Assembly: GCF_000277125.1 (NCBI RefSeq)
Contig: NC_016946.1
Span: 682,001 to 746,000 of the forward strand
Direction of reading: 5' to 3'
DNA length: 64,000 bases
DNA from: Mycobacterium intracellulare ATCC 13950
GTDB lineage: Bacteria > Actinomycetota > Actinomycetes > Mycobacteriales > Mycobacteriaceae
Shown here: positions 1 to 64,000 of the stretch, in pieces
How positions within the stretch are numbered: position 1 is the first letter of the stretch
Layout: each line of letters starts with the position of its first letter
Position numbers and translations under genes: made by a program
Notes under the pieces: model-generated
What the model was told of the DNA's origin: nothing
Databases searched by the model: none
The model's input: only the letters and a program-made list of their open reading frames with translations

Positions 1-299
1 AGGGCAGGGGGACTCTCGGTGCCGACGTGTTCTCGAACCGAGAGCAGATCGGCGACGAACTTTTCGACGTCGTATTGTCCGCTCGGGTCCCAGTCGCTGT
101 CGCCGTGGCCGCGGGTGTCGTACGCGATGACGGTGTAGCCATGGGCGTGGAGGCGACGAGCTGTGGTGGCCCAGGCGTGGCGGTTTTGGCCGCCGCCATG
201 GAGGAGCAACACCACGGGACCAGTCGTGGGGTGCCGGTAGCAATCCGCCACGAGAGTGATGCCGTCGCGCGTGTGGATGCGCTCCTGAGTAAGTGTCAT
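1..299 (-). CDS. alpha/beta hydrolase, N-terminal part (runs off window edge)
   Basis: The complement strand encodes about 99 residues from an ATG at 299 to the window edge. The fragment begins MTLTQERIHTRDGITL and contains the oxyanion-hole stretch LLLHGGGQNRHAW and the strand-turn AYDTRGHGDSDW, both typical of alpha/beta hydrolases. The nucleophile Ser, Asp and His lie outside the window, so activity and substrate cannot be judged. It follows the mmpL gene on the same strand after a 72-base gap and is probably its operon partner. The longer plus-strand frame across 27-491 is a shadow. Confidence 0.8.
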   Translation of the reverse strand, partial: MTLTQERIHTRDGITLVADCYRHPTTGPVVLLLHGGGQNRHAWATTARRLHAHGYTVIAYDTRGHGDSDWDPSGQYDVEKFVADLLSVREHVGTESPPA

Positions 300-371
300 G
301 TAATCCGCGCCCCTTTGGGCGCAAGGTCCACGCCCGTCACGCTGCGTTGTCCCTCAGGTGACATGTCATCG

Positions 372-3300
372 TCAGCGTGCTCTGGCGCGCGGGGCCAAGG
401 GCTTCCGTTGAGGCCACCAGCTGGCCTCACCGAGCAATGTGGCGATCGCGGGAACCGTGAGGGTGCGGACCACGAAGGTGTCCAGGAGTAGGCCGCAGCC
501 GATGATGAGTCCGGCTTGGAGCATGATCGCGACGGACCCGACCATAAGGCCGAACATGCTGGCCGCGAAGATGAGCCCGGCCGAGGTGATGACTGAGCCG
601 GTGTTCGCGACCGTGCGCAGCACGCCGACGCGAATGTTGTGAGCGGATTCCTCGCGTAGCCGCGAGATCAGCAGCATGTTGTAGTCGGCGCCCACCGCGA
701 CCAGGATGATGAACGCCAAAAGCGGAACGGGCCAAGCGATTTGCTTGCCCAGGCCGTATTGGAAGACCAGTGTGCCGATGCCCAGTGCGGCTGCGTAGTT
801 GAGTACGACCGTACCGAGCAGGTAGAGCGGGGCCACCACGGCACGTAGCAGAACGACGAGGGTCAACCCGACGATGACGAGTGTGGCGATGGCCAGTAGG
901 TGAAAGTCGGCCGACAGGAGGCGCTGGATATCGGAATTGACGGCGGGGAAGCCGGCCATCGATATCCGGGCGTGAGCCAGCGAGGTGTTGGGGCGTGCGG
1001 CATCGGCAACGTGCGTGATCTTCTGCGCGAGATCCATCGCTTCGCTGCTGTAGGGGTTGTAGCTAGATTCGATGGCGAAGCGCGCGGTCTTGCCGTCAGC
1101 GGATAGAAAGTGCTTTGCCACATCGGAGAACTGGCGATTCTCGAAGGCGTTAGCGGGAAGGTAGAAGCCGCTGGAGTTGTCCGAACCGGCGCTGGATCGC
1201 GCGGAATTCTGTAGCTGGGTGGCGATCTGACTCATGCCGGACAACATTTCGATGTTGCTGTCGGCGAGGGTGTGCACACCGGTGGCTAGGGCTTGTGCTC
1301 CCGACGCGAGCTGGCTGATGCCGTTTTGAAGGCGGCCGATGTTGCCGGCCATGTCGGCGGGATCGCCAAGCGCTCCGAAGGCCTTGTCCAGCGAAGTGAC
1401 TGTGCGCTGCAGGTCTGCCACGGTGCCGCCTGCATTATTGGCATCGGGCTGGTACAAATCGCCGAGGTCGGCGAGCTGGCTGAAAAAGCCGCCATCGCGC
1501 AAAGTCACCAAGATCCGTACCTGGTCGCGGATCTGGGCACACTCGGGGGTGGTGGCACACCAGGGGGAGGTGTTGAGCGCACCGACCAGCGGGTCGATGG
1601 TGGCGATCGCTTGTTGGGCTTGTTGAGCTTCTTGGCGTAGCCCGGGCCCGGTTCGAATAGCTTGGTCGACGGTCGGTGTGGTAGCCGAAAGCTGCTGCAG
1701 CAGCTGGCGAAAGCGCTGAAATTGTGGCCCGCTGGACTGGGCTTGGGTAAGGATCCCGGTCAGCGGAGTCAGCGCCGTGCGCAGGGTGGTGTCAAGTTGC
1801 GCCAGGCCGCCCGCGAGTTGGTCGGCGCCACCGGTGAGTTTGGTGAGATCGGTCTTGTGGGCGTCTCCTTTGGCGACGGCATCGGCCATCTTGGTGCCGA
1901 TCTGGCCGTTCTGCCAAGAAAGCTGTGCCTGGTCCAGTCGCGCCCCGGTAGGCCGGGTGACGCCGGAAACTTTGGTGACACCTGGCAATTGCGACACGCG
2001 AGACGCCATTTCGTCCAGGTCGGCCAGGCTTTTACCGGTGCGCATATCGGTCGGTGATTCGACGACCATGAACTGCGTGATAACGATATCTTTGCGAAAG
2101 TGCCTGTCCAGCAGATGATAACCCTCGTTGCTGGCGGTCGTTTCCGGCTGGCCTTGACGGTCGTCATAGCTCATGCGCATGGTCAGCGCCACAGCAGCTA
2201 GCCCTAACACGAGAGCCAGGCTGGCGGCCAGCAATGGGCCGGGCCGGCGGACTACGGCCACCGCGATCCAGTTCCAGTAGCGGCGTGTGCGGTCGGCTTT
2301 GGGCTCGCCGATGCCGCGTTTAGCGGCCAGCGCCAACACCGGTGGGAACAACGTCACGGTGGCCGCGACTCCGACGAAGACGGCTATCGCACACGCTGGG
2401 CCCAGCGCGCCAAAAACGCTCAGCTTTGCAAACACCATGGCCAAAAATGCAAACGCCACAGTCGCCGCGGAGGCCAGGATTACGCGCCCGATGGTGGCGG
2501 TCGCATTGATCACCGCGAGGTCGGGCGAGACCCCCTGGCGGCGTTGCTCGTGATACCGGCTGATCAAAAACACCGAATAATCGGTGCCGGCGCCCAACAG
2601 AATCGCCGTCATGAACGCGATGGTGAATTGCGACACCGGCATCCCCGCTTCGCCCAGCCCCGAGAGCACTCCGCGCCCTACCCCAAGACTGACGCCGATA
2701 ACCACCAGTGGCAGCAACGCGGTAAACAATGACCTATAGATGACCAGCAAAATCAGCGCAATCAGCCCCGCGGTCACCACAGAAATGACAATCAAATCCT
2801 GCTCAGCCGAATCAATTTGATCGCTGAACGTCGCGGGAGGGCCGGTTACGCGAACCGTCGTGGACGTACCGTTAAACGACTGGGCGGCGATAGCGCGCAC
2901 CACCTGGACGGATTCTGCCGCCTTCGGATCGCCGAGTGTGCCCGCCACCCCGACCGGCAGATACCATGCCTTGCCGTCCTGGCTCACCGCCTGACCGGCA
3001 GTAACCGGGTCGGCCAACAGATCCTGAACCAGTCGCACATGCTTGGAATCGGCACGCAACCGCGAAACCATCGCGTTGTAACGCTGACGCACCGGCGCAG
3101 TCAGGCCCGTCGGGTCCTCTACCGCGACGAAGACGGTTGTCTTGGATCCCTGCTCGCCGAATGCGATCCCCATCCGGTCCACGGTTTGCAGCGAGGGCGC
3201 ATCAGGAGGGATGAGATTCACCGACTGCTGCTTTACGACGATCTCCAATTGCGGGAACAGCACGGCTAAGACGCCGGCAGCCACCACCCACGCGGCGATG

Positions 3301-3449
3301 ACCAGAACCTTGTGCCGGATACTGAACCGCGCTAAGCGGGCAAGCCGGTCGCTGTAAACGCCCTCACCAGCGGTGACCTTGCGGAGTTGTTCCCGGACCG
3401 GCCGACTCAAGGTCGCCACGCCCGACGAAACCCACCCGGTATCTACCAT
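372..3449 (-). CDS. MmpL-family RND transporter (1025 aa)
   Basis: An inner-membrane RND exporter of the MmpL type, a family that moves lipids, siderophores or drugs using the proton gradient. A first membrane helix lies near residues 47-66. Two helix bundles follow, each with the Asp-Tyr pair of the proton relay: D290-Y291 in GAGTDYSVFLISRY and D922-Y923 in VGADYNMLLISRL. The region between residues of about 440 and 800 is Gln/Ala-rich and likely periplasmic. The protein ends soon after the last helix, so it lacks the long cytoplasmic tail of MmpL3. No mmpS partner is visible. A divergent TetR gene about 790 bases upstream is the likely regulator. The substrate is unknown. Confidence 0.93.
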   Translation of the reverse strand: MVDTGWVSSGVATLSRPVREQLRKVTAGEGVYSDRLARLARFSIRHKVLVIAAWVVAAGVLAVLFPQLEIVVKQQSVNLIPPDAPSLQTVDRMGIAFGEQGSKTTVFVAVEDPTGLTAPVRQRYNAMVSRLRADSKHVRLVQDLLADPVTAGQAVSQDGKAWYLPVGVAGTLGDPKAAESVQVVRAIAAQSFNGTSTTVRVTGPPATFSDQIDSAEQDLIVISVVTAGLIALILLVIYRSLFTALLPLVVIGVSLGVGRGVLSGLGEAGMPVSQFTIAFMTAILLGAGTDYSVFLISRYHEQRRQGVSPDLAVINATATIGRVILASAATVAFAFLAMVFAKLSVFGALGPACAIAVFVGVAATVTLFPPVLALAAKRGIGEPKADRTRRYWNWIAVAVVRRPGPLLAASLALVLGLAAVALTMRMSYDDRQGQPETTASNEGYHLLDRHFRKDIVITQFMVVESPTDMRTGKSLADLDEMASRVSQLPGVTKVSGVTRPTGARLDQAQLSWQNGQIGTKMADAVAKGDAHKTDLTKLTGGADQLAGGLAQLDTTLRTALTPLTGILTQAQSSGPQFQRFRQLLQQLSATTPTVDQAIRTGPGLRQEAQQAQQAIATIDPLVGALNTSPWCATTPECAQIRDQVRILVTLRDGGFFSQLADLGDLYQPDANNAGGTVADLQRTVTSLDKAFGALGDPADMAGNIGRLQNGISQLASGAQALATGVHTLADSNIEMLSGMSQIATQLQNSARSSAGSDNSSGFYLPANAFENRQFSDVAKHFLSADGKTARFAIESSYNPYSSEAMDLAQKITHVADAARPNTSLAHARISMAGFPAVNSDIQRLLSADFHLLAIATLVIVGLTLVVLLRAVVAPLYLLGTVVLNYAAALGIGTLVFQYGLGKQIAWPVPLLAFIILVAVGADYNMLLISRLREESAHNIRVGVLRTVANTGSVITSAGLIFAASMFGLMVGSVAIMLQAGLIIGCGLLLDTFVVRTLTVPAIATLLGEASWWPQRKPLAPRARAR

Positions 3450-3516
3450 CCCCCGTCTCCGCTACGTTGAAAGAAACTAACGGTATCGCAACAGTACTAC
3501 CGGTACCCTTTCATGG

Positions 3517-3539
3517 TGTCGGTGAAACTGCTACCGACA
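3517..3539. promoter_or_regulatory. inverted repeat upstream of mmpL
   Basis: TGTCGGT and ACCGACA form perfect 7-base arms around a 9-base spacer, 68 bases upstream of the mmpL start. The sequence differs from the AGTATCG repeats near the TetR gene, so a second regulator would be needed. Function is inferred from position only. Confidence 0.35.
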
Positions 3540-4140
3540 GGCGTGCCCATTCCACTGCGGCGGCACCGATCGGCCCTGGCGCTCGACCTCGATGTCCTGT
3601 CGCCGGTTCCGTACCTCGGATACGTCAGTACGTAATCCATTGGTATGCAGATCATTTGACGTTGGGCATGGGTCATCGCTGGCTGCTGACAAGCTCACGA
3701 ACGCCGTAGGCGAAATGCCAGCCGGGAACTCAGCCTGATCGGCTCATCGCGAACATGATCGTGCATTTCCCGACTCATCAGATCGTCGTCCAGGTACGAG
3801 CAAGTGCGAGGGGGATAGTGACGTGGACGAACGCGGCCCTGGTCGACCGGGCGTCCTTGGTGTGTGCGCTTGGCAATACCGCGACTGGCCAGCCGGATAT
3901 CCCGAACCGCACGCCTCCAGAGGTGGGTTTTCGTCAGCGAAATCGGCACATTCATCAGGATTTGACGTCTTTCGTCCGTGAGGTCGCCGCGCCGAGGCAG
4001 AAGCTGGATCCTTCGATAGCCACGCGGCCGGCCGACTGGGGGCAGCACCGTCGACTCCCCCGGGTCCCGAACCGCTCGACCGGTTGCCTGATCACCAATC
4101 CTCCTTCGGTGCTTGGCCTACACCGCCAAAGTGTACTCAT

Positions 4141-4167
4141 AGTATCGCTACGATACTACTAGTATCG
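4141..4167. promoter_or_regulatory. two overlapping palindromes, probable TetR operator
   Basis: Three alternating 7-base half-sites are present: AGTATCG (4141-4147), CGATACT (4151-4157) and AGTATCG (4161-4167), each separated by 3 bases. Neighbouring pairs form perfect palindromes that share the middle half-site. The array lies 73 bases upstream of the TetR start codon. Such an arrangement suits two TetR dimers binding next to each other and autoregulation. Confidence 0.7.
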
Positions 4168-4239
4168 TTCGACGGATTGAATGGCTTCCCCGGTGCAATT
4201 CGCTGCGGGCCAGGTTCGTGGGGGGTTTACGGTGACTAC

Positions 4240-4935
4240 GTGGAGCGTGACGCCGAAACCTCGGTAGATGAAGACGACGACGTCGACCCACGCCGCCTTC
4301 GGTCACGGACCCGATTGCTGGATGCGGCGACTAAACTCCTCAATGCCGGTGGCATCGAAGCCGTCACCATCGACGCGGTCACCAAAGCCTCCAAGGTCGC
4401 ACGCACCACGCTGTATCGGCACTTCACCAGCTCCACCCAACTGCTGGCCGCCACATTTGAACGGCTGCTACCGCAGGTCACCCCACCACCTGCTACGGGA
4501 TCATTACGCGACCAACTGATCGAGCTGTTGAGCCGACAGGCGACCCTCTTTCAAGAAGCGCCGCTGCACGTCACCACGCTGGCCTGGGTCGCGCTCGGGC
4601 CAACACCGGACGGCACAGAGGAAACCTACGATCGCAACGCGCTCCGAACACGGATCATCGACCACTACCGCCAACCGTTCAACAGCCTCCTAGAAGGCCC
4701 TGAAGCCCGAGCCGGCCTCGACGACTTCGATCTAGAACTGATCCTGTGCCAACTCGTCGGCCCGGTGGCGTTCGCTCGACTCACCGGGCTGCGCGCAGTC
4801 GATCGCCGAGATTGTGAACGTATAGTCGACGATTTCCTCACCGCGCACCGCCGCCCGGCAGACACACCCCCTTCGCGGCCCTCGGCCCGGAAATCCTCGT
4901 CCGGCATAAGCCATTCCGATCAAGGCGGCAACTAG
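4240..4935 (+). CDS. TetR/AcrR-family regulator
   Basis: About 231 residues from the GTG at 4240, which follows a G-rich ribosome site. The frame stays open further upstream without a better start. The N-terminus is acidic, then comes the TetR DNA-binding domain: RLLDAATKLLNAGGIEAVTI with the recognition segment SKVARTTLYRHF. The C-terminal ligand domain is variable, as usual. It is divergent from mmpL with an operator-like array just upstream, so it probably represses itself and perhaps the mmpL operon. It may belong to the integrated element that ends at 7558. Confidence 0.88.
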   Translation: MERDAETSVDEDDDVDPRRLRSRTRLLDAATKLLNAGGIEAVTIDAVTKASKVARTTLYRHFTSSTQLLAATFERLLPQVTPPPATGSLRDQLIELLSRQATLFQEAPLHVTTLAWVALGPTPDGTEETYDRNALRTRIIDHYRQPFNSLLEGPEARAGLDDFDLELILCQLVGPVAFARLTGLRAVDRRDCERIVDDFLTAHRRPADTPPSRPSARKSSSGISHSDQGGN

Positions 4936-5368
4936 CTCGGCAGACGGTCGACGATGCATAGCCCGGATCGGGCTCGCGCACACTGCGCAACTAAAAAGTG
5001 TCAACGGCAAGCGAAAACTGATCAGCTTGCCGCGCAGTGGTCAGTATTCAGTTGCCGCCGACAAAAAGTCGATTCCCAGTCGGTATGCGGGCCCGCAGGG
5101 CACGAAACGCTATCCGCGCCAGCGACGCATCGAGACAGAAGTGAACGACCCGATCGAAGTGCGGCGTGACGGTAGGTGTTCACCCCGATGTCAACCACAG
5201 GACCGGGAACACGCGTTCGCCACGATCGGACAAGCCGGAAGGCAGCAGCACCGAATCACCGGGATACATCATGCTGTCATGCACATCGCATCACACCGGC
5301 GTTGGGGGACATCCACCCTCAGCGACCCACGTGTCTTTCGTGGCCAGCTTAAGAGCAGACTCATTGCC
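4936..5368. other. 433-base gap without a supported gene
   Basis: No convincing gene is seen between the TetR stop and the small gene at 5369. The region carries the nested inverted repeat at 4981-5039. The frames of up to 127 codons here are Arg/Gln-rich and lack recognisable motifs, as expected for non-coding high-GC DNA. Confidence 0.5.
4981..5039. repeat. nested inverted repeat
   Basis: Outer arms CACTGCGC (4981-4988) and GCGCAGTG (5032-5039) enclose inner arms GGCAAGC (5006-5012) and GCTTGCC (5025-5031). The loop contains AAAACTGATCA. It could be a terminator for the TetR gene, a remnant end of an insertion element, or a replication-related structure of the element carrying the Rep gene. 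No T-run follows it. Confidence 0.45.
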
Positions 5369-5740
5369 TCAGTCAGCATCAGTAACACGTTCGGCGCCAG
5401 CGGCTTTTAGCAGCTGGTCGCGCGCTTCATGAAGCCTATCGAGGGCGCTCTTCAAGTCGAGAGCGGCGTCGGCCAATTCAGAGCGGGCCGCCGGGTCGCC
5501 GTGTGAAGCAAGGCTCGCGGTCGCCGACGTGAGCGCCCTAACGTGGCGCATGACATCAATGGTGTAGCGAGCGGTCCGCATCGCGGTGGCACCCTCGGTT
5601 CGCTGGAGATGATCTCTCATGAGACCTAGCCAATCATCGATCGTGTATCGATCGAAGTTGTACATCGCGTTGAGCACCCAGCGTTGCCAGGCCGGTGGGC
5701 GTTGTGATGACGTCCGGAGCAGGACCGGAGGAGTAACCAT
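5369..5740 (-). CDS. hypothetical protein next to Rep
   Basis: A 123-residue protein of unknown function. The C-terminal half is helical and polar, with Ala/Leu/Arg heptad-like spacing (ASLASHGDPAARSELADAAL), consistent with a small all-helical or coiled-coil protein. No catalytic motif is visible. It lies 107 bases downstream of the Rep gene on the same strand and may share its transcript. The ATG at 5740 has no clear ribosome site; an internal ATG at residue 26 (MYNFDRYTIDDW) is an alternative. Proximity suggests an accessory role in the same element, but this is inference only. Confidence 0.55.
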   Translation of the reverse strand: MVTPPVLLRTSSQRPPAWQRWVLNAMYNFDRYTIDDWLGLMRDHLQRTEGATAMRTARYTIDVMRHVRALTSATASLASHGDPAARSELADAALDLKSALDRLHEARDQLLKAAGAERVTDAD

Positions 5741-5847
5741 GATCGAAATTTTAGGGCGCGAAACCGGCGTTTTCGACGGTCAGAATAAAGAATGTATGAC
5801 GTGACGAACCCGAGTGCGCATTGTGGCAATGGATGAGTTCGGCTGCT

Positions 5848-7317
5848 TTATCTAGGTGACGCCCCCGACACTGCGGCAGCTAGGTTGGACGCAAAAGCCG
5901 GACCGTCATTCACTAGTGCGTATCCGCCCGCGAGGCCTCCTTGGCTGCAGAAGGCTCGTCGTCGGCGCACCCTCCGGAAGGTCACGACGCCCGTGTACTG
6001 ACCAACGCGGGGGACCAGGCGAGTGGCCGTGCGCGGCACGACGGCGGTGGGGAAGCTGCTGCCGGGATTGCCGTATATCGCTTGGCTACGTGACCAGCGT
6101 CGCACGATCCGGCGCGCAGCCAGGTATGCGTCCTGAGCTACCTCTACAACCGCAATGGCCTTCTTGAGTCCGCAGACACCCCAGAATCGGCCGGGTCCGC
6201 GCCCAGGTTGCTGCCACAAATTGGGCACGATATGCTGATATTCCTTGTCGCCGTTGATGTTTGGCGATGAGTGTTTGGTGAAGTAGATAGCCAGGCGTTT
6301 CGGGTCACACGCACGTAATCCGTTGCGAACATCGATGGCCGTGCCAGCGAGCAAATGGCGCTCGCGCTGCTCGGGATCCGGATGGCCGACGATCTCCGCC
6401 CATTCGCGCGAGAGCCAGTCGCGGAATTTGACGCCGGATCGGCCTACCGCATGCGGCGGAGCCATCCAGAGGTGAATGTGCGGAGCGCCGCGGCGTTGAA
6501 ATTCCAGCTTCCAGATGTAGCGGGCCGGTTCACCCCATTCCCGTTGAAAACGTTTGCGCCACAGCATCATATGCCGCTTTACGCTAGCCCCATCAGGTGC
6601 TACAGATTCCCAGTCGCCGGGGTAGGTCAAGGTGACCATTGCAGGGACACGGTCGCACTCCACCAGTGGCGTGTAGTCGAGCTCGGCGAAGGTGCGACAC
6701 ATTGCCGCGCGCGACTTGCGAGACCATTCGGTGATCGCACGGGCTGCCGAGTCGGGAATGTTGCGACCGGCCTCAATGCGATCAACCTCTGCCGTCACAT
6801 CGAGGCGGTGTCGTTTGACTGCACGCTCAGATGCCTTTTCCGGACGCACCGGGTTGGTCCAGCCGAGTCGGACTACACCGGGGCCGATCGTGATCCGAAA
6901 TCGGCCGGACTCAGGTTCTACGCCCAGCCGGCCCCGCCCTCGCGCCCACGGCCCCGCCGGTTCAAAGAGTGCTGCCGCCGAGGCCACCAGCTCGGGCCTT
7001 GGGAACCGCAGTCCGAGGGCATCTGCCGCCGATAACTGCGCATCAACACCGCCCTCGGCGGCATCGCGGACACTTTTGGCACATATAACAAGCCCGTTGG
7101 TCCCAGCCGGAACACGGCCTACGCCGCTCCCGCCGTCCGACCGACCGCTACCGCTCTCGCGCCCTGCGGCCCTGGCGGCCTCGGGCACTCGCGGCCTCCC
7201 GGCGTCCGCGGCTCCGTCCGTGTTCCGGCTGGCCGTTCGGCTTGTGTCCGGCCGAAGAGTGGGTCGCTCCGCGGTCGTGCTCGTTGGACGGGCGGTCGAC
7301 CTCGTGATGCTGGGCAT
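5848..7317 (-). CDS. HUH-type rolling-circle replication initiator (ORF2/G2P-like)
   Basis: A 489-residue protein with the ordered motifs of HUH nicking enzymes: motif 1 VTLTYPGDW (228-236), the metal-binding motif RGAPHIHLW with His280 and His282, and the nicking-tyrosine motif AIYFTKH with Tyr345 and Lys348. Such proteins nick one strand at an origin and start rolling-circle replication of plasmids, phages or integrated elements. The first 75 or so residues are Ser/Arg/Thr-rich and may be wrongly included, because the ribosome site is weak. No integrase is in view. It sits between the displaced tRNA-Phe fragment and a small unknown gene, which supports a mobile origin. Confidence 0.8.
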   Translation of the reverse strand: MPSITRSTARPTSTTAERPTLRPDTSRTASRNTDGAADAGRPRVPEAARAAGRESGSGRSDGGSGVGRVPAGTNGLVICAKSVRDAAEGGVDAQLSAADALGLRFPRPELVASAAALFEPAGPWARGRGRLGVEPESGRFRITIGPGVVRLGWTNPVRPEKASERAVKRHRLDVTAEVDRIEAGRNIPDSAARAITEWSRKSRAAMCRTFAELDYTPLVECDRVPAMVTLTYPGDWESVAPDGASVKRHMMLWRKRFQREWGEPARYIWKLEFQRRGAPHIHLWMAPPHAVGRSGVKFRDWLSREWAEIVGHPDPEQRERHLLAGTAIDVRNGLRACDPKRLAIYFTKHSSPNINGDKEYQHIVPNLWQQPGRGPGRFWGVCGLKKAIAVVEVAQDAYLAARRIVRRWSRSQAIYGNPGSSFPTAVVPRTATRLVPRVGQYTGVVTFRRVRRRRAFCSQGGLAGGYALVNDGPAFASNLAAAVSGASPR

Positions 7318-7413
7318 CGCGCATCTGCTCCCCGGGAGCCCTCGGCGCGCATCACTGAGTGAAGGGCGATGAAGGGGTCCCTGTCGGGAGTGCTGTCACC
7401 GTGTCCGGTTTGT

Positions 7414-7428
7414 GTCCGATCGTCGGAC
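7414..7428. promoter_or_regulatory. palindrome upstream of the Rep gene
   Basis: GTCCGA and TCGGAC arms flank TCG, about 100 bases upstream of the Rep start, in a stretch where GTGTCCG also recurs. It could be an operator or a nick-origin element. The function is unknown. Confidence 0.3.
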
Positions 7429-7507
7429 GGGCAGCCTGCGTCAGACGCGCTCAGCGCGCCGCATTTGACGCATGAACGACGTTAAACCGCAGGCCAGTGG
7501 CCATTCC

Positions 7508-7558
7508 GTCCGCCTGAAAAGCGGAAGGTCGGCGGTTCGATCCCGCCCCTGGCCACCA
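7508..7558 (+). other. attachment site: 3' fragment of tRNA-Phe(GAA)
   Basis: These 51 bases correspond to the anticodon arm (TCCGC, loop CTGAAAA with anticodon GAA, GCGGA), variable loop, T arm (GGCGG, TTCGATC, CCGCC), 3' acceptor strand CCTGGCC and ACCA of tRNA-Phe. The 5' acceptor strand and D arm are absent: the preceding bases do not fold into them. A displaced tRNA 3' end is the classical scar of site-specific integration. Its orientation places the element to the left (window start side) and normal chromosome to the right. The intact tRNA gene should lie beyond the left window edge. Confidence 0.85.
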
Positions 7559-7693
7559 CGATGGTGATCACCAATCGATCGTTTGACCCGTCGGCTGCAT
7601 GGACGGTCGCCAAGTGCCAGCAGGCCCCGTGGGCGCTGCTGGCGGGCGGTCGACGACCACGGCGGGCTGGGCCGCCATTGATGGGCGAAGCCC

Positions 7694-8533
7694 TTACTTG
7701 AGCATGCTCCCGGCATCGACGGTGACCGGAAGACCTGTGATGTAACGCGATTCGTCGGAAGCCAGGAACAGCACCGCGTTGCTGATGTCCACCGGCTCGA
7801 CCCAGCCGACCGGCAGCACGTGCATGAACTGCGCGGCCACCTTGAGGTCATCCGGGCCGGGATTCTTCAGGTCGGGCCGGAACAGCTTCATCGTCCCCTC
7901 GTTCATGAACATGGGCGTGTTCACGTTGGTGGGGTGCACCGAGTTCACCCGAATGAAGTGCTCGCCGAGTTCGACGGCGAAGGTGCGCATCAGGCCGACT
8001 ACGCCGTGCTTGGCGGCGATGTAGTGACCGGTGTGCGGGTAGGCCTTGAGGCCGCCGACCGAGCTGGTCAGAATGATCGAGCCGCCCTGGCCCTGGGAAA
8101 TCAGGTGCGGCACACCGGCTTTGACGGTTTTCCAGACGCCGGAAAGGTTGACGTCGATCATGTCGCGCCAGTCATCTTCGCTGGTTTTGTCCAAAGTCTG
8201 GCCGCCGTTGCCGATTCCGGCGTTGGCGCAGATGATGTCCAACCGGCCCAGCTGCTCGACGCCGCTGTCCACCGCCGCTTTCAGCGCGTCGTAATCGCGA
8301 ACGTCGACCTCGGCGGTCACGATGCGGCGGTTCAGGCCCTTGATGAGGTCGGCCGTCTCGGCCAGGTCATCGGGCGTCGACGGCGGGATCTCGCTGCTGC
8401 TACTGATCGGCGTGCAGATGTCGACCGCGATGATGTCGGCACCTTCCTGCGCCAGGCGCACCGCGTGGCTGCGGCCCTGGCCGCGAGCCGCCCCGGTGAT
8501 GAACGCGACCTTGCCCTCAACTCTTCCACCCAT
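7694..8533 (-). CDS. mycofactocin-type SDR oxidoreductase
   Basis: A 279-residue classical short-chain dehydrogenase. The cofactor motif TGAARGQG lies at residues 13-20, NAG at 104-106 and the catalytic Ser158, Tyr171 and Lys175 are present. The extended segment after strand 2 (ICTPISSSSEIPPSTPDDL) and the start GGRVEGKVAFITG are hallmarks of the SDRs that keep NAD tightly bound and depend on mycofactocin. It likely oxidises an alcohol or ketone made by the neighbouring P450. The gene lies 160 bases downstream of the TetR gene, with its own promoter and a copy of the shared operator. Confidence 0.9.
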   Translation of the reverse strand: MGGRVEGKVAFITGAARGQGRSHAVRLAQEGADIIAVDICTPISSSSEIPPSTPDDLAETADLIKGLNRRIVTAEVDVRDYDALKAAVDSGVEQLGRLDIICANAGIGNGGQTLDKTSEDDWRDMIDVNLSGVWKTVKAGVPHLISQGQGGSIILTSSVGGLKAYPHTGHYIAAKHGVVGLMRTFAVELGEHFIRVNSVHPTNVNTPMFMNEGTMKLFRPDLKNPGPDDLKVAAQFMHVLPVGWVEPVDISNAVLFLASDESRYITGLPVTVDAGSMLK

Positions 8534-8570
8534 GACTGCACCTCACCTAGACGTGGCCCGACAATTCTTT

Positions 8571-8582
8571 GTCGATCGATCA
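8571..8582. promoter_or_regulatory. operator copy upstream of the SDR
   Basis: GTCGATCGATCA with the palindromic core GATCGATC, preceded by ACAATT. It lies 38 bases upstream of the SDR start. The same ACAATT plus GTCGATCGATCA arrangement occurs at 9373-9384, in the TetR/ferredoxin divergent promoter, so the local TetR probably controls both. Confidence 0.75.
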
Positions 8583-8693
8583 GGAAGGTTGGCATCATTC
8601 GTGCGCAGTGTCAACAGACGTGTGCCCGACCGCCCGCTCGGTGGCCGGGATGCGGAAACGGTCCTGTCGCCGCTGCGGTGGCGCCGGCCGGTG

Positions 8694-9353
8694 CTAGCGG
8701 CCGGGCGTGGACGCGGCCGCGGGCGCCGTCAGCAGGCTCATCTGGCGTTCGGCGAACGCGCGCAGCTCGTCGTGTCCCTGGGTGACGCCGACGGCGCTCT
8801 CGTTGCACAGGCTGCGGGCCACCTGCGCGATCAGCATCGAGATCGCGACCGGGGGATATTCCTCGAGATCGACTCCGTTGGCGCGTAGCACCATGGTGAC
8901 GGCCGCGGTCTCGATGTCACGAACGCGCTCGGCGTAGGCCTTGAGTTCGGCGCCAATTGCCTTGCGGTGGTTGGCCAATGCCATGAACTCGGCGTTGAGT
9001 GCGGTCACCGCCGTGTCGCTGTTCATCGCCCACAGCGCTCGCAGCGGGTCGTCCTCGGATAGCAGGGCGCGCATGCGCGTCAGCGCGGTCTCGGCACCGG
9101 CGCGCAGCACCTCGACGAACAGGTCGTCCATCGTGGGGAAGTAGTAATAGACCAGTGCCTGCTTGACGCCGGCCTCGGCGGCGACCCGCCGGGAGGTGGC
9201 CGCGGCATAGCCTTCCTCGCGCATGATGCGGGCGGTGGCCTCGATCAGCTTGCTGCGCGCGCCGGCGTCGGGGTTCCGCTTGGGTTGGCGCGCCGCCGCG
9301 CGGTTGGGTGCGCCGGCTTTGCTTGACCGGCCCGCGCGATCCGTGGTAGGCAT
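8694..9353 (-). CDS. TetR/AcrR-family regulator of the P450 module
   Basis: About 219 residues from the ATG at 9353; the frame is open further upstream but crosses the operator and the ferredoxin gene. After a basic N-terminus comes the TetR helix-turn-helix: SKLIEATARIMREEGYAAAT and EAGVKQALVYYYFPTMDDLF. It is divergent from the ferredoxin-P450 pair and upstream of the SDR. The palindrome in both promoters makes it the probable repressor of the whole module. The inducer is probably a P450 or SDR substrate. Confidence 0.9.
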   Translation of the reverse strand: MPTTDRAGRSSKAGAPNRAAARQPKRNPDAGARSKLIEATARIMREEGYAAATSRRVAAEAGVKQALVYYYFPTMDDLFVEVLRAGAETALTRMRALLSEDDPLRALWAMNSDTAVTALNAEFMALANHRKAIGAELKAYAERVRDIETAAVTMVLRANGVDLEEYPPVAISMLIAQVARSLCNESAVGVTQGHDELRAFAERQMSLLTAPAAASTPGR

Positions 9354-9372
9354 ACCGCATCCTAACAATTTG

Positions 9373-9384
9373 GTCGATCGATCA
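9373..9384. promoter_or_regulatory. operator copy in the TetR/ferredoxin divergent promoter
   Basis: GTCGATCGATCA lies 19 bases upstream of the TetR start and 35 bases upstream of the ferredoxin start. It is identical to the element at 8571-8582 and has the same upstream ACAATT. One site could repress both divergent genes. Confidence 0.78.
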
Positions 9385-9419
9385 GTTTGTGGAGCGGCAA
9401 ACAAGGGATTGGAGGGCCG

Positions 9420-9635
9420 GTGACGACGGCTCGCATGCATGTGCGGGTGGATCCGCGCCTGTGTGAGGCGCATGCCCTCTGCGTGGAGATTGCCCCCGAG
9501 GTTTTCGAGCTGGGTGACGACGTCGCGACCTGCGACGAGCAACCGGCTGAAGCGTTGCGCCACAGCGTGGAGGCGGCCGTGGCCGCCTGTCCGCGCCAGG
9601 CCATCAGCGCCGTCGCCGGCGACACATCAGCGTGA
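9420..9635 (+). CDS. [3Fe-4S] ferredoxin for P450
   Basis: A 71-residue ferredoxin from the GTG at 9420, which has the ribosome site GGAGGG 3 bases upstream; ATG 9435 is an alternative. The cluster motif is C15-x2-H18-x2-C21 with a distal C57-Pro. This CxxHxxC pattern, with His in place of the fourth Cys, is typical of actinobacterial single-cluster ferredoxins that feed electrons to P450s. The P450 gene follows after 40 bases, so the two form a redox pair. No ferredoxin reductase is nearby. Confidence 0.92.
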   Translation: MTTARMHVRVDPRLCEAHALCVEIAPEVFELGDDVATCDEQPAEALRHSVEAAVAACPRQAISAVAGDTSA

Positions 9636-9675
9636 TGCACTGCGCTTTCCGGTGCCAGGAAAAGGAATTGGACTC

Positions 9676-10956
9676 ATGACCGATCTCGCCAACGTCGACT
9701 ACTTCACCGACGCCGACGTCGCGCAAGACCCCTATGACTACTGGGATTACCTGCGCAACCAGGGACCGGTGTTCCGCGAACCGCACTACGGGGTCGTGGC
9801 CGTCACCGGCTACCAGGAGGTGCAGGCGGCCTTCAAAGACGTCGATTCGTTTTCCGCGGTCAACGCGATCGGTGGTCCGTTCCCGCCGTTGCCGTTCACC
9901 CCGGAAGGCGACGACATCAGTGAGCAGATCGAGGCGCATCGCCACGAGTTCCCGATCTTCGAGCACATGGTCGTCATGGACCCGCCCGAGCACGACAAGG
10001 CGCGCTCACTACTCGGCCGGCTGCTGACCCCGCGCCGTCTGCAGGAAAACAAGGACTACATCTGGCAATTGGCCGACCGGCAATTCGACGAGTTCATCGC
10101 CAACGGCCACTGCGAGTTCCTCAGCGAGTACGCGAAGCCGTTCGCCACCCTGGCGATCGCCGATCTGCTCGGGGTTCCCGACGAGGACCGCCCGGAGATC
10201 CGCCGCAATCTCGGGGCCGGCAACGCGCCGGGCGCCCGAGTGGGCGCGCTGGATCACGAACCGGTGGGCAGCAACCCATTGCAGTACCTCGACGACCTGT
10301 TCAGCGCCTACATCACCGACCGGCGACGGCAACCCCGCGAAGACGTGCTGACCGGCCTGGCCACCGCCACGTACCCCGACGGCTCGGTCCCGCCGCTGTT
10401 GGAGGTCGTCCGGCCGGCGACGTTCCTGTTCGCGGCCGGGCAGGAGACCGTGACCAAACTGCTCAGCTCGGCGGTGCAGGTCCTCGGCGACGACCCCGAG
10501 CTGCAAGAGCGGCTGCGTTCAGATCGAAGCTTGATCGGCACGTTCATCGAGGAGGCACTGCGCATGCAGAGCCCCACCAAGGTGGACTTCCGGCTGGCAC
10601 GGAAGACCACCACCCTGGGCGGGGTGCACATCCCGGCTGGCACCGTCCTCATGCTCTGTCTGGGTGCGGCCAACCGCGATCCGCGAAAGTTCGACAATCC
10701 CAACGAGTTCCGGCCCGATCGGAAGAACGTGCGCGAGCACATCGCATTCGGTCGCGGCATTCACACGTGCGCGGGCGCGCCGCTGGCGCGGGTGGAGGGA
10801 CAGATCACCATCAACCGCCTCCTGGACCGCACGCGCAAATTCAGGATCAGCGAGGCCAAGCACGGATCGCCCAGTGGCCGTCAGTACCACTACGAGCCGA
10901 CGTTCCTGCTGCGCGGCCTGACGGAGTTGCACATCGACTTCATCCCGGCCGACTGA
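9676..10956 (+). CDS. cytochrome P450
   Basis: A 426-residue soluble bacterial P450. The oxygen-activating I-helix motif reads FLFAAGQETVTKLL, the K-helix ExxR is EEALR, and the haem loop is FGRGIHTCAGAPLAR with Cys365 as the haem ligand. The usual Thr after the acid in AGxxT is present. It starts at ATG 9676 after AAAAGGAATT. It is co-transcribed with the ferredoxin and faces the MocR gene, with a 17-base 3' overlap. The substrate is not known; the linked SDR suggests that the hydroxylated product is oxidised further. Confidence 0.93.
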   Translation: MTDLANVDYFTDADVAQDPYDYWDYLRNQGPVFREPHYGVVAVTGYQEVQAAFKDVDSFSAVNAIGGPFPPLPFTPEGDDISEQIEAHRHEFPIFEHMVVMDPPEHDKARSLLGRLLTPRRLQENKDYIWQLADRQFDEFIANGHCEFLSEYAKPFATLAIADLLGVPDEDRPEIRRNLGAGNAPGARVGALDHEPVGSNPLQYLDDLFSAYITDRRRQPREDVLTGLATATYPDGSVPPLLEVVRPATFLFAAGQETVTKLLSSAVQVLGDDPELQERLRSDRSLIGTFIEEALRMQSPTKVDFRLARKTTTLGGVHIPAGTVLMLCLGAANRDPRKFDNPNEFRPDRKNVREHIAFGRGIHTCAGAPLARVEGQITINRLLDRTRKFRISEAKHGSPSGRQYHYEPTFLLRGLTELHIDFIPAD

Positions 10957-12358
10957 CGCCCGAGACGGCGGACATCAACTCTCCCAAACGGGCCAGGGCG
11001 GTGGTGTATTCGTGTTCGGGCGGTGTCCCGTACCCGATGATGATTCCGTCTCTGCGGCGGCCCGTGCCGTGCCAGAACCGGGTCAGCCCGGTGAGGGCGA
11101 TGTCGCGTCCGCGCGCCGCGCTCAACACCTCGGCCTCCGAAATGCCCTCGGGCAGCCCGACAACGGCGTGCAGGCCGGCCGAGATGCCCAACACCGGCAT
11201 CCCGGGGGCGCAGCGGCCGAGGGTAACGACGAGGGCGTCGCGGCGGTTGCGGTAACGCCGCCGCATCCGCCGGATGTGCCGGTCGAGCGCTCCGGATTCG
11301 ATCAACTCCGCGAATGTCAGCTGCGCGAGCACGTCGGTTCCGCGATCGGCGCGGCGCTTGGCTTCGACCACCCCGTCGACCAACGCGGCGGGTAACGCGA
11401 GCCAGCCGAGGCGGAGGCCGGGCGCCAGGCTCTTGCTGGCGCTGCCGGCGTAGACGACGTGTTCGGGCGCCAGGCCCTGCAGCGCGCCCACGGGGTGCCG
11501 GTCGTAACGAAATTCCCCGTCGTAGTCGTCCTCGATCAGATACGCGCCCCGGGTCGCGGCGATGTGCGCGAACTCGGTGCGCCGGTTGGCGTCGAGCGTC
11601 GCCCCGAGCGGAGCCTGGTGTGCCGGGGTGAGCACCGCCGCGGCGACGGCCGTATTGAATCCCTCGGGCCGCGCACCCCCGTGGTCGACGTCGAGGGGCT
11701 CGACGGTGAGCCCGCTCGCCGCCACCGTCGCGCGATGGTCGGGCAGGCAGGGATTCTCGAGCGCGATCGACCGGGCTCCGCCGTTGGCCAGCGCCTCGCA
11801 CACCAGGCGGAGCCCCTGGGTGAACCCGCTGCAGACGACGATGTGCTCGCCGGTGGTGAGCACCCCCCGCACTCGACCCAGGTAGTTGGCCAGCGCCGCG
11901 CGCAAGCGTGGTGACCCGCGCGGGTCCGCCGGCCCCAGTTCGGCGTGGGGGGTGGCCTCGAGGACTCGGCGCAACGCGCGTAACCATTCGGCGCGCGGGA
12001 ACATGCTGAGGTCCGGGCGGCCGAGGCGAAAATCGGCCGCGTAGCGCTGGGTAACCCGCATCGATTCGATCGGTGCCTGAACGTGCGGTCCGCCCGCCAC
12101 CTGGGTGGCCGCGCCTGGACGGGTCCGGAGGTATCCCTCGGCCGCCAGTTGCGTGTAGACCTCGACGACGGTGCCGCGGGCAAGCCCGAGCTGTGTGGCG
12201 AGGGCACGCGAGGACGGCAGCGCCTCGCCCGCGGCGAGGCGTCCACCCCGGATGGCTTGTCGCAGAGCGGCTTCGAGCGCCGCACGCCGGCCCCGACCCG
12301 GGGGAAGTTCGAGGTGCAGGTCCACTCCGGTATCGCGACTGGTCCACGAATTCGGCAT
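10940..12358 (-). CDS. MocR/PdxR-type regulator (GntR HTH fused to aminotransferase fold)
   Basis: A 472-residue fusion. The N-terminal winged helix (about residues 12-85, with LPSSRALATQLGLARGTVVE) is GntR-like. The remainder is a class I aminotransferase fold with IEDDYDGEFRYD near 275-286 and the PLP lysine K309 in SASKSLAPG. Such proteins use PLP or aminated ligands as effectors and often control vitamin B6 or amino-acid genes. ATG 12358 fits the domain start better than the longer frame. It is divergent from a methyltransferase with 73 bases between them, so that gene is a likely target. No pdxST genes are adjacent. Confidence 0.9.
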   Translation of the reverse strand: MPNSWTSRDTGVDLHLELPPGRGRRAALEAALRQAIRGGRLAAGEALPSSRALATQLGLARGTVVEVYTQLAAEGYLRTRPGAATQVAGGPHVQAPIESMRVTQRYAADFRLGRPDLSMFPRAEWLRALRRVLEATPHAELGPADPRGSPRLRAALANYLGRVRGVLTTGEHIVVCSGFTQGLRLVCEALANGGARSIALENPCLPDHRATVAASGLTVEPLDVDHGGARPEGFNTAVAAAVLTPAHQAPLGATLDANRRTEFAHIAATRGAYLIEDDYDGEFRYDRHPVGALQGLAPEHVVYAGSASKSLAPGLRLGWLALPAALVDGVVEAKRRADRGTDVLAQLTFAELIESGALDRHIRRMRRRYRNRRDALVVTLGRCAPGMPVLGISAGLHAVVGLPEGISEAEVLSAARGRDIALTGLTRFWHGTGRRRDGIIIGYGTPPEHEYTTALARLGELMSAVSGVSRPG

Positions 12359-12431
12359 CGAATTGGACCTTACCGATGGGCCGGTGGGGTGGATAGCGTC
12401 AACACCGGGTGTTTGGTGCAAAGGGGAGACG

Positions 12432-13328
12432 ATGGTTGATGTGGGCGCTCGGCGCCTCGATCGCGCGGCGAGTTGGACCGCCGAAGTCAATGCGTTTCAA
12501 CGCGCTGCGGAAACGCTGCGGCCACCGGGGCGGCGGCTCGTGGAGGACACGTACTCCCGACATTTCGTCAAACACCCCGCATTGCGCGCCATGTTGGTTC
12601 ATCGGTGCGCCGCCGACGCCGCTCTTCGGATATTTGACCACCTGTGGGGAGGCCTGCACGCCCACATCGCGCTTCGGGTGCGCTACGTCGACGACGCATG
12701 TGAGGCTGCGATCGCCGCGGGGATCGGCCAACTCGTGCTGCTGGGCGCGGGCTTCGACACCACCAGCCTTCGCCGCGCGGGGACCCCGGTGACGATCTTC
12801 GAGGTCGACGCGCCAACCACTCAAGCGCACAAGCGCCCGGTCGTCGAGCGGCTGTTGGCGCCGCGGCACAGCTGCCGAATCCATTGGGTCGCCTGCGATT
12901 TGGAACGGGACGCGCTGCGCGAAGCACTACTGGCCGCCGGCTTCGACCCCAACCAGCCCGCCCTCGTGGTGTGGCTCGGCGTCACTCCCTACCTGACCCG
13001 CGGCGCCATCGACGCGACCCTCGCCGACCTCGCCGGCCTCTGCACCCCGGGGAGTCGCCTCGTCCTGGACCACATCGCCGCGGGCGTCGTCACCGCCGAC
13101 ACCCCGTGGAAGAGCGCGGGCCGGATCACCCGGATGGTGGCCCGGCGCGGCGAACCGTATCGCAGCGACTTCACCGAGGCCGACCTGACCGCCACATTGG
13201 CAGCGCACGGATTCGAGCTGCGCGACCACGCGACCGTGCCCGCGCTGTTGCGCCGCTACGACCCGTCGCGCGCAAGCCGGCTCGCGGACGACGACTGGCT
13301 CGCCGTCGCGACGGCAGAACGCGAATGA
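12432..13328 (+). CDS. SAM-dependent methyltransferase, LCM/PPM1 family
   Basis: A 298-residue protein of the leucine-carboxyl-methyltransferase-like family that is greatly expanded in mycobacteria. The SAM-binding glycine loop reads LVLLGAGFDTTSLRR, followed by the acidic FEVDAP and a second motif VVWLGVTPYLT. ATG 12432 has the ribosome site AAGGGGAG. It is divergent from the MocR gene. Substrates of mycobacterial members are mostly unknown; several act on lipids or small molecules. Confidence 0.88.
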   Translation: MVDVGARRLDRAASWTAEVNAFQRAAETLRPPGRRLVEDTYSRHFVKHPALRAMLVHRCAADAALRIFDHLWGGLHAHIALRVRYVDDACEAAIAAGIGQLVLLGAGFDTTSLRRAGTPVTIFEVDAPTTQAHKRPVVERLLAPRHSCRIHWVACDLERDALREALLAAGFDPNQPALVVWLGVTPYLTRGAIDATLADLAGLCTPGSRLVLDHIAAGVVTADTPWKSAGRITRMVARRGEPYRSDFTEADLTATLAAHGFELRDHATVPALLRRYDPSRASRLADDDWLAVATAERE

Positions 13329-13386
13329 GGCGCGCCCCGAGGGCCAGATAACCCGACGCGGACCGATCAACCGGGACAATGGCCCA

Positions 13387-14094
13387 ATGCGTCGCGCAGG
13401 GGTGCTCAGGCTGGCCGCTTTCGCACTCATCCTGGGGTGCGGCCAGGCCTGGGGCACCCCTCGCGCCTCGGCGGGCCCCGACGTGCCGCCGGTCAGCGAC
13501 GCCGCGCGGGCGGCCGGCTTCGTCGACGTCCGCACCGTCGTTCCCGACGCCGTGCTCGATCTGCGCTACGCGACGACCAACAACTTCACCCACACGCAGC
13601 TGTATCCGTCCGACGCCAGATGCCTTGTGCACCAATCGATGGCCCCCGGGCTCGCCGCCGCGGCCGGCGCGCTGCGACCGCAGGGCCACCTCCTGGTCTT
13701 CTGGGACTGCTATCGGCCGCATGACGTCCAGGTCAAGATGTTCAGCCTGGTCCCCAACCCCGCCTGGGTGGCACGACCTGGCCAATATGCGCGCAGCCAT
13801 GAGTCGGGACGCTCGGTCGACGTGACGTTCACGACGCCGCAACAGCCCTGCACGTCGGGACTACACGCGGGTGGGCTGTGCCTGGCCGACATGGGCACCG
13901 ACTTCGACGACTTCACCTCTCGGGCAACGGCGTTCAACACGCAGGGCATCAGCGCCGACGCGACGGCGAATCGGGCCGCGCTGCGCAACGCCATGAACTA
14001 TGGCGGCCTGAAGGTGTATTCGGGCGAATGGTGGCATTTCGACGGTCCGGGCGCGGGTCTCGACCTCCCGATTCTCAACGTCCCCGTCGACTAG
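13387..14094 (+). CDS. exported D-Ala-D-Ala dipeptidase (VanX/DdpX-like, M15D)
   Basis: A 235-residue protein with an N-terminal signal sequence (RRAGVLRLAAFALILG, then Cys18, a weak lipobox). The zinc site is complete: SHESGRSVDV with His138 and Asp145, and EWWHF with catalytic Glu214 and zinc ligand His217. Arg110 in CYRPHD matches the substrate-binding Arg of VanX. It should cleave D-Ala-D-Ala or related dipeptides outside the membrane, perhaps in peptidoglycan turnover. No van resistance genes are adjacent, so a resistance role is not supported. Confidence 0.88.
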   Translation: MRRAGVLRLAAFALILGCGQAWGTPRASAGPDVPPVSDAARAAGFVDVRTVVPDAVLDLRYATTNNFTHTQLYPSDARCLVHQSMAPGLAAAAGALRPQGHLLVFWDCYRPHDVQVKMFSLVPNPAWVARPGQYARSHESGRSVDVTFTTPQQPCTSGLHAGGLCLADMGTDFDDFTSRATAFNTQGISADATANRAALRNAMNYGGLKVYSGEWWHFDGPGAGLDLPILNVPVD

Positions 14095-14153
14095 CGGTCT
14101 CATATACCGAGACACTTGTTTCATCATGTGGCTGATCGCCGTAGGCTGGCGAG

Positions 14154-14960
14154 ATGAACGACCGGGCCAGTTACACGCACGGCCACCACGAGTCGGTGCT
14201 GCGCAGCCACCGCCGCCGCACCGCCGAAGACTCGGCGGCCTACCTGCTGCCCCACCTGAAACCGGGCCAGTCGGTGCTGGACGTCGGCTGCGGTCCCGGC
14301 ACCATCACCGCTGACCTCGCCGCGCGCGTCGCACCCGGACCCGTCACCGCCGTCGACCAAGTCGCCGACGTCCTGGGCGTGGCCCGCACCGAAGCCCGAC
14401 AACGCAACCTGTCCAACGTCTCTTTCGGCACCGCCGACGTGCACGACCTCGACTTTGCCGACGGCACATTCGATGTCGTCCACGCCCATCAGGTGCTACA
14501 GCACGTCGCCGACCCGGTGCGCGCCCTGCGTGAGATGCGGCGAGTGTGCGCGCCGGGCGGCATCGTGGCGGTCCGCGACGCCGACTATGCGGGGTTCATC
14601 TGGTACCCGCAGCTACCCGCCCTCGAGTTGTGGCGCGAGCTCTACCAACGCGTCGCCCGCGCCAACCGGGGCGAGCCGGACGCGGGCCGGCGGCTGCTGT
14701 CCTGGGCACAGCAGGCGGGATTCGACGACATCACGCCCACCGGCAGCCTGTGGTGCTACGCCACACCCGAGACGCGCGAATGGTGGGGCGGCATGTGGGC
14801 CGAGCGGATCCTTCATTCGACCGTGGCCAGTGACCTGGTGACCCTTGAGCTGGCCACCCCGGCGCAGCTCGAGGAGATCTCCGCCGCCTGGCGAGAATGG
14901 GCCGGCGCGGAAGACGGCTGGATTGCCATCCCGCACGGCGAAATCCTCTGCCGTGCTTAG
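14154..14960 (+). CDS. class I SAM-dependent methyltransferase (UbiE/COQ5-like)
   Basis: A 268-residue methyltransferase with SAM motif I VLDVGCGPGTIT near residues 42-53, the acidic AVDQ, and the post-motif FDVVHAHQVLQHVADP. This is the methyltransferase type 11 layout of small-molecule and quinone methylases. It starts 60 bases after the dipeptidase stop on the same strand and ends 4 bases before the convergent SDR. The substrate cannot be inferred. Confidence 0.88.
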   Translation: MNDRASYTHGHHESVLRSHRRRTAEDSAAYLLPHLKPGQSVLDVGCGPGTITADLAARVAPGPVTAVDQVADVLGVARTEARQRNLSNVSFGTADVHDLDFADGTFDVVHAHQVLQHVADPVRALREMRRVCAPGGIVAVRDADYAGFIWYPQLPALELWRELYQRVARANRGEPDAGRRLLSWAQQAGFDDITPTGSLWCYATPETREWWGGMWAERILHSTVASDLVTLELATPAQLEEISAAWREWAGAEDGWIAIPHGEILCRA

Positions 14961-14964
14961 GTAT

Positions 14965-15789
14965 TCAGTCCAGGAATAGGTCCGGGATCGGCTGCTCGCC
15001 GCCGCCGTATCGGGACAGATCCGCGACCCCGGCCGATCGCAGCACCTCGGCGTCGATGTGGCACTGGCCCGTGGCTTCCCGGGCGGGTCGAGAGACGATC
15101 TCGACGGCGGCGTCGCCCATGATCTCCGGGCTGCGCGACGACGCGGCCAGCCGGTCGCCATCGGCCATGTTGGTGACCGCCGCGGTGGCGATGTAGGTCT
15201 CCGGCCAAAGGCAGTTCACGCCGATCCCGTCGTCCGCGAACTCGGCCGCCCAGCCCAGCGACAGCAGCGTCATCCCGTACTTGGACAGCGTGTAGGCCGG
15301 GTGGGCGCCCAGCCAGCGGGGGTTCATGTTGAGCGGTGGCGAGATGGTCAGCACGTGCGGGTTGGCCGACTTCTGGAGGTGGGGCACGCACGCCTTGGTC
15401 AGCAGGAACGTGCCGCGCAGGTTGATCTCCTGCATGAGGTCGTATTTCTTGGCCGACAGCACGGCCGTCGGGTCGGTGGCGATGGCGCTGGCGTTGTTGA
15501 CGCAGATGTCGATGCCGCCGAACCGCTGCACGGCCGCGTCGACCACGCGCTGCACGTCCTCTTCGCGGCGCACGTCGCCCACGACGGCCAGCGCCTTGCC
15601 GCCGGCGGACTCGACGTCGGCCGCCGCGGTGTGCACCGTCCCGGGCAGGCGCGGATGGGGTGTGTCGGTCTTGGCCAGCAGCACCACGTTGGCGCCCTGC
15701 CTGGCGGCGGCGATGCCAATCGCGAGTCCGATCCCGCGGCTCCCGCCGGAGATCACCACCGTGCGATCGGTGAGCACGTTGTCAGCCAT
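14965..15789 (-). CDS. SDR oxidoreductase, HSDL2-like
   Basis: A 274-residue SDR with the cofactor motif SGGSRGIG, the active-site YTLSKYG (Tyr-x3-Lys) and NNAS in place of NNAG. The wording ISGGSRGIGLAI and the Pro-rich SPPLNMNPRW loop resemble hydroxysteroid-dehydrogenase-like protein 2, an SDR linked to lipid or acyl-CoA metabolism. The usual catalytic Ser in the TISPP region is shifted or replaced, which is common in this subgroup. It is divergent from the acyl-CoA mutase operon and shares its promoter region. Confidence 0.85.
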   Translation of the reverse strand: MADNVLTDRTVVISGGSRGIGLAIGIAAARQGANVVLLAKTDTPHPRLPGTVHTAAADVESAGGKALAVVGDVRREEDVQRVVDAAVQRFGGIDICVNNASAIATDPTAVLSAKKYDLMQEINLRGTFLLTKACVPHLQKSANPHVLTISPPLNMNPRWLGAHPAYTLSKYGMTLLSLGWAAEFADDGIGVNCLWPETYIATAAVTNMADGDRLAASSRSPEIMGDAAVEIVSRPAREATGQCHIDAEVLRSAGVADLSRYGGGEQPIPDLFLD

Positions 15790-15817
15790 TCGTCTCCTTT
15801 GACCAGGTCAAGCATGT

Positions 15818-15832
15818 GGTATTGGCATTCTC
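15818..15832. promoter_or_regulatory. possible weak copy of the GAGAATA operator
   Basis: GGTATTGGCATTCTC matches the right half (ATTCTC) of the perfect palindromes at 23063 and 29008 but has a degenerate left half. It lies between the SDR and mutase start codons, where a shared regulator site would be expected. The match is weak. Confidence 0.3.
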
Positions 15833-15858
15833 TTTTTTTGCAAGTACGTTATTCACCG

Positions 15859-17436
15859 ATGGATAATACGGCCCACACTCCCTCCGGCATCCCGCTGCAG
15901 CCCGTATATGGGCCGGCGGATAGAGGCGCTGAGCCTCCCCAGCCCGGGGAGTTTCCCTTCACTCGCGGCAACTTCGCGTCGGGCTACCGCGGCAAGCTGT
16001 GGACCTTCCGCCAATATTCGGGGTTCGGCACCGCCGAGGAGTCCAATCGCCGGTACCGCTACCTGCTGGATCAGGGCGGGACCGGGTTGTCGGTGGCGCT
16101 CGACCTGCCGACGCAGTGCGGATACGACTCCGACGACCCCGAGTTCGGTGAGGAGGTCGGCCGGGTCGGCGTCGCGGTGGATACCCTGGCCGACTTCGAG
16201 ATCCTCTTCGATGGCATCCCGCTGGACAAGCTCAGCACCAGCATGACCATCAACGGCACGGCGGCGATCCTGCTGGCCTTCTACGTCGCCGCGGCCGAGA
16301 AAAAGGGCATCCCGCGCTCGAAGCTCACCGGGACCATCCAGAACGACATCCTCAAGGAGTACGCCTCGCGCGGGACCTGGATCTGGCCGCCGGAGCCGTC
16401 TTTGCGGTTGATCGCGGACACCATCGAGTTCTGCGCCGCCGAGGTGCCCAGGTTCAACGCAATCTCGGTCGCCGGTGCGCATTTCCGCGACGCCGGGGCC
16501 AACGCCGTGCAGGAGATGGCGTTCACCCTCGCCGACGGCGTCACCTACTGCGACACTGTGGTGGAACGCGGCCGCATGACGATCGACCAGTTCGCGCCAC
16601 AGATCTCGTTCTTCTTCTACACCCACGGGGACTTCTTCGAAGAGATCGCCAAATACCGTGCGGGACGGCGGCGTTGGGCGACGATCGTGCGGGAGCGCTA
16701 CGGGGCGACGAAGGACAAGGCGGCGATGTTCCGCTTCGGCTGCGTCTGCGGCGGGGCGTCGCTGTATGCCCCGCAGGCCCACAACAACATCGTCCGGGTG
16801 GCCTACGAAGCCATGGCCGCCGTATTGGGCGGCGTCCAGTCGATGTTCACGGCGGCCTGGGACGAACCATTCGCGCTGCCCACCGAGGAGACCACCACGC
16901 TGGCGTTGCGCACCCAGCAGATCCTCGCGCACGAAACCGGCGTGGCCAGTGTGGCCGACCCGCTGGGCGGCTCGTACTTCGTGGAGGCGCTGACCGACGC
17001 GACCGAGGAGCGCATCATCGAGATCATGTCCGACCTCGAGCGGCACGGAGGAATGGTCCATGCCATCGAGGACGGTTACCTACAGGGCCTGATCGCCGAC
17101 GAGGCATTCAAGATCCACCAGGACATCGAGTCCGGCGACCGCCCGGTCGTCGGCGTCAACCGCTTCGTGACCGAGGAACCCGAACACGATGTCGTCACCT
17201 ATGAGCTCGACGCCGAAGGGCGTGATCTTCAGCTCAAGCGGCTCTCCAAGGTAAAATCCGAAAGGGATTCGGCCGCAGTGAAATCCAGCCTCGCCGCCCT
17301 GTCGCGTTCCGCCGAAGGAGACGACAACCTGATGCACAAGTTGATCGACTGTGCCAACGCCTACTGCACGGTCGGGGAGATGGTCTCCGCGCTCAAAGCA
17401 GTGTGGGGCGAGTTCCAGCAGCCGGTGGTGTTCTAA
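15859..17436 (+). CDS. B12-dependent acyl-CoA mutase, large (catalytic) subunit
   Basis: A 525-residue catalytic subunit of the methylmalonyl-CoA mutase superfamily, lacking the C-terminal B12 domain, which the next gene supplies. Compared with Propionibacterium mutase (offset 36), Tyr53 in RQYSGFG, Gln161 in GTIQNDI, Arg171 and His208 match Tyr89, Gln197, Arg207 and His244. Tyr and Arg are the carboxylate-recognising pair, so the substrate is more like methylmalonyl-CoA than isobutyryl-CoA. However, the residue before His208 is Ala207 (AGAHFRDAG) where the common form is Tyr, so the pocket is probably altered. ATG 15859 is preferred because the longer frame crosses the promoter. Confidence 0.9.
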   Translation: MDNTAHTPSGIPLQPVYGPADRGAEPPQPGEFPFTRGNFASGYRGKLWTFRQYSGFGTAEESNRRYRYLLDQGGTGLSVALDLPTQCGYDSDDPEFGEEVGRVGVAVDTLADFEILFDGIPLDKLSTSMTINGTAAILLAFYVAAAEKKGIPRSKLTGTIQNDILKEYASRGTWIWPPEPSLRLIADTIEFCAAEVPRFNAISVAGAHFRDAGANAVQEMAFTLADGVTYCDTVVERGRMTIDQFAPQISFFFYTHGDFFEEIAKYRAGRRRWATIVRERYGATKDKAAMFRFGCVCGGASLYAPQAHNNIVRVAYEAMAAVLGGVQSMFTAAWDEPFALPTEETTTLALRTQQILAHETGVASVADPLGGSYFVEALTDATEERIIEIMSDLERHGGMVHAIEDGYLQGLIADEAFKIHQDIESGDRPVVGVNRFVTEEPEHDVVTYELDAEGRDLQLKRLSKVKSERDSAAVKSSLAALSRSAEGDDNLMHKLIDCANAYCTVGEMVSALKAVWGEFQQPVVF

Positions 17437-17871
17437 GTGGCCGTTCGCGTTCTCGTTGCCAAACCCGGCCTGGACGGGCACGACCGCGGCGCCAAGATCG
17501 TCGCCCGCACCCTGCGTGACGCCGGATTCGAGGTCATCTACACCGGCATCCGCCAGCGTATCGAGGACATCGCCTCGATCGCGGTGCAGGAAGACGTCGC
17601 CGTGGTCGGCCTGAGCATCCTGTCCGGTGCGCACCTGGCGCTCACCGCGCGCACCGTCGAGGCGCTGCGCGCCGCCGACGCCGCCGACATCTCGGTCGTC
17701 GTCGGCGGGACCATCCCGCACGCCGACGTCCCCAAACTGCTCTCCGCCGGGGCCGCGGCCGTATTCCCCACCGGGACACCGCTGGACAACCTGGTGCGCG
17801 ACATCCGCGCGCTGACCGGGACCCCCGAGCCCGCTTCGGAAGAAAAAGAGGAACAGTGCGCGTCGGAGTAA
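17437..17871 (+). CDS. cobalamin-binding small subunit of the acyl-CoA mutase
   Basis: A 144-residue stand-alone B12-binding domain. The DxHxxG motif reads D13-G-H15-D-R-G18, with His15 as the lower cobalt ligand. It is followed by the Ser-rich GLSILSGAHLAL and the nucleotide-tail loop VVGGTIPHAD. The GTG start directly follows the large-subunit stop, so the two are translationally coupled and should form a split mutase. The C-terminus is a short Glu-rich tail overlapping the next gene by 16 bases. Confidence 0.94.
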   Translation: MAVRVLVAKPGLDGHDRGAKIVARTLRDAGFEVIYTGIRQRIEDIASIAVQEDVAVVGLSILSGAHLALTARTVEALRAADAADISVVVGGTIPHADVPKLLSAGAAAVFPTGTPLDNLVRDIRALTGTPEPASEEKEEQCASE

Positions 17872-18812
17872 TGATCGGTGCCGAGCGTGGCGACATGGCC
17901 CGCAAGGTGCACAAGCTGGCCTCCGATATCGAATGGGCTGAATCCGCGGGGCTGGACACCGCGTGGATGCCGCAGGTGCCCAACGACTTCGACTGCCTGA
18001 CCATGGTGTCGTTGATGGCCGCGCACAGCTCGCGCATCGAACTGGGCACCGCGGTGGTGCCGCTGCAGGCCCAGCATCCGATCGCGCTTGCCCGCCACGC
18101 GCTTTCGACGCACGCGGTGGCAGGCGGACGGCTGGCTCTCGGTGTCGGGCCGTCGCACCACTGGATCATCCGGGACATGCTCGGCCTGCCGTACGAGAAG
18201 CCGGCCGCCTACACCCGCGATTACCTGCAGGTGCTCAACGCCGCCGTCGCCGGGCCGGGGCCGGTGGATGTCGAGAACGATTCGTTCACCGTGCACAACC
18301 CGCTGGCGATCGGGGCCGATACCCCGATGCCGGTGCTGGTCGCCGCGCTGGGACCGGTGATGCTGCAGCTCGCCGGTGAACTCGCCGACGGCACCGTGTT
18401 GTGGATGGCCGACGAGCGCGCGATCGGTGACCACATCGCGCCGAAGATCACCAAGGCCGCCGCCGATGCCGGGCGACCCCCGCCGCGGATCGTCGCGGGC
18501 ATCCCGGTATGCCTGTGTGCGCCTTCGCAAGTCGAGGAGGCCAAGGAGCGGGCCAACCGCATCCTGGGGGAGGCCGAGGTGTCGCCCAACTACCAGCGCC
18601 TGCTCGACCGCGGCGATGCCCGCGACGTCGGCGACCTGTGCGCGGCCGGCGACTCCGAACAGATTCTGGCCAGGATGCGCCGATTCGCCGATGCCGGCGT
18701 GACCGATCTTTCGGTGCGGCTGCTGCCCATCGGTGACAACCGGGACGAGCTGGTCGCGTCCAAGCGTCGTACCCGCGAAATGATCGCCTCGCTCGCCGCG
18801 GAATTGCGTTGA
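17856..18812 (+). CDS. LLM-class flavin/F420-dependent oxidoreductase
   Basis: A 318-residue luciferase-like TIM-barrel oxidoreductase. The opening MRVGVMIGAERGD, the AESAGLDTAWMPQ loop and the ELGTAVVPLQAQHPIALARH segment are typical of mycobacterial F420-dependent members. It probably reduces or oxidises an intermediate of the CoA-ester route, but the substrate is unknown. The GTG start overlaps the end of the B12-binding gene, placing it in the same operon. Confidence 0.88.
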   Translation: MRVGVMIGAERGDMARKVHKLASDIEWAESAGLDTAWMPQVPNDFDCLTMVSLMAAHSSRIELGTAVVPLQAQHPIALARHALSTHAVAGGRLALGVGPSHHWIIRDMLGLPYEKPAAYTRDYLQVLNAAVAGPGPVDVENDSFTVHNPLAIGADTPMPVLVAALGPVMLQLAGELADGTVLWMADERAIGDHIAPKITKAAADAGRPPPRIVAGIPVCLCAPSQVEEAKERANRILGEAEVSPNYQRLLDRGDARDVGDLCAAGDSEQILARMRRFADAGVTDLSVRLLPIGDNRDELVASKRRTREMIASLAAELR

Positions 18813-19852
18813 CTCCCAGCAACACCGGGCCACTGGCGGGGATCCGCATCCTCGAGGTCGGCACCATGCTGGCCGGCCCGTATGCCACCATGCTGCTCGC
18901 CGACCTCGGCGCCGAGGTCACCAAGATCGAGCCCGCCGGCGGCGAGATCTCCCGCAGCGTCGGCGCCACGTACTTCGCCAGCCTCAATCGGAACAAGTCC
19001 AGCATCTGCCTGGATTTGAATTCGGATGCGGGACAACAGCGCCTGGGCGACCTGGTCGGCGAATCCCACGCGCTGCTGGTGAACTTGAAGCCGTCGGCCA
19101 TCCGCCGGTTGGGGCTCACCTACGAGCAGCTGCGAGGGCACAACGAGCGGATCGTCTGCGTGGCGATCACCGGCTTCGGCCTGTACGGCGGCGACGACCC
19201 CGCGTTCGACTACGTGGTGCAGGCCGGCGTCGGCACCGCGGCGCTGACCGGTGACCCCGACGGTCCGCCGGCGCTGCCCGGCTACTCGTCGGCCGACAAC
19301 TCCACCGGAATGTCGGCGGCGTTGGGGCTGTTGGCCAAGATCATCTCCGGCACCGGCGGGCAGGTGGACGTGTCGCTGCGCGACGTCATGCTGTCGCAGC
19401 TCAACTACCACGCCTCCGCCTACCTCAACAGTGGGGTGGAGCCGCAGCGGCGCCCCCACGGGGCGCACTCGTATTACGTTCCGGCTCAGCTGTTTCCGAC
19501 CGCGGATGGCCATCTGGCGCTGTTCATCACCCATGACGGGTTCTGGAAGTCGTTCGCCGCGGAGGCAGGCATCGGTGGTTTCGAGACGATGGCCGAGCGG
19601 GTAGCCCGCCGCGACGAAGTGCTCGCCGTCGTCACGGCGATGCTGGCGACCGACAGCGCGGCCGGGTGGGAACGCCGGCTGCGCCCGCTCGGGGTTCCGG
19701 CCGCGGCCGTCAGGACCCTCCCCGAGGCCCTCGAGGCCACCCCGGAAGTGATTGTGACAGCGGGTGATTTCCGTCTGGTGGGCAGCCCGATTCACGTCTC
19801 CGGCTACGAACCCGAGTACCGTCCACCGCCGGAACTGCCGAGCGTCGAGTAG
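18809..19852 (+). CDS. CaiB/BaiF family CoA-transferase
   Basis: A 347-residue class III CoA-transferase, somewhat shorter than the usual 380-400. The N-terminal signature LAGIRILEVGTMLAGPYATM and LADLGAEVTKIE are clear. The Asp in SSADNSTGMSAALG is the likely catalytic carboxylate that forms the acyl anhydride. It would load CoA onto an acid for the mutase or beta-oxidation enzymes. The TTG start overlaps the LLM stop (TTGA). Its last codons lie inside a dyad repeat (19841-19900), which supplies the stop codon. Confidence 0.9.
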   Translation: MTPSNTGPLAGIRILEVGTMLAGPYATMLLADLGAEVTKIEPAGGEISRSVGATYFASLNRNKSSICLDLNSDAGQQRLGDLVGESHALLVNLKPSAIRRLGLTYEQLRGHNERIVCVAITGFGLYGGDDPAFDYVVQAGVGTAALTGDPDGPPALPGYSSADNSTGMSAALGLLAKIISGTGGQVDVSLRDVMLSQLNYHASAYLNSGVEPQRRPHGAHSYYVPAQLFPTADGHLALFITHDGFWKSFAAEAGIGGFETMAERVARRDEVLAVVTAMLATDSAAGWERRLRPLGVPAAAVRTLPEALEATPEVIVTAGDFRLVGSPIHVSGYEPEYRPPPELPSVE

Positions 19853-19900
19853 TTGCGCCAGGATCGGCCATTTTCGCGCAACAAGTCGACGTTGGACGCA
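19841..19900. repeat. dyad-symmetric intergenic repeat, copy 1
   Basis: A 60-base imperfect inverted repeat whose arms begin GCGTCGAGT and end AAGTCGACGTT, with ATCGGCCATTTTCG at the centre. Two further copies follow at 20481 and 20996. It overlaps the stop codon of the CoA-transferase gene. Confidence 0.8.
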
Positions 19901-19993
19901 AAGGCGCTGGCTACGTCTCGCTGGTGAAAGGGGAATTCTCATGGGGCGCATCGGGATCCTGCGACGTTACCTGCGAAAGGCCGGGGTGCGGGC

Positions 19994-20470
19994 GTGAATG
20001 CCTTGCCAACGGTCGAGGATGTTATCGACTCGTACACCGGCCGATCGCACGTGGTGCTGCAATACGGCGCCACCACGAAGCGCCTCGTCGACCAAGCGAA
20101 GAAACCGGGCTTCTCGGCGGACAGTTGGAGACCGCTGGCCGAGCTGGTCGCCGTGGGCGAATTCGAGCGAATCGGTGCGTTCAAAGAGGTGATGAAGTGG
20201 CCGGACTATGTCGAATTCCTCACCAATTGGGCGACATCGTCGGAGTGGGAGTGTTCTTTCAAGCACATCACCGAGTCCGGCGGCCGCGTGTTTCTCGAAC
20301 TCGAGGAACGGAGCGAGGTGGGCGAATTCCGTAGCGTGGTCAATTCGCTGACCGTCTATGAGTTCACCGATGATGACCGGATCCGGCACATAGACGTTTA
20401 TCTCCAGATGACGCCGCCGCCGGCCGAGATGCTCAAAAGTTTTGAGGGAGTGGAACTGCCGCAAGGCTAG
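19994..20470 (+). CDS. SnoaL/NTF2-like protein
   Basis: A 158-residue small protein of the NTF2-like cone fold, judged by length and by the C-terminal pattern of strands (RSVVNSLTVYEFTDDDRIRHIDVYLQM). This ending, with conserved Asp and His in the pocket, is typical of SnoaL-like isomerases, hydrolases and binding proteins. The assignment is by fold only. It starts at GTG 19994 and is framed by two copies of the dyad repeat. Confidence 0.72.
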   Translation: MNALPTVEDVIDSYTGRSHVVLQYGATTKRLVDQAKKPGFSADSWRPLAELVAVGEFERIGAFKEVMKWPDYVEFLTNWATSSEWECSFKHITESGGRVFLELEERSEVGEFRSVVNSLTVYEFTDDDRIRHIDVYLQMTPPPAEMLKSFEGVELPQG

Positions 20471-20480
20471 TCCGTCCGCC

Positions 20481-20540
20481 GAACGTCGAGTTATGGCGCC
20501 AGAATCGCCGATTTCGCGCAACAAGTCGACGTTCGACGCC
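20481..20540. repeat. dyad-symmetric intergenic repeat, copy 2
   Basis: Arms GAACGTCGAGTTATGGCGCC and CGCAACAAGTCGACGTTC flank AGAATCGCCGATTT. It is the most symmetric of the three copies and could form a long hairpin in DNA or RNA. It lies between the two SnoaL-like genes. Confidence 0.85.
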
Positions 20541-20560
20541 AAGGGATATGAGGTGCAACG

Positions 20561-20986
20561 ATGGATCTGCAGCGGGTCGCCGACGAACTCGAAATCACCG
20601 CGCTACTCAACAGATACGCCCGGGCCGTTGATGCCAAGGATTGGCAGCTGTACCGCTCGGTCTTCACCGACGACGCGCATATCGACTACTCGTCGGCGGG
20701 CGCGGCGGCGGGCCCTCGCGACGAGGTGGCCGCATGGCTGGAGCAGGGCTTCGGCGCGATCCCGATGTCGATGCACTACATCACCAACGTGGAAATCCTG
20801 GCGCTGCACGGCGATTCCGCGACGGTGCGCGCCATGTTCTACAACCCCATGCAGTTGCCGGGCATGGCGGAGTTGAGTTACTGCGGCGGCTACTACCACC
20901 ACGAGCTGACGCGCACCGACGACGGTTGGCGCAGCCGCAGCCTGCGCGAGGAGAACGTGTGGTTCGTCAACCCGCCAACGGGCTGA
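20561..20986 (+). CDS. SnoaL-like domain protein (ring-hydroxylase beta/scytalone-dehydratase type)
   Basis: A 141-residue protein with the standard N-terminus of SnoaL_4-type proteins: ELEITALLNRYARAVDAKDW followed by YRSVFTDDAHIDY. These features put an Asp/His pair in a cone-shaped pocket; relatives are dehydratases, isomerases or steroid-binding proteins. It starts at ATG 20561 after GAGGTG. It is unrelated in detail to the preceding NTF2-like protein. It probably acts on an intermediate of the same route. Confidence 0.82.
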   Translation: MDLQRVADELEITALLNRYARAVDAKDWQLYRSVFTDDAHIDYSSAGAAAGPRDEVAAWLEQGFGAIPMSMHYITNVEILALHGDSATVRAMFYNPMQLPGMAELSYCGGYYHHELTRTDDGWRSRSLREENVWFVNPPTG

Positions 20987-20995
20987 CGATGCCCC

Positions 20996-21056
20996 GAGCG
21001 TCGAGTTGTGGCGCAAAAATCGCCGATTTCGCCCAACAAGTCGACGTTCGGCGTCA
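20996..21056. repeat. dyad-symmetric intergenic repeat, copy 3
   Basis: GAGCGTCGAGTTGTGGCGC and CCCAACAAGTCGACGTTCGG flank AAAAATCGCCGATTTCG. It lies between two convergent genes, and its right end abuts the stop codon of the amidohydrolase, so it could act as a bidirectional terminator. Confidence 0.82.
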
Positions 21057-22316
21057 GGACGTGGCCAGCTGCTTTTCCTGATAGCGCCGCGCCCATTCGG
21101 CGCGCGACCGGATCGACACATCCACGTCGGTTGCCTTGGCGCGCAGGGCCTTGACGGTCGCCTGCTCGCGGGGCGTGCGGGCGAACGGGTCCCAGCCGAA
21201 GAACCGGCAGGCGTTGGCCCAGGTGATCTTGTTGATGTCGGAGTCGTCGGCGCCGGCGGCGTTCAGTTCGGCCAGCACCTGTTCGGGCGCGTCGGGCCAG
21301 AAGCAGTCCGAGTGCGGGTAGTCGCACTCCCAGGCGATGATGTCGATGCCGATTTCGTGGCGCAGCTTCAGCGACGTCTTGTCGGTGACATAGCAGGCCA
21401 GCGAATGCTCGCGGAAGACGTCGCTGGGCAGCTTGTCGCCGAAGTCGCGGCGTAGCCACTTCTGGTTGGTGTAGTGGCGGTCGCTGCGGTCGAGGTAGAA
21501 GGGGATCCAGCCGATACCGCCTTCGGAGAAGGCGAATTTCAGGTCGGGGTAGTTGCGCATCGCCGGGCCCCACAGCAGGTCCTGGGCGCACATCGCCGAG
21601 ACCTGGGTGGCCAGAATGATCATGTTGTCGATCGGGGCGTCGGGCGCCATGCTGATCGCCCCGAAGCCGGTGCCGATGTGCAGACACATCACCACGTTCT
21701 CCTCGGACAACGTGCGAAACACCGGCCCCCAGTAGTCCTCGTCGTGGTAGCTCGGAAGTCCTTCCAGATGCGGCAATTCCGGCATGGTGACCGCCCGGCA
21801 TCCCTTCGCGGCGACCCTACGGATCTCGGCGCACATGCCCTCCGGAGTCCAGGTCGGCAGGATCGCGATGGGGATGAACCGGTCCGGGTAGGAGCCGGCC
21901 CATTCGTCGATGTGCCAGTCGTTGTAGGCCGACACCATCACTAAGGTGACGTCCTCGCGCGTCATGTTGAGGTGCCGGGCCGAAAAGCCGGTGAACGTCG
22001 GGAAGCACATCGACGCGAGGATGCCGTTGCGGTTCATGTCACGGACGCGCTCGTGGACGTCGTAGACGCCCGGACGCATCTCGGCGAAGCCGGCGGGGTC
22101 GCGGCCCCACTCCTCGGCAGGCCACGACACCACGGCGTTGAGTCCGCTCACGCCCTGTGGCCGGCCCTGGTACATCCACTGGTCGACGCCCTTGTCATCG
22201 GTCACGACGATCGGTGCCTCGTCCCGGTACTTGGCGGGCACGTGGCGCAGGAACATGTCCGGCGGTTCGACCACGTGGTCGTCAATGCTCACCAGGATCA
22301 GGTCATCGGCCTTCAT
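21054..22316 (-). CDS. amidohydrolase-family protein (PF04909, ACMSD-like)
   Basis: A 420-residue TIM-barrel metal hydrolase or decarboxylase. The metal-site motifs are SIDDHVVEPPDMF at the N-terminus, LHIGTGF in the middle and WECDYPHSDCFWP near the C-terminus (the usual S-D-x-PH motif). Relatives include non-oxidative decarboxylases of aromatic acids and ring hydrolases. ATG 22316 is preferred to the frame start at 22331 because a GAGGAG ribosome site sits just upstream of it. It is the last gene of the ferredoxin, small protein, amidohydrolase operon. The substrate is unknown. Confidence 0.87.
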   Translation of the reverse strand: MKADDLILVSIDDHVVEPPDMFLRHVPAKYRDEAPIVVTDDKGVDQWMYQGRPQGVSGLNAVVSWPAEEWGRDPAGFAEMRPGVYDVHERVRDMNRNGILASMCFPTFTGFSARHLNMTREDVTLVMVSAYNDWHIDEWAGSYPDRFIPIAILPTWTPEGMCAEIRRVAAKGCRAVTMPELPHLEGLPSYHDEDYWGPVFRTLSEENVVMCLHIGTGFGAISMAPDAPIDNMIILATQVSAMCAQDLLWGPAMRNYPDLKFAFSEGGIGWIPFYLDRSDRHYTNQKWLRRDFGDKLPSDVFREHSLACYVTDKTSLKLRHEIGIDIIAWECDYPHSDCFWPDAPEQVLAELNAAGADDSDINKITWANACRFFGWDPFARTPREQATVKALRAKATDVDVSIRSRAEWARRYQEKQLATS

Positions 22317-22352
22317 CAATGGGCTCCTCATGTGTGCGCGACGCGAGCTCGG

Positions 22353-22667
22353 TCAGCCGCTGCACTCGGTGGTGGTTTCGAGCAGTCGTGGAATCGGCGG
22401 CGGGTCCAGCTGCAGGGCGTCGGACATGTGCAGCTGCGGCCCGTTGGCGATCATGTTGTCCAGGATTGCCTGCAGATCGTCGCCTTCGATCTCGTAGATG
22501 GCCATGTAGGGGCCGTCGCCGTCGACGGGTCGCAGTCGACGTGCCGAGACGAATCCGTCCAGCGCCACCAGCTCACCCAGGTGCACTTCGTCGTACCAGG
22601 TGTTGTACTCGTCTTCCCGTTCGGGCGAGCTGGGCCGACTTTCCACGAGGATGATGCCCTTGGCCAT
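22353..22667 (-). CDS. small EthD/DUF4286-like alpha-beta barrel protein
   Basis: A 104-residue protein with the dimeric ferredoxin-like pattern: strand KGIILVESRPS, helix with EYNTWYDEVHLGELVAL, then strands SARRLRPV and YMAIYEIEG. The W-Y-x-E-V-H region is characteristic of EthD-like proteins, which assist P450 or ring-modifying systems or act as cyclases or isomerases. It lies 18 bases after the ferredoxin stop and 36 bases before the amidohydrolase start. The role is inferred from context only. Confidence 0.75.
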   Translation of the reverse strand: MAKGIILVESRPSSPEREDEYNTWYDEVHLGELVALDGFVSARRLRPVDGDGPYMAIYEIEGDDLQAILDNMIANGPQLHMSDALQLDPPPIPRLLETTTECSG

Positions 22668-22685
22668 CGCAATCTCTCCTGGCTG

Positions 22686-23051
22686 CTACTCGTAGCGCAC
22701 CGTGATCGAGTCCGTATCCGGAACGCCCTGGCACGTCAGAATGTAGCCCTCTTCGACCTCGTCGGGTTCGAGAGCGTCGTTGACCCGCATGGTGGCGTGC
22801 CCCTCTTCGAGCTTGGCCATGCACGTCCCACAGTTGCCGGCCTCGCAACTGAACGGCGGCTCCAGCCCGGCGCGCCGCGCGGTCTCCAGGAGCGTCTCGC
22901 CCGGCACCCTGGGCACCGAGACCTTTTTGCGGTCGAGATGAATCGTCACGGTTCCGGCGCCGGAGCCGTTTGTGGCCGGATCTGTCACCCGTGGGGTCTC
23001 CTCGATGATCCGGGTGACCGTCACGTAGACCGCCCCCTTCCGTACTTGCAT
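22686..23051 (-). CDS. plant-type [2Fe-2S] ferredoxin
   Basis: A 121-residue ferredoxin with C-x4-C-x2-C in FSCEAGNCGTCMAKL and a distal Cys in YILTCQGVP, the complete ligand set of plant-type clusters. It resembles the C-terminal ferredoxin domain of mycobacterial oxygenase reductases such as KshB, but without the flavin domain. The first 30 residues are probably a disordered leader. The promoter contains the palindrome at 23063-23077. It probably delivers electrons to an oxygenase not seen nearby, or to a partner elsewhere. Confidence 0.9.
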   Translation of the reverse strand: MQVRKGAVYVTVTRIIEETPRVTDPATNGSGAGTVTIHLDRKKVSVPRVPGETLLETARRAGLEPPFSCEAGNCGTCMAKLEEGHATMRVNDALEPDEVEEGYILTCQGVPDTDSITVRYE

Positions 23052-23062
23052 TCTTCAGTATA

Positions 23063-23077
23063 GAGAATACTATTCTC
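23063..23077. promoter_or_regulatory. perfect palindromic operator, copy A
   Basis: GAGAATACTATTCTC: 7-base arms around a single C. It lies 11 bases upstream of the ferredoxin start and 72 bases upstream of the CoA-ligase GTG, so it can serve both divergent operons. The same palindrome, with G at the centre, is at 29008-29022. Confidence 0.82.
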
Positions 23078-23149
23078 ACGAAGCGATAGCATCTTCTCAA
23101 GACTTGTATGGATGTCGGGTCAGCCCGGTCTGTCAGGGAAGGACGGGAC

Positions 23150-24556
23150 GTGACCGAGCCGGCGGCGCTCGTGTTCGAGGAACGGCGATTCAGCGCGCCC
23201 GAACTCCACGCGTTGGCCGACGGATGGTCCGCGGCCCTGGCCAAAGACGGCGTCACAGCAGGTCAGCGGGTCGCGGTCATGGCGTCCAACCGGCCGGAGT
23301 TCCTGGCCGTGGTGCTCGCGATCTGGCGGCTGGCCGCCACGGCCGTCCTCATCAGCCCGGCCTGGAAACGCGACGAGGTCGACCACGCGCTCGCGCTGAC
23401 GGGTCCCGCGCACGCCGTCGGCGACCACCCCGTGCTGTCCGGCCTGATGCCGATGCTGCACCTGGACGAGCCCGTCCCACCGGCCGACCCGGCCACCGGT
23501 CCTGCGCCGCCGGCTGAGGCCGACGCGGTGCTGGTGTTCAGCTCCGGCACCACCGGCCTGCCCAAGGCCGTCCGCCACACCCACGCCTCGCTGGACGAGG
23601 CCGTGCGGCACTGGCGCCACGCGCTGCAACTGACGCACCATGACCGGATCCAAGTTGCCACGCCACCGTCACACATCCTCGGGCTGCTGAACCTGCTGAC
23701 CGCGTGGGAGACGGGCGCCTGCGTGCGGCTGCACCGCCGGTTCGACATCGACCGGGTGCTGCACCACATCGAAAGTGACCGCATCACAGTGGAAATGGCG
23801 GTCGCGCCGATCGCGCTCGCCATCGCCTCGCACCCTGGCCTGGAATCCTATGACCTGTCGTCGCTGCGCTACATCATGTGGGGAGCCACACCGGTCAACG
23901 CCAACGTCGCGCAGACCGTGACCCGGCGCACCGGCGTGAGCTGGCTTCCGGCCTACGGGACCACGGAATTGCCTGTCATCGCCTGTAATCCGATCGAGGA
24001 CGCGCGACTCGACACCGTCGGTCGCGCGGTACCCGGTGTGGACCTGCGGGTCGTCTCGCTGGAGACGGGCGAGCCGGTCGGCCCCGGTGAGGTCGGTGAG
24101 ATTCAGGCCCGGTCGGCGTCGCTCATGGCCGGCTACCTGCCGGCAGAAGCGACCGGCGAGGCGATCCGGGATGGCTGGTATCGGACCGGAGACGTCGGGT
24201 GGCTGGACACCGGCGGCTGGCTGCGGATCACCGACCGCCTCAAGGAGATGATCAAAGTCCGCGGCTTCCAGGTCGCCCCCGCCGAGATCGAGACGGTGTT
24301 GCACGATCATCCGGCGGTGAAAGACTGTGCGGTGTTCGGGATTCCCGACGGAACCAACGGCGAGGCGATCGTCGCCGCGGTCGCGACGTCCGCGCCCGTC
24401 GACGCGTCCCAGCTGACCGCCCTGGTGGACGAGAAGTTGGCGTCCTATAAACACCTGAGCCGAGTGGTGTTTGTGCCTGAAATTCCCCGCCTGCCCTCGG
24501 GCAAGGTGCTGCGCCGAGTGCTGAAGGAGCGCCATGGATGTACGTCTGACAACTGA
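23150..24556 (+). CDS. acyl-CoA ligase (AMP-forming, FadD-like)
   Basis: About 468 residues. Adenylation motifs are in order: the P-loop VFSSGTTGLPKAV, the AYGTTE motif, GWYRTGDVGWLD, DRLKEMIKVRGFQV and the catalytic Lys in LPSGKVLRR. It should activate a carboxylic acid to its CoA ester. GTG 23150 has an AAGGA site 5 bases upstream; ATG 23108 is possible but lacks one. It is shorter than typical FadD proteins because the N-terminal domain is trimmed. It begins a four-gene operon (fadD, two fadE, echA) and overlaps the next gene by 23 bases. Confidence 0.92.
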   Translation: MTEPAALVFEERRFSAPELHALADGWSAALAKDGVTAGQRVAVMASNRPEFLAVVLAIWRLAATAVLISPAWKRDEVDHALALTGPAHAVGDHPVLSGLMPMLHLDEPVPPADPATGPAPPAEADAVLVFSSGTTGLPKAVRHTHASLDEAVRHWRHALQLTHHDRIQVATPPSHILGLLNLLTAWETGACVRLHRRFDIDRVLHHIESDRITVEMAVAPIALAIASHPGLESYDLSSLRYIMWGATPVNANVAQTVTRRTGVSWLPAYGTTELPVIACNPIEDARLDTVGRAVPGVDLRVVSLETGEPVGPGEVGEIQARSASLMAGYLPAEATGEAIRDGWYRTGDVGWLDTGGWLRITDRLKEMIKVRGFQVAPAEIETVLHDHPAVKDCAVFGIPDGTNGEAIVAAVATSAPVDASQLTALVDEKLASYKHLSRVVFVPEIPRLPSGKVLRRVLKERHGCTSDN

Positions 24557-25439
24557 ACAACAGCAATTACGCGACGCCGCCGCCAAGCTGGCCGACGATC
24601 TGGGACCGGCAACGGTCCAGGATCTCGACGACCAGAACCGAATCACGCGCCTGGACAAGCAGATCGAGTCCACGGGCTGGCGCTCGTTGCGCTCCGATGG
24701 GGCCTCCGGCGTCGAAGTGGCCATCGTGGCAGAGGAATTGGGGCGTCGTCTGGTTGACACGCCGTTTCTCGGCCCGGTGCTTGCCGACGATCTCGCCCGT
24801 CACATCGGCGAAGACGCCTCGGGGACAACGGTCGCGGTCGACGATCGGGTGATCGACGCTCGCGGCGCGCGGCGTGCGTTAGCGCTCTCGGGCGGGTCGG
24901 TCTCGGCCGTCGATGTCAAGGCGTTGACCGATGGCGTCGACCTCACGCGGGCCGAGGCGACGATCGTGGGTTCGCCGGTGGCGCTGGGCGAGGTGTCCCC
25001 TGAGGCTGCCGAGCAGTGGCGGGCACTGGCTCTGGTCACGACGACGGCAGACCTGGTCGGCGTCGCGCGCGGCGCGCACGCCGTCGCCTGCGACTACGCC
25101 AAGATCCGCGAACAATACGGCAAGCAGATCGGGTCGTATCAAGCCATCGCGCATCTGCTGGCCGAAAGCCTTGCGCTGATTGAAGGTTCGGTCAGCGTGT
25201 TGCGCCACGCCGCGTGGGCCGTCGACGAGTTGGCACCCGCCGAAGCCATTCGGGCCGCCCAGATCGCCAAGGTCTATTGCGCGCGCGCCACCCGAACCGT
25301 CTGTGAGACGGCCATTCAGGTGCACGGCGGCATCGGCAACACCTGGGAATGCGTGGCGCACGTCTACCTGCGCCGCGCCCTGACCTCGACCGAGCTGTGG
25401 CCGGTCGCGTTGAAGGAGATCGATCTTGGACTTTCGTGA
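24534..25439 (+). CDS. acyl-CoA dehydrogenase, small subunit of a split FadE pair
   Basis: A 301-residue acyl-CoA dehydrogenase with a much reduced N-terminal and middle domain. The C-terminal helical domain is intact: KIREQYGKQIGSYQAIAHL and QVHGGIGNTWECVAHVYLRR, where the Glu after TW is the likely catalytic base. Mycobacterial steroid side-chain enzymes (ChsE type) are alpha2-beta2 heterotetramers of such a protein with a full-length partner. The partner gene overlaps it by 14 bases, so a heteromeric enzyme is expected. Confidence 0.9.
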   Translation: MDVRLTTEQQQLRDAAAKLADDLGPATVQDLDDQNRITRLDKQIESTGWRSLRSDGASGVEVAIVAEELGRRLVDTPFLGPVLADDLARHIGEDASGTTVAVDDRVIDARGARRALALSGGSVSAVDVKALTDGVDLTRAEATIVGSPVALGEVSPEAAEQWRALALVTTTADLVGVARGAHAVACDYAKIREQYGKQIGSYQAIAHLLAESLALIEGSVSVLRHAAWAVDELAPAEAIRAAQIAKVYCARATRTVCETAIQVHGGIGNTWECVAHVYLRRALTSTELWPVALKEIDLGLS

Positions 25440-26508
25440 CTCACCCGACGAGGCCGCCTTCCGGGAGCGGCTGCGCACCTGGCTTTCGGCGCACGCCAAG
25501 GAGTTCTCCGACACCGGGGACGAGTATTGGGCGCGCATGGCCGACTGGCATCGCGCCCTGTACGACAACGGCTTTTTCGGCCTGTCCTGGCCCCGCGAGT
25601 GGGGCGGGCAGGACCTGGCGCCGGTCTACGACGTCATCGTCGACGAGGAGCTGGTGCGCGCGGGCGCACCGCCGCGACCCAGCGTCGGCTATCTGGTGTA
25701 CGGCATCGGCGAGCACGCCAACGACGAGGTGCGCAAGCGCTTCCTGCCCGGCATCATCAACGGCAGCGAGCGGTGGTGCCAGGGCTTCAGCGAGCCGGGC
25801 GCCGGTTCGGATCTGGCCTCGCTGACCACCACCGCCCGCCTCGAGGGCGACAAGTACGTGGTGAACGGGCACAAGATCTGGACCAGCTATTCCGACGTGG
25901 CCGACTGGTGCCTGCTGCTCGCGCGCACCGATCCCGCGGCCAAGCGTCACCGCGGCCTGTCGGCGTTCGTCCTGGAGATGAAACAGCCTGGCGTGCAACA
26001 GCGCCCGCTGCAGATGATCAACGGCGTGACCAACGAATTCGGCCAGGTGTTCTTCGACGATGCCACGGTCCCGGCGGACCGGATGGTCGGTGCTCCCGGG
26101 GACGGCTGGGCGGTGGCCATGACCGTCGTCGGGCACGAACGCGAGCCCTCCACACTGGGATACGCCGCCCGCTACGGCAAGCTCGTCCGAGAGTTGTTGT
26201 CGCGGAACGACGGTGACGTGCCCGAGGAGCTGGCGTGGGCCGCGGTCCAGTCGGACATGCTGACCCATCACGTGCGGCGGCGGTTGTCCGAACAGCTCGA
26301 CGGGGTTTCGCACGGCTCGGAAGGCTCGCTGGACAAGCTGCTGATGACCTGGGTGGAACAATCCGTCGGGCACGCCGCCCTGGCCGTCGCGGGCACGCGT
26401 GATCCCGATCTGCTCAGCGCCTACCTGTACAGCCGGGCGCAGAGCGTCATGGGCGGGACATCACAAATACAGAAGAACATCATCGCCTCACGAATCTTGG
26501 GATTGTAG
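25426..26508 (+). CDS. acyl-CoA dehydrogenase, large subunit of a split FadE pair
   Basis: A 360-residue acyl-CoA dehydrogenase with the FAD and substrate stretch GFSEPGAGSDLASL, the middle-domain GHKIWTSYSDVADW, and the C-terminal MGGTSQIQKNIIASRILGL. The usual catalytic-region Glu in GGTSEIQ is Gln here, fitting division of labour with the small subunit. TTG 25426 overlaps the small-subunit gene. It probably oxidises a CoA ester too bulky for ordinary FadE enzymes, as in the ChsE pairs. Its stop codon is the first part of a tandem repeat. Confidence 0.9.
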   Translation: MDFRDSPDEAAFRERLRTWLSAHAKEFSDTGDEYWARMADWHRALYDNGFFGLSWPREWGGQDLAPVYDVIVDEELVRAGAPPRPSVGYLVYGIGEHANDEVRKRFLPGIINGSERWCQGFSEPGAGSDLASLTTTARLEGDKYVVNGHKIWTSYSDVADWCLLLARTDPAAKRHRGLSAFVLEMKQPGVQQRPLQMINGVTNEFGQVFFDDATVPADRMVGAPGDGWAVAMTVVGHEREPSTLGYAARYGKLVRELLSRNDGDVPEELAWAAVQSDMLTHHVRRRLSEQLDGVSHGSEGSLDKLLMTWVEQSVGHAALAVAGTRDPDLLSAYLYSRAQSVMGGTSQIQKNIIASRILGL

Positions 26509-26619
26509 GAGTGATCGCGAACGCGGGCGAAGCCCGGGTGAAGCGGGTCACGACCGTTGAAGTAGGAGTGATCGCGAACGCGGGCGAAGCCCGGGTGAAG
26601 CGGGTCACGATCATCGAAG
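26506..26619. repeat. tandem 57-base intergenic repeat, two copies (MIRU-like VNTR)
   Basis: Two head-to-tail units at 26506-26562 and 26563-26619 differ at only a few bases near their 3' ends. Each begins TAGGAGTGATCGCGAACG and contains the hairpin CGGGCGAAGCCCG. The first TAG is the stop codon of the upstream dehydrogenase. The AGGAG that follows copy 2, apparently the start of a third unit, serves as the ribosome site of the hydratase gene. This stop/ribosome-site design matches mycobacterial interspersed repeats placed inside operons. Confidence 0.9.
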
Positions 26620-26628
26620 GAGTCTGAC

Positions 26629-27399
26629 GTGTACGACATGCCTACCGAAATCGATGTCCAGGCCGACGGCGCGCTGCGCATCATCACCCTCAACCGGCCG
26701 GAGTCGCTCAACTCGGTCAACGACAACCTGCACGTCGGGCTCGCGCGGCTGTGGCAGCGGTTGACCGACGACCCCACCGCCCGCGCCGCGGTCATCACCG
26801 GCGCCGGCAGGGCATTCTCGGCCGGCGGCGATTTCACCTACCTGGAAGAGCTGGCGAACGACGCCGAGCTGCGCGCGAAAACCATCCGGGACGGGCGCGA
26901 GATCGTGCTGGGCATGGCACGGTGCCGAATTCCCGTGGTGGCGGCCGTCAATGGCCCCGCCGTCGGGCTGGGCTGCAGCCTGGTCGCGCTCAGCGACATC
27001 GTGTACATCGCCGAGGACGCCTATCTGGCCGACCCGCACGTGCAGGTGGGCCTGGTGGCCGCCGACGGCGGCCCGCTGACCTGGCCGCTGCACATCAGCC
27101 TGCTGCTGGCCAAGGAGTTCGCGCTGACCGGAACCCGCATCAAGGCGCCGCGCGCCGTCGAACTCGGACTGGCCAACCACGTGGTGGCCGACCCGGTCTC
27201 GGAGGCGATCGCCTGTGCGAAAAAGATTCTGGAACTGCCCCAGCAGGCGGTGGAGAGCACCAAGCGGGTGCTCAACATCCACCTGGAGCGCGCCGTGCTG
27301 GCCAGCCTGGACTACGCGCTGTCGGCCGAGAGCCAGTCCTTTGTCACCGAGGACTTCCGGGCCAACGTCGCGAAATTCAACGCGGCCAAGAAAAACTGA
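26629..27399 (+). CDS. enoyl-CoA hydratase/isomerase (crotonase family)
   Basis: A 256-residue crotonase-fold protein. The oxyanion-hole motifs are RAFSAGGDFTYLEE and NGPAVGLGCSLVALSDIV. The second position has a Gly where many hydratases have catalytic Glu, and DGGPLTWPL covers the other acid position, so the exact activity (hydratase, isomerase or hydrolase) is uncertain. GTG 26629 has the site AAGGAG 6 bases upstream, derived from the tandem repeat. It is the fourth gene of the fadD operon. Confidence 0.88.
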   Translation: MYDMPTEIDVQADGALRIITLNRPESLNSVNDNLHVGLARLWQRLTDDPTARAAVITGAGRAFSAGGDFTYLEELANDAELRAKTIRDGREIVLGMARCRIPVVAAVNGPAVGLGCSLVALSDIVYIAEDAYLADPHVQVGLVAADGGPLTWPLHISLLLAKEFALTGTRIKAPRAVELGLANHVVADPVSEAIACAKKILELPQQAVESTKRVLNIHLERAVLASLDYALSAESQSFVTEDFRANVAKFNAAKKN

Positions 27400-27420
27400 G
27401 GCTGTCGGCCCGCGGTGGCC

Positions 27421-28965
<1,545 letters not shown>

Positions 28966-29007
28966 TCGGTCTTCGGCCGCTTGTTGCAACGCGTACTCTC
29001 GTGTTGA

Positions 29008-29022
29008 GAGAATAGTATTCTC
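29008..29022. promoter_or_regulatory. perfect palindromic operator, copy B
   Basis: GAGAATAGTATTCTC: 7-base arms around a single G, 58 bases upstream of the thiolase start. It differs only at the centre base from copy A at 23063-23077. It links the thiolase-meaB operon to the ligase and ferredoxin operons. Confidence 0.82.
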
Positions 29023-29080
29023 GTGATTGCGCGCGTGGCTTTCACCGCCGCGCACCCACCGGCCGAACTGGAGAAGACCC

Positions 29081-30220
29081 GTGCCTGAAGCCGTCATCGT
29101 GTCCGCCCTGCGCACCCCCATCGGCACGGCCCGCAAGGGGACCCTGCGCGACACCAGCGCGTTCGATCTGGCGCACCACGTCGTCACCGAAGCGGCAGCG
29201 GATCTCGACCCGGCGCAGGTCGACGACGTGATCCTGGGCGAAGGCCTCTACGGCGGCGGTGTGCTGGCGCGCCACGCGGCCCTCACCGCGGGCCTGACCC
29301 AGGTGCCCGGCTTGGCCAACAATCGCCACTGCGCGGCGGGCCAGGCGGCCGTGCAGAGCGCGGCGGCGAGCGTGCGCGCGGGAATGGACCAACTCGTCAT
29401 CGCCGGCGGCGTGAACTCGGCATCCACGTCGCCGCGGTCCCGGATGCAGGTGGACGGCGACTGGGTCGACTGGTTCCCGCCGACCCACCCGGACCGCCCC
29501 GACGCGCCCAACATGGACATGTCGATCACCGTCGGCTGGAACGCCGCCGTCAAGGCCGGCGTGACCCGCGAGGAGATGGACGCCTGGGCGCTGCGCTCGC
29601 ACCGCAACGCCATCGCCGCCATCGACGAAGGCCGCTTCAAAGAGGAGATCGTCCCCATCGACACCCCACACGGGTTGTTCTCGGTCGACGAACACCCGCG
29701 ACGCGACACCAGCATGGAGAAGCTGGCCGCGCTCAAGCCGCTGCACCCCGAAATCGAGGGCTTTTCCATCACCGCGGGCAACGCCTGCGGCGCCAACGAC
29801 GGAGCCGCGGCGTTGACGATCGCCAGCGACCGACTCGGGCTGCCGGCGCTGGCCACCATCCGGTCCTGGGCGTCGGTCGGCGTCGACCCGGCGATCACCG
29901 GTTTGGCGCCGGTCGAGGCGATCCCGAAAGCTCTTGGCCGCGCTGGCCTTTCGGTCGCAGACGTGAACCTGTTTGAAATCAACGAGGCCTTCGCGGCGAT
30001 GTGCGTGGCCACCATCAAGCTCCTCGACCTTGACCCCGAAAAGGTCAACGTCAGCGGCAGTGGCTGCTCGCTGGGGCATCCCGTCGCGGCGACCGGAGCC
30101 CGGATGCTCGTCACACTGGTGCACGAATTGCGCCGCCGCGGCGGCGGGATCGGCGTCGCGGCGATGTGCGCCGGCGGCGGGATGGGCTCGGCGACGGTGA
30201 TCGAGGTCGCGGCTCCATAA
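29081..30220 (+). CDS. thiolase (acetyl-CoA acyltransferase)
   Basis: A 379-residue thiolase from GTG 29081, with GGAGAAGA upstream; the frame extends 54 bases further but covers the promoter. The nucleophilic Cys84 lies in NNRHCAAGQ, the NEAF motif in FEINEAFAAM, the GHP motif in GCSLGHPVAATG, and the second catalytic Cys in MCAGGGMG. It should cleave a 3-ketoacyl-CoA, the last step of the beta-oxidation-type route encoded at 23-27 kb. The MeaB-like gene follows after 7 bases. Confidence 0.93.
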   Translation: MPEAVIVSALRTPIGTARKGTLRDTSAFDLAHHVVTEAAADLDPAQVDDVILGEGLYGGGVLARHAALTAGLTQVPGLANNRHCAAGQAAVQSAAASVRAGMDQLVIAGGVNSASTSPRSRMQVDGDWVDWFPPTHPDRPDAPNMDMSITVGWNAAVKAGVTREEMDAWALRSHRNAIAAIDEGRFKEEIVPIDTPHGLFSVDEHPRRDTSMEKLAALKPLHPEIEGFSITAGNACGANDGAAALTIASDRLGLPALATIRSWASVGVDPAITGLAPVEAIPKALGRAGLSVADVNLFEINEAFAAMCVATIKLLDLDPEKVNVSGSGCSLGHPVAATGARMLVTLVHELRRRGGGIGVAAMCAGGGMGSATVIEVAAP

Positions 30221-30227
30221 TGCGTAC

Positions 30228-31115
30228 ATGATCATCGCTGAGCTGATCGACCGCGCGCGCAACGGATCTCCCCGCGCGGCGGGACGGCTGCTCAGCCTCG
30301 TCGAGGGGGAGCAGCGCGACGAGGTCCTGGCGGCGATCGGCCCCGCGCCCGAGCGCGTGGGGCCCGTCATCGGCATCACCGGGCCGCCGGGCGCGGGCAA
30401 GTCGACGACGGTCGCCGCCCTGGTCGGCGCCTACCGCGCGCGGGGTTGCCGGGTGGCGGTGCTGGCCGTGGACCCGTCGTCCCCGTTCAGCGGCGGCGCG
30501 CTCCTGGGGGATCGCATTCGAATGGCCGCGCATATCAACGACTCCGACGTCCTCATCCGCTCGGTGGCGACCCGGGGCCATCTCGGCGGGCTGGCGGCCG
30601 CGGTTCCGGCGGCCATCCGCCTGGTGGGGGCGATCGGCTACGACGTCGTCCTGCTCGAGACCGTCGGGGTGGGGCAGTCCGAGATCGAGATCGCCGCCGT
30701 CGCCGACCCGACCGTCGTCATTCTCAATCCCGGTGCGGGCGACGCCGTCCAGGCCGCCAAGGCCGGGGTGCTGGAGGTCGCCGACATCGTGGCGGTCAAC
30801 AAGGCGGACCGGGACGGCGCCAAGCAGACGGTCCGAGACCTTCGGGCCGAGACCAGCGCCCCGATCGTGTCGTTGATCGCCGCCAAGGGCGAGGGCATCG
30901 ACGAGCTCATGGGCGTCATCGAGGACCACCGCCGCACCGACAGCCGCGCCCGCCGGCTGGCCCGCGCCCGTGCACAGATCCTGTCGCTGGCCCAGACCCG
31001 GCTGCGGACCCAACCTGACCTCGACCGGCTCGCCGAGGCCGTCGTCGACGGCGATCAGGACCCCTACACGGCGGCCGACCGGCTGCTCGCGCCGCGCACA
31101 CCTCAGGCGGACTGA
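30228..31115 (+). CDS. meaB: MeaB/ArgK-type GTPase, mutase chaperone
   Basis: A 295-residue G3E-family GTPase. The Walker A loop is TGPPGAGKST (51-60), followed by VLAVDPSSPFSGGALLGDR, the switch ETVGVGQSE and the base-specificity motif NKAD. These proteins protect and reload B12 mutases, so this one should serve the split mutase at 15.9-17.9 kb. It is co-transcribed with the thiolase behind the shared palindrome rather than next to the mutase. A hairpin terminator lies directly downstream. The gene symbol is by family; a second meaB for the housekeeping mutase is likely elsewhere. Confidence 0.92.
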   Translation: MIIAELIDRARNGSPRAAGRLLSLVEGEQRDEVLAAIGPAPERVGPVIGITGPPGAGKSTTVAALVGAYRARGCRVAVLAVDPSSPFSGGALLGDRIRMAAHINDSDVLIRSVATRGHLGGLAAAVPAAIRLVGAIGYDVVLLETVGVGQSEIEIAAVADPTVVILNPGAGDAVQAAKAGVLEVADIVAVNKADRDGAKQTVRDLRAETSAPIVSLIAAKGEGIDELMGVIEDHRRTDSRARRLARARAQILSLAQTRLRTQPDLDRLAEAVVDGDQDPYTAADRLLAPRTPQAD

Positions 31116-31118
31116 CGA

Positions 31119-31147
31119 CCCGTTTGTCCCCCAATCGGGGGAACGGG
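31119..31147. terminator. hairpin terminator after the thiolase-meaB operon
   Basis: Inner stem CCCCC/GGGGG with loop AATC, extended by CCCGTT and AACGGG, starts 4 bases after the meaB stop. There is no long T-run, as is usual in mycobacteria. Confidence 0.7.
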
Positions 31148-31247
31148 CATTCATCACCTTTGCGGACCGATCGGCGGAGGTATGCCGCGCGCGACCGTCC
31201 TACGTTGAGCGTCGAGCAGATCGCTTGAGACGGAGGAGGTCCGGCAC

Positions 31248-32144
31248 ATGACTCACACACCTGCGCTGCCGACAGTGTCTGGGCACGACGACCGGCTGGA
31301 GCCGTATCGCCGGATGTGGGTCTTGCGGCTGCTCGACATGGCGCTGGAAGAGGCACGCGGCGACGGCCTGGTCGACGAGGCCGTGCGGATGGAATTCGGG
31401 CAAGAGGCGGTGGCCGTCGGCACGGCTGCGGCGCTTCGCCCCGGTGACATCGTCAATGCCACCGCGCCGCATATCCGGCACGCCCAGCACGTCGGCCTGG
31501 CCCTGCCACTGGGTCCGGTCATCGCCGAGACGATCGGCAAAGCCCGCGGCGCGTCGCGCAAAACCGGCGCTGCCGATTGGAAGCAAGCGCTGGCCAACGA
31601 AAGCGTTCTGGGGCAGTCGACCCTGTTCGCCCTCGGCGACGCCAACGCGCAGCGGATGACCGGCGAAGGCAAGGTCACGCTGTGTGTCGTCGGCGGTCGT
31701 GACGCGCACTCCGTCGAATTCACCACGGCCGCAAAGATCGCCGTGACCTGGCGGCTGCCGGTGGTGTTCGTCGTGGAGAACATCCGTGGCGGGCCCGATG
31801 CGCGCCGCCGCGCCTATGAGACCGACGGGATGCCCATGCTGTCGGTCGACGGGAGGGACGTCGCCGCCGTGAGCGCCTCGGTCGCCGAAGCGGTGCAACG
31901 GGCGAGTGCCGGCGGTGGGCCCACCCTCGTCGAGGCGATCACCTACCGGACCAATCACCCCGTGGCGATGGATCCGCTGGTGTTTGCGCGACGGCAGCTG
32001 ATTGCCGAGGGCGTCGACGCCGACCGGCTCTACGAGGTGGAACGCGGCGCCCGCCACCTGGTGGCCGAGGCGATCGCGTCCGCAAAAGCGTTGGTGGGGG
32101 CCGAGGCTGAGCGGGCGCCAAACCCCTGGTCGGCGGCTAGTTGA
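31248..32144 (+). CDS. degenerate E1-alpha-like (thiamine-enzyme fold) protein
   Basis: A 298-residue protein similar to the alpha subunit of 2-oxo acid dehydrogenase E1: RMWVLRLLDMALEEARGDGLV, FGQEAVAVGTAAALRPGDIV and LPVVFVVEN. The thiamine-diphosphate motif is broken: where E1 alpha has GDG followed by Asn-Asn, this has VGGRDAHSVEF (148-158) and VENIRG (176-181). No E1-beta, E2 or E3 gene is adjacent. It may be a non-catalytic or repurposed homologue. It has a ribosome site GGAGG, and its 3' end overlaps the convergent response-regulator gene by 8 bases. Confidence 0.8.
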   Translation: MTHTPALPTVSGHDDRLEPYRRMWVLRLLDMALEEARGDGLVDEAVRMEFGQEAVAVGTAAALRPGDIVNATAPHIRHAQHVGLALPLGPVIAETIGKARGASRKTGAADWKQALANESVLGQSTLFALGDANAQRMTGEGKVTLCVVGGRDAHSVEFTTAAKIAVTWRLPVVFVVENIRGGPDARRRAYETDGMPMLSVDGRDVAAVSASVAEAVQRASAGGGPTLVEAITYRTNHPVAMDPLVFARRQLIAEGVDADRLYEVERGARHLVAEAIASAKALVGAEAERAPNPWSAAS

Positions 32145-32790
32145 GCAGACCTTGTCGCATCGCCTCGGCGACCGCGGCCGCGCGATCGCTGACGCCGAGC
32201 TTCTCGTAGAGGCGCTGCACATGCGTTTTGACCGTCGACGGGGCCACGTAGAGCTCGCCCGCGATCGTCGGGATGCTTTGACCGCGCGCGATTCGGTTGA
32301 GCACCTCGCGCTCTCGCGCACTCAGCACGGGCGCCGACGGTTCCGCGCGCTGGCGGATTTCTGCGGCGAGGCCGCCGACGAGTGCGGGGGCCACGACGTC
32401 GCGGCCCAGCGCGCAGTCGAGGACGGCTTTGACGATCTCGCCGCGCGTCGAGTCCTTCAGCACGAACCCGGCGGCCCCCTGCTGCAGCGCCTGATACACG
32501 ATCGCCGACTCGTCGTGCGCCGAGATCAGCAACACTCGGGTGGCCAAACCCTGGGTTCGCACTGCCGCCGCCACTTGCGCGCCGTCCATGCCCGGCATCC
32601 GGTAGTCGAGCAGCGCGACGTCGGGTTCGTGCACCTTGATCAATTCCAGTGCCGCAGAGCCGTCTTCCGCCTCGGCGACGACGTTGACCGAGCCGCTCGA
32701 CGACAGTGCGCGCACCACGCCCTCACGAAAGAGCGGATGGTCATCGGCGACGACCACCCGCACCGTTTCGGGGGCAGTCGCGCCAACCAT
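32137..32790 (-). CDS. NarL/FixJ-type response regulator
   Basis: A 217-residue regulator. The receiver domain has the acidic pocket VADDHP (D16, D17), the phosphorylatable Asp62 in VALLDYRMPG and Lys in FVLKDS. The C-terminal LuxR-type helix-turn-helix contains LSAREREVLNRIARG and YVAPSTVKTHVQRLYEKL. It is divergent from a histidine kinase gene, with 56 bases between start codons, and the two surely form a two-component pair. Confidence 0.94.
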   Translation of the reverse strand: MVGATAPETVRVVVADDHPLFREGVVRALSSSGSVNVVAEAEDGSAALELIKVHEPDVALLDYRMPGMDGAQVAAAVRTQGLATRVLLISAHDESAIVYQALQQGAAGFVLKDSTRGEIVKAVLDCALGRDVVAPALVGGLAAEIRQRAEPSAPVLSAREREVLNRIARGQSIPTIAGELYVAPSTVKTHVQRLYEKLGVSDRAAAVAEAMRQGLLN

Positions 32791-32846
32791 GGCCGACAGT
32801 GTAGCGGTTTGCCAAGCAACGGCGTTCGCCTTTTCTGTGTCGGCCG

Positions 32847-34124
32847 ATGAGTCATTTTTCAGTTTGCCCCGAGGCGGCGTGCCTCGATGAGTACGGTGAT
32901 CGGGTGGCAGGGGCCGGTGACGCGGAACTGGAACGGGTGCGCACGATTCATCAATTGCGCTCGTATCGAATCGGCTCGGTGCTTCGGATCGGTGTCGTGG
33001 GACTGATGGTCGCGGCCATGATCATCGGCACCGACCGGCACGAGTGGCCGCAAGAAAGCGTGCTGATCGTCCTGTACGCCTGCGTCGCGGCCTGCGCCGC
33101 GGCGTTGGCCTTCGCGCCTTTCCGGCGATGGATCGGGATGGGCCGATTGGTCGCGATTGGGCGACTGGAGCCGTTCGCGTTCACCGTCATCGACATCGTC
33201 GCACTGACGGTCTTTCAGCTGCTGTCCACCGACGGGGTCTACCCGCTGCTGATCATGGCCATGTTGCCGGTCCTGCTGGGGCTCGATGTCTCTTCGCGCC
33301 GCGCGGCGGTGGTGCTCATCTTCTCCATGCTCGGGTTCGCGATCGCCGTGCTGCAAGACCCGGTGATGACGAGCGCGGTCCGATTGCCGGAGGCGGGATT
33401 TCGGTTCCTGCTCTATGCGTTCCTGTGCTGCGCGGCCTTCCTGGTGGTGCGGATCGAGGAGCGGCATACGCGCTCGGTGGCCGGGCTGAGCGCCTTACGG
33501 GAGGAACTGCTTGCCCAGACGATGACCGCCTCGGACGAGGCGGCGCGCCGGATCTCGGAGTTCATTCACGACGGACCGCTGCAAGACATCCTGGCGGTGC
33601 GCCAAGAGCTGGACGAACTGGATACCGCATTCCCGGGCGATGAGCGCATCGTGCGGGCATCGGCCGGACTGCAGCAGGCCTCGGAACGACTGCGGCAGGC
33701 CACGTTTGAGCTCCATCCGGCGGTTCTCGAGCAGGTCGGGCTCGGCGCCGCGGTCCAGCAGCTTGCGGAGTTCACCGCCGAGCGCTCGGGCATCGAGATC
33801 GCCACGGACATCGACTATTCGGCGCGCAATGCCATCGATCCCGTGGTGTTCGCGATGGTGCGTGAGTTGCTGTCCAACGTCGTGCGACATTCCGCGGCGC
33901 GCAACGCGTCGGTCAGGCTCGGGATCACCGATGGGACCTGCGTTTTGCATGTGGTCGACGACGGCGTCGGGTTCAGCCCCGAGACCGTCACGCATCGCCT
34001 GGGGGAGGGGCACATCGGCCTGGCGTCACACCGCGCCAGGGTGGAGGCCGCCGGGGGAGCAACGGTCTTTTTCGATGTCCCGGTGGGCACGCACGTCTGC
34101 GTCGAAGTGCCGCTGAAGGACTGA
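32847..34124 (+). CDS. NarL-type sensor histidine kinase
   Basis: A 425-residue membrane kinase. Several hydrophobic helices between about residues 45 and 200 form a membrane sensor without a large external domain. The HisKA_3 dimerisation helix has the phosphoacceptor His in RRISEFIHDGPLQDIL, and the ATP-binding domain has MVRELLSNVVRHS and VVDDGVGFSP. It would phosphorylate the divergent response regulator. The signal is unknown. GTG or later starts are possible, because the first 25 residues look unconserved. Confidence 0.9.
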   Translation: MSHFSVCPEAACLDEYGDRVAGAGDAELERVRTIHQLRSYRIGSVLRIGVVGLMVAAMIIGTDRHEWPQESVLIVLYACVAACAAALAFAPFRRWIGMGRLVAIGRLEPFAFTVIDIVALTVFQLLSTDGVYPLLIMAMLPVLLGLDVSSRRAAVVLIFSMLGFAIAVLQDPVMTSAVRLPEAGFRFLLYAFLCCAAFLVVRIEERHTRSVAGLSALREELLAQTMTASDEAARRISEFIHDGPLQDILAVRQELDELDTAFPGDERIVRASAGLQQASERLRQATFELHPAVLEQVGLGAAVQQLAEFTAERSGIEIATDIDYSARNAIDPVVFAMVRELLSNVVRHSAARNASVRLGITDGTCVLHVVDDGVGFSPETVTHRLGEGHIGLASHRARVEAAGGATVFFDVPVGTHVCVEVPLKD

Positions 34125-34257
34125 CGGCGCTCGCACCGTCCGGTGGACCCGCTTCGTCGGTCACACCAGTCACCCGGGCACCAGTTTGGTTGGCATGAAG
34201 TGTGTTTGGCTTGCGCTATCGCCGGCGCTAGCACCGACGAGGCTCCCCTATTGATCC

Positions 34258-35001
34258 TTAGCCGCAATCGCTGATGAGCAGGCGGTAGCCGGCGTCGAGC
34301 TGTTGTTGTTCAAGGAGTTCCGCGTGTCGTCGTTGCCATCGTCTCGAGCGCAGGTCGGCTGCGAGCCGGCCCAGCCCGTCGGCCAAGGCGCCTTCATCGG
34401 CGTAGGCCAGCATCGAGATGCCGGCGCGGACGGTGGCGTCGAGGTAGGCCTCGGGCCGGCGCCAAAAGGCGGCGCCGAATCCGTCGGTGCAGTCATGCGG
34501 TATCGGTACGGTGTGCACCTGCGCGCCGCCCAGCAGCTCCACCAGTCGTTCAATCGGTACGTACAGCGCCTTATTGATGCGAGCGGCGTCGGGCAGATAC
34601 TCACGCAGCAACCAGAAGTCGTCGATCACTGCTTGATCCCAGGTGAATATCACGATTCGGTGGCGGCTGACCCGGCGCAGCTCGGCGATCCCGGCGGAGA
34701 GATCGCCCCAATGATGCACGGTCAACAACGCCATTGCGGCGTCAACGCACTTGTCCCGCAGGGGCAATGCCTCCGCCACGGCCTGGACACACTGCGCCGA
34801 GCCGGGAGGGCGCTGGGCGATCATCACCATGCTGGGCTCGATCGCGGCGACGGTCTGGCCCGGCTCGTATGAACCGGTTCCCGCCCCGACGTTGACGACG
34901 GTGCCCATCGTGGCGAGCGCGTCGCGCACCTGCGAAGCGATCCGCGGGTCGGGCCGGCGGGTGCTGCGATAGGTAGCACCGATCCGGTCGTAGGCCACCA
35001 T
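34258..35001 (-). CDS. class I SAM-dependent methyltransferase
   Basis: A 247-residue methyltransferase. SAM motif I is VVNVGAGTGSYE, the acidic residue lies in AAIEPS, and DAAMALLTVHHW resembles the post-motif of UbiE-like enzymes. The Cys-rich VQAVAEALPLRDKCVD is typical of the methyltransferase type 11 group. It is convergent with the kinase and divergent from the next gene. The target is unknown. Confidence 0.86.
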   Translation of the reverse strand: MVAYDRIGATYRSTRRPDPRIASQVRDALATMGTVVNVGAGTGSYEPGQTVAAIEPSMVMIAQRPPGSAQCVQAVAEALPLRDKCVDAAMALLTVHHWGDLSAGIAELRRVSRHRIVIFTWDQAVIDDFWLLREYLPDAARINKALYVPIERLVELLGGAQVHTVPIPHDCTDGFGAAFWRRPEAYLDATVRAGISMLAYADEGALADGLGRLAADLRSRRWQRRHAELLEQQQLDAGYRLLISDCG

Positions 35002-35136
35002 CAGCTCAGAATGACGCAGGTCGGACCAATTGTGCCAGCATCATTGTGAGTTACGTTCGAATCTCGTACCAAAAAGGATTGGTGTGTAGCGAGGCAAGCT
35101 GCCACGCTGGGAGGGCCTTCGAACGAAAGAGCCCCA

Positions 35137-35892
35137 ATGACCGAGCCGTTAAGCATTACGGTGGTTGGCGACTTCGACAGTTCCTATGGTCCTCATATCG
35201 CGACCAACAGGGCGATAAGCCACTCAGCGACATTGCTGGGTCTGCACGCCTCGATTACATGGCTGGCAACCGAATCGCTGGAAGCCGACCTCCGGCCGAT
35301 CGTTGCCGCCGATGCGCTGTGGTGTGCTCCCGGTAGTCCATACCGCAGTTTGCGCGGAGCCCTTGCTGCTTTACGTTTTGGGCGCGAAAACCATGTGCCA
35401 ACGTTGGGTACCTGTGGCGGATACCAGCACATCGTTCTTGAATTTGCCCGCAATGTCCTCGGCTTCAAAGATGCGGAGCACGCCGAATACGATCCGTACG
35501 GATCGGTGTTGTTCATCTCTTCATTGACGTGTTCCCTGGCGGGCCGAACCATGCCGGTCAACCTCCAGCCTGGATCACTGGCTGCGCAGTGCTATGGGAA
35601 GCGACGGATTTATGAAAATTACTATTGCAACTTCGGATTGAATGAAACCTATCGACCAGCGCTGGAAGCAGCCGGATTGCGCGTCACCGGAGTCGACGAC
35701 CACGAGGAAGCTCGCGTCCTGGAGTTAGCGGACCACCCGTACTACATCGCCACGTTGTTCGTTCCGCAGAGTCGCTCCACCGTCGAGGAACCTCATCCGC
35801 TCGTGACACAACTGTTGTCCGCGGCCGCCCGTAAACGCGCCGCGCAGCATGGTCAGCGACGAGCTGGGCTACGACGAGCGATCCCCCAGTAA
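35137..35892 (+). CDS. CTP-synthase C-terminal-region-like protein (class I GATase fold)
   Basis: A 251-residue protein resembling the glutaminase domain of CTP synthase without the synthetase domain. The nucleophile elbow is GTCGGYQH (Cys93), but the His-Pro-Glu of the catalytic triad is replaced by FVPQ, so normal glutaminase activity is unlikely. A second conserved Cys lies in ISSLTCSLAG. This matches the family annotated as CTP synthase C-terminal region-related (seleno)protein, recalled rather than searched. By eye its codons are less GC-rich than its neighbours, which may mean recent acquisition. Confidence 0.82.
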   Translation: MTEPLSITVVGDFDSSYGPHIATNRAISHSATLLGLHASITWLATESLEADLRPIVAADALWCAPGSPYRSLRGALAALRFGRENHVPTLGTCGGYQHIVLEFARNVLGFKDAEHAEYDPYGSVLFISSLTCSLAGRTMPVNLQPGSLAAQCYGKRRIYENYYCNFGLNETYRPALEAAGLRVTGVDDHEEARVLELADHPYYIATLFVPQSRSTVEEPHPLVTQLLSAAARKRAAQHGQRRAGLRRAIPQ

Positions 35893-35956
35893 CGCCGAGC
35901 GTGGGGCTTGTGAACGAACCCGCGGCGGCTTTCGTACCTAGAGCCCACTTTCGGCG
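35893..35956. terminator. imperfect inverted repeat between convergent genes
   Basis: CGCCGAGCGTGGGGCT (from 35893) pairs imperfectly with AGAGCCCACTTTCGGCG (to 35956). It fills the gap between two converging stop codons, so a bidirectional terminator is likely. Confidence 0.6.
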
Positions 35957-35964
35957 CCAAAACG

Positions 35965-37581
35965 CTATTTAAGGTCGACGGACTTTCCGGTCGCGGCCGC
36001 GTGACCCGCACGGTAGCCGAAAACCATTGCCGGACCCAGTGTTCCGCCCGCGCCCCCGTAGGCTCGCCCGGTCACTCCGCCCATCGCGTTGCCGGCGGCG
36101 AAAAGCCCCGGTATCGGCTCGCCACCGACGTGCAGGACGCGGGCGTCGTGATCGGTGCGCGGGCCACCCTTGGTGCCCATCGCACCGATGCTCACCGGCA
36201 CCGCGTAGTACGGGGCGGTGTCGATCGGTCCCAGCGTCTTGCCGGCCTGCGTCGTCGCGCTGTCGTCACCCCAGTAGCCGTCGTAGGCGCTGGAACCACG
36301 CCCGAAGTCGGGGTCTTCCCCGTCGGCCACGTGACGGTTCCAGCTCTCGACGGTGCGAGCCAAACCGCCGGGGTCGATGCCGGTCTTGGCGGCCAACTCG
36401 GCCAGGTCCGCCGACTCGCAGAACCAATCCGGGACGGGCTGTCCCGGCTCCACACCAAGAAATCCGTAGCGCTGCAGATGAACCGAGTCGAACACCATCC
36501 ATCCGCGATCGTTGACGTACCCGCCGCGAGGATCCAGATAATGGAACGCGCCGGCCATCGAGTTGTAGTCGCACGCTTCGTTGACGAAGCGCTGCCCCGC
36601 GGAATTGACGATGATGCTGCGCGGTCGCGTTCTTTCCAGACGCACGCTGCGGCTGCGTGGCTTGCCTTCGATGGTGTCGCCCGGGATCTGGACGATCGGC
36701 ACCCACCACGCCTCGCCCATGTTGGCCAGGTCGGCCCCGTGGGCCATGGCCATGCGCAGCCCGTCGCCGGTGTCGTTGGGTGGAGAGACCGCGCCGTGCA
36801 TGGGGCCGCGCAGAAAGGCTTGTGTCAGAGCCGGATCCCACTCGAAGCCGCCGGTGCCCAGGATGACCCCGCGTCGCGCGCGAACTCTGATCGTCCGTTC
36901 CGGCAGGGCGACGCGCACCCCGGTCACCTCTGAACCGTCGGCAATGAGTTCCTCGGCCCGCGCATTGGTATGGGGGGTCACCCCGGCATCCAGCAGGCCC
37001 TTCAGCAGACCCGCGATCAGCGCCGTGCCGGCGACACACAGGTGGCCGGTCCGTTCGTCGATCGCCGCGTGCAGGCGTGCCCTGGTCTCGGCATCGAAAC
37101 CCACGTTGGACCAGTCGGCCGGGAAAGACGTGATCCGCGTTGCCCATTCGCCCAGCTGCGCGAGATCGAACGGGGCCGCGCTCAGCGATCGGCCGCCCGT
37201 CGGTCGTCCGCCCGGCAACTCCGGCCGATAGTCGGGGAAGCCGGTCGCGATCTCGAACTGCAGGCCGCTGTGCGCCTCGATGAAGTCGAGCATCGCCGGA
37301 CCCGTGCGCACGAACGTCTCGACCAGCTCGTCGTCCATCGAGCCGAGCGACTGGGCGCGCAGGTATTGCAACGCGTCGGCGGGCGTCAATTCGCCGTCGG
37401 GAGAACGGTTATGGGCGGGGATCCACACGATGCCGCCCGACACGGCGGTGGTCCCGCCGACCGTCGCGGCCTTTTCGTAAACCTCCACCGACGCGCCCGC
37501 CACGACCGCGGTCAGTGCGGCGGTGAGCCCCGCGCCGCCACTGCCGAGCACGACGACGTCGACCTCGTGGTCCCATGACAT
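35965..37581 (-). CDS. FAD-dependent oxidoreductase, 3-ketosteroid-dehydrogenase/fumarate-reductase type
   Basis: A 538-residue flavoprotein. The dinucleotide fold is VVVLGSGGAGLTAAL with the downstream YEKAATVGGTTAVSGG, and the C-terminal FAD contact is GGAGGTLGPAMVFGYRAG. The overall plan is that of KstD and flavocytochrome-like dehydrogenases that remove or add hydrogens next to a carbonyl. It follows the IclR gene by 26 bases in one operon and is divergent from the mhp-like operon. It could desaturate a ring before aromatic hydroxylation; that role is inferred. Confidence 0.88.
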   Translation of the reverse strand: MSWDHEVDVVVLGSGGAGLTAALTAVVAGASVEVYEKAATVGGTTAVSGGIVWIPAHNRSPDGELTPADALQYLRAQSLGSMDDELVETFVRTGPAMLDFIEAHSGLQFEIATGFPDYRPELPGGRPTGGRSLSAAPFDLAQLGEWATRITSFPADWSNVGFDAETRARLHAAIDERTGHLCVAGTALIAGLLKGLLDAGVTPHTNARAEELIADGSEVTGVRVALPERTIRVRARRGVILGTGGFEWDPALTQAFLRGPMHGAVSPPNDTGDGLRMAMAHGADLANMGEAWWVPIVQIPGDTIEGKPRSRSVRLERTRPRSIIVNSAGQRFVNEACDYNSMAGAFHYLDPRGGYVNDRGWMVFDSVHLQRYGFLGVEPGQPVPDWFCESADLAELAAKTGIDPGGLARTVESWNRHVADGEDPDFGRGSSAYDGYWGDDSATTQAGKTLGPIDTAPYYAVPVSIGAMGTKGGPRTDHDARVLHVGGEPIPGLFAAGNAMGGVTGRAYGGAGGTLGPAMVFGYRAGHAAATGKSVDLK

Positions 37582-37607
37582 GGACTGCTATCCCTTCAGC
37601 TCAACGG

Positions 37608-38285
37608 CTAGCTCAGTAGCTCCGACAACTCCTTGGCGGCTTTGACGACCGCGTCTTTCCCGCGCATCACCACGTCTTCTCGGTGCGAGATGAGGTTGAT
37701 GCACGTCGGTGGGGACGGCGCCGGGCGGCGCACCCCCACGGCCAGCCCGTAGGTATTCGGTTCGATCTCGCCGTAGGTCGTCACCCATCCGCGCTCGCGC
37801 GCCCGCGCCACCAGCTCCCGCTCGCCCGGGCGCGGTGGCATGCTCGCGAGCAAGGCGATCCCGGCGGCGCCGCGGTCGAGCGGGTACCGACTGCCCTCGT
37901 GAAAGGAGAGCTGGTAGGCGACGTGGCTGGGCACGATGACCGCGATCGCCACCTGCTGGTCGCCCTCGGCGATGAGCAACGACACCGTCGTGCCGAGGTC
38001 GTCGGCCAGCGCGCGCAACGTCGGCAGACTCAGCTGGCGCACGTTGCGGTCGAACGACGCGCCCAGCACGGCGAGACCGGCCGCGGGGCGGTAACGCCCG
38101 TCCTCACCTTTGGCCACCAGCCGAAACTCCGCCAGCGTCGTCAGCAACCGGTAGGCGATCGTGCGGTGCACCCCGACCTGATCGGCGAGCTGCTGCACGG
38201 TGAGCCCGGCGGGGGAATCGGCCACCATCTGCAGGGCGGTGAGGCCCCTGGCCAGGGTTTGCGACCCGGTACCGGAACCAGTCAC
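37608..38285 (-). CDS. IclR-family regulator
   Basis: A 225-residue regulator with the N-terminal winged helix LTVQQLADQVGVHRTIAYRLL and an effector domain of the IclR type. Many aromatic-acid pathways (for example MhpR of E. coli) are run by IclR proteins. It is divergent from the mhp-like operon, and overlapping palindromes lie in the shared promoter. It probably regulates both that operon and its own FAD dehydrogenase partner. Confidence 0.9.
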   Translation of the reverse strand: MTGSGTGSQTLARGLTALQMVADSPAGLTVQQLADQVGVHRTIAYRLLTTLAEFRLVAKGEDGRYRPAAGLAVLGASFDRNVRQLSLPTLRALADDLGTTVSLLIAEGDQQVAIAVIVPSHVAYQLSFHEGSRYPLDRGAAGIALLASMPPRPGERELVARARERGWVTTYGEIEPNTYGLAVGVRRPAPSPPTCINLISHREDVVMRGKDAVVKAAKELSELLS

Positions 38286-38328
38286 AGCCTTGACAGACCT
38301 TCCAGCGAGAGCGAAGCTCTATATATAA

Positions 38329-38356
38329 CGCACATTAGTGTGCGATATTAGCACAC
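38329..38356. promoter_or_regulatory. overlapping palindromes, probable IclR binding region
   Basis: CGCACA-TTAG-TGTGCG (38329-38344) and GTGTGC-GATATTA-GCACAC (38338-38356) share their central half-site. They lie between the IclR start (38285) and the hydrolase start (38412), in an AT-rich stretch with a TATATA run. Three alternating half-sites fit two IclR dimers. Confidence 0.72.
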
Positions 38357-38411
38357 GAAGTACGTCGAAAACGAGAACGAGATTTCCCCGATCTGGAGGT
38401 CGGACAGGACC

Positions 38412-39275
38412 GTGGCGGAGTTCGAGAGCATCTGGAGCGATCTCCAGGGCGTCGCGTTTGAGCAGGGCTACCTCGACGCCGGAGGAATACGGACCCGCTA
38501 CCTGCGGGCCGGGGACCCCGGCAAGCCGGTGCTGGTTCTGCTGCACGGATCCGGCGGTCACGCCGAGGCCTACGTGCGCAACCTGGCCGCCCATGCGGAT
38601 CATTTCTGGACCTGGTCGATCGACATGCTGGGTCACGGTTACACCGACAAGCCGGGCCACCCACTGGAGGTCCACCACTACGTCGAGCACCTGATGGCCG
38701 TGCTGCGCACCATCGGTGTCGATCGGGCGTGCATCAGCGGCGAATCCCTGGGCGGCTGGGTGGCCGCGCGCGCCGCCGTCGACCACCCCGACGTGGTCGA
38801 CCGCCTGGTGCTCAACACCGCCGGCGGCTCGCAGGCCGACCCCGCCGTGATGCAGCGGATCATCACCCTGTCCATGGCGGCGGCCGAGGACCCCACCTGG
38901 GAAACGGTGCAGGCGCGGATCAAATGGTTGATGGCCGACAAGTCCCAGGACTACGACGACCTGGTCGCCAGCCGCCAACGCGTCTATCGCCAACCGGGAT
39001 TCGTCTCCGCCATGCGCGACATCATGGCGTTGCAGGATCCCGAGATTCGGGCACGCAACATCCTCGGTCCGGCCGAGTACGGCTCGATCATCGCCCCGAC
39101 GCTGGTGCTGTGGACCAGCGACGACCCTACCGCCGACGTCAGCGAAGGCCGGCGCATCGCGTCGATGATCCCCGGCGCGCGCTTCGAGGTGATGCCCGGA
39201 TGCGGTCACTGGCCGCAGTACGAGGACGCCAAGACCTTCAACCGCCTGCATCTCGATTTCCTGCTGGGTCGCTGA
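38412..39275 (+). CDS. MhpC-like alpha/beta hydrolase (meta-cleavage product hydrolase)
   Basis: A 287-residue C-C bond hydrolase candidate. It has the oxyanion-hole [12 protein letters not shown], the nucleophile elbow GESLGGW, a late Asp in [13 protein letters not shown] and the His in GCGHWPQYE, the triad order of MhpC/BphD/HsaD enzymes. It should hydrolyse the ring-opened product made by the downstream extradiol dioxygenase. It is the first gene of the eight-gene operon; GTG 38412 follows GGAGGTCGGACAGGA. Its stop overlaps the next ATG (TGATG). Confidence 0.88.
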
Positions 39276-40999
39276 TGGCGACTCCGGGGCAAGAGACACC
39301 TGACACCGAGACCGACGTCCTCGTCGTCGGGGCGGGCCCGGTCGGGCTGACTCTGGCCAACATCCTTGGCCTGCAAGGGATCCGCGCGGTGGTGGTCGAA
39401 GAGCGGGACACCCTCATCGACTACCCGCGCGGGGTCGGTCTCGACGACGAGGCGCTGCGCACCTTCCAGTCGATCGGCCTTGCCGACCGGGTGCTGCCGC
39501 ACACGGTGCCCAACCAGATCCTGCGCTTCATGGACGCCAAGCGCCGCGTGCTTGCCGAAATGGCCCCGCCCGACGCGCGTTTCGGTTGGCCGAAGCGAAA
39601 TGGGTTCGTGCAACCGCTCGTCGATGCCGAGCTGCTGGCCGGCCTGGACCGATTCGACCACGTCCAGGTCCGGTGGGGCAGCCCGATGGCGGGCTGCCGG
39701 GAAGACGCCGACGGGGTCACCGTCGAGCTCGGCGGCGGCGTCGAGAACAACGGCGACACAACGAGACTGCGGGCACGGTACGTCGTCGGGTGCGACGGCG
39801 GTCGCAGCATGACCCGCCGCGTGATGGGGGTGTCGTTCGACGGGACGACGTCCTCGACGCGGTGGCTGGTGGTCGACATCGCCAACGACCCGCTCGGGCA
39901 CCCCAACAGCGAGGTCGGCGCCGACCCCGAGCGCCCGTACGCCTCGATCTCGATCGCCCACGGTATTCGCCGCTTCGAGTTCATGATTCACGCCGACGAG
40001 ACCGACGAACAGGCGGAAGACCCGGCCTTCCTGCAACAGATGCTGGCCCGGATGGTGCCCCACCCCGACCGGGTCGACGTGATCCGGCGCCGCGTCTACA
40101 CGCACCACTCGCGGATCGCCGGCGCTTTCCGCCGGGGCCGGCTGCTGCTGGCCGGCGACGCCGCGCACTTGATGCCGGTGTGGCAGGGGCAGGGCTACAA
40201 CAGCGGGATTCGCGACGCCGCCAACCTGGGCTGGAAGCTCGCGGCGGTGGTGAGCGGCCGCGCTGACGACAAGCTGCTGGACACCTACGACGTGGAGCGC
40301 CGCAAGCATGCGCGCGCGATGATCGACCTGTCCACCATGGTGGGCCGCGTGATCTCGCCGACCAACCGACGGGTGGCCGGCGCGCGCGACCTGCTCGTGC
40401 GGTCGGCGTCAATCGTGCCGTCGCTCAAGCGATATGTGCTGGAAATGCGGTTCAAGCCCATGCCGCGCTACGAGCACGGCGCCGTCGTGCACGCCGAGTC
40501 CGGCCGCAGTGATTCGCCGGTCGGGACGCTGTTCATCCAGCCGCGAGTCGACACCCGAGACCGGCAGGACGTGCTGCTCGACGACGTGCTGGGCACCTGG
40601 TTCGCGGTGCTGTGCTGGAACAACAACCCCCGCACACTCCTCGGCGAAGCCGCCTTCGCAAGCTGGAAAGCGCTGGGCGCGCGCTTCTTTGCGCTGCGGC
40701 CGGTGACGCAGTTGCACTGGACCGGGCACGATGACCCCGACGTCGTGATCGTCGGCGATCGGCGTGGTGACCTCAAAGCGTGGTTCGACACCCATTCCGA
40801 TTCGGTGTTGTTCCTGCGCCCCGACCGATGCATCGCGGGCGCCTGCATCGCTCAGCGCACTCCCGACCTGAGCGCCGCGCTCCTTGACGCGCTGACCCTG
40901 ACGCCGCAAGGGGGTGATTTGCAAAGTGGCACTGGCTCTGTGCTGTATGTCGCACAGCCCGCTCCTGAGTCTTCCGGGGCCGTCGCGGGACCTGCTTGA
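39275..40999 (+). CDS. MhpA-like FAD aromatic hydroxylase
   Basis: A 574-residue group A flavoprotein monooxygenase. It has the dinucleotide motif [15 protein letters not shown], the GD-type motif [20 protein letters not shown] and the intermediate [10 protein letters not shown]. It resembles 3-(3-hydroxyphenyl)propionate/hydroxycinnamate hydroxylase, which makes the catechol ring for meta cleavage. A thioredoxin-like C-terminal domain follows, as in this family. The last 24 codons overlap the dioxygenase gene. The N-terminus starts at ATG 39275, directly on the previous stop. Confidence 0.9.
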
Positions 41000-41864
41000 C
41001 GACATCGAGGGCGCGATCGCCGAGGCGCGAGGATTTGTCGAGGATTTCGATCCCGAACTCGTCGTCACCTTTTCGCCGGATCACTACAACGGGTTCTTCT
41101 ACAAGGTGATGCCGCCGTTCTGTATTGGCATGAGCGCCACCGGAGTCGGGGACTACGGCACCCACGCCGGCCCACTGGACGTGCCGGAGGACCTCGCCGG
41201 CGACTGCGCACGGGCCATCCTCGACGCGGGTGTCGACATCGCGGTGTCGGCCAGCATGGACGTGGATCACGGCACGGTCCAGCCGCTCGAAAAGCTGTTC
41301 GGCGACGCCATCTCGCGTCCCGTGATCCCGATCTTCGTCAACGCGATCGGGGTGCCGCTGGGCCCGATGCACCGTTGCCGAGCGCTCGGCGCCGCCGTCG
41401 GTGGCTATCTCGCCACCCTGGACAAGCGCGTCCTGGTGCTGGGCTCGGGTGGGCTCTCCCACAGTCCGCCCGTGCCGACGCTGGCCACCGCGGGCCCACC
41501 CGTGCTGGAGCGCATCGTGCACGGGCGACCGATGACCTCCGAGCAGCGCCAGGCCCGGCAGGCGGCCGTCGTCGATGCGGCCAAGAGCTTCGCCGCCGGC
41601 GACAGTGACCTGCAACCCCTCAACCCGGCGTGGGACCACCGATTCCTGGAGATCATCGACGGCGGATGGCTCAGCGAACTGGATCAGTGGTCGAACGCGT
41701 TCGTGGCCCATGAGGGCGGCAGCTCCGCGCAGGAAATCCGCACCTGGGTAGCGGCTTTCGCGGCGCTGGAGGCCGCGGGACCCTACGTAACCACGGGACG
41801 CTTTTACAAGCCCGCCCCCGAGCTGATCGCCGGTTTCGCCATCAGAACGGCACTTCCGAAATGA
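40926..41864 (+). CDS. MhpB-like extradiol ring-cleavage dioxygenase (LigB type)
   Basis: About 312 residues, as in MhpB (314). The start [14 protein letters not shown] carries the conserved His, FSPDHYNGF a second, and [12 protein letters not shown] and [13 protein letters not shown] the remaining family motifs for the iron site. It should open a catechol ring next to the hydroxyls. GTG 40926 has a GGGGGTGA ribosome site at suitable spacing; GTG 40914 is the alternative. It overlaps the hydroxylase gene by 74 bases and the next gene by 4. Confidence 0.92.
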
Positions 41865-43600
41865 CGGACGCAGTGGACGATTTCGATCACGTTGTCGACG
41901 TACTCATCGTCGGGTCGGGCGGGGGAGGCATGACGGCCGCCCTGACCGCCGAGGCCTCCGGACTCGACACCCTGGTGGTCGAAAAGTCCTCGCACTTCGG
42001 GGGTTCGACCGCGTTGTCCGGCGGCGGCATCTGGGTTCCGGGCGCGCCCGCCCAGCGCCGGGAGGGCTACGCGCCCGAGCCCGAGGGCGTGGTGGGGTAT
42101 CTCAAGCTGATCACCGACGGCCTGGTCAGCGAGGCGCGCATTCGCCAATACGTCGAGACGGCACCGCAGATGCTCCAATTCCTGGAGCGGCTGTCCGGCT
42201 GGTTCGAATTCGTCTGGAAGCCCGGGTATGCCGACTACTACCCCGAGCTCCCCGGCGGCTCCGAACTCGGCAGCACCATCAACGTGCCGCCCATCGACCT
42301 GCGCAAGCTGGGCGACGACGAGCAGCGGCTGCTCCAGCCGCTGGCGCTGGCGCCCAGAGGAATCTGGTTGGGCCCCAAGGAGTTGCGCACCTTTTACAGG
42401 ATCCGCCAATCCTGGGCCGGCAAAGCCGTGTTGCTCAAGCTGATCGCGAGGATGGTGAGGGCCAGGGTGTTCGGCGAGCGGATGGCCGCGATCGGGCAGT
42501 CACTGGCGGCCCGGCTCCGGCTGGCGCTGAGGGAACGCGGCATCCCGCTGTGGCTGGACTCCCCGATGGTCGAGCTGCTCACCGACGCCGACGGAGCGGT
42601 GACCGGCGCGGTGGTGGAAACCGGCGGCAAGTCAAAGCGGATCGGCGCGCGGCTGGGTGTGATCCTGGCGTCGGGTGGGTTCGACCACGACCTCGGCTGG
42701 CGCAAGGAGCTGCTGCCCGAGGTGGACCAGGACTGGAGCTTCGGCAACCCGGCGGCGATGGGCGACGGTATCCGCGCGGCGCAAAAGGTCGGCGCCGCCA
42801 CGGACCTGCTCGACGAAGCCTGGTGGTTCCCTGCGATCCAATGGCCGGACGGCCGCATGCAATTCATGCTCAACGAACGGATGATGCCCGCGCAGTTCAT
42901 CGTCAACGGCGCCGGCAAACGGTTCATCAACGAAGCGGCCCCGTACATGGATTTCGGCCACGCCATGATCGAGGGGCAGAGATCCGGCGTCACCCACATC
43001 CCGTGCTGGCTCATCACCGACCACCGGTCGTTCAACCGCTACGTCGTCGGCGGACACCTGCCGATACCGAAGATCCCATTCGCCCCCGTACCGACCGGGC
43101 GCAAGATTCCTCCGGCCTGGCTGGAATCGGGTGTGGTGAAGCAGGCCATGACGTGGGAAGAAATGGCGGCCAAGATCGGCGTGCCCGCGGTCCAGCTCGC
43201 CGAAACCGCCGGGCGCTTCAACGAACTCGCACGCAACGGCCACGACGACGACTTCAACCGCGGCGACAGCGTGTACGACAACTACTACGGCGATCACACG
43301 TTGCCCAACCCGAACTTGCATCCGCTGGGCGATCCGCCGTACTACGCGTTCCGGATCGTACTCGGGGACCTAGGGACTTCCGGCGGCCTGCGCACCGACG
43401 AGCACGCCCGCGTCCTGCGGGCCGATGACAGCGTGGTGCCCGGGCTCTACGCGGTGGGCAACACCTCTGCGCCGGTGATGGGCCGCAGCTATGCCGGCGC
43501 TGGCGCGACCATCGGCCCAGCGATGACCTTCGGCTATGTCGCGGCGAAACACGTTGCGGCACAAGCAGCCAATCGAGCCGTTAATACTCATAGGAGGTAG
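41861..43600 (+). CDS. FAD-dependent KstD-like dehydrogenase
   Basis: A 579-residue flavoprotein related to 3-ketosteroid-delta1-dehydrogenase. The FAD fold motifs are [15 protein letters not shown] and [16 protein letters not shown], and the C-terminal contact is [30 protein letters not shown] and [11 protein letters not shown] resemble the substrate-binding region of KstD enzymes. Two such flavoproteins (this one and that at 35965) flank a ring-cleavage set. They may dehydrogenate an alicyclic ring to a phenol. Confidence 0.88.
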
Positions 43601-43602
43601 CA

Positions 43603-44907
43603 ATGAAAATCTCGCTGTTCTACGAATTCGCCCTGCCGCGGCCGTGGGCGCCCGACGACGAGCACATCATGATGCAGGACTGCCTCGACGAGGTCGAGGC
43701 CGCCGACAAGGCGGGCTTCTCCACCGTGTGGCTCACCGAACACCACTTCCTCGAGGAGTACTGCCACTCGACGGCACCGGAGATCTTCTTGGCCGCGGCC
43801 AGCCAGCGCACCAAGAACATTCGCCTCGGCTTCGGCATCATGCACCTGCCGCCCGTGGTCAACCACCCCGCCCGGGTCGCCGAACGCATCGCCACCCTCG
43901 ACCTGCTCTCCAACGGCCGCGTCGAGTTCGGCACCGGGGAATCGTCGTCGGTCGGCGAACTCGGCGGATTCAACATCGACCCCGCCGACAAGCGCGCTCA
44001 GTGGGAGGAGGCCCTCGAGGTCTCGATCCGGTGCATGATCGAGGAGCCGTTCACCGGCTTCCACGGCGAGCACGTCCAGATGCCGGCGCGCAACGTCGTG
44101 CCCAAGCCGCTGCAAAAGCCGCATCCGCCGGTCTGGGTCGCCTGCACACGCCCCGCCAGCGTGCAGATGGCGGCCCAAAAGGCCATCGGCGCCTTGAGTT
44201 TCGCCTACACCGGGCCCGGCCCGCTGACCGAGCGGGTCAACGGCTACTACAAGGAGTTCGAAGAGAACGGCGTCCCGGTCACCCCGCGGATCAACCCGAA
44301 CATCCTCGCCATCGGCGGTGACCTGTCGATGATGGTGGCCAAGACCGACGAGCAGGCGCTGCAGCGGCTCGGGCAGGGCGGCGGGTTCTTCTCGTTCGGC
44401 ATCATGCACTACTACATGACCGGGGTGCACACACCCGGGCGGACCGGAGTGTGGCAGCGGTATCTCGAAGAGGTCGACAAGGATCCGACGCTGGCGTACG
44501 GGCCGGGCCGCGGCGCGATCGGGTCCCCCGCCACGGTGCGCGAATTCCTGCGCGGCTACGAAGAAAGCGGCGTCGACGAAATCATCCTGCTGCTGAACCC
44601 GCGCAGCCACGAGGGCACCATGGAATCCATCGAGTTGATGGGCAAGGAGGTGCTCCCGGAATTCATCGAGCGCGACGCGAAGGCCGTGGCGGAAAAGGCG
44701 AAGCGGCTCGAGCCCGTCATCGAAAAGGTGGAGGCGCGTCGGCCGAAATCGACCGCACCGCAGTTTGATGAGGATTACTCGTTTGGTGGACTGCCCACCG
44801 GCCGCGGCGGTAAGTTCACCGCCAGCGAGATCCCCGAAGCCATGGCGGAGATCAACGAAGGCCGGGTGCAGGCGGCGCAGCGGGCGAAGGACCAGCAGAA
44901 GAAGTAG
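43603..44907 (+). CDS. LLM-class flavin-dependent oxidoreductase (luciferase-like)
   Basis: A 434-residue bacterial-luciferase-fold protein, starting right behind a perfect AGGAGG site. It has FSTVWLTEHHFLEEYCHSTA, LGFGIMHLPPVVNHPARVAE and the catalytic-region GESSSVGELGG of FMN-dependent monooxygenases. The Lys/Glu/Ala-rich C-terminal tail (after about residue 355) is long for the family. It belongs to the ring-degrading operon and is probably a flavin-dependent monooxygenase on a pathway intermediate. Confidence 0.88.
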   Translation: MKISLFYEFALPRPWAPDDEHIMMQDCLDEVEAADKAGFSTVWLTEHHFLEEYCHSTAPEIFLAAASQRTKNIRLGFGIMHLPPVVNHPARVAERIATLDLLSNGRVEFGTGESSSVGELGGFNIDPADKRAQWEEALEVSIRCMIEEPFTGFHGEHVQMPARNVVPKPLQKPHPPVWVACTRPASVQMAAQKAIGALSFAYTGPGPLTERVNGYYKEFEENGVPVTPRINPNILAIGGDLSMMVAKTDEQALQRLGQGGGFFSFGIMHYYMTGVHTPGRTGVWQRYLEEVDKDPTLAYGPGRGAIGSPATVREFLRGYEESGVDEIILLLNPRSHEGTMESIELMGKEVLPEFIERDAKAVAEKAKRLEPVIEKVEARRPKSTAPQFDEDYSFGGLPTGRGGKFTASEIPEAMAEINEGRVQAAQRAKDQQKK

Positions 44908-44925
44908 AGCCTGAGCAATACCAGG

Positions 44926-45768
44926 ATGTCGGGGCGAGCCTTGGCAGCAATCGACGAGCTGTGGCGCTACGACGGCCGCCGGGCGGTGGTGACCGGATGC
45001 GCCTCGGGCATCGGGGAATACGTGGTGCGTCAGCTCACCGATCTGGGGGCCGACGTCGTCGGGCTGGATAAGCGCCGGCCCGACTTCGGGATCCGCGGTT
45101 TCCACGAGATCGACCTGGCCGATCCCGCGTCGATCGATCGCGCGGTGGCATCCATCGACGGGCCGGTCGACGCGCTGTTCAACATCGCCGGGGTCTCCTC
45201 GGGTGTGGGCAACCCGCCGTTGATCGTCACGATCAACTTCTTGGGGTTACGCCATCTCACCGAGGCGCTCATCCCGAAGATGACCGCGGGATCGTCCATC
45301 GTCAGCGTGTCCTCGCTCGCGGCGGCCGCCTATCGTGAGCACCTGCGCGAGGTGGCGCCGTTGCTCGACACGGCGACCATGCAGGAGGGGATCGACTGGT
45401 GCGATCGACATCGCGAAGCGCTGGGCAACGGCTACCAACTGTCCAAGGAAGCCATCATCCTGTACACCATGCGCAGCGCCACGCCGCTGGGCGGCAGGGG
45501 GATCCGTATCAACTGCACCGGGCCGGGGGTCACCGAGACACCGATCCTGGACCAGCTTCGTACGGCATACGGGCAGGGCTTCCTCGACGACATCCCCAAG
45601 CCGCTGGGACGCGTGTCCGAACCGGCGGAGCAGGCGGCGGTGCTGCTCTTCCTCAATAGCCGTGCGGCCAGTTATATTTCGGGTCAGGTTGTGTGGGTAG
45701 ACGGCGGAAACGTGGGCGCCGCGATAGCTCGTGAACTCGAGGAAGGGCGTGCTTCGTGGCCAGTGTGA
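44926..45768 (+). CDS. SDR oxidoreductase, coniferyl-alcohol-dehydrogenase-like
   Basis: A 280-residue SDR with the cofactor motif TGCASGIG, NIAG in place of NNAG, and the catalytic Tyr-x3-Lys in GYQLSKEAI. The segments LFNIAGVSSG, INFLGLRHLTEALIPKM and the insertion before the Tyr resemble coniferyl-alcohol dehydrogenase (CalA) of Pseudomonas. That would fit oxidation of a cinnamyl-alcohol-like side chain. The resemblance is recalled, not searched. It overlaps the cyclase gene by 13 bases. Confidence 0.8.
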   Translation: MSGRALAAIDELWRYDGRRAVVTGCASGIGEYVVRQLTDLGADVVGLDKRRPDFGIRGFHEIDLADPASIDRAVASIDGPVDALFNIAGVSSGVGNPPLIVTINFLGLRHLTEALIPKMTAGSSIVSVSSLAAAAYREHLREVAPLLDTATMQEGIDWCDRHREALGNGYQLSKEAIILYTMRSATPLGGRGIRINCTGPGVTETPILDQLRTAYGQGFLDDIPKPLGRVSEPAEQAAVLLFLNSRAASYISGQVVWVDGGNVGAAIARELEEGRASWPV

Positions 45769-46748
45769 CCGACTTTCGCCGGGCTGCGCGCGATGTCAGC
45801 AACTGGGGCCGCTGGGGTGACGATGACGAGCTCGGCACGCTGAACTTCATCACCGAGGAAAAGATCGCCCAGGCCGCAAGCCTGGTCCGGCGCGGCAGGG
45901 TCTTTCCACTCGGCGTGGACTTCGGTGCGTCAGGACCGCAGGGCGCCTTCGAATATCGGCACAACCCGGTCCATATCATGACCATCGATGGCGGAGACGC
46001 GAAGACGCTGGCCCGGTACGGACCGGGGTGGGCGAGCAACCCAATAGCCCAACAGCTCAGCAGTTACCTGGGTGATGACAATCCGTTCCGCTTCAACGAC
46101 GACCTGATCATCATGCCGCTACAGGCGGCAAGTCAGTGGGACGCGCTGTCGCACGTCTACTACGACGAGCAGCTCTACAACGGCTTCCGAGCGGATTCGG
46201 TGACCAGCATGGGCGCCGTGCATTGCGGAATCGACAAGGTCGACGGCAAGGGTATTACTTCGCGAGGCGTGCTGCTGGATATGGTCCGCCACCGGAATGC
46301 GGAAGTCTTTCTCGAGCAGGGGAATCCGATCACACCCGAAGAATTAGACGATGCCGCTCGCGCGCAGGGCGTGCGGATCGAACGCGGTGACATCGTGCTG
46401 ATCCGGACCGGCTGGTGGACGAGGTTCGCGCAGACCGGGGACAAGACCGAACCCTTCTCCGGACTGGACTGGAGTTGCGCCTCGTGGCTGCACGACTACG
46501 AGGTCGCCGCGGTCGCGGCCGACAACCTCCAGGTCGAGGACCTGGTCTCGGGAGTAGAGGGCGTGTTCCTGCCCCTGCATCTGCTCTGCCTGCGCGACAT
46601 GGGAATGATGTTCGGCGAGTACTGGGATCTCACCGCGCTGGCCGAGGACTGCGCAGCCGATGGCGTCTACGAATTCCAGCTCATCGCCCCGCCGCTGAGA
46701 GTCGTTGGGGCAGTCGGATCGCCGGTCAACCCGATCGCGATCAAATGA
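45756..46748 (+). CDS. cyclase-family (PF04199, kynurenine-formamidase-like) hydrolase
   Basis: A 330-residue protein of the metal-dependent cyclase/formamidase family. It has SQWDALSHVYYDEQLYNG, where the Asp and His match the HxGTHxDxPxH-like metal region, and RGVLLDMVRHRN. The GTG start overlaps the SDR stop. Relatives hydrolyse amides, esters or cyclic ketones. It may open a non-aromatic ring or hydrolyse a lactone formed in the pathway. Confidence 0.84.
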   Translation: MASVTDFRRAARDVSNWGRWGDDDELGTLNFITEEKIAQAASLVRRGRVFPLGVDFGASGPQGAFEYRHNPVHIMTIDGGDAKTLARYGPGWASNPIAQQLSSYLGDDNPFRFNDDLIIMPLQAASQWDALSHVYYDEQLYNGFRADSVTSMGAVHCGIDKVDGKGITSRGVLLDMVRHRNAEVFLEQGNPITPEELDDAARAQGVRIERGDIVLIRTGWWTRFAQTGDKTEPFSGLDWSCASWLHDYEVAAVAADNLQVEDLVSGVEGVFLPLHLLCLRDMGMMFGEYWDLTALAEDCAADGVYEFQLIAPPLRVVGAVGSPVNPIAIK

Positions 46749-47569
46749 TGGACGTTCAGCGCAAAACCTTGTCGGTGGACGGCCTTTCCACCGGTTACCT
46801 GGAAGCCGGCGAGGGCGAGCCGGTGGTGCTCCTGCACGGCGGTGAGTTCGGCGCGAGTGCCGAACTCGGTTGGGAACGCAACATTTCCGCGCTCGCCGCA
46901 CACTACTGCGTGCTGGCCCCGGACATGCTGGGGTACGGAAGTTCGGCCAAGGTGATCGACTTCGTCGACGGGCGCGGCATGCGGATCCGGCACGTCGCCC
47001 GGTTTTGCGAATTGCTCGGCGTCGGCTCGGCGCACTTCGTCGGCAATTCGATGGGCGCCATCAATCTGCTCACCGACAGCACGTCGGAGACGCCGCTGTT
47101 GCCGGTCCGGAGCCTGGTGATCATCTGCGGCGGCGGCGAAATCCAGCAGAACCAGCATTTCGAGGCGCTGCAGAACTATGACGCCACGTTGCCGGCCATG
47201 CGCCGCATCGTCGAAGCCCTGTTTTCCGACCCCGCCTATGCCGACGACGAGGACTACGTGCGGCGCCGTCACGAGTCGAGCACCGCGCCGGGGGCATGGG
47301 AGGCCATCGCCGCGGCCAGGTTCCGCCGCCCCGGCGCCACGCCGTCCTCCGCCCCGTCCAGCGCGCGGGCCTACGAACGCATCGGCGTGCCAACGCTTGT
47401 CGTCGAGGGCGGCGACGACAAGCTCCTGCCCAGCGGCTGGGCGGCCCAGATCGCCAAGCAGATCGACGGAGCCCGTTCGGTGGTGGTCGACGACGCCGGG
47501 CACTGCCCGCAGATCGAGCAATCGTCGGTGGTCAACCGGTTGCTGACCGAATTCTTGGGCAGCCTCTGA
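46745..47569 (+). CDS. alpha/beta hydrolase, last gene of the aromatic operon
   Basis: A 274-residue hydrolase with the oxyanion-hole LLHGGEFGASAE, the nucleophile elbow GNSMGAINL, Asp in GGDDKLLP and His in DDAGHCPQIEQ. It resembles meta-cleavage-product hydrolases and esterases. It starts at ATGATG directly over the cyclase stop. With the MhpC-like gene at 38412 it gives the operon two such hydrolases, so one probably handles a later or different intermediate. Confidence 0.88.
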   Translation: MMDVQRKTLSVDGLSTGYLEAGEGEPVVLLHGGEFGASAELGWERNISALAAHYCVLAPDMLGYGSSAKVIDFVDGRGMRIRHVARFCELLGVGSAHFVGNSMGAINLLTDSTSETPLLPVRSLVIICGGGEIQQNQHFEALQNYDATLPAMRRIVEALFSDPAYADDEDYVRRRHESSTAPGAWEAIAAARFRRPGATPSSAPSSARAYERIGVPTLVVEGGDDKLLPSGWAAQIAKQIDGARSVVVDDAGHCPQIEQSSVVNRLLTEFLGSL

Positions 47570-47573
47570 ATCG

Positions 47574-49202
47574 TCAGAAGACGTAGTCCAGGCGCGTCTC
47601 CATCCCGGCGACCTGGTGATAGGTGTTGTGGCAGTGCATCAGCCACGTGCCGGGGTTATCGGCAACGAGAACGGCGGCGAGCTTCTGTTTGGGCAGCACG
47701 ATGACGGTGTCCTTGCGGGCGCCCGGGCTGCCGTCGGGCTTGATCACCTGGAACGTGTGCCCGTGCAGGTGAATCGGGTGATACATCGTCGTGGTGTTGT
47801 CGAAGGTGATGGTGGGCCGCTGGCCCTGTTGCACGCGCAGCGGGCTCGTCTTGCCGAAGGGCTGCCCGTTGATCGTCCAGTTGTACTGCATCATGTTGCC
47901 GCCCAGCACGACCGGGAGATTGAGGTTCGGGTCGGGGCGCCCAAGGTTGACCGGTGTCGTGGCGGTGAACATTTCGACGGTGCCCACGCGCTTGGTGAGT
48001 TCGCCGGGCTGCAGTTGCGGGTCGGGCGCGCTGCCCGCCCCCGTGGCCAGCAATGCCCGCGCCAGAGCGTTTTTGCCCTCCGCGACGGCGACCAGTGGGA
48101 AGACACCGTCCGCGGCGCTCACCAGGACGTCGTAGCGTTCGGCCATGCCGATGAGCAGGGCGTCGACCGCAGCGGGCACCACGGGGTAGCCGTCGGTGTG
48201 GGTCACCGTCATCGAATGGCCGGCCAGCGCGACCCGGAAGGTGGTGTCGGAGGCGGCGTTGATGAAGCGGATCCGAATCCGCTGGCCAGGCTTCGCGTTG
48301 AACGTCATGGGGGAGGCGGGAATTCGGCCGTTGATCAGGTAGTGGGGGTAGGTGATGTCTCCGGCGTCGCCACCGAGGAGGTCGCTGCTGCCGGCACTTC
48401 CCGCCGTGGGCCCGGGCCCGCCGGGCGCCGGGCTCGTCGAAGTCGTCGGGCTGGTCTCGCTCGTACTCGCTTCGCTCGCCGGCGTGGTGGTCGGGGTCGT
48501 CTCGGATGTGGCGGGCATGGGCGACTTGTTCGGGTTGCTCAGATCGCCGTAGAGCTGCTGGGGGCTCTTGCCGACGCCGTCGGTCCAATCGTCGAGGACG
48601 ACAATCCATTCGGCGTCGTAATTGCCCTCGGTCGGGTCGTCGACGATGACCGGCAGGTACAGCCCGGTGTCCTCGTCCAGGCCGGTGTGCGGATGTGCCC
48701 AGTAGGTGCCCGAGTTGGGCACGGAGAACCGGTAAGTGAAGTCGTGGCCGGCCGCGATGTTGGGCGTGGCGGGCTCGGCGCCGTCCATGTCGTTGCGCAC
48801 GGCGATACCGTGCCAATGCACCGACGTCGGATGATCGAGCCGGTTTTTCACCGTCACCACGACTTGGTCACCGATGCTGGCGCGGAGCACCGGACCGGGG
48901 ATGGAATCGCCGAAGGCCAGCGTGCGGACGACCGGTCCGCCCAGGTCGATCTGCACCGGCTGGGACGTCAGGGTGGCGGTGACGGTCCGGCCGCTGTGCG
49001 GCCGGGCGGCCTCGGCCGCATCGACGGCGGCGGCCATCCTGGCACTGCCCGACGGCTCGGGTTTGGTTTGGCTGCACGCCGTCAGCGCCAACCCGCCGGC
49101 GATGCCCGCGGCCATGAAACCGCGCCTGGTGAGCCGGGTTCGGTCGAAGGTTACGTCGCTGGTGGGTTGCCCGGGCAATGAATGCTCCTCGTCGTTGCGC
49201 AA
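47574..49202 (-). CDS. mmcO: Tat-exported multicopper oxidase lipoprotein MmcO
   Basis: A 542-residue laccase-like enzyme resembling mycobacterial MmcO (Rv0846c) along its length. A twin-Arg signal (R26-R27) and lipobox LTAC (Cys43) direct it to the outer membrane face. The copper ligands are complete: HWH (129-131), HPH (170-172), HPIHLHG, and C-terminal HCHNTYHQVAGM with Cys524 and Met534. It oxidises Cu(I) and protects against copper. A Ser/Thr/Pro-rich insert of about 45 residues (227-272) is longer than I recall for M. tuberculosis. It is convergent with the aromatic operon. Confidence 0.95.
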   Translation of the reverse strand: MRNDEEHSLPGQPTSDVTFDRTRLTRRGFMAAGIAGGLALTACSQTKPEPSGSARMAAAVDAAEAARPHSGRTVTATLTSQPVQIDLGGPVVRTLAFGDSIPGPVLRASIGDQVVVTVKNRLDHPTSVHWHGIAVRNDMDGAEPATPNIAAGHDFTYRFSVPNSGTYWAHPHTGLDEDTGLYLPVIVDDPTEGNYDAEWIVVLDDWTDGVGKSPQQLYGDLSNPNKSPMPATSETTPTTTPASEASTSETSPTTSTSPAPGGPGPTAGSAGSSDLLGGDAGDITYPHYLINGRIPASPMTFNAKPGQRIRIRFINAASDTTFRVALAGHSMTVTHTDGYPVVPAAVDALLIGMAERYDVLVSAADGVFPLVAVAEGKNALARALLATGAGSAPDPQLQPGELTKRVGTVEMFTATTPVNLGRPDPNLNLPVVLGGNMMQYNWTINGQPFGKTSPLRVQQGQRPTITFDNTTTMYHPIHLHGHTFQVIKPDGSPGARKDTVIVLPKQKLAAVLVADNPGTWLMHCHNTYHQVAGMETRLDYVF

Positions 49203-49226
49203 CTACCCACCGTAGAGCGAACGCCG

Positions 49227-49256
49227 GCGAAAAGTCCGCAACAACTCGACGTTGAC
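49227..49256. repeat. degenerate half-copy of the dyad repeat
   Basis: The bases CCGCAACAACTCGACGTTGA match the right arm of the repeats at 19841, 20481 and 20996. The left arm is missing. It lies between mmcO and the SDR at 49268. Confidence 0.5.
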
Positions 49257-49267
49257 CGCCGCGGCGG

Positions 49268-49990
49268 TCAAACCGCGGCGCCGCCGCCGTCGACGTGCAG
49301 GGTCGAGCCGGTGATGAAGCTGGAGCGAGGGGAGCTCAGGAAGAGCACCGCTTCGGCGATCTCGGACGGGAAGGCGGTGCGCCCCAGTGGCAGGGCCCGC
49401 CCGAGCTCCTCGTTGACGTCGCCCCATTCCGCCGCCACCCCGGGGGTGCGGGTGGGCCCCGGCGCCACGCTGTTCACCCGCACCCCGGCCCCTCCGAATT
49501 CGGCGGCCCAGGTGCGGGTGAGCGATTCCACCGCGGCCTTGGAGGCGCTGTAGCCCGACGCACCGGGAATTCCCTTGAAGGCGGCCATGGTCGTGATGTT
49601 GACGATGCTGCCGCGGCCGCGGTTGAGCATTCCCGGGACCAGGCCGGCAACCAGGAAGTACGCGCCGCGCACGTTGGTGTCGAACATCGTCTCGAACGCC
49701 GACATCCCCTGCTCCACCGTCAATGCCGACGGAAAGCTGCCGGCGTTGTTGACGATGATGTCGACCTCACCGCACTGCTGCACAAGCGAATTCACCGAAT
49801 CGATATCGGCCATGTCGGTCTGGATGAACCGTGCCTTCGGGCCGATGACCTCCACCGCGTGCGCTCCCCTGGCCGGATCGCGGCCCGAGACGATGACGGT
49901 GGCGCCTTCGCTGGCGAACAGCCGAGCCGATTCCAGTCCAATGCCCGCCGTCCCGCCGGTGATCACCGCGGTGTGGTCCATCAGCTCCAT
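49268..49990 (-). CDS. SDR oxidoreductase
   Basis: A 240-residue classical SDR with TGGTAGIG, NNAG, the catalytic Ser in NITTMAA, and YSASKAA. The C-terminal GSTLHVDGGG is typical. ATG 49990 has a GGAGG site 8 bases upstream. It lies 20 bases after the next gene's stop on the same strand, so the two are probably co-transcribed. Function beyond NAD(P)-dependent redox is unknown. Confidence 0.88.
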   Translation of the reverse strand: MELMDHTAVITGGTAGIGLESARLFASEGATVIVSGRDPARGAHAVEVIGPKARFIQTDMADIDSVNSLVQQCGEVDIIVNNAGSFPSALTVEQGMSAFETMFDTNVRGAYFLVAGLVPGMLNRGRGSIVNITTMAAFKGIPGASGYSASKAAVESLTRTWAAEFGGAGVRVNSVAPGPTRTPGVAAEWGDVNEELGRALPLGRTAFPSEIAEAVLFLSSPRSSFITGSTLHVDGGGAAV

Positions 49991-50010
49991 CGGACCGCCT
50001 CCTCCAGCCG

Positions 50011-50778
50011 TTACTCGGCGTTGCTGGGCGCCTGCGAGGCCAGCCAGTCGCCGAACCGGGTGGGGTAGATGGTCACTTCTTCGCCCTCGACGGGAACGAT
50101 CATGCGCTCGTCGAGGACCGCGCCGTAATACTGCGCATCCGGGTCGGTCACCACGCGGCGGGCATCGCCGGTCGCGGCGAACCGGGTCCGGATGAAGTCG
50201 TCCATGCCCTGCTTTTCGGGTCCGGCGATGTTGATCACCCCGTTGACCGGCTCACCGATCGCGGCGCGGGCGACGGCCGTGGCCACATCCGCGGCGGCGA
50301 TCGGCTGGAACGCCCCATGCGGCGCCCGGACCGTGTCACCCTCGGTCATCGAATCCGCAATGCCCGCAACGAATTCGAAGAACTGAGTGGCCCGCACGAT
50401 GGTGTAGGGGGCTCCGGATTCCACGATCACCTTTTCCTGAGCGATCTTGGCCCGCATGTAGCCGCTTGCGGCCGCGCGGTCGGCTCCCACGATCGAGAGC
50501 GCGACGTGGTGCTGCACGCCCGCGGCCCGCTCCGCCTCGAGGAGGTTGCGGGTGGAGGTGGTGAAGAAGTTCAGCACGTCGTCATCTGCCCACGACGGCG
50601 AGTTGGAGACGTCCACCACCGCCTGGACACCGGCGACGGCCTCGGCGACCCCCTCACCGGTCACGGTGTTGACGCCCGTGCTCGGTGACGCCGGGACGGC
50701 TTCGTGTCCCTGCTCGGTGAGCAGGGTGACAACCTGTGATCCGATCAACCCACTGCCACCGATTACCAAAACCTTCAT
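50011..50778 (-). CDS. NmrA-like atypical SDR, NAD(P)-binding protein
   Basis: A 255-residue atypical SDR. The cofactor motif GGSGLIGSQVV lies at the N-terminus, and the active-site Tyr-x3-Lys is relaxed (SGYMRAKIAQEKVI). It resembles NmrA-like redox sensors and quinone or azo reductase relatives. ATG 50778 is chosen over the GTG at 50793 because GAAAGG lies at suitable distance. It forms a short operon with the SDR at 49268. Confidence 0.87.
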   Translation of the reverse strand: MKVLVIGGSGLIGSQVVTLLTEQGHEAVPASPSTGVNTVTGEGVAEAVAGVQAVVDVSNSPSWADDDVLNFFTTSTRNLLEAERAAGVQHHVALSIVGADRAAASGYMRAKIAQEKVIVESGAPYTIVRATQFFEFVAGIADSMTEGDTVRAPHGAFQPIAAADVATAVARAAIGEPVNGVINIAGPEKQGMDDFIRTRFAATGDARRVVTDPDAQYYGAVLDERMIVPVEGEEVTIYPTRFGDWLASQAPSNAE

Positions 50779-50863
50779 GACCACGCCTTTCACGCTTCCC
50801 GACGAACTGGCCTCTTCAGCATGGCCCGCGCGCCGGTCCGGGGGAACCCTGGAAAGTCCGTAG

Positions 50864-53695
50864 TCATGCCGAACTCAGGGGGCCGAACTCCTTGGCCAAG
50901 CCGCGCAGTTGCCGGCGGGAGGTGATGCCGAGCTTGGCGAACACCTTGCGCAGGTGCCATTCGACGGTGTGGCTGCTGATGAACAACTGCGCGGCGATCT
51001 CGGGGTTGGTCAGGCCCTCACCGGCCAGCCGGGCGATCTGGGCCTCCTGCGCCGTCAGCTCGCCGCCGGAGGCGTTTCCCGTTTTCCCGGACCGCTTGTT
51101 CACTTTCTCGCCGGTGGCCAGCAGCTCGCGGTGGGCTCGCGCGGCGAACGCGTCGGCACCCATCCGGGTGAACATCTCGTGGGCGGTACCCAACTGGGAG
51201 CGCGCGTCGATCCGGCGGTTGCAACGGCGCAGCCACTCCCCGTAGGACAGGTGCGCGCGGGCCAGCTGGACGGCGATGCGCGTCCGCGCGAGCTTGTCGA
51301 TCGCCTCGAGGTGGCAGGCCTCCGCGTCGCGGTCGGAGGCCAGCAGCGCCTTGGACCGAAGGTAAACGCCGTCGGCCCAATCTGTTCGGGCGCTGAGCGC
51401 CCGGACTTCCAGTTGGCGCAGGGCGTCGCGGGCCGCGTCCTTTTGGCCGCTTCGCGCGGCGGCTTCGACGAGTTCGATCAGGCACCATCCGAACAGGCCC
51501 AGGTCCTCGTATTCGCATGCCCTGCGGGCCGCCGCGAAGGCGTCGTCATAGCGGCACAGGCCGTTGTAGAGGACGGCGCCGCAATACCCGGTCAATCCGA
51601 CGACTCGCCCTTCGCCCCTTGCCATCCCGTCCGCGGCGGCCTGCTCGATCAGGGCGGTCGCGACGTCCTCGTTGCCGCGCCACGCGGCCAACAGGACCGA
51701 GTGGTATTTGACCGGGACATAACCGGTGGCGGCCGAGATCGCCTTGGCCTCCTCGATGAGTTGAGACGCCGTCGCGAATTCGCCCGCCTGCACGTGCACT
51801 CCGGCGCGGTAGACCAGGGCGTGCGGTAACACGGCGAGTGCGCCCGCGCCGCGCGCGAGCCGAACGGCGTGGGTGGCCAGACGGTGCCATACCTCGTCGT
51901 CCCACAGCTCGTGGACGGCGGATTCCTGGACGACGGGGAAGGCTTGCCAGAACCAGTGCAGCACATCGTCGCCCCGCTCGGGTTCGTCCTGGATGCGGGC
52001 TAGCGCGTCGCGCAGCGCCGTCACGCTCGGGACTTGCCCGGCCGTGGCCCGCAACGCGATGCCGTCCAGCAGAAGGTCGACCGGACGCGCGGGTTGCGGT
52101 CCGGGCGGCGCGGCGCGGGCCGCTTCGGCGACCAGGTGAATGCCGCCGTGCGGGCAAAGCCGGCCGCCGAACATCGCCGCCCCCAAGGCTTCTAGGTACG
52201 TTTCGCGGGAATGCGCGTCGTCAAGTCTCTCCAGCCCGCGGGCGGCATCGAGCAAACCGATGGCGGCGTCGGAGACCGTTGGCGCGTCGGCGGCACCGCT
52301 GCGGCTTCGGGCGAAGACGATCTGCGCGCGCAACCGGGCGGCACGGGCCTGCTGCAACTCATCCAGCGACGCGCCCTCGGCGACCGTGATCAGCTCGTCC
52401 GCCGCGTCGAAGGCTGCCGCGTCGCGTTTGGCCTGAGCGGCCGCGAGCGCCCGCGTTCCCCGGCGGGACGGCTCGGCGCTCAATTGGGTCGCCCGTTCCA
52501 AGAAGGCGGCCGCGGCGGCGACGCCGCCCCGGGCCTGGGCGCGGTCGGCGGAGCGCTCCAGCGCGGCGGCAACGGATTCGTCCGGGCCGTGGGCCGCGAT
52601 GGCCAGATGCCATGCGCGGCGGTCGGGATCACTTCGCCTGTCGGTCGCCTCGGCCAGCGCGCGATGGATCCGTCGGCGCTCGATCAGGTCCGCCGTGCGG
52701 TATGCGGCCGAGCGCACCAGGGGATGCCGGAACCGCACCCGGGTCCCCACGTCGATCAACCCGGCCGCTTCCGCATCGGCCGCCGCGTCCGGCGGAAGGC
52801 CCAAATGCTCGGCGGCGCGCAGCAATAGCGCGGCGTCGCCCACCGGTTCCGCGGCGGCGGTCGTCAACAGGCGCTGGGTGTGGTCGGGAAGCGAGCGGAT
52901 CCGCCGCAGGAATGTCTGCTCGATCTGTCCCGTCAGCGGTCGCACGTCCGGGCGCTGGAAGCCGCCCGCCAGCTCCGCGCCGGTCAGGCCCCGGGGCAGC
53001 TCCAGCAGAGCCAACGGATTGCCCCGCGTTTCCGCCACGATGCGATCGCGCACCTGGTCGTCCAGCCGGCCGAGGATGACCGAATCCAGCAACGCGCGGG
53101 CGTCGCCCGGTTCGAGCCCGCCGAGCGTCAATTCGGGCAGCCCGCTCAGCTCATCGGTGTCCAACGCCACGGCACCGTCGCGCATCGCGAAGACCATCGC
53201 CGCCGGCTCGGCGATCAGGCGGCGGGCGACAAACGCCAACGTCTGGGCCGAGATACGGTCAATCCACTGCGCATCGTCGACCAGGACGATCAAGGGCTGC
53301 GATTCCGTCGCCGCGCCGATCAAACTGAGCACCGCCAACCCGACCAGGAAGCGCTCCGGTGCCCGTCCGGCGCTTCGCCCGAAGGCGATCTCCAGGGCGT
53401 CGCGTTGCGGAGCCGGTAAGCGGTCGGAGAATTCGAGCAGCGGCACGCAGAGTTGCTGCAGCGCGGCGAACGGGAGCTCCATCTCGGACTCCACGCCCGC
53501 CACCCGCGCCACGCGAAATCCCGAAGCACGCTCGGAAACGAAGTCCAACAATGCGGTCTTGCCGATGCCCGCTTCCCCCCGCAACACCAGGACCCGGCTT
53601 TGGCCGGCGCGGGCGTCCGACACCAGGCGTTCGAGCGCCGCGCATTCCGCGCTCCGGCCGCGCAAAGGTTGCGCTTGCTGAACTTTCACCCACAC
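50864..53695 (-). CDS. large LuxR-family regulator with AAA ATPase (MalT/LAL-like)
   Basis: A 943-residue LAL-type regulator. The N-terminal ATPase has Walker A GEAGIGKTALL (40-50) and Walker B LIVLVDDAQWID. A long helical middle region follows. The C-terminal LuxR helix-turn-helix contains LTAQEAQIARLAGEGLTNPE and SSHTVEWHLRKVFAKL. Such proteins sense a ligand and activate target operons. The GTG start at 53695 is divergent from the SDR at 53825. It may control the neighbouring SDR genes or mmcO, but there is no direct evidence. Confidence 0.93.
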   Translation of the reverse strand: MWVKVQQAQPLRGRSAECAALERLVSDARAGQSRVLVLRGEAGIGKTALLDFVSERASGFRVARVAGVESEMELPFAALQQLCVPLLEFSDRLPAPQRDALEIAFGRSAGRAPERFLVGLAVLSLIGAATESQPLIVLVDDAQWIDRISAQTLAFVARRLIAEPAAMVFAMRDGAVALDTDELSGLPELTLGGLEPGDARALLDSVILGRLDDQVRDRIVAETRGNPLALLELPRGLTGAELAGGFQRPDVRPLTGQIEQTFLRRIRSLPDHTQRLLTTAAAEPVGDAALLLRAAEHLGLPPDAAADAEAAGLIDVGTRVRFRHPLVRSAAYRTADLIERRRIHRALAEATDRRSDPDRRAWHLAIAAHGPDESVAAALERSADRAQARGGVAAAAAFLERATQLSAEPSRRGTRALAAAQAKRDAAAFDAADELITVAEGASLDELQQARAARLRAQIVFARSRSGAADAPTVSDAAIGLLDAARGLERLDDAHSRETYLEALGAAMFGGRLCPHGGIHLVAEAARAAPPGPQPARPVDLLLDGIALRATAGQVPSVTALRDALARIQDEPERGDDVLHWFWQAFPVVQESAVHELWDDEVWHRLATHAVRLARGAGALAVLPHALVYRAGVHVQAGEFATASQLIEEAKAISAATGYVPVKYHSVLLAAWRGNEDVATALIEQAAADGMARGEGRVVGLTGYCGAVLYNGLCRYDDAFAAARRACEYEDLGLFGWCLIELVEAAARSGQKDAARDALRQLEVRALSARTDWADGVYLRSKALLASDRDAEACHLEAIDKLARTRIAVQLARAHLSYGEWLRRCNRRIDARSQLGTAHEMFTRMGADAFAARAHRELLATGEKVNKRSGKTGNASGGELTAQEAQIARLAGEGLTNPEIAAQLFISSHTVEWHLRKVFAKLGITSRRQLRGLAKEFGPLSSA

Positions 53696-53775
53696 CGCCG
53701 CGTCCGAAGGATTTGCTGTACGACCTTACCGATGGCGCGCGTCGCCGGGGCGACGAGCACCCGGCCCGCGCAGTC

Positions 53776-53797
53776 TTAAATCAACTGCTTGACTTAA
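53776..53797. promoter_or_regulatory. operator-like palindrome, copy 1 (SDR promoter)
   Basis: The core ATCAACTGCTTGACTTAA, preceded by TTAA, lies 27 bases upstream of the SDR GTG. The 22-base element matches the one at 58825-58846 at 20 positions; the two differ only at the centre (CT versus GC). It probably binds the TetR encoded at 58873. Confidence 0.8.
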
Positions 53798-53824
53798 CGC
53801 TGAGGGCCCCGATTAACTCGTCAG

Positions 53825-54634
53825 GTGGTTAACGAACTTGATGGCAAGGTCGCCATCGTCACCGGCGGCGCGTCCGGCATTGGCCGGGGCCTCGTGGAGC
53901 GGTTTGTGGCCGAGGGCGCACGCGTCGTCATCGCCGACGTCGAGACCGACCGGGGCAAGGCGCTGGCGGCATCGCTGGGCGACAATGCGCTCTTCCAGCC
54001 GACGGATGTCTCCGACCTCGAGCAGGTCGGCGCGCTGGTCTCCGCTGCCGTCGCGAAGTTCGGCGGCCTGCACGTGATGGTCAACAACGCCGGAATCTCG
54101 AGCCCCCTGCGGAAGTTGCTCGACGACGACCTGACCGATTTCCACAGGGTGATGGGGGTCAACGTGCTGGGCGTCATGGCGGGCACCCGAGATGCCGCGC
54201 GGCACATGGCCGAACATGGCGGCGGATCCATTATCAACATCACCTCGATCGGCGGGATCCAGGCCGGCGGCGGCGTGATGATCTACCGCGCGTCCAAGGC
54301 GGCGGTCATCCAGTTCACCAAGTCCGCCGCAATCGAGTTGGCGTATCACGAGATTCGGGTCAACGCCATCGCGCCGGGCAGCATCCCCACGCCGATCTTG
54401 GGGAAGTCGGCGGCCGGCATGGACCCCGAACAGCTCGAGCGGTTCGAGGCGCGGATTCGCCAGGGGATGCGCGATGACCGCCCGCTGAAGCGCGACGGCA
54501 CGCCCGATGACGTCGCCGAGGCCGCGCTGTATTTCGCCACCGACCGGTCGCGATACGTCACCGGGACCGTGCTGCCCGTCGACGGCGGAACGGTGGCGGG
54601 CAAGGTCATTCGGCCCAAGAAGGGTGGGGGATAG
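53825..54634 (+). CDS. SDR oxidoreductase controlled with the P450 operon
   Basis: A 269-residue classical SDR with TGGASGIG, NNAG, the catalytic Ser in NITSIGG, YRASKAA and TGTVLPVDGG. The GTG start follows the palindrome by 27 bases. The 3' end overlaps the glycosyltransferase operon by 29 bases tail to tail. The shared operator suggests that it oxidises the alcohol produced by the P450 at 59760. The substrate is unknown. Confidence 0.9.
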   Translation: MVNELDGKVAIVTGGASGIGRGLVERFVAEGARVVIADVETDRGKALAASLGDNALFQPTDVSDLEQVGALVSAAVAKFGGLHVMVNNAGISSPLRKLLDDDLTDFHRVMGVNVLGVMAGTRDAARHMAEHGGGSIINITSIGGIQAGGGVMIYRASKAAVIQFTKSAAIELAYHEIRVNAIAPGSIPTPILGKSAAGMDPEQLERFEARIRQGMRDDRPLKRDGTPDDVAEAALYFATDRSRYVTGTVLPVDGGTVAGKVIRPKKGGG

Positions 54635-55448
54635 GGCGGGGACGCCCGTCGGCGTCGCGACGGATCAGGCCTTGGTCCGCGAAGGAGGACAGCCAGCCCT
54701 CCATCGGCCACCAACCCCAACGCCCATAGAAGATCTCGGCGTTGCGCAGTATGTCCTCGAGGTGGTCGACGGGGGGATCGGCGACCGCATGGTGCTGGTG
54801 GAATGCGTGGGCCCCGCCGACCCAGCGCATCGGAACTTGGCGTGCCGCCGCGCATTGCGCGAAGTCCGTGTCCTCTCCGCCGTAGCCGCGGTACCGCTCG
54901 CAGAATCCCCCGATCCGCTGCCACGTAGGGACTTTCACCGCGAAAGACAGCGACCAGAACAGCGCATAGTCCGTCGTGGACAGGACAGCGCCGTCCCGCG
55001 GCGCGGGCCGAGCACGATGCGGATCGGGATTCGACCGCACCTCGGAGATCACGTAGCCGCCCGGCCCGGGTGGTGGCAGATACGTGACCGGGCCGTTCAG
55101 GATCGCGTCCGCGTGCTCGGATCTGCCTGCGACCCCGTGGTAGCGGTCGAGCAACTCCGCGCCGGGAATGCAATCGACGTCGAGAAAAACCAAGAGCTCG
55201 GCGGCATTTCGTATCGCCGCGGCGGCTCCCACGTTGCGTCCCATCGCCACCGGCAGCGGGCGGGCGGCCTCGCACTCAACCACCAGCGCCGGCGCCTTCA
55301 GCTCGCTTACCAGGGCGGCGACGGTGGGGTCACCGAGCGCGACCACGATGTGCAGGTCCGGCCGCAGTGTGCTGGTGGCGAGGCCTTCGAGCTGCCGCCG
55401 CAGGTGGGCGCCCCTGCCGTGCACGATGGTGATGACGGCGGTGCGCAC
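54606..55448 (-). CDS. GT2-type (galactosyltransferase-domain) glycosyltransferase
   Basis: A 280-residue GT-A fold enzyme. The nucleotide-sugar site is VVALGDPTVA then VFLDVDCIPGAELL (the DxD equivalent), and the catalytic region is FCERYRGYGGEDTDFAQ with ED motif. The GTG at 55448 overlaps the upstream gene's TAG by one base; the longer frame runs into that gene. It is the last of four glycosyltransferase genes. The sugar donor and acceptor are unknown. Confidence 0.87.
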   Translation of the reverse strand: MRTAVITIVHGRGAHLRRQLEGLATSTLRPDLHIVVALGDPTVAALVSELKAPALVVECEAARPLPVAMGRNVGAAAAIRNAAELLVFLDVDCIPGAELLDRYHGVAGRSEHADAILNGPVTYLPPPGPGGYVISEVRSNPDPHRARPAPRDGAVLSTTDYALFWSLSFAVKVPTWQRIGGFCERYRGYGGEDTDFAQCAAARQVPMRWVGGAHAFHQHHAVADPPVDHLEDILRNAEIFYGRWGWWPMEGWLSSFADQGLIRRDADGRPRPIPHPSWAE

Positions 55449-56464
55449 TACGTGCCTTGCCTGCAACGGCGGGCCGTCGACTCGATGGCTTCGGCGGCAC
55501 GGTCGGCCGCCCCATCCACTTCCCACCGTCGCCACCGTCGCGGGTCGGTCGCCGCGGTGGCGGTCAGCAGCGCCGGCCACGCCCGTGGGTCGGGCATGCC
55601 GTGCGCGACCACCGCAAGCTGATGGCGCTTGAGCATCCGGGCCGTCGCGTGTTGCTCATCGAAGGGCCGCGGCTGCGGGAGGACCAACGCGGGGCGCCTC
55701 GCCGCGGCGACATCAGCAATACAGCTCTGACCCGCGTGGGTGACGACGACATCCGCCCCCCGGATCTCGGGCCACGGATCATCTCTCCACGCACCGACCT
55801 TGCCGCCGAGCGTCGTCCATGACCGGACCGAATCCGCTGCGGCACAATCCTGTAGCGAGGTTCCGAAGGCGTCGCCGGCCCCGCCCAATACGACGACGCG
55901 CGTCTCCTTCAACGGCCGTGCCGATGACTCGGGCTCGTCGCCGCGACGGTCACGGCCCTCGAAGCGGCTGATGCCACCGACGTAGCTGGTCTTGTCCTCC
56001 CATTGCCGCAGCCATGACGGCACACACAACGCGCGCGGCCAGGCCGCCACGATGTGATCGGCGAGGCGATGCACCAGCACATGCGGGGCGTCCACGCGGG
56101 TGCCGGGCAACGCCACGACGATCACCGGTACGCCGAGCAACCGGATGAACAGCGCCACTTCCACCGATACGTCGACAACGACGGCCTCGGGCCGCGCGTC
56201 GGACACCCACTCCGCGATCTGATTCATTCGGGCGCTCAGCCCGGCGTCGTGGTGGGGCGCCCAGTGCAGCGCGCCGTGTGCGGTGGCCTCGCGTGGCCGC
56301 GGTCCCTCGTCGTCACACGGTAGCCTCATGACCGCCGAAAACGGCTGGGGCTCCGGCACATCCAGCGATGTCATGGCGGTCACCGGGCGGCGCATCCGTG
56401 CGCAGACGCTCATGGCCCGAGCCAGATGCCCGAACCCGTGGTGGTGAATGTAGTACCCGATCAT
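55448..56464 (-). CDS. GT28/MurG-like glycosyltransferase
   Basis: A 338-residue GT-B protein. The N-terminal GYYIHHHGFGHLARA is a glycine/histidine-rich loop, typical of the MurG-like fold. The C-terminal domain has VVVLGGAGDAFG, VVTHAGQSCIADVAAARRP and LVLPQPRPFDEQ, the donor-binding pattern of GT28. Its start codon lies 152 bases inside the upstream gene. It probably transfers a sugar to a lipid or small acceptor in the cytoplasm. Confidence 0.86.
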   Translation of the reverse strand: MIGYYIHHHGFGHLARAMSVCARMRRPVTAMTSLDVPEPQPFSAVMRLPCDDEGPRPREATAHGALHWAPHHDAGLSARMNQIAEWVSDARPEAVVVDVSVEVALFIRLLGVPVIVVALPGTRVDAPHVLVHRLADHIVAAWPRALCVPSWLRQWEDKTSYVGGISRFEGRDRRGDEPESSARPLKETRVVVLGGAGDAFGTSLQDCAAADSVRSWTTLGGKVGAWRDDPWPEIRGADVVVTHAGQSCIADVAAARRPALVLPQPRPFDEQHATARMLKRHQLAVVAHGMPDPRAWPALLTATAATDPRRWRRWEVDGAADRAAEAIESTARRCRQGT

Positions 56465-57551
56465 GTTGCCTGCCCGCGAAGTCGTCGATCATTTCTCGGT
56501 ACACATTGGTGTAGGCGGTCACCATCGCTTCGGCCGAACACTGGCGAATGGCGTGCTCGCGCACCCGCTTTCGCGGTAGCGCGAGCACCGTGCCTATGGC
56601 GTCCGCCATGGCGGCGACGTCACCGGCGACGATGAGTCGCCCCGACGCCGCGCTGATGAGTTCGGGGATGCCACCGAGGGCGAACGCAACGACGGGGGTG
56701 CCGCACGACATCGCTTCGGCGACGACAAGCCCGTACGGCTCGTCCCAGCTCGGGGTGACAAGCGCCGCTGCGGCGTGGCTGACCACGTGGGCCAGACGCC
56801 GGTGGTCCAGATGGCCCGCATACCGGATGTCGCCCCGAAGGTGGGGCTCGACGTGGCGAACAAAGTACTGCTGGTCGGAGATCGGACCGGCGAGGACCAG
56901 CGGTCGGCGCGCCCGTTGGGCCGCGGCGATCGCCAGATGGGGTGCCTTTTCCGGTGTGATCCGACCAAACCACACCAGGGACGGCCCACCCGGGCCGAGG
57001 GGCCACTGGCCCGTATGGATGCCGTTGGGAACCACGGTGATATCTCCGGTGAGGCTTCGCCACGCCGCAGCGGTGTGCCGGGAGACCGCCGCAAAGCGGG
57101 TGCCCTTCCCGGTGGCGGCACCGATCGCCGACTCGAGCCAGGGCGTCGGCGGCGTGTGCACCGTGGTGAGCATCGGAGTGGACAACGCCGAGGCCATCGC
57201 CACCGGAAGGTAATGCAGGCTGTGGTTGTGGATGACGTCGAACTGTTGGCTCCCGGGCCCCGCCAGCCACAACATCAACGACAGGTACGCGTGGTGATCG
57301 GCCATGAAATCTGCCGGCGGCATCGACACGTCGTGGCGCGCCGCCTCCGACAGATCCAACGGGCGCACGTCGAGCGTCTGACAGTTCAAACCGGGATCCG
57401 AACCCGCCGCGGCGAACAGCGACACCCGATAGCCGCGGGATGCGAGCGCGCCGGTCAGGTGGCAGACGTGCGCTTCGAGCCCCCCGGCGAACGGTTGCCG
57501 GATCGGATGGCGGGTCGAGGCGATCAGCGCCACGCGCAGTGGCTCCGTCAT
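56313..57551 (-). CDS. GT4-type glycosyltransferase
   Basis: A 412-residue GT-B enzyme starting at ATG 57551, which overlaps the upstream stop (ATGA). It has the acceptor loop FAGGLEAHVCHL, VVPNGIH, the donor region RITPEKAPHLAIAA and the GT4 E-x7-E motif in PSWDEPYGLVVAEAMSCG. The final 50 or so residues overlap the next gene and look like an out-of-frame extension (Arg/Ala/Gly-rich), suggesting loss of an earlier stop. The longer frame up to 58487 is a shadow of the next gene upstream. Confidence 0.87.
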   Translation of the reverse strand: MTEPLRVALIASTRHPIRQPFAGGLEAHVCHLTGALASRGYRVSLFAAAGSDPGLNCQTLDVRPLDLSEAARHDVSMPPADFMADHHAYLSLMLWLAGPGSQQFDVIHNHSLHYLPVAMASALSTPMLTTVHTPPTPWLESAIGAATGKGTRFAAVSRHTAAAWRSLTGDITVVPNGIHTGQWPLGPGGPSLVWFGRITPEKAPHLAIAAAQRARRPLVLAGPISDQQYFVRHVEPHLRGDIRYAGHLDHRRLAHVVSHAAAALVTPSWDEPYGLVVAEAMSCGTPVVAFALGGIPELISAASGRLIVAGDVAAMADAIGTVLALPRKRVREHAIRQCSAEAMVTAYTNVYREMIDDFAGRQHDRVLHSPPRVRASGSGHERLRTDAPPGDRHDIAGCAGAPAVFGGHEATV

Positions 57552-58618
57552 CGCAGGACGCTCGCGTAGATGGCACGATGCGCCGCGGCGAGCTCTCGCC
57601 TTTCGGCGAGCCGCGCCACCCAGTCGGCCCGGGGGGCGGGGCAGCCGGCGGCCCAACGCGCGTGTGCCCGGTGGATCGCACCGCACAGCGACACGGGATC
57701 GAAGCCCCGGTCGCCGAAACCGAAAACGCCGCACGGGCGTTGCTGGCGATAGAAGCCGCAGCTGGGGGCCACCACGGCGGTTCCGAGATCGTAGCTCGCC
57801 TCGAGCCAGCCCGAATGGGTGCCGAACCGGTAGGGCAGTACGGAAACCGTCAGCGAAGCGAGGTAGTCCCAGAATTCGTCGTCCGAGAAGTACGGGTGCA
57901 CCCGGACCTGCACATGCTCGTGGGAGTCGTAGGCCAGCAGTGCCGCGCCGGTCGACGGTGCGAACCAGTGATTGTCGGGATCGAAGATCTCGTCGTGGAC
58001 GTCGACCTGCAGGATCGCGTCGGGCAGGGACGACACGATCGCCGCGAGCGCGTCCACGACGGGCAACGGGTCCATGTTGGCGCGCAGACTTTTGGCGTGC
58101 AGGCCGACGACGAATCGCTCGCCGCGGCCGCGGGGCCTCTCGATCCACTCCTTTTCGAGCACGTGCGGGTGCGGCAATACGCGGGCCCGCCGCCGCCAGT
58201 TTCGCCAAATCAGCTGTGCGGCACCGGGTGTCAGCGTAATCAGCTCGTCGGCGGCGGAAATCAGGACGTCCTGCTGCGCGGCGTGGGCCTCGGGTTCCGG
58301 GTGATGTGGATTGCGCAGATCGTGCACCGTGTACACCAGCGGCTTGTTGTGCTCTTTGAGCTCCTGGACGACTCCGGCCAAATCCTCCGGAGTGATGGCG
58401 TCGAACCCGAAGTGGATGTGGAACACGTCGAATCGTGAGTGGTTGTCGCTGACCCAGCCCGGCTCCAACATCAGCGGCGGCCACCAACCTCCCGGCACGG
58501 TGCGGCCATCCGCCGGCGCCGGATCATCCAGGCGCACAACGCAATCCGAGTACGGATTGCCGAGGTGACGGACGTAGACGTGCGACGCCGGCACCGAAGC
58601 TACGCGCAACAAACTCAA
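57548..58618 (-). CDS. GT-B glycosyltransferase, first gene of the GT operon
   Basis: A 356-residue protein with a Rossmann-type N-terminus (FDVFHIHFGFDAI, VYTVHDLRNPHH) and C-terminal GT1/GT4-like features (VGLHAKSLRANMDPLP, VSVLPYRFGTHSGWLEASYD). It starts at TTG 58618 behind GAAGGGG. It heads a four-gene glycosyltransferase operon with overlapping genes. Family signatures are weaker than in the others, so the donor class is uncertain. The product is unknown. Confidence 0.82.
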   Translation of the reverse strand: MSLLRVASVPASHVYVRHLGNPYSDCVVRLDDPAPADGRTVPGGWWPPLMLEPGWVSDNHSRFDVFHIHFGFDAITPEDLAGVVQELKEHNKPLVYTVHDLRNPHHPEPEAHAAQQDVLISAADELITLTPGAAQLIWRNWRRRARVLPHPHVLEKEWIERPRGRGERFVVGLHAKSLRANMDPLPVVDALAAIVSSLPDAILQVDVHDEIFDPDNHWFAPSTGAALLAYDSHEHVQVRVHPYFSDDEFWDYLASLTVSVLPYRFGTHSGWLEASYDLGTAVVAPSCGFYRQQRPCGVFGFGDRGFDPVSLCGAIHRAHARWAAGCPAPRADWVARLAERRELAAAHRAIYASVLR

Positions 58619-58824
58619 GGCCCCTTCTCAAAATCTGTAGGGGCAGCCGCGCGTCCTGGCGGCACCGTCCCGTCTGTCGAGAAGCAGAACCGTCCCTGTT
58701 GACTGAAGGACGCTGCGAAGCTGCAATACCCGCAACCCGCGGGGCCAAACTCGGATACGCGACCGTAAGCCCGCGCCCGGGCCGCTTGTGCCGGCGGCCT
58801 CCCGCTCCGAGGTCGGTCTGTGGA

Positions 58825-58846
58825 TTAAATCAAGCGCTTGACTTAA
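58825..58846. promoter_or_regulatory. operator-like palindrome, copy 2 (TetR promoter)
   Basis: The core ATCAAGCGCTTGACTTAA, preceded by TTAA, is palindromic around AAGCGCTT and lies 26 bases upstream of the TetR start. It matches the element at 53776-53797 at 20 of 22 bases. It probably mediates autoregulation and control of the operon that follows, and could also affect the divergent glycosyltransferase operon. Confidence 0.8.
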
Positions 58847-58872
58847 CGGCTTGCGGCGGGTTGACTGGGCCG

Positions 58873-59550
58873 ATGACCACCGTCGGCCGGACCGTGCGCA
58901 CCGAGCGGGCCAGCTCCACCCAAGAGGCGATCTTGGTGGCCGCCGAGCGGCTCTACGCCGAGCACGGCATGTTCGCGGTGTCCAACCGACAAGTCAGCGA
59001 GGCCGCCGGCCAGGGCAACAACGCCGCGGTCGGCTACCACTTCGGCACCAAGGCCGACCTGGTGCGCGCCATCGAGCACAAGCACCGCGGACCCGTCGAG
59101 CAGCTCCGCGAGCGGATGGTCGACGAGTTGTTGGCCTCCGGCGCCGCCGACGGCCGGGACGCCGAACTGCGCAACTGGGTGGCCTGCCTGGTGCGCCCGC
59201 TCACCGATCACCTCGAGGAGCTCGGAAATCCGACGTGGTACGCGCGGTTTGCGGCGCAGGCGATGACCGACCCCGCCTACTACAACATCATCGTCAAGGG
59301 CGCGCTCAGCTCGCCCTCGCTGGTTCAGGTCGTGGAGGGCATCAACCGGTGTCTGCCCGAATTGCCGGCCGAGGTGCACTTCGAACGCAACATCATGGCC
59401 CGAAACCTGTTGATGCACACCTGCGCCGACCGTGAACGCGCGCTTGTCGCGGGAACGTTGACGTCCCATCGTTCCTGGCGCGCTGCGGCGTCCGGGCTCA
59501 TCGATGCGATCGTGGGCCTGTGGCTGGCGCCCGTGACGGCGTACGAGTGA
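58873..59550 (+). CDS. TetR/AcrR-family regulator of the second P450 operon
   Basis: A 225-residue TetR protein from ATG 58873. The DNA-binding domain is AILVAAERLYAEHGMFAVS then EAAGQGNNAAVGYHFGTKADL. The longer C-terminal domain has WVACLVRPLTDHLEE. It is first in an operon with a ferredoxin, P450, amidohydrolase and two M24 proteins, and probably binds the palindrome 26 bases upstream. That site recurs before the SDR at 53825. Confidence 0.92.
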   Translation: MTTVGRTVRTERASSTQEAILVAAERLYAEHGMFAVSNRQVSEAAGQGNNAAVGYHFGTKADLVRAIEHKHRGPVEQLRERMVDELLASGAADGRDAELRNWVACLVRPLTDHLEELGNPTWYARFAAQAMTDPAYYNIIVKGALSSPSLVQVVEGINRCLPELPAEVHFERNIMARNLLMHTCADRERALVAGTLTSHRSWRAAASGLIDAIVGLWLAPVTAYE

Positions 59551-59562
59551 GGGGGTTTGAAG

Positions 59563-59757
59563 ATGAAAGTGACTGTTGACCAAGATGTTTGCGCCTCGTC
59601 CGGGAACTGCGTCATGAATGCGCCCGAAGTGTTCGACCAGCGCGACGACGACGGCGTGGTCGTCCTACTCAATCACAGTCCTACGGCCGACCAGGCCGAA
59701 GGTGCGAGGCGGGCGGCGGCCGCCTGTCCCGCCCTGGCCATCCACATCGAGGAATAG
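59563..59757 (+). CDS. [3Fe-4S]-type ferredoxin with CxxSxxC
   Basis: A 64-residue ferredoxin with C10-x2-S13-x2-C16 and distal C55-Pro. The middle position, His in the ferredoxin at 9420, is Ser here, a variation found among mycobacterial P450 ferredoxins that can alter redox potential. ATG 59563 has GGGGG at good spacing; TTG 59557 is possible. The stop lies 2 bases before the P450 start, so the two are translationally coupled. Confidence 0.9.
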   Translation: MKVTVDQDVCASSGNCVMNAPEVFDQRDDDGVVVLLNHSPTADQAEGARRAAAACPALAIHIEE

Positions 59758-59759
59758 AG

Positions 59760-61004
59760 ATGTCAGACATTCTGACGAGTGCCACCACAGAGCAGACCGC
59801 CGACATTCCGGACTATCCGATGGCCAGGGAGCCGCGCTGCCCGTTCGCCCCGCCGCCGGACGTCATGGCGCTGGCCGAGTCCCGGCCGCTGTCTCGGGTG
59901 CGGATCTGGGATGGCAGTACGCCGTGGCTCATCACCGGCTACGAGCAAGTGCGCGAGCTGTTCTCGGATTCGCGGGTCAGCGTCGACGACCGGGTGCCCG
60001 GCTTCCCGCACTGGAACGAAGGCATGTTGTCGACCGTGCACAAGCGGCCCCGGTCGGTGTTCACCTCCGACGGCGAGGAGCACACCCGGTTCCGGCGGAT
60101 GCTGTCCAAGCCCTTCACGTTCCGGCGGGTGGAGGGTCTGCGCCCGACGATCCAGCAGATCACCGTCGACCACATCGACACGATGCTGGCCGGCCCGCAG
60201 CCCGCGGATGTCGTTGCCGCCATTGCGCTTCCGGTTCCGTCGCTGGTGATCAGCCAATTGCTGGGCGTGCCTTACGAGGACGCCGAGATGTTCCAGCACC
60301 ACGCCAACGTTGGCCTCGCGCGCTTTGCCGCCGCCGAGGACACCATGAAGGGCGCGATGAGCCTGCACAAGTACCTGGCTCAGCTGGTGGAAGCCAAGAT
60401 GGAAAACCCTGCGGAAGACGCGGTTTCCGACCTCGCCGAGCGGGTCAAGGCCGGCGAGCTCAGTGTCAAGGAAGCCGCGCAGCTGGGCACCGGATTGCTG
60501 ATCGCCGGGCACGAGACGACCGCGAACATGATCGGGCTCGGAGTGCTTGCGCTGCTGGAGAATCCGGACCAGGCCGCCGTCATCCGCGATGCCGAGGACC
60601 CGAAGATTCTCGCCAACGCGGTGGAGGAATTGCTGCGCTACCTCAGCATCATCCAAAACGGACAGCGCCGCGTCGCCGTGGAAGACATTCATATCGGTGG
60701 CGAGACCATTCGTGCCAACGAGGGCATCATCATCGACCTGGCACCGGCCAACTGGGATGCGCAGGCCTTCGCCGAACCCGATCGCCTGTACCTGCATCGC
60801 TCGGGAGCCGATCGCAATGTGGCCTTCGGATACGGCCGCCACCAGTGCGTGGGCCAGCAGTTGGCGCGGGCGGAACTGCAGATCGTGTTCCAGACCCTGC
60901 TGCGCCGCGTCCCGACGATGGAACTGGCCGTGCCGATCGAAGAAGTCCCGTTCAAGCACGACCGCCTCGCCTACGGCGTCTACGAACTGCCGGTGACCTG
61001 GTAG
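59760..61004 (+). CDS. cytochrome P450
   Basis: A 414-residue P450. The I-helix motif is LIAGHETTANM, the ExxR motif EELLR, and the haem loop FGYGRHQCVGQQLAR with Cys363. The sequence is close in layout to actinobacterial CYP105-like enzymes. ATG 59760 follows the ferredoxin stop by 2 bases. The operon partners (amidohydrolase and two M24 proteins) suggest processing of an amide or peptide-like compound after hydroxylation. Confidence 0.94.
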   Translation: MSDILTSATTEQTADIPDYPMAREPRCPFAPPPDVMALAESRPLSRVRIWDGSTPWLITGYEQVRELFSDSRVSVDDRVPGFPHWNEGMLSTVHKRPRSVFTSDGEEHTRFRRMLSKPFTFRRVEGLRPTIQQITVDHIDTMLAGPQPADVVAAIALPVPSLVISQLLGVPYEDAEMFQHHANVGLARFAAAEDTMKGAMSLHKYLAQLVEAKMENPAEDAVSDLAERVKAGELSVKEAAQLGTGLLIAGHETTANMIGLGVLALLENPDQAAVIRDAEDPKILANAVEELLRYLSIIQNGQRRVAVEDIHIGGETIRANEGIIIDLAPANWDAQAFAEPDRLYLHRSGADRNVAFGYGRHQCVGQQLARAELQIVFQTLLRRVPTMELAVPIEEVPFKHDRLAYGVYELPVTW

Positions 61005-61063
61005 CCCAGCTCGCTGCCTTTGAAAAACTGCTGACAACAGCGGATCCGAATGGAGGGTCAACG

Positions 61064-62230
61064 ATGACGACTCAAGCAAGCACGCTCTACCCGCCCGGAG
61101 GCTATGGCGCTCCGAAGGACCGGCGCGGCCACGCCGCCGGCAGCGATGTGGGCCTGCCCGCGGGGACCGTGGTCTTCTCGGCGGACAACCACATCTCGCT
61201 CGCCGATGACATCTTCTACCAACGCTTCCCGGAAGACCTGAAGGACAAGGCACCGCGGATCTGGTACGAGGAGGGCGCCTACCAGGTCGGCCGCAAGGGA
61301 CAGTCGTTCCTGCCGGGTGATTTCAGCGCAGTCCTGATGCAGTACGACGACCTGCCCGGCGCCGCCAGCACCAACATCGAGGCCCGGATTCAGGAATTGC
61401 ATGACGACGGGGTCGAGAAGGAACTGGCTTTTCCCAACGCGGTGCTGGCGCTGTTCCACTACCCGGACAAGCAACTTCGCGAGCTTGCCTTCCGCATCTA
61501 CAACGAATACATCGCTGAGTTGCAGGAGCGCTCCGGCGGCCATTTCTACGGTGCGGGCCTGATCAACTGGTGGGACCCTCGGGGGACCCGCAAGACCCTC
61601 GAAGAGCTGAAGTCCCTGGGACTCAAGACGTTCCTACTGCCGCTCAACCCGGGCAAGGACGACGAGGGCAACATCATCGACTACGGCAGTACCGCGATGA
61701 AACCAGTCTGGGACGAGATCGAGGCCGCCGGCCTGCCGGTGACCCACCACATCGGCGAGACCCCGCCGAAGACCCCGTGTCAGTTCAACAGCGTGGTGGT
61801 CGGCATGATGATCAACGTCGACGGCTTCCGCGAGCAGTTCGCCAAGTATCTCTTCACCGGAATTCTCGACGATCATCCCGGGCTGCGGATCGGCTGGTTC
61901 GAGGGCGGAATCGCCTGGGTGCCATGGGCTTTGCAGGACGCCGAGCACCTGGTCGCGTCCTATCAGCACATGTTCAACCGGCCGCTGCAGCACGATGTGC
62001 GCTACTACTGGGACACCCACATGAGCGCGTCGTTCATGGTCGACCCCCTGGGCCTGCAGCTGATCGACCAGATCGGGGTGGACAGGGTGATGTGGTCCAG
62101 CGACTACCCGCACAACGAAAGCACCTATGGCTACTCGGAGAAGTCGTTGACGGCCGTTGTTGACGCCGTCGGTCCGGCGAACGCGAAGAAGATCGTCAGC
62201 GACAACATCACAACGTTCTTGGGCCTGTAG
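61064..62230 (+). CDS. amidohydrolase-family protein (PF04909)
   Basis: A 388-residue amidohydrolase-like protein with SADNHISLADDIF at the N-terminal metal region, THHIGETPPKTPC, and WSSDYPHNESTYGYS near the C-terminus. It is the same family as the protein at 21054 but clearly separate in sequence. ATG 61064 has TGGAGGGT upstream. It lies 59 bases after the P450, and its stop overlaps the next GTG. It may hydrolyse or decarboxylate a pathway intermediate. Confidence 0.88.
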   Translation: MTTQASTLYPPGGYGAPKDRRGHAAGSDVGLPAGTVVFSADNHISLADDIFYQRFPEDLKDKAPRIWYEEGAYQVGRKGQSFLPGDFSAVLMQYDDLPGAASTNIEARIQELHDDGVEKELAFPNAVLALFHYPDKQLRELAFRIYNEYIAELQERSGGHFYGAGLINWWDPRGTRKTLEELKSLGLKTFLLPLNPGKDDEGNIIDYGSTAMKPVWDEIEAAGLPVTHHIGETPPKTPCQFNSVVVGMMINVDGFREQFAKYLFTGILDDHPGLRIGWFEGGIAWVPWALQDAEHLVASYQHMFNRPLQHDVRYYWDTHMSASFMVDPLGLQLIDQIGVDRVMWSSDYPHNESTYGYSEKSLTAVVDAVGPANAKKIVSDNITTFLGL

Positions 62231-63474
62231 TGAAGACGCTCGCGGACCTGGGCACCAGCAGAGGCAACGGACTGGTGATCCCCGAAACACCCGACCTGGC
62301 GCGCCTGCGCCGCGAGACGGGAGCGCGGCTGCGGTCGGCGATGACCGAACGCGGCGTCGACGCGATGATCCTGCTCGGCAACAACGCCGTCGTCTACGCC
62401 ACCGGCGCCAGTTGGCCACTGGGCGACGCCGGACTGTCCTATGTCGAGCGCCCGGTGGCCGTGGTGCTCGCCGACGACGAGTGGCCGCACCTGTTCCTCC
62501 CGTTCCGGGAGGGGGCCGCACAGGAGTCGGATCTGCCCGCCGACCACCTGCACGGGCCGGTCTATCTCGAATTCGACGAGGGCGTGGCCCATTTCGCGCG
62601 GACACTCGCCGAGCTGATCCCGGCCAAATCGGTGGTCGCTGTCGACGAATGCACGGGGGCGATGTCGCGCGCCGCGAACGTCCTGTTCCCGAACGGGGCC
62701 CCCGTCGACGCCGCGGCCGTCGTCAGCGCGGCCAAGTCGGTCAAGACCCCGGACGAATTGTCGTGCATGCGCACCGCCATCCGGATCACCGACGAGGCCA
62801 TGGTCGAGGTGCAGAAGCGGCTGGCGCCCGGGATACGTCAGATCGATTTGTCGGCAAGCTTTTTGCGACGCGCCTTCGAGCTGGGCGCCACGGCCAGCAT
62901 GCTCGAACCGATCTGGCAGGTGATGCCGCCCAGCAAGGCCGAGGGCGTGTGGACCACGCACGGCGACCTGGCGTTGCCGCTGCTGAGCACCGAGCGCGAG
63001 CTGGCCGAGGGCGACGTGCTGTGGACCGACGTCAGCATCACCTACCAGGGCTACTGCTCGGACTTCGGACGCACCTGGATCGTCGGGCGGGACCCCTCCC
63101 CGCGCCAACAGGCGCAGTTCGACACCTGGTTCGAGATCATGACCGCCGTCCTGGGTGTCGCCAAGGCCGGCGCCACCGCGGCGGACCTCGGCCGGGCCGC
63201 GATCAAGGCCAACGGCGGCACCAAGCCCTGGCTGCCGCACTTCTACCTGGGCCACGGCATCGGCGTCAATGCCGCCGAAATGCCGATGATCGGAACGGAT
63301 CTCGGCCAGGAGTTCGACGAGAATTTCGTCCTTCAATCCGGGATGGTGCTGGTTTTGGAGCCCGTGGTGTGGGAGGACGGCACCGGCGGCTACCGCAGCG
63401 AAGAGGTCCTGGTGATCACCGAGGAAGGCTGGATCCGTTTGACCGACTACCCCTATGACCCCTATGGGAACTGA
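62230..63474 (+). CDS. M24 (Xaa-Pro peptidase/creatinase fold) metalloprotein
   Basis: A 414-residue pita-bread-fold protein. All five metal ligands appear to be present: Asp in LWTDVSITY, Asp in YCSDFGRTW, His in YLGHGIGV, Glu in LVLEPVVW and Glu in RSEEVLV, so it should be an active dimetal hydrolase. The N-terminal creatinase-like domain runs to about residue 170. GTG 62230 overlaps the amidohydrolase stop. Xaa-Pro peptidase, creatinase-type and related functions are possible. Confidence 0.88.
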   Translation: MKTLADLGTSRGNGLVIPETPDLARLRRETGARLRSAMTERGVDAMILLGNNAVVYATGASWPLGDAGLSYVERPVAVVLADDEWPHLFLPFREGAAQESDLPADHLHGPVYLEFDEGVAHFARTLAELIPAKSVVAVDECTGAMSRAANVLFPNGAPVDAAAVVSAAKSVKTPDELSCMRTAIRITDEAMVEVQKRLAPGIRQIDLSASFLRRAFELGATASMLEPIWQVMPPSKAEGVWTTHGDLALPLLSTERELAEGDVLWTDVSITYQGYCSDFGRTWIVGRDPSPRQQAQFDTWFEIMTAVLGVAKAGATAADLGRAAIKANGGTKPWLPHFYLGHGIGVNAAEMPMIGTDLGQEFDENFVLQSGMVLVLEPVVWEDGTGGYRSEEVLVITEEGWIRLTDYPYDPYGN

Positions 63475-64000
63475 AGTCCTGCCCGACGAGCGCGCGCTGC
63501 GCTCGGGGCGTCGCCAGCGGGCGCTCGACCAGATGGCCGCGCACGACCTCGATGTCCTGGTCCTCGGCCGGCAAGCCAATGTCCGTTACGTCACCGGCGC
63601 GCCGCAGCTTTGGGTCGCCGGCACCCGGCCGTTCGGTCCGACCTGTGTGGTGGTGCGGGAGACAGGTGCCGTGCACCTCCTCAGCACGTGGGACGAGGGC
63701 GTGCCCGACGACATCCCCCACGAGAACCTCTACGGCATCTCGTGGAACCCGGTGAACACCATGTCGGCGCTGCAGCGCATCGACGGCGCGGCCGATGCAC
63801 AGCGGGTCGGAACCGACGCGCTCTCACCGGTTTTCGCGCAGCTGCTGCCGACCGCATTCCCCAACGCCCAGCTGATCGACGGCGAGCTCGCGATGCGGGC
63901 CGCACGCCGCGTCAAGACGGCGGAAGAGATCGCCGCGGTGCGGGAGTCCGTCGCGGTGGCCGAATCGGCCCTGGCGGCCGCGGTCGCGGAATTGCGGCCC
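63455..64000 (+). CDS. second M24-family protein, N-terminal part (runs off window edge)
   Basis: The first 180 or so residues, covering the N-terminal creatinase-like domain (DVLVLGRQANVRYVTGAPQ) and the start of the linker. The metal-binding domain lies beyond the window. ATG 63455 or 63464 can start it; both overlap the end of the previous gene. Two M24 genes in tandem suggest a heteromeric or sequential activity. Confidence 0.8.
   Translation, partial: MTPMGTEVLPDERALRSGRRQRALDQMAAHDLDVLVLGRQANVRYVTGAPQLWVAGTRPFGPTCVVVRETGAVHLLSTWDEGVPDDIPHENLYGISWNPVNTMSALQRIDGAADAQRVGTDALSPVFAQLLPTAFPNAQLIDGELAMRAARRVKTAEEIAAVRESVAVAESALAAAVAELRP

Follow-up and report, generated by a model that had tools for sequence, protein, structure and literature searches.

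Most sampled mycobacteria share a conserved set of roughly twelve genes. In Mycobacterium intracellulare ATCC 13950 this locus is probably a catabolic cluster for a six-membered carbon ring, saturated or partly so, which would be made aromatic before its meta-cleavage. The set lies in a stretch of 64,000 nucleotides that we analysed as a whole (the window), with ten core genes at positions 35965–47569. Profile searches of the window's open reading frames recovered, at the ends given for it, every gene class that an earlier note had named between these positions, and confirmed its statement that mhpD, mhpE and mhpF are missing from the ten core genes. They also revealed an IclR-family regulator (37608–38285, minus strand; HTH_IclR and partial IclR_C) that was absent from the note's list. 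The note's extent of 11 kb does not hold, however, as the unit in relatives is larger and includes a second short-chain dehydrogenase/reductase (SDR), a TetR regulator, a ferredoxin and a cytochrome P450. The arrangement of the ten genes, including strand, is unchanged in 74 of 80 relatives, and the grouping is therefore not due to chance. Five of the six exceptions are loci interrupted by contig ends, while in the sixth (L080) the second hydrolase was not seen in the available stretch. Gaps between plus-strand core genes in the window are at most 18 bases, and 48 of the 52 Mycobacterium genomes sampled, the source genome included, carry the luciferase-like (LLM) gene used as a marker. Among open-licence PMC articles, searched by title and the start of the abstract, we found no paper describing this cluster, and the available text of PMC3416667 and PMC8365914 offers nothing about it. 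Thiolase and MeaB-like genes (29027–31115) have matches of >45% identity in 39 and 52 loci, respectively, of the database L001–L119, but locus L132, from another genus, has an acyl-CoA ligase gene upstream of KstD1, and for this reason the two were by judgement left out of the unit.

The core contains two KstD-type flavin desaturases, KstD1 (35965–37581, minus strand; PF00890, FAD_binding_2, 253 bits) and KstD2 (41861–43600, plus strand; FAD_binding_2, 274 bits; NF009473, 1101 bits against a cut-off of 837). The KstD mechanism and its catalytic residues, Tyr119, Tyr318, Tyr487 and Gly491, are described in the available part of one report (PMC5348764), and equivalents of all four are kept in both window proteins. 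Alignment of KstD1 to 4C3X shows these residues conserved in 75 loci, with one residue unreadable, and all four are present in KstD2 at 79 of 79 loci. Both proteins score far below the cut-offs of the models for cyclohexanecarboxylate desaturases: the top named NCBIfam model for KstD1 is ChcC1, at 426 bits against a cut-off of 1000 and with the next model close behind at 423, and KstD2 scores 355 bits against ChcC2 (cut-off 900) and 302 against ChcC1, both lower than its scores with several KstD models that are steroid-type or unnamed (1101, 606 and 589 bits).

Downstream chemistry is suggested by three adjoining plus-strand genes. An MhpC-like C-C bond hydrolase of the alpha/beta hydrolase family (38412–39275) retains the triad Ser and Asp in 77 of 77 loci and the His in 76 of 77; its best NCBIfam model is HsaD, at 130 bits against a cut-off of 400. 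It is followed by an MhpA-like FAD phenol hydroxylase (39275–40999; NF004828, 1134 bits against a cut-off of 853), which was scored on a longer open frame from 38729 and whose start was then placed at 39275. The third gene encodes an MhpB-like type III extradiol dioxygenase (40914–41864; NF009910, 532 bits against a cut-off of 291), with four His residues conserved in 80 of 80 loci. Its best solved relative is 8k04, a 2,3-dihydroxyphenylpropionate dioxygenase (E 3e-99), and among the matches listed it is 50–53% identical to plasmid copies from Rhodococcus, Gordonia, Burkholderia, Cupriavidus and Klebsiella. Elsewhere in the same genome, the acetaldehyde dehydrogenase model TIGR03215 is matched above its cut-off at 535 kb and 1525 kb, and the hydratase model TIGR03220 is matched, in all cases below cut-off, at 534, 1466, 1542 and 1543 kb. 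Because candidate hydratase and dehydrogenase genes thus lie outside the cluster, its lack of mhpD, mhpE and mhpF is less telling than it looks. The earlier note's proposal of a ring first dehydrogenated and then cleaved stands as the best-supported reading, on the strength of the KstD residues, an SDR of the 3alpha-hydroxysteroid type and the linked P450.

The MhpA and MhpB family memberships would also suit a phenylpropanoid pathway of the mhp type, in which the KstD-like proteins act as flavin reductases or side-chain dehydrogenases on cinnamate-like substrates. A Rhodococcus plasmid carries a comparable mhp-like set, with IclR 51% identical to the window protein, MhpA and MhpB 50% and MhpC only 29%, and a phenolic acid decarboxylase gene lies at 28450–28965 of the window. 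We consider this explanation unlikely, however, as the KstD catalytic set of Tyr and Gly residues is intact in both flavoproteins, the vinyl phenol reductase model gives them only 117 and 115 bits, far under its cut-off of 600, and such a pathway has no need for two SDRs and a P450.

The remaining core genes, all on the plus strand, encode an LLM monooxygenase, an SDR, a cyclase-family protein and a second hydrolase. The LLM protein (43603–44907; PF00296, 170 bits) carries a TEHHF motif and is probably FMN-dependent. An FMN reductase gene is present in many sister clusters and was not found in the window, while relative G546 lacks the LLM gene at this place and retains the reductase, so that the two do not form a strict pair. 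The core SDR (44926–45768) matches the NF009092 model 'coniferyl-alcohol dehydrogenase' with 375 bits against 242. Its best solved relatives are 1FJH and 2DKN and it is nearest to 3alpha-hydroxysteroid dehydrogenase; its Ser-Tyr-Lys residues are conserved in 78 of 78 loci. In the cyclase-family protein (45756–46748; PF04199, 73 bits against a cut-off of 23), a Q-x3-Q-W-D-x3-H motif is invariant among nine sequences. Members of PF04199 have metal-binding His at two positions that are Gln here, and the protein presumably lacks these two metal ligands. The second alpha/beta hydrolase (46745–47569) was scored on a longer frame from 46415, its start then being placed at 46745, and keeps its catalytic triad in 75 of 75 loci. 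AlphaFold models were poor for the LLM (mean pLDDT 61.9) and cyclase-family (57.1) proteins. The LLM protein, possibly with an FMN reductase, the cyclase-family protein and the second hydrolase would most likely serve to oxygenate and hydrolyse a second ring or a side chain.

A second ring is also central to a steroid- or terpenoid-fragment pathway, in which the LLM protein would be a Baeyer-Villiger-type monooxygenase acting on that ring, the lactone would be opened by the hydrolases, and the ring left over would be aromatised and cleaved. The KstD family and the 3alpha-hydroxysteroid-type SDR are in keeping with such a pathway, as is a Burkholderia plasmid cluster that combines an LLM protein (32%) and a KstD (40%) with a hydroxylase resembling HsaA (393 bits against a cut-off of 450) and a ligase of the FadD3 family (829 bits against 657). 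Diketocamphane monooxygenase is a Baeyer-Villiger type of the LLM class, but it appears in none of the titles of the 12 solved matches listed for the window protein. Furthermore, both desaturases miss the 3-oxosteroid 1-dehydrogenase cut-off of 788 (KstD1, 397 bits; KstD2, 606 bits), and the same genome encodes a separate KstD at 532 kb (38% identical to KstD1 and 43% to KstD2) that adjoins hydratase- and acetaldehyde-dehydrogenase-like genes at 532–536 kb, which we take to be the kstD-hsaE-hsaG arrangement of cholesterol loci. For these two reasons the steroid route was set aside, and we regard a steroid or terpenoid fragment as an improbable substrate. A role in modifying or detoxifying an aromatic compound of antibiotic-like or polyketide type, as opposed to supporting growth, is very unlikely: an LLM relative (45%) is flanked by polyketide synthase genes in Streptomyces, and rifampin and polyketide monooxygenases are among the solved relatives of MhpA, but MhpA, MhpB and MhpC form a ring-cleavage set and no transporter or resistance family was matched among the ten core genes in profile searches.

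The second SDR, TetR regulator, ferredoxin and P450 lie on the plus strand at 53825–61004 of the window, split from the core by insertions. The second SDR (53825–54634; 71% identical to the L081 copy) directly follows the second hydrolase in loci L118, L132, L145, L146 and L148. It scores 184 bits against ChcB2 (cut-off 350) and 180 against ChcB1 (cut-off 400), and the core SDR scores 72 against ChcB2. The TetR gene (58699–59550, start uncertain; PF00440) is followed by a single-cluster ferredoxin (59557–59757; PF13370) with a CxxSxxC motif (CASSGNC), the Ser of which is found in 22 of 22 mycobacterial matches of >50% identity, and by a CYP105Q-type P450 (59763–61004). The latter was typed through the L067 copy, to which it is 76% identical and which among solved structures best matches CYP105Q4 (8SWL, 699 bits). 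The ferredoxin and P450 stand 12 kb past the core, behind unrelated genes, in the window; the order SDR-TetR-ferredoxin-P450 recurs in at least 12 loci, and other genera of the family have a one-strand operon containing the P450. Among 401 genomes of the family, all 61 that bear KstD1 have the P450, and in 59 of these the two lie within 35 kb of each other; KstD1 is missing from 9 of the 70 P450-bearing genomes. A second P450 copy, 72% identical, lies at 2922 kb in the source genome.

For the aromatisation and meta-cleavage pathway that we favour, the genes suggest the following sequence. The CYP105Q P450 and its ferredoxin would hydroxylate the ring, and either SDR would oxidise the alcohol to a ring ketone. 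KstD1, then KstD2, would remove hydrogens beside the ketone, leading by tautomerisation to a phenol. MhpA would add an ortho hydroxyl, MhpB would cleave the resulting catechol, and MhpC would hydrolyse the product to 2-hydroxypenta-2,4-dienoate and an acid; the final steps would fall to enzymes encoded elsewhere, for which the hydratase and acetaldehyde dehydrogenase genes noted above are candidates. Because MhpA and MhpB belong to hydroxyphenylpropionate families, our guess from sequence is that the substrate may be a cyclohexylpropanoate-like acid. More tentatively, most Mycobacterium species may possess an undescribed route for a cyclohexyl-alkanoate or similar hydroaromatic acid that combines CYP105Q hydroxylation, oxidation and two dedicated KstD-type desaturases with direct MhpA-B-C meta-cleavage.

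Parts of this scheme have precedents. In the chc system for cyclohexanecarboxylate in Sinomonas cyclohexanicum, as summarised in the available text of PMC9795900 (citing Yamamoto 2021), a P450, an alcohol dehydrogenase and two consecutive desaturases convert a saturated ring to a phenol, a logic that the window set resembles. However, the window desaturases fall below the ChcC1/ChcC2 cut-offs and the SDRs below the ChcB1/ChcB2 cut-offs tried, the chc phenol proceeds through 4-hydroxybenzoate and protocatechuate whereas the window phenol would enter MhpA-B-C meta-cleavage, and the window adds the LLM protein, the cyclase-family protein and a hydrolase. The mhp/hpp system for 3-(3-hydroxyphenyl)propionate shares MhpA and MhpB (both above curated cut-offs here), an MhpC-like hydrolase and an adjoining IclR gene, but the window core is without mhpD, mhpE and mhpF and has in addition two desaturases, the P450, SDRs and the LLM gene. 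Degradation of steroid rings A/B (kstD, hsaA-G) likewise proceeds by desaturation to a phenol, ortho-hydroxylation, extradiol cleavage and C-C hydrolysis; the window differs in its type III MhpB dioxygenase and MhpA-type hydroxylase, as well as in its KstD scores and the separate KstD locus. The P450 family and the adjacent CxxSxxC ferredoxin resemble CYP105Q4/Fdx9 of Mycobacterium marinum (8SWL; PMC6237146, in the part available), although the window pair stands apart from its core.

In the available part of that paper (PMC6237146), the substrates tried gave no spin shift with CYP105Q4. If the proposed route is correct, this P450 would gain a pathway and a concrete class of substrates to try, saturated-ring aromatisation would be linked directly to meta-cleavage, and two KstD paralogues open to confusion with steroid enzymes would be accounted for.

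With respect to regulation, a sigma-70 scan gave no promoter-like site, although mycobacterial promoters may differ. Intergenic comparison identified a candidate IclR operator at 38330–38355, a GCACA-N4-TGTGC palindrome with a third half-site. The palindrome is found in 44 of 77 intergenic regions, the window included, against 3 of 1540 simple shuffles, a comparison uncorrected for shared ancestry. The IclR protein encoded beside the operon probably senses a pathway intermediate.

Profile searches placed every gene class named in the earlier note at 35965-47569, in a genome represented by one contig of 5,402,402 bases, of which the window covers G000:C1:682001-746000. On the minus strand lie KstD1 (35965-37581), the first of two KstD-type flavin desaturases, and an IclR regulator (37608-38285); the plus strand carries, in this order and up to 47569, genes for an MhpC-like protein, MhpA, MhpB, KstD2, a luciferase-like monooxygenase (LLM), an SDR, a cyclase-family protein and a second alpha/beta hydrolase, with neighbors overlapping or at most 18 bases apart. 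MhpA and MhpB both score above curated cut-offs, and the mhpD, E and F genes of an mhp-type pathway are missing from the ring-cleavage half, as previously noted. The SDR was described as coniferyl-alcohol-dehydrogenase-like, which holds for its NCBI model name but not for its best solved relatives, which are 3alpha-hydroxysteroid dehydrogenases.

This core is strongly conserved. Among the 80 loci found through MhpB, which as the best of 560 confirmed candidates represent nearest relatives only, 74 retain the complete ten-gene set with order and orientation unchanged; contig ends break five of the remaining six, and L080 shows no second hydrolase in its available stretch. All 80 records are named Mycobacterium or Mycolicibacterium, and records very near the window's genome may have been excluded. 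Across 401 genomes of the family, with three or four candidates scored per genome, KstD1 (E 1e-180) occurs in 61 and LLM in 60, both counts including the window's own; the LLM tally at E 1e-60 was 63 before three weak matches (G579, G621 and G706; 37-42% identity) were removed. KstD1 accompanies LLM in 60 of 60 genomes at a distance of 5.3-8.0 kb. Within the genus, LLM is present in 48 of 52 genomes, the window's own counted, and was not found in G205, G670, G695 or G752.

The cluster is real, conserved and bigger than the eleven kilobases earlier reported. Seven loci (L118 and L132-L137), belonging to two further genera of the family, carry an extended unit on one strand in the order KstD1, MhpC, MhpA, MhpB, KstD2, LLM, SDR, cyclase, FMN reductase, second hydrolase, second SDR and P450, with extra genes interspersed in some (L136 has a split reductase match, and the locus end truncates KstD1 in L137). 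An eighth, L145 of genome G546, has the same order minus LLM, and no TetR gene was seen in its available stretch. FMN reductase matches above 50% identity (PF03358) occur at 14 of the 80 loci, and none was found within the window. A tail of second SDR, TetR, ferredoxin and P450 genes is present in at least 12 loci (L032, L034, L066-L069, L075, L081, L082 and L146-L148), while none was seen in the available stretch of L053 and L055. In the window the tail occupies 53825-54634 and 58699-61004; in this lineage two blocks part it from the core, one with multicopper oxidase, SDR, NmrA-like and LuxR-type genes (47574-53695, profile search) and one that is glycosyltransferase-like (54606-58618, judged by eye).

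The P450 (E 1e-150) was found in 70 of the 401 family genomes, including all 61 with KstD1, where it lies within 35 kb in 59 and on a different contig in two; nine genomes have it without KstD1. The P450 of L067 matches CYP105Q4 (8SWL) with 699 bits. The ferredoxin has the motif CxxSxxC in the window and in 22 of 22 mycobacterial matches above 50% identity, and Ala replaces the Ser in all eight matches from other genera. In the accessible part of one study, Fdx9, listed with CYP105Q4, has CxxSxxC, and CYP105Q4 showed a spin shift with none of the substrates tried (PMC6237146).

The earlier proposal that a ring is dehydrogenated and then cleaved stands as the best reading of gene families, residues and gene order: we consider ring aromatization followed by meta-cleavage somewhat probable. 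Alignments to 4C3X place equivalents of Tyr119, Tyr318, Tyr487 and Gly491 in both desaturases (with an inferred 20-residue offset between chain and published numbering, the four sites read Tyr, Tyr, Tyr and Gly). Once rows below 85% coverage or 55% identity are excluded, all four persist in the 75 remaining KstD1 sequences (with one X) and in the 79 of KstD2. Hydrogen removal beside a ring ketone by these residues is described in the available portion of PMC5348764. KstD1 also has Arg at the Phe294 position of 4C3X, within the motif VRLERTRPRS that 74 of 75 loci share; this is a hint, from a gapped stretch of the alignment, that a charged pocket might suit a carboxylated substrate. A cyclohexyl-alkanoate as the starting compound of the pathway is a guess of low probability.

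Some observations count against this reading: G546 keeps the FMN reductase at the cluster though LLM is missing there, G670 has the tail without the core, KstD1 is interrupted by one stop in G756, and the cyclase-family protein has Gln at two positions occupied by metal-binding His in its family.

Cyclohexanecarboxylate aromatization (chc), as described in PMC9795900 (citing Yamamoto 2021), relies on two desaturases besides a P450 and a dehydrogenase. The window set has the same enzyme kinds and may work like chc, but is not classed as chc because its desaturases and SDRs fall below chc cut-offs; the ChcC1 model leads only slightly for KstD1 (426 versus 423 for the next model), and other KstD models outscore ChcC1 and ChcC2 for KstD2. 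Similar parts are mixed differently on a Burkholderia plasmid (L139 11947-19491: LLM, HsaA-like, KstD, flavin reductase, FadD3-like) and a Rhodococcus plasmid (L083 12493-16704: cyclase 36%, acyl-CoA-dehydrogenase-type protein, KstD 57%), the latter carrying IclR (51%), MhpA (50%), MhpC (29%) and MhpB (50%) relatives at a different place.

The intergenic region separating IclR from MhpC carries a GCACA-N4-TGTGC palindrome in 44 of 77 cases versus 3 of 1540 simple shuffles, an enrichment weaker than it looks because the regions are related. In the window and many relatives, a third half-site lies alongside. The IclR family also includes MhpR of E. coli.

Elsewhere in the genome, a KstD at 532 kb (38% identity to KstD1, 43% to KstD2) adjoins hydratase-like and acetaldehyde-dehydrogenase-like genes, which we take to be the kstD-hsaE-hsaG order of cholesterol loci. 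Another paralogue (G000:C1:2904508-2906178, plus strand) is 40% identical to KstD2 with one internal stop. G000:C1:1501937-1543627 is perhaps another meta-cleavage region: besides a second dioxygenase of the LigB type (37% to MhpB), it contains relatives of acetaldehyde dehydrogenase and of hydratase, all within 42 kb.

Around the core, a stand-alone CTP synthase C-terminal-like glutamine amidotransferase gene (35137-35892, plus; NF004836, 297 over 260 bits) adjoins KstD1 and is matched in 3 of 80 relatives. A thiolase and MeaB/ArgK-like pair (29027-31115, plus), matched at over 45% identity in 39 loci for the first gene and 52 for the second, was left out of the unit. A phenolic acid decarboxylase gene (28450-28965, plus; PF05870, 247 bits) lies 7 kb from KstD1 and is matched in only three loci of a database in which the stretches often stop short of that point. 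An Rfam tRNA match at 7492-7555 (plus; 35.7 bits over 29) comes without an ARAGORN call.
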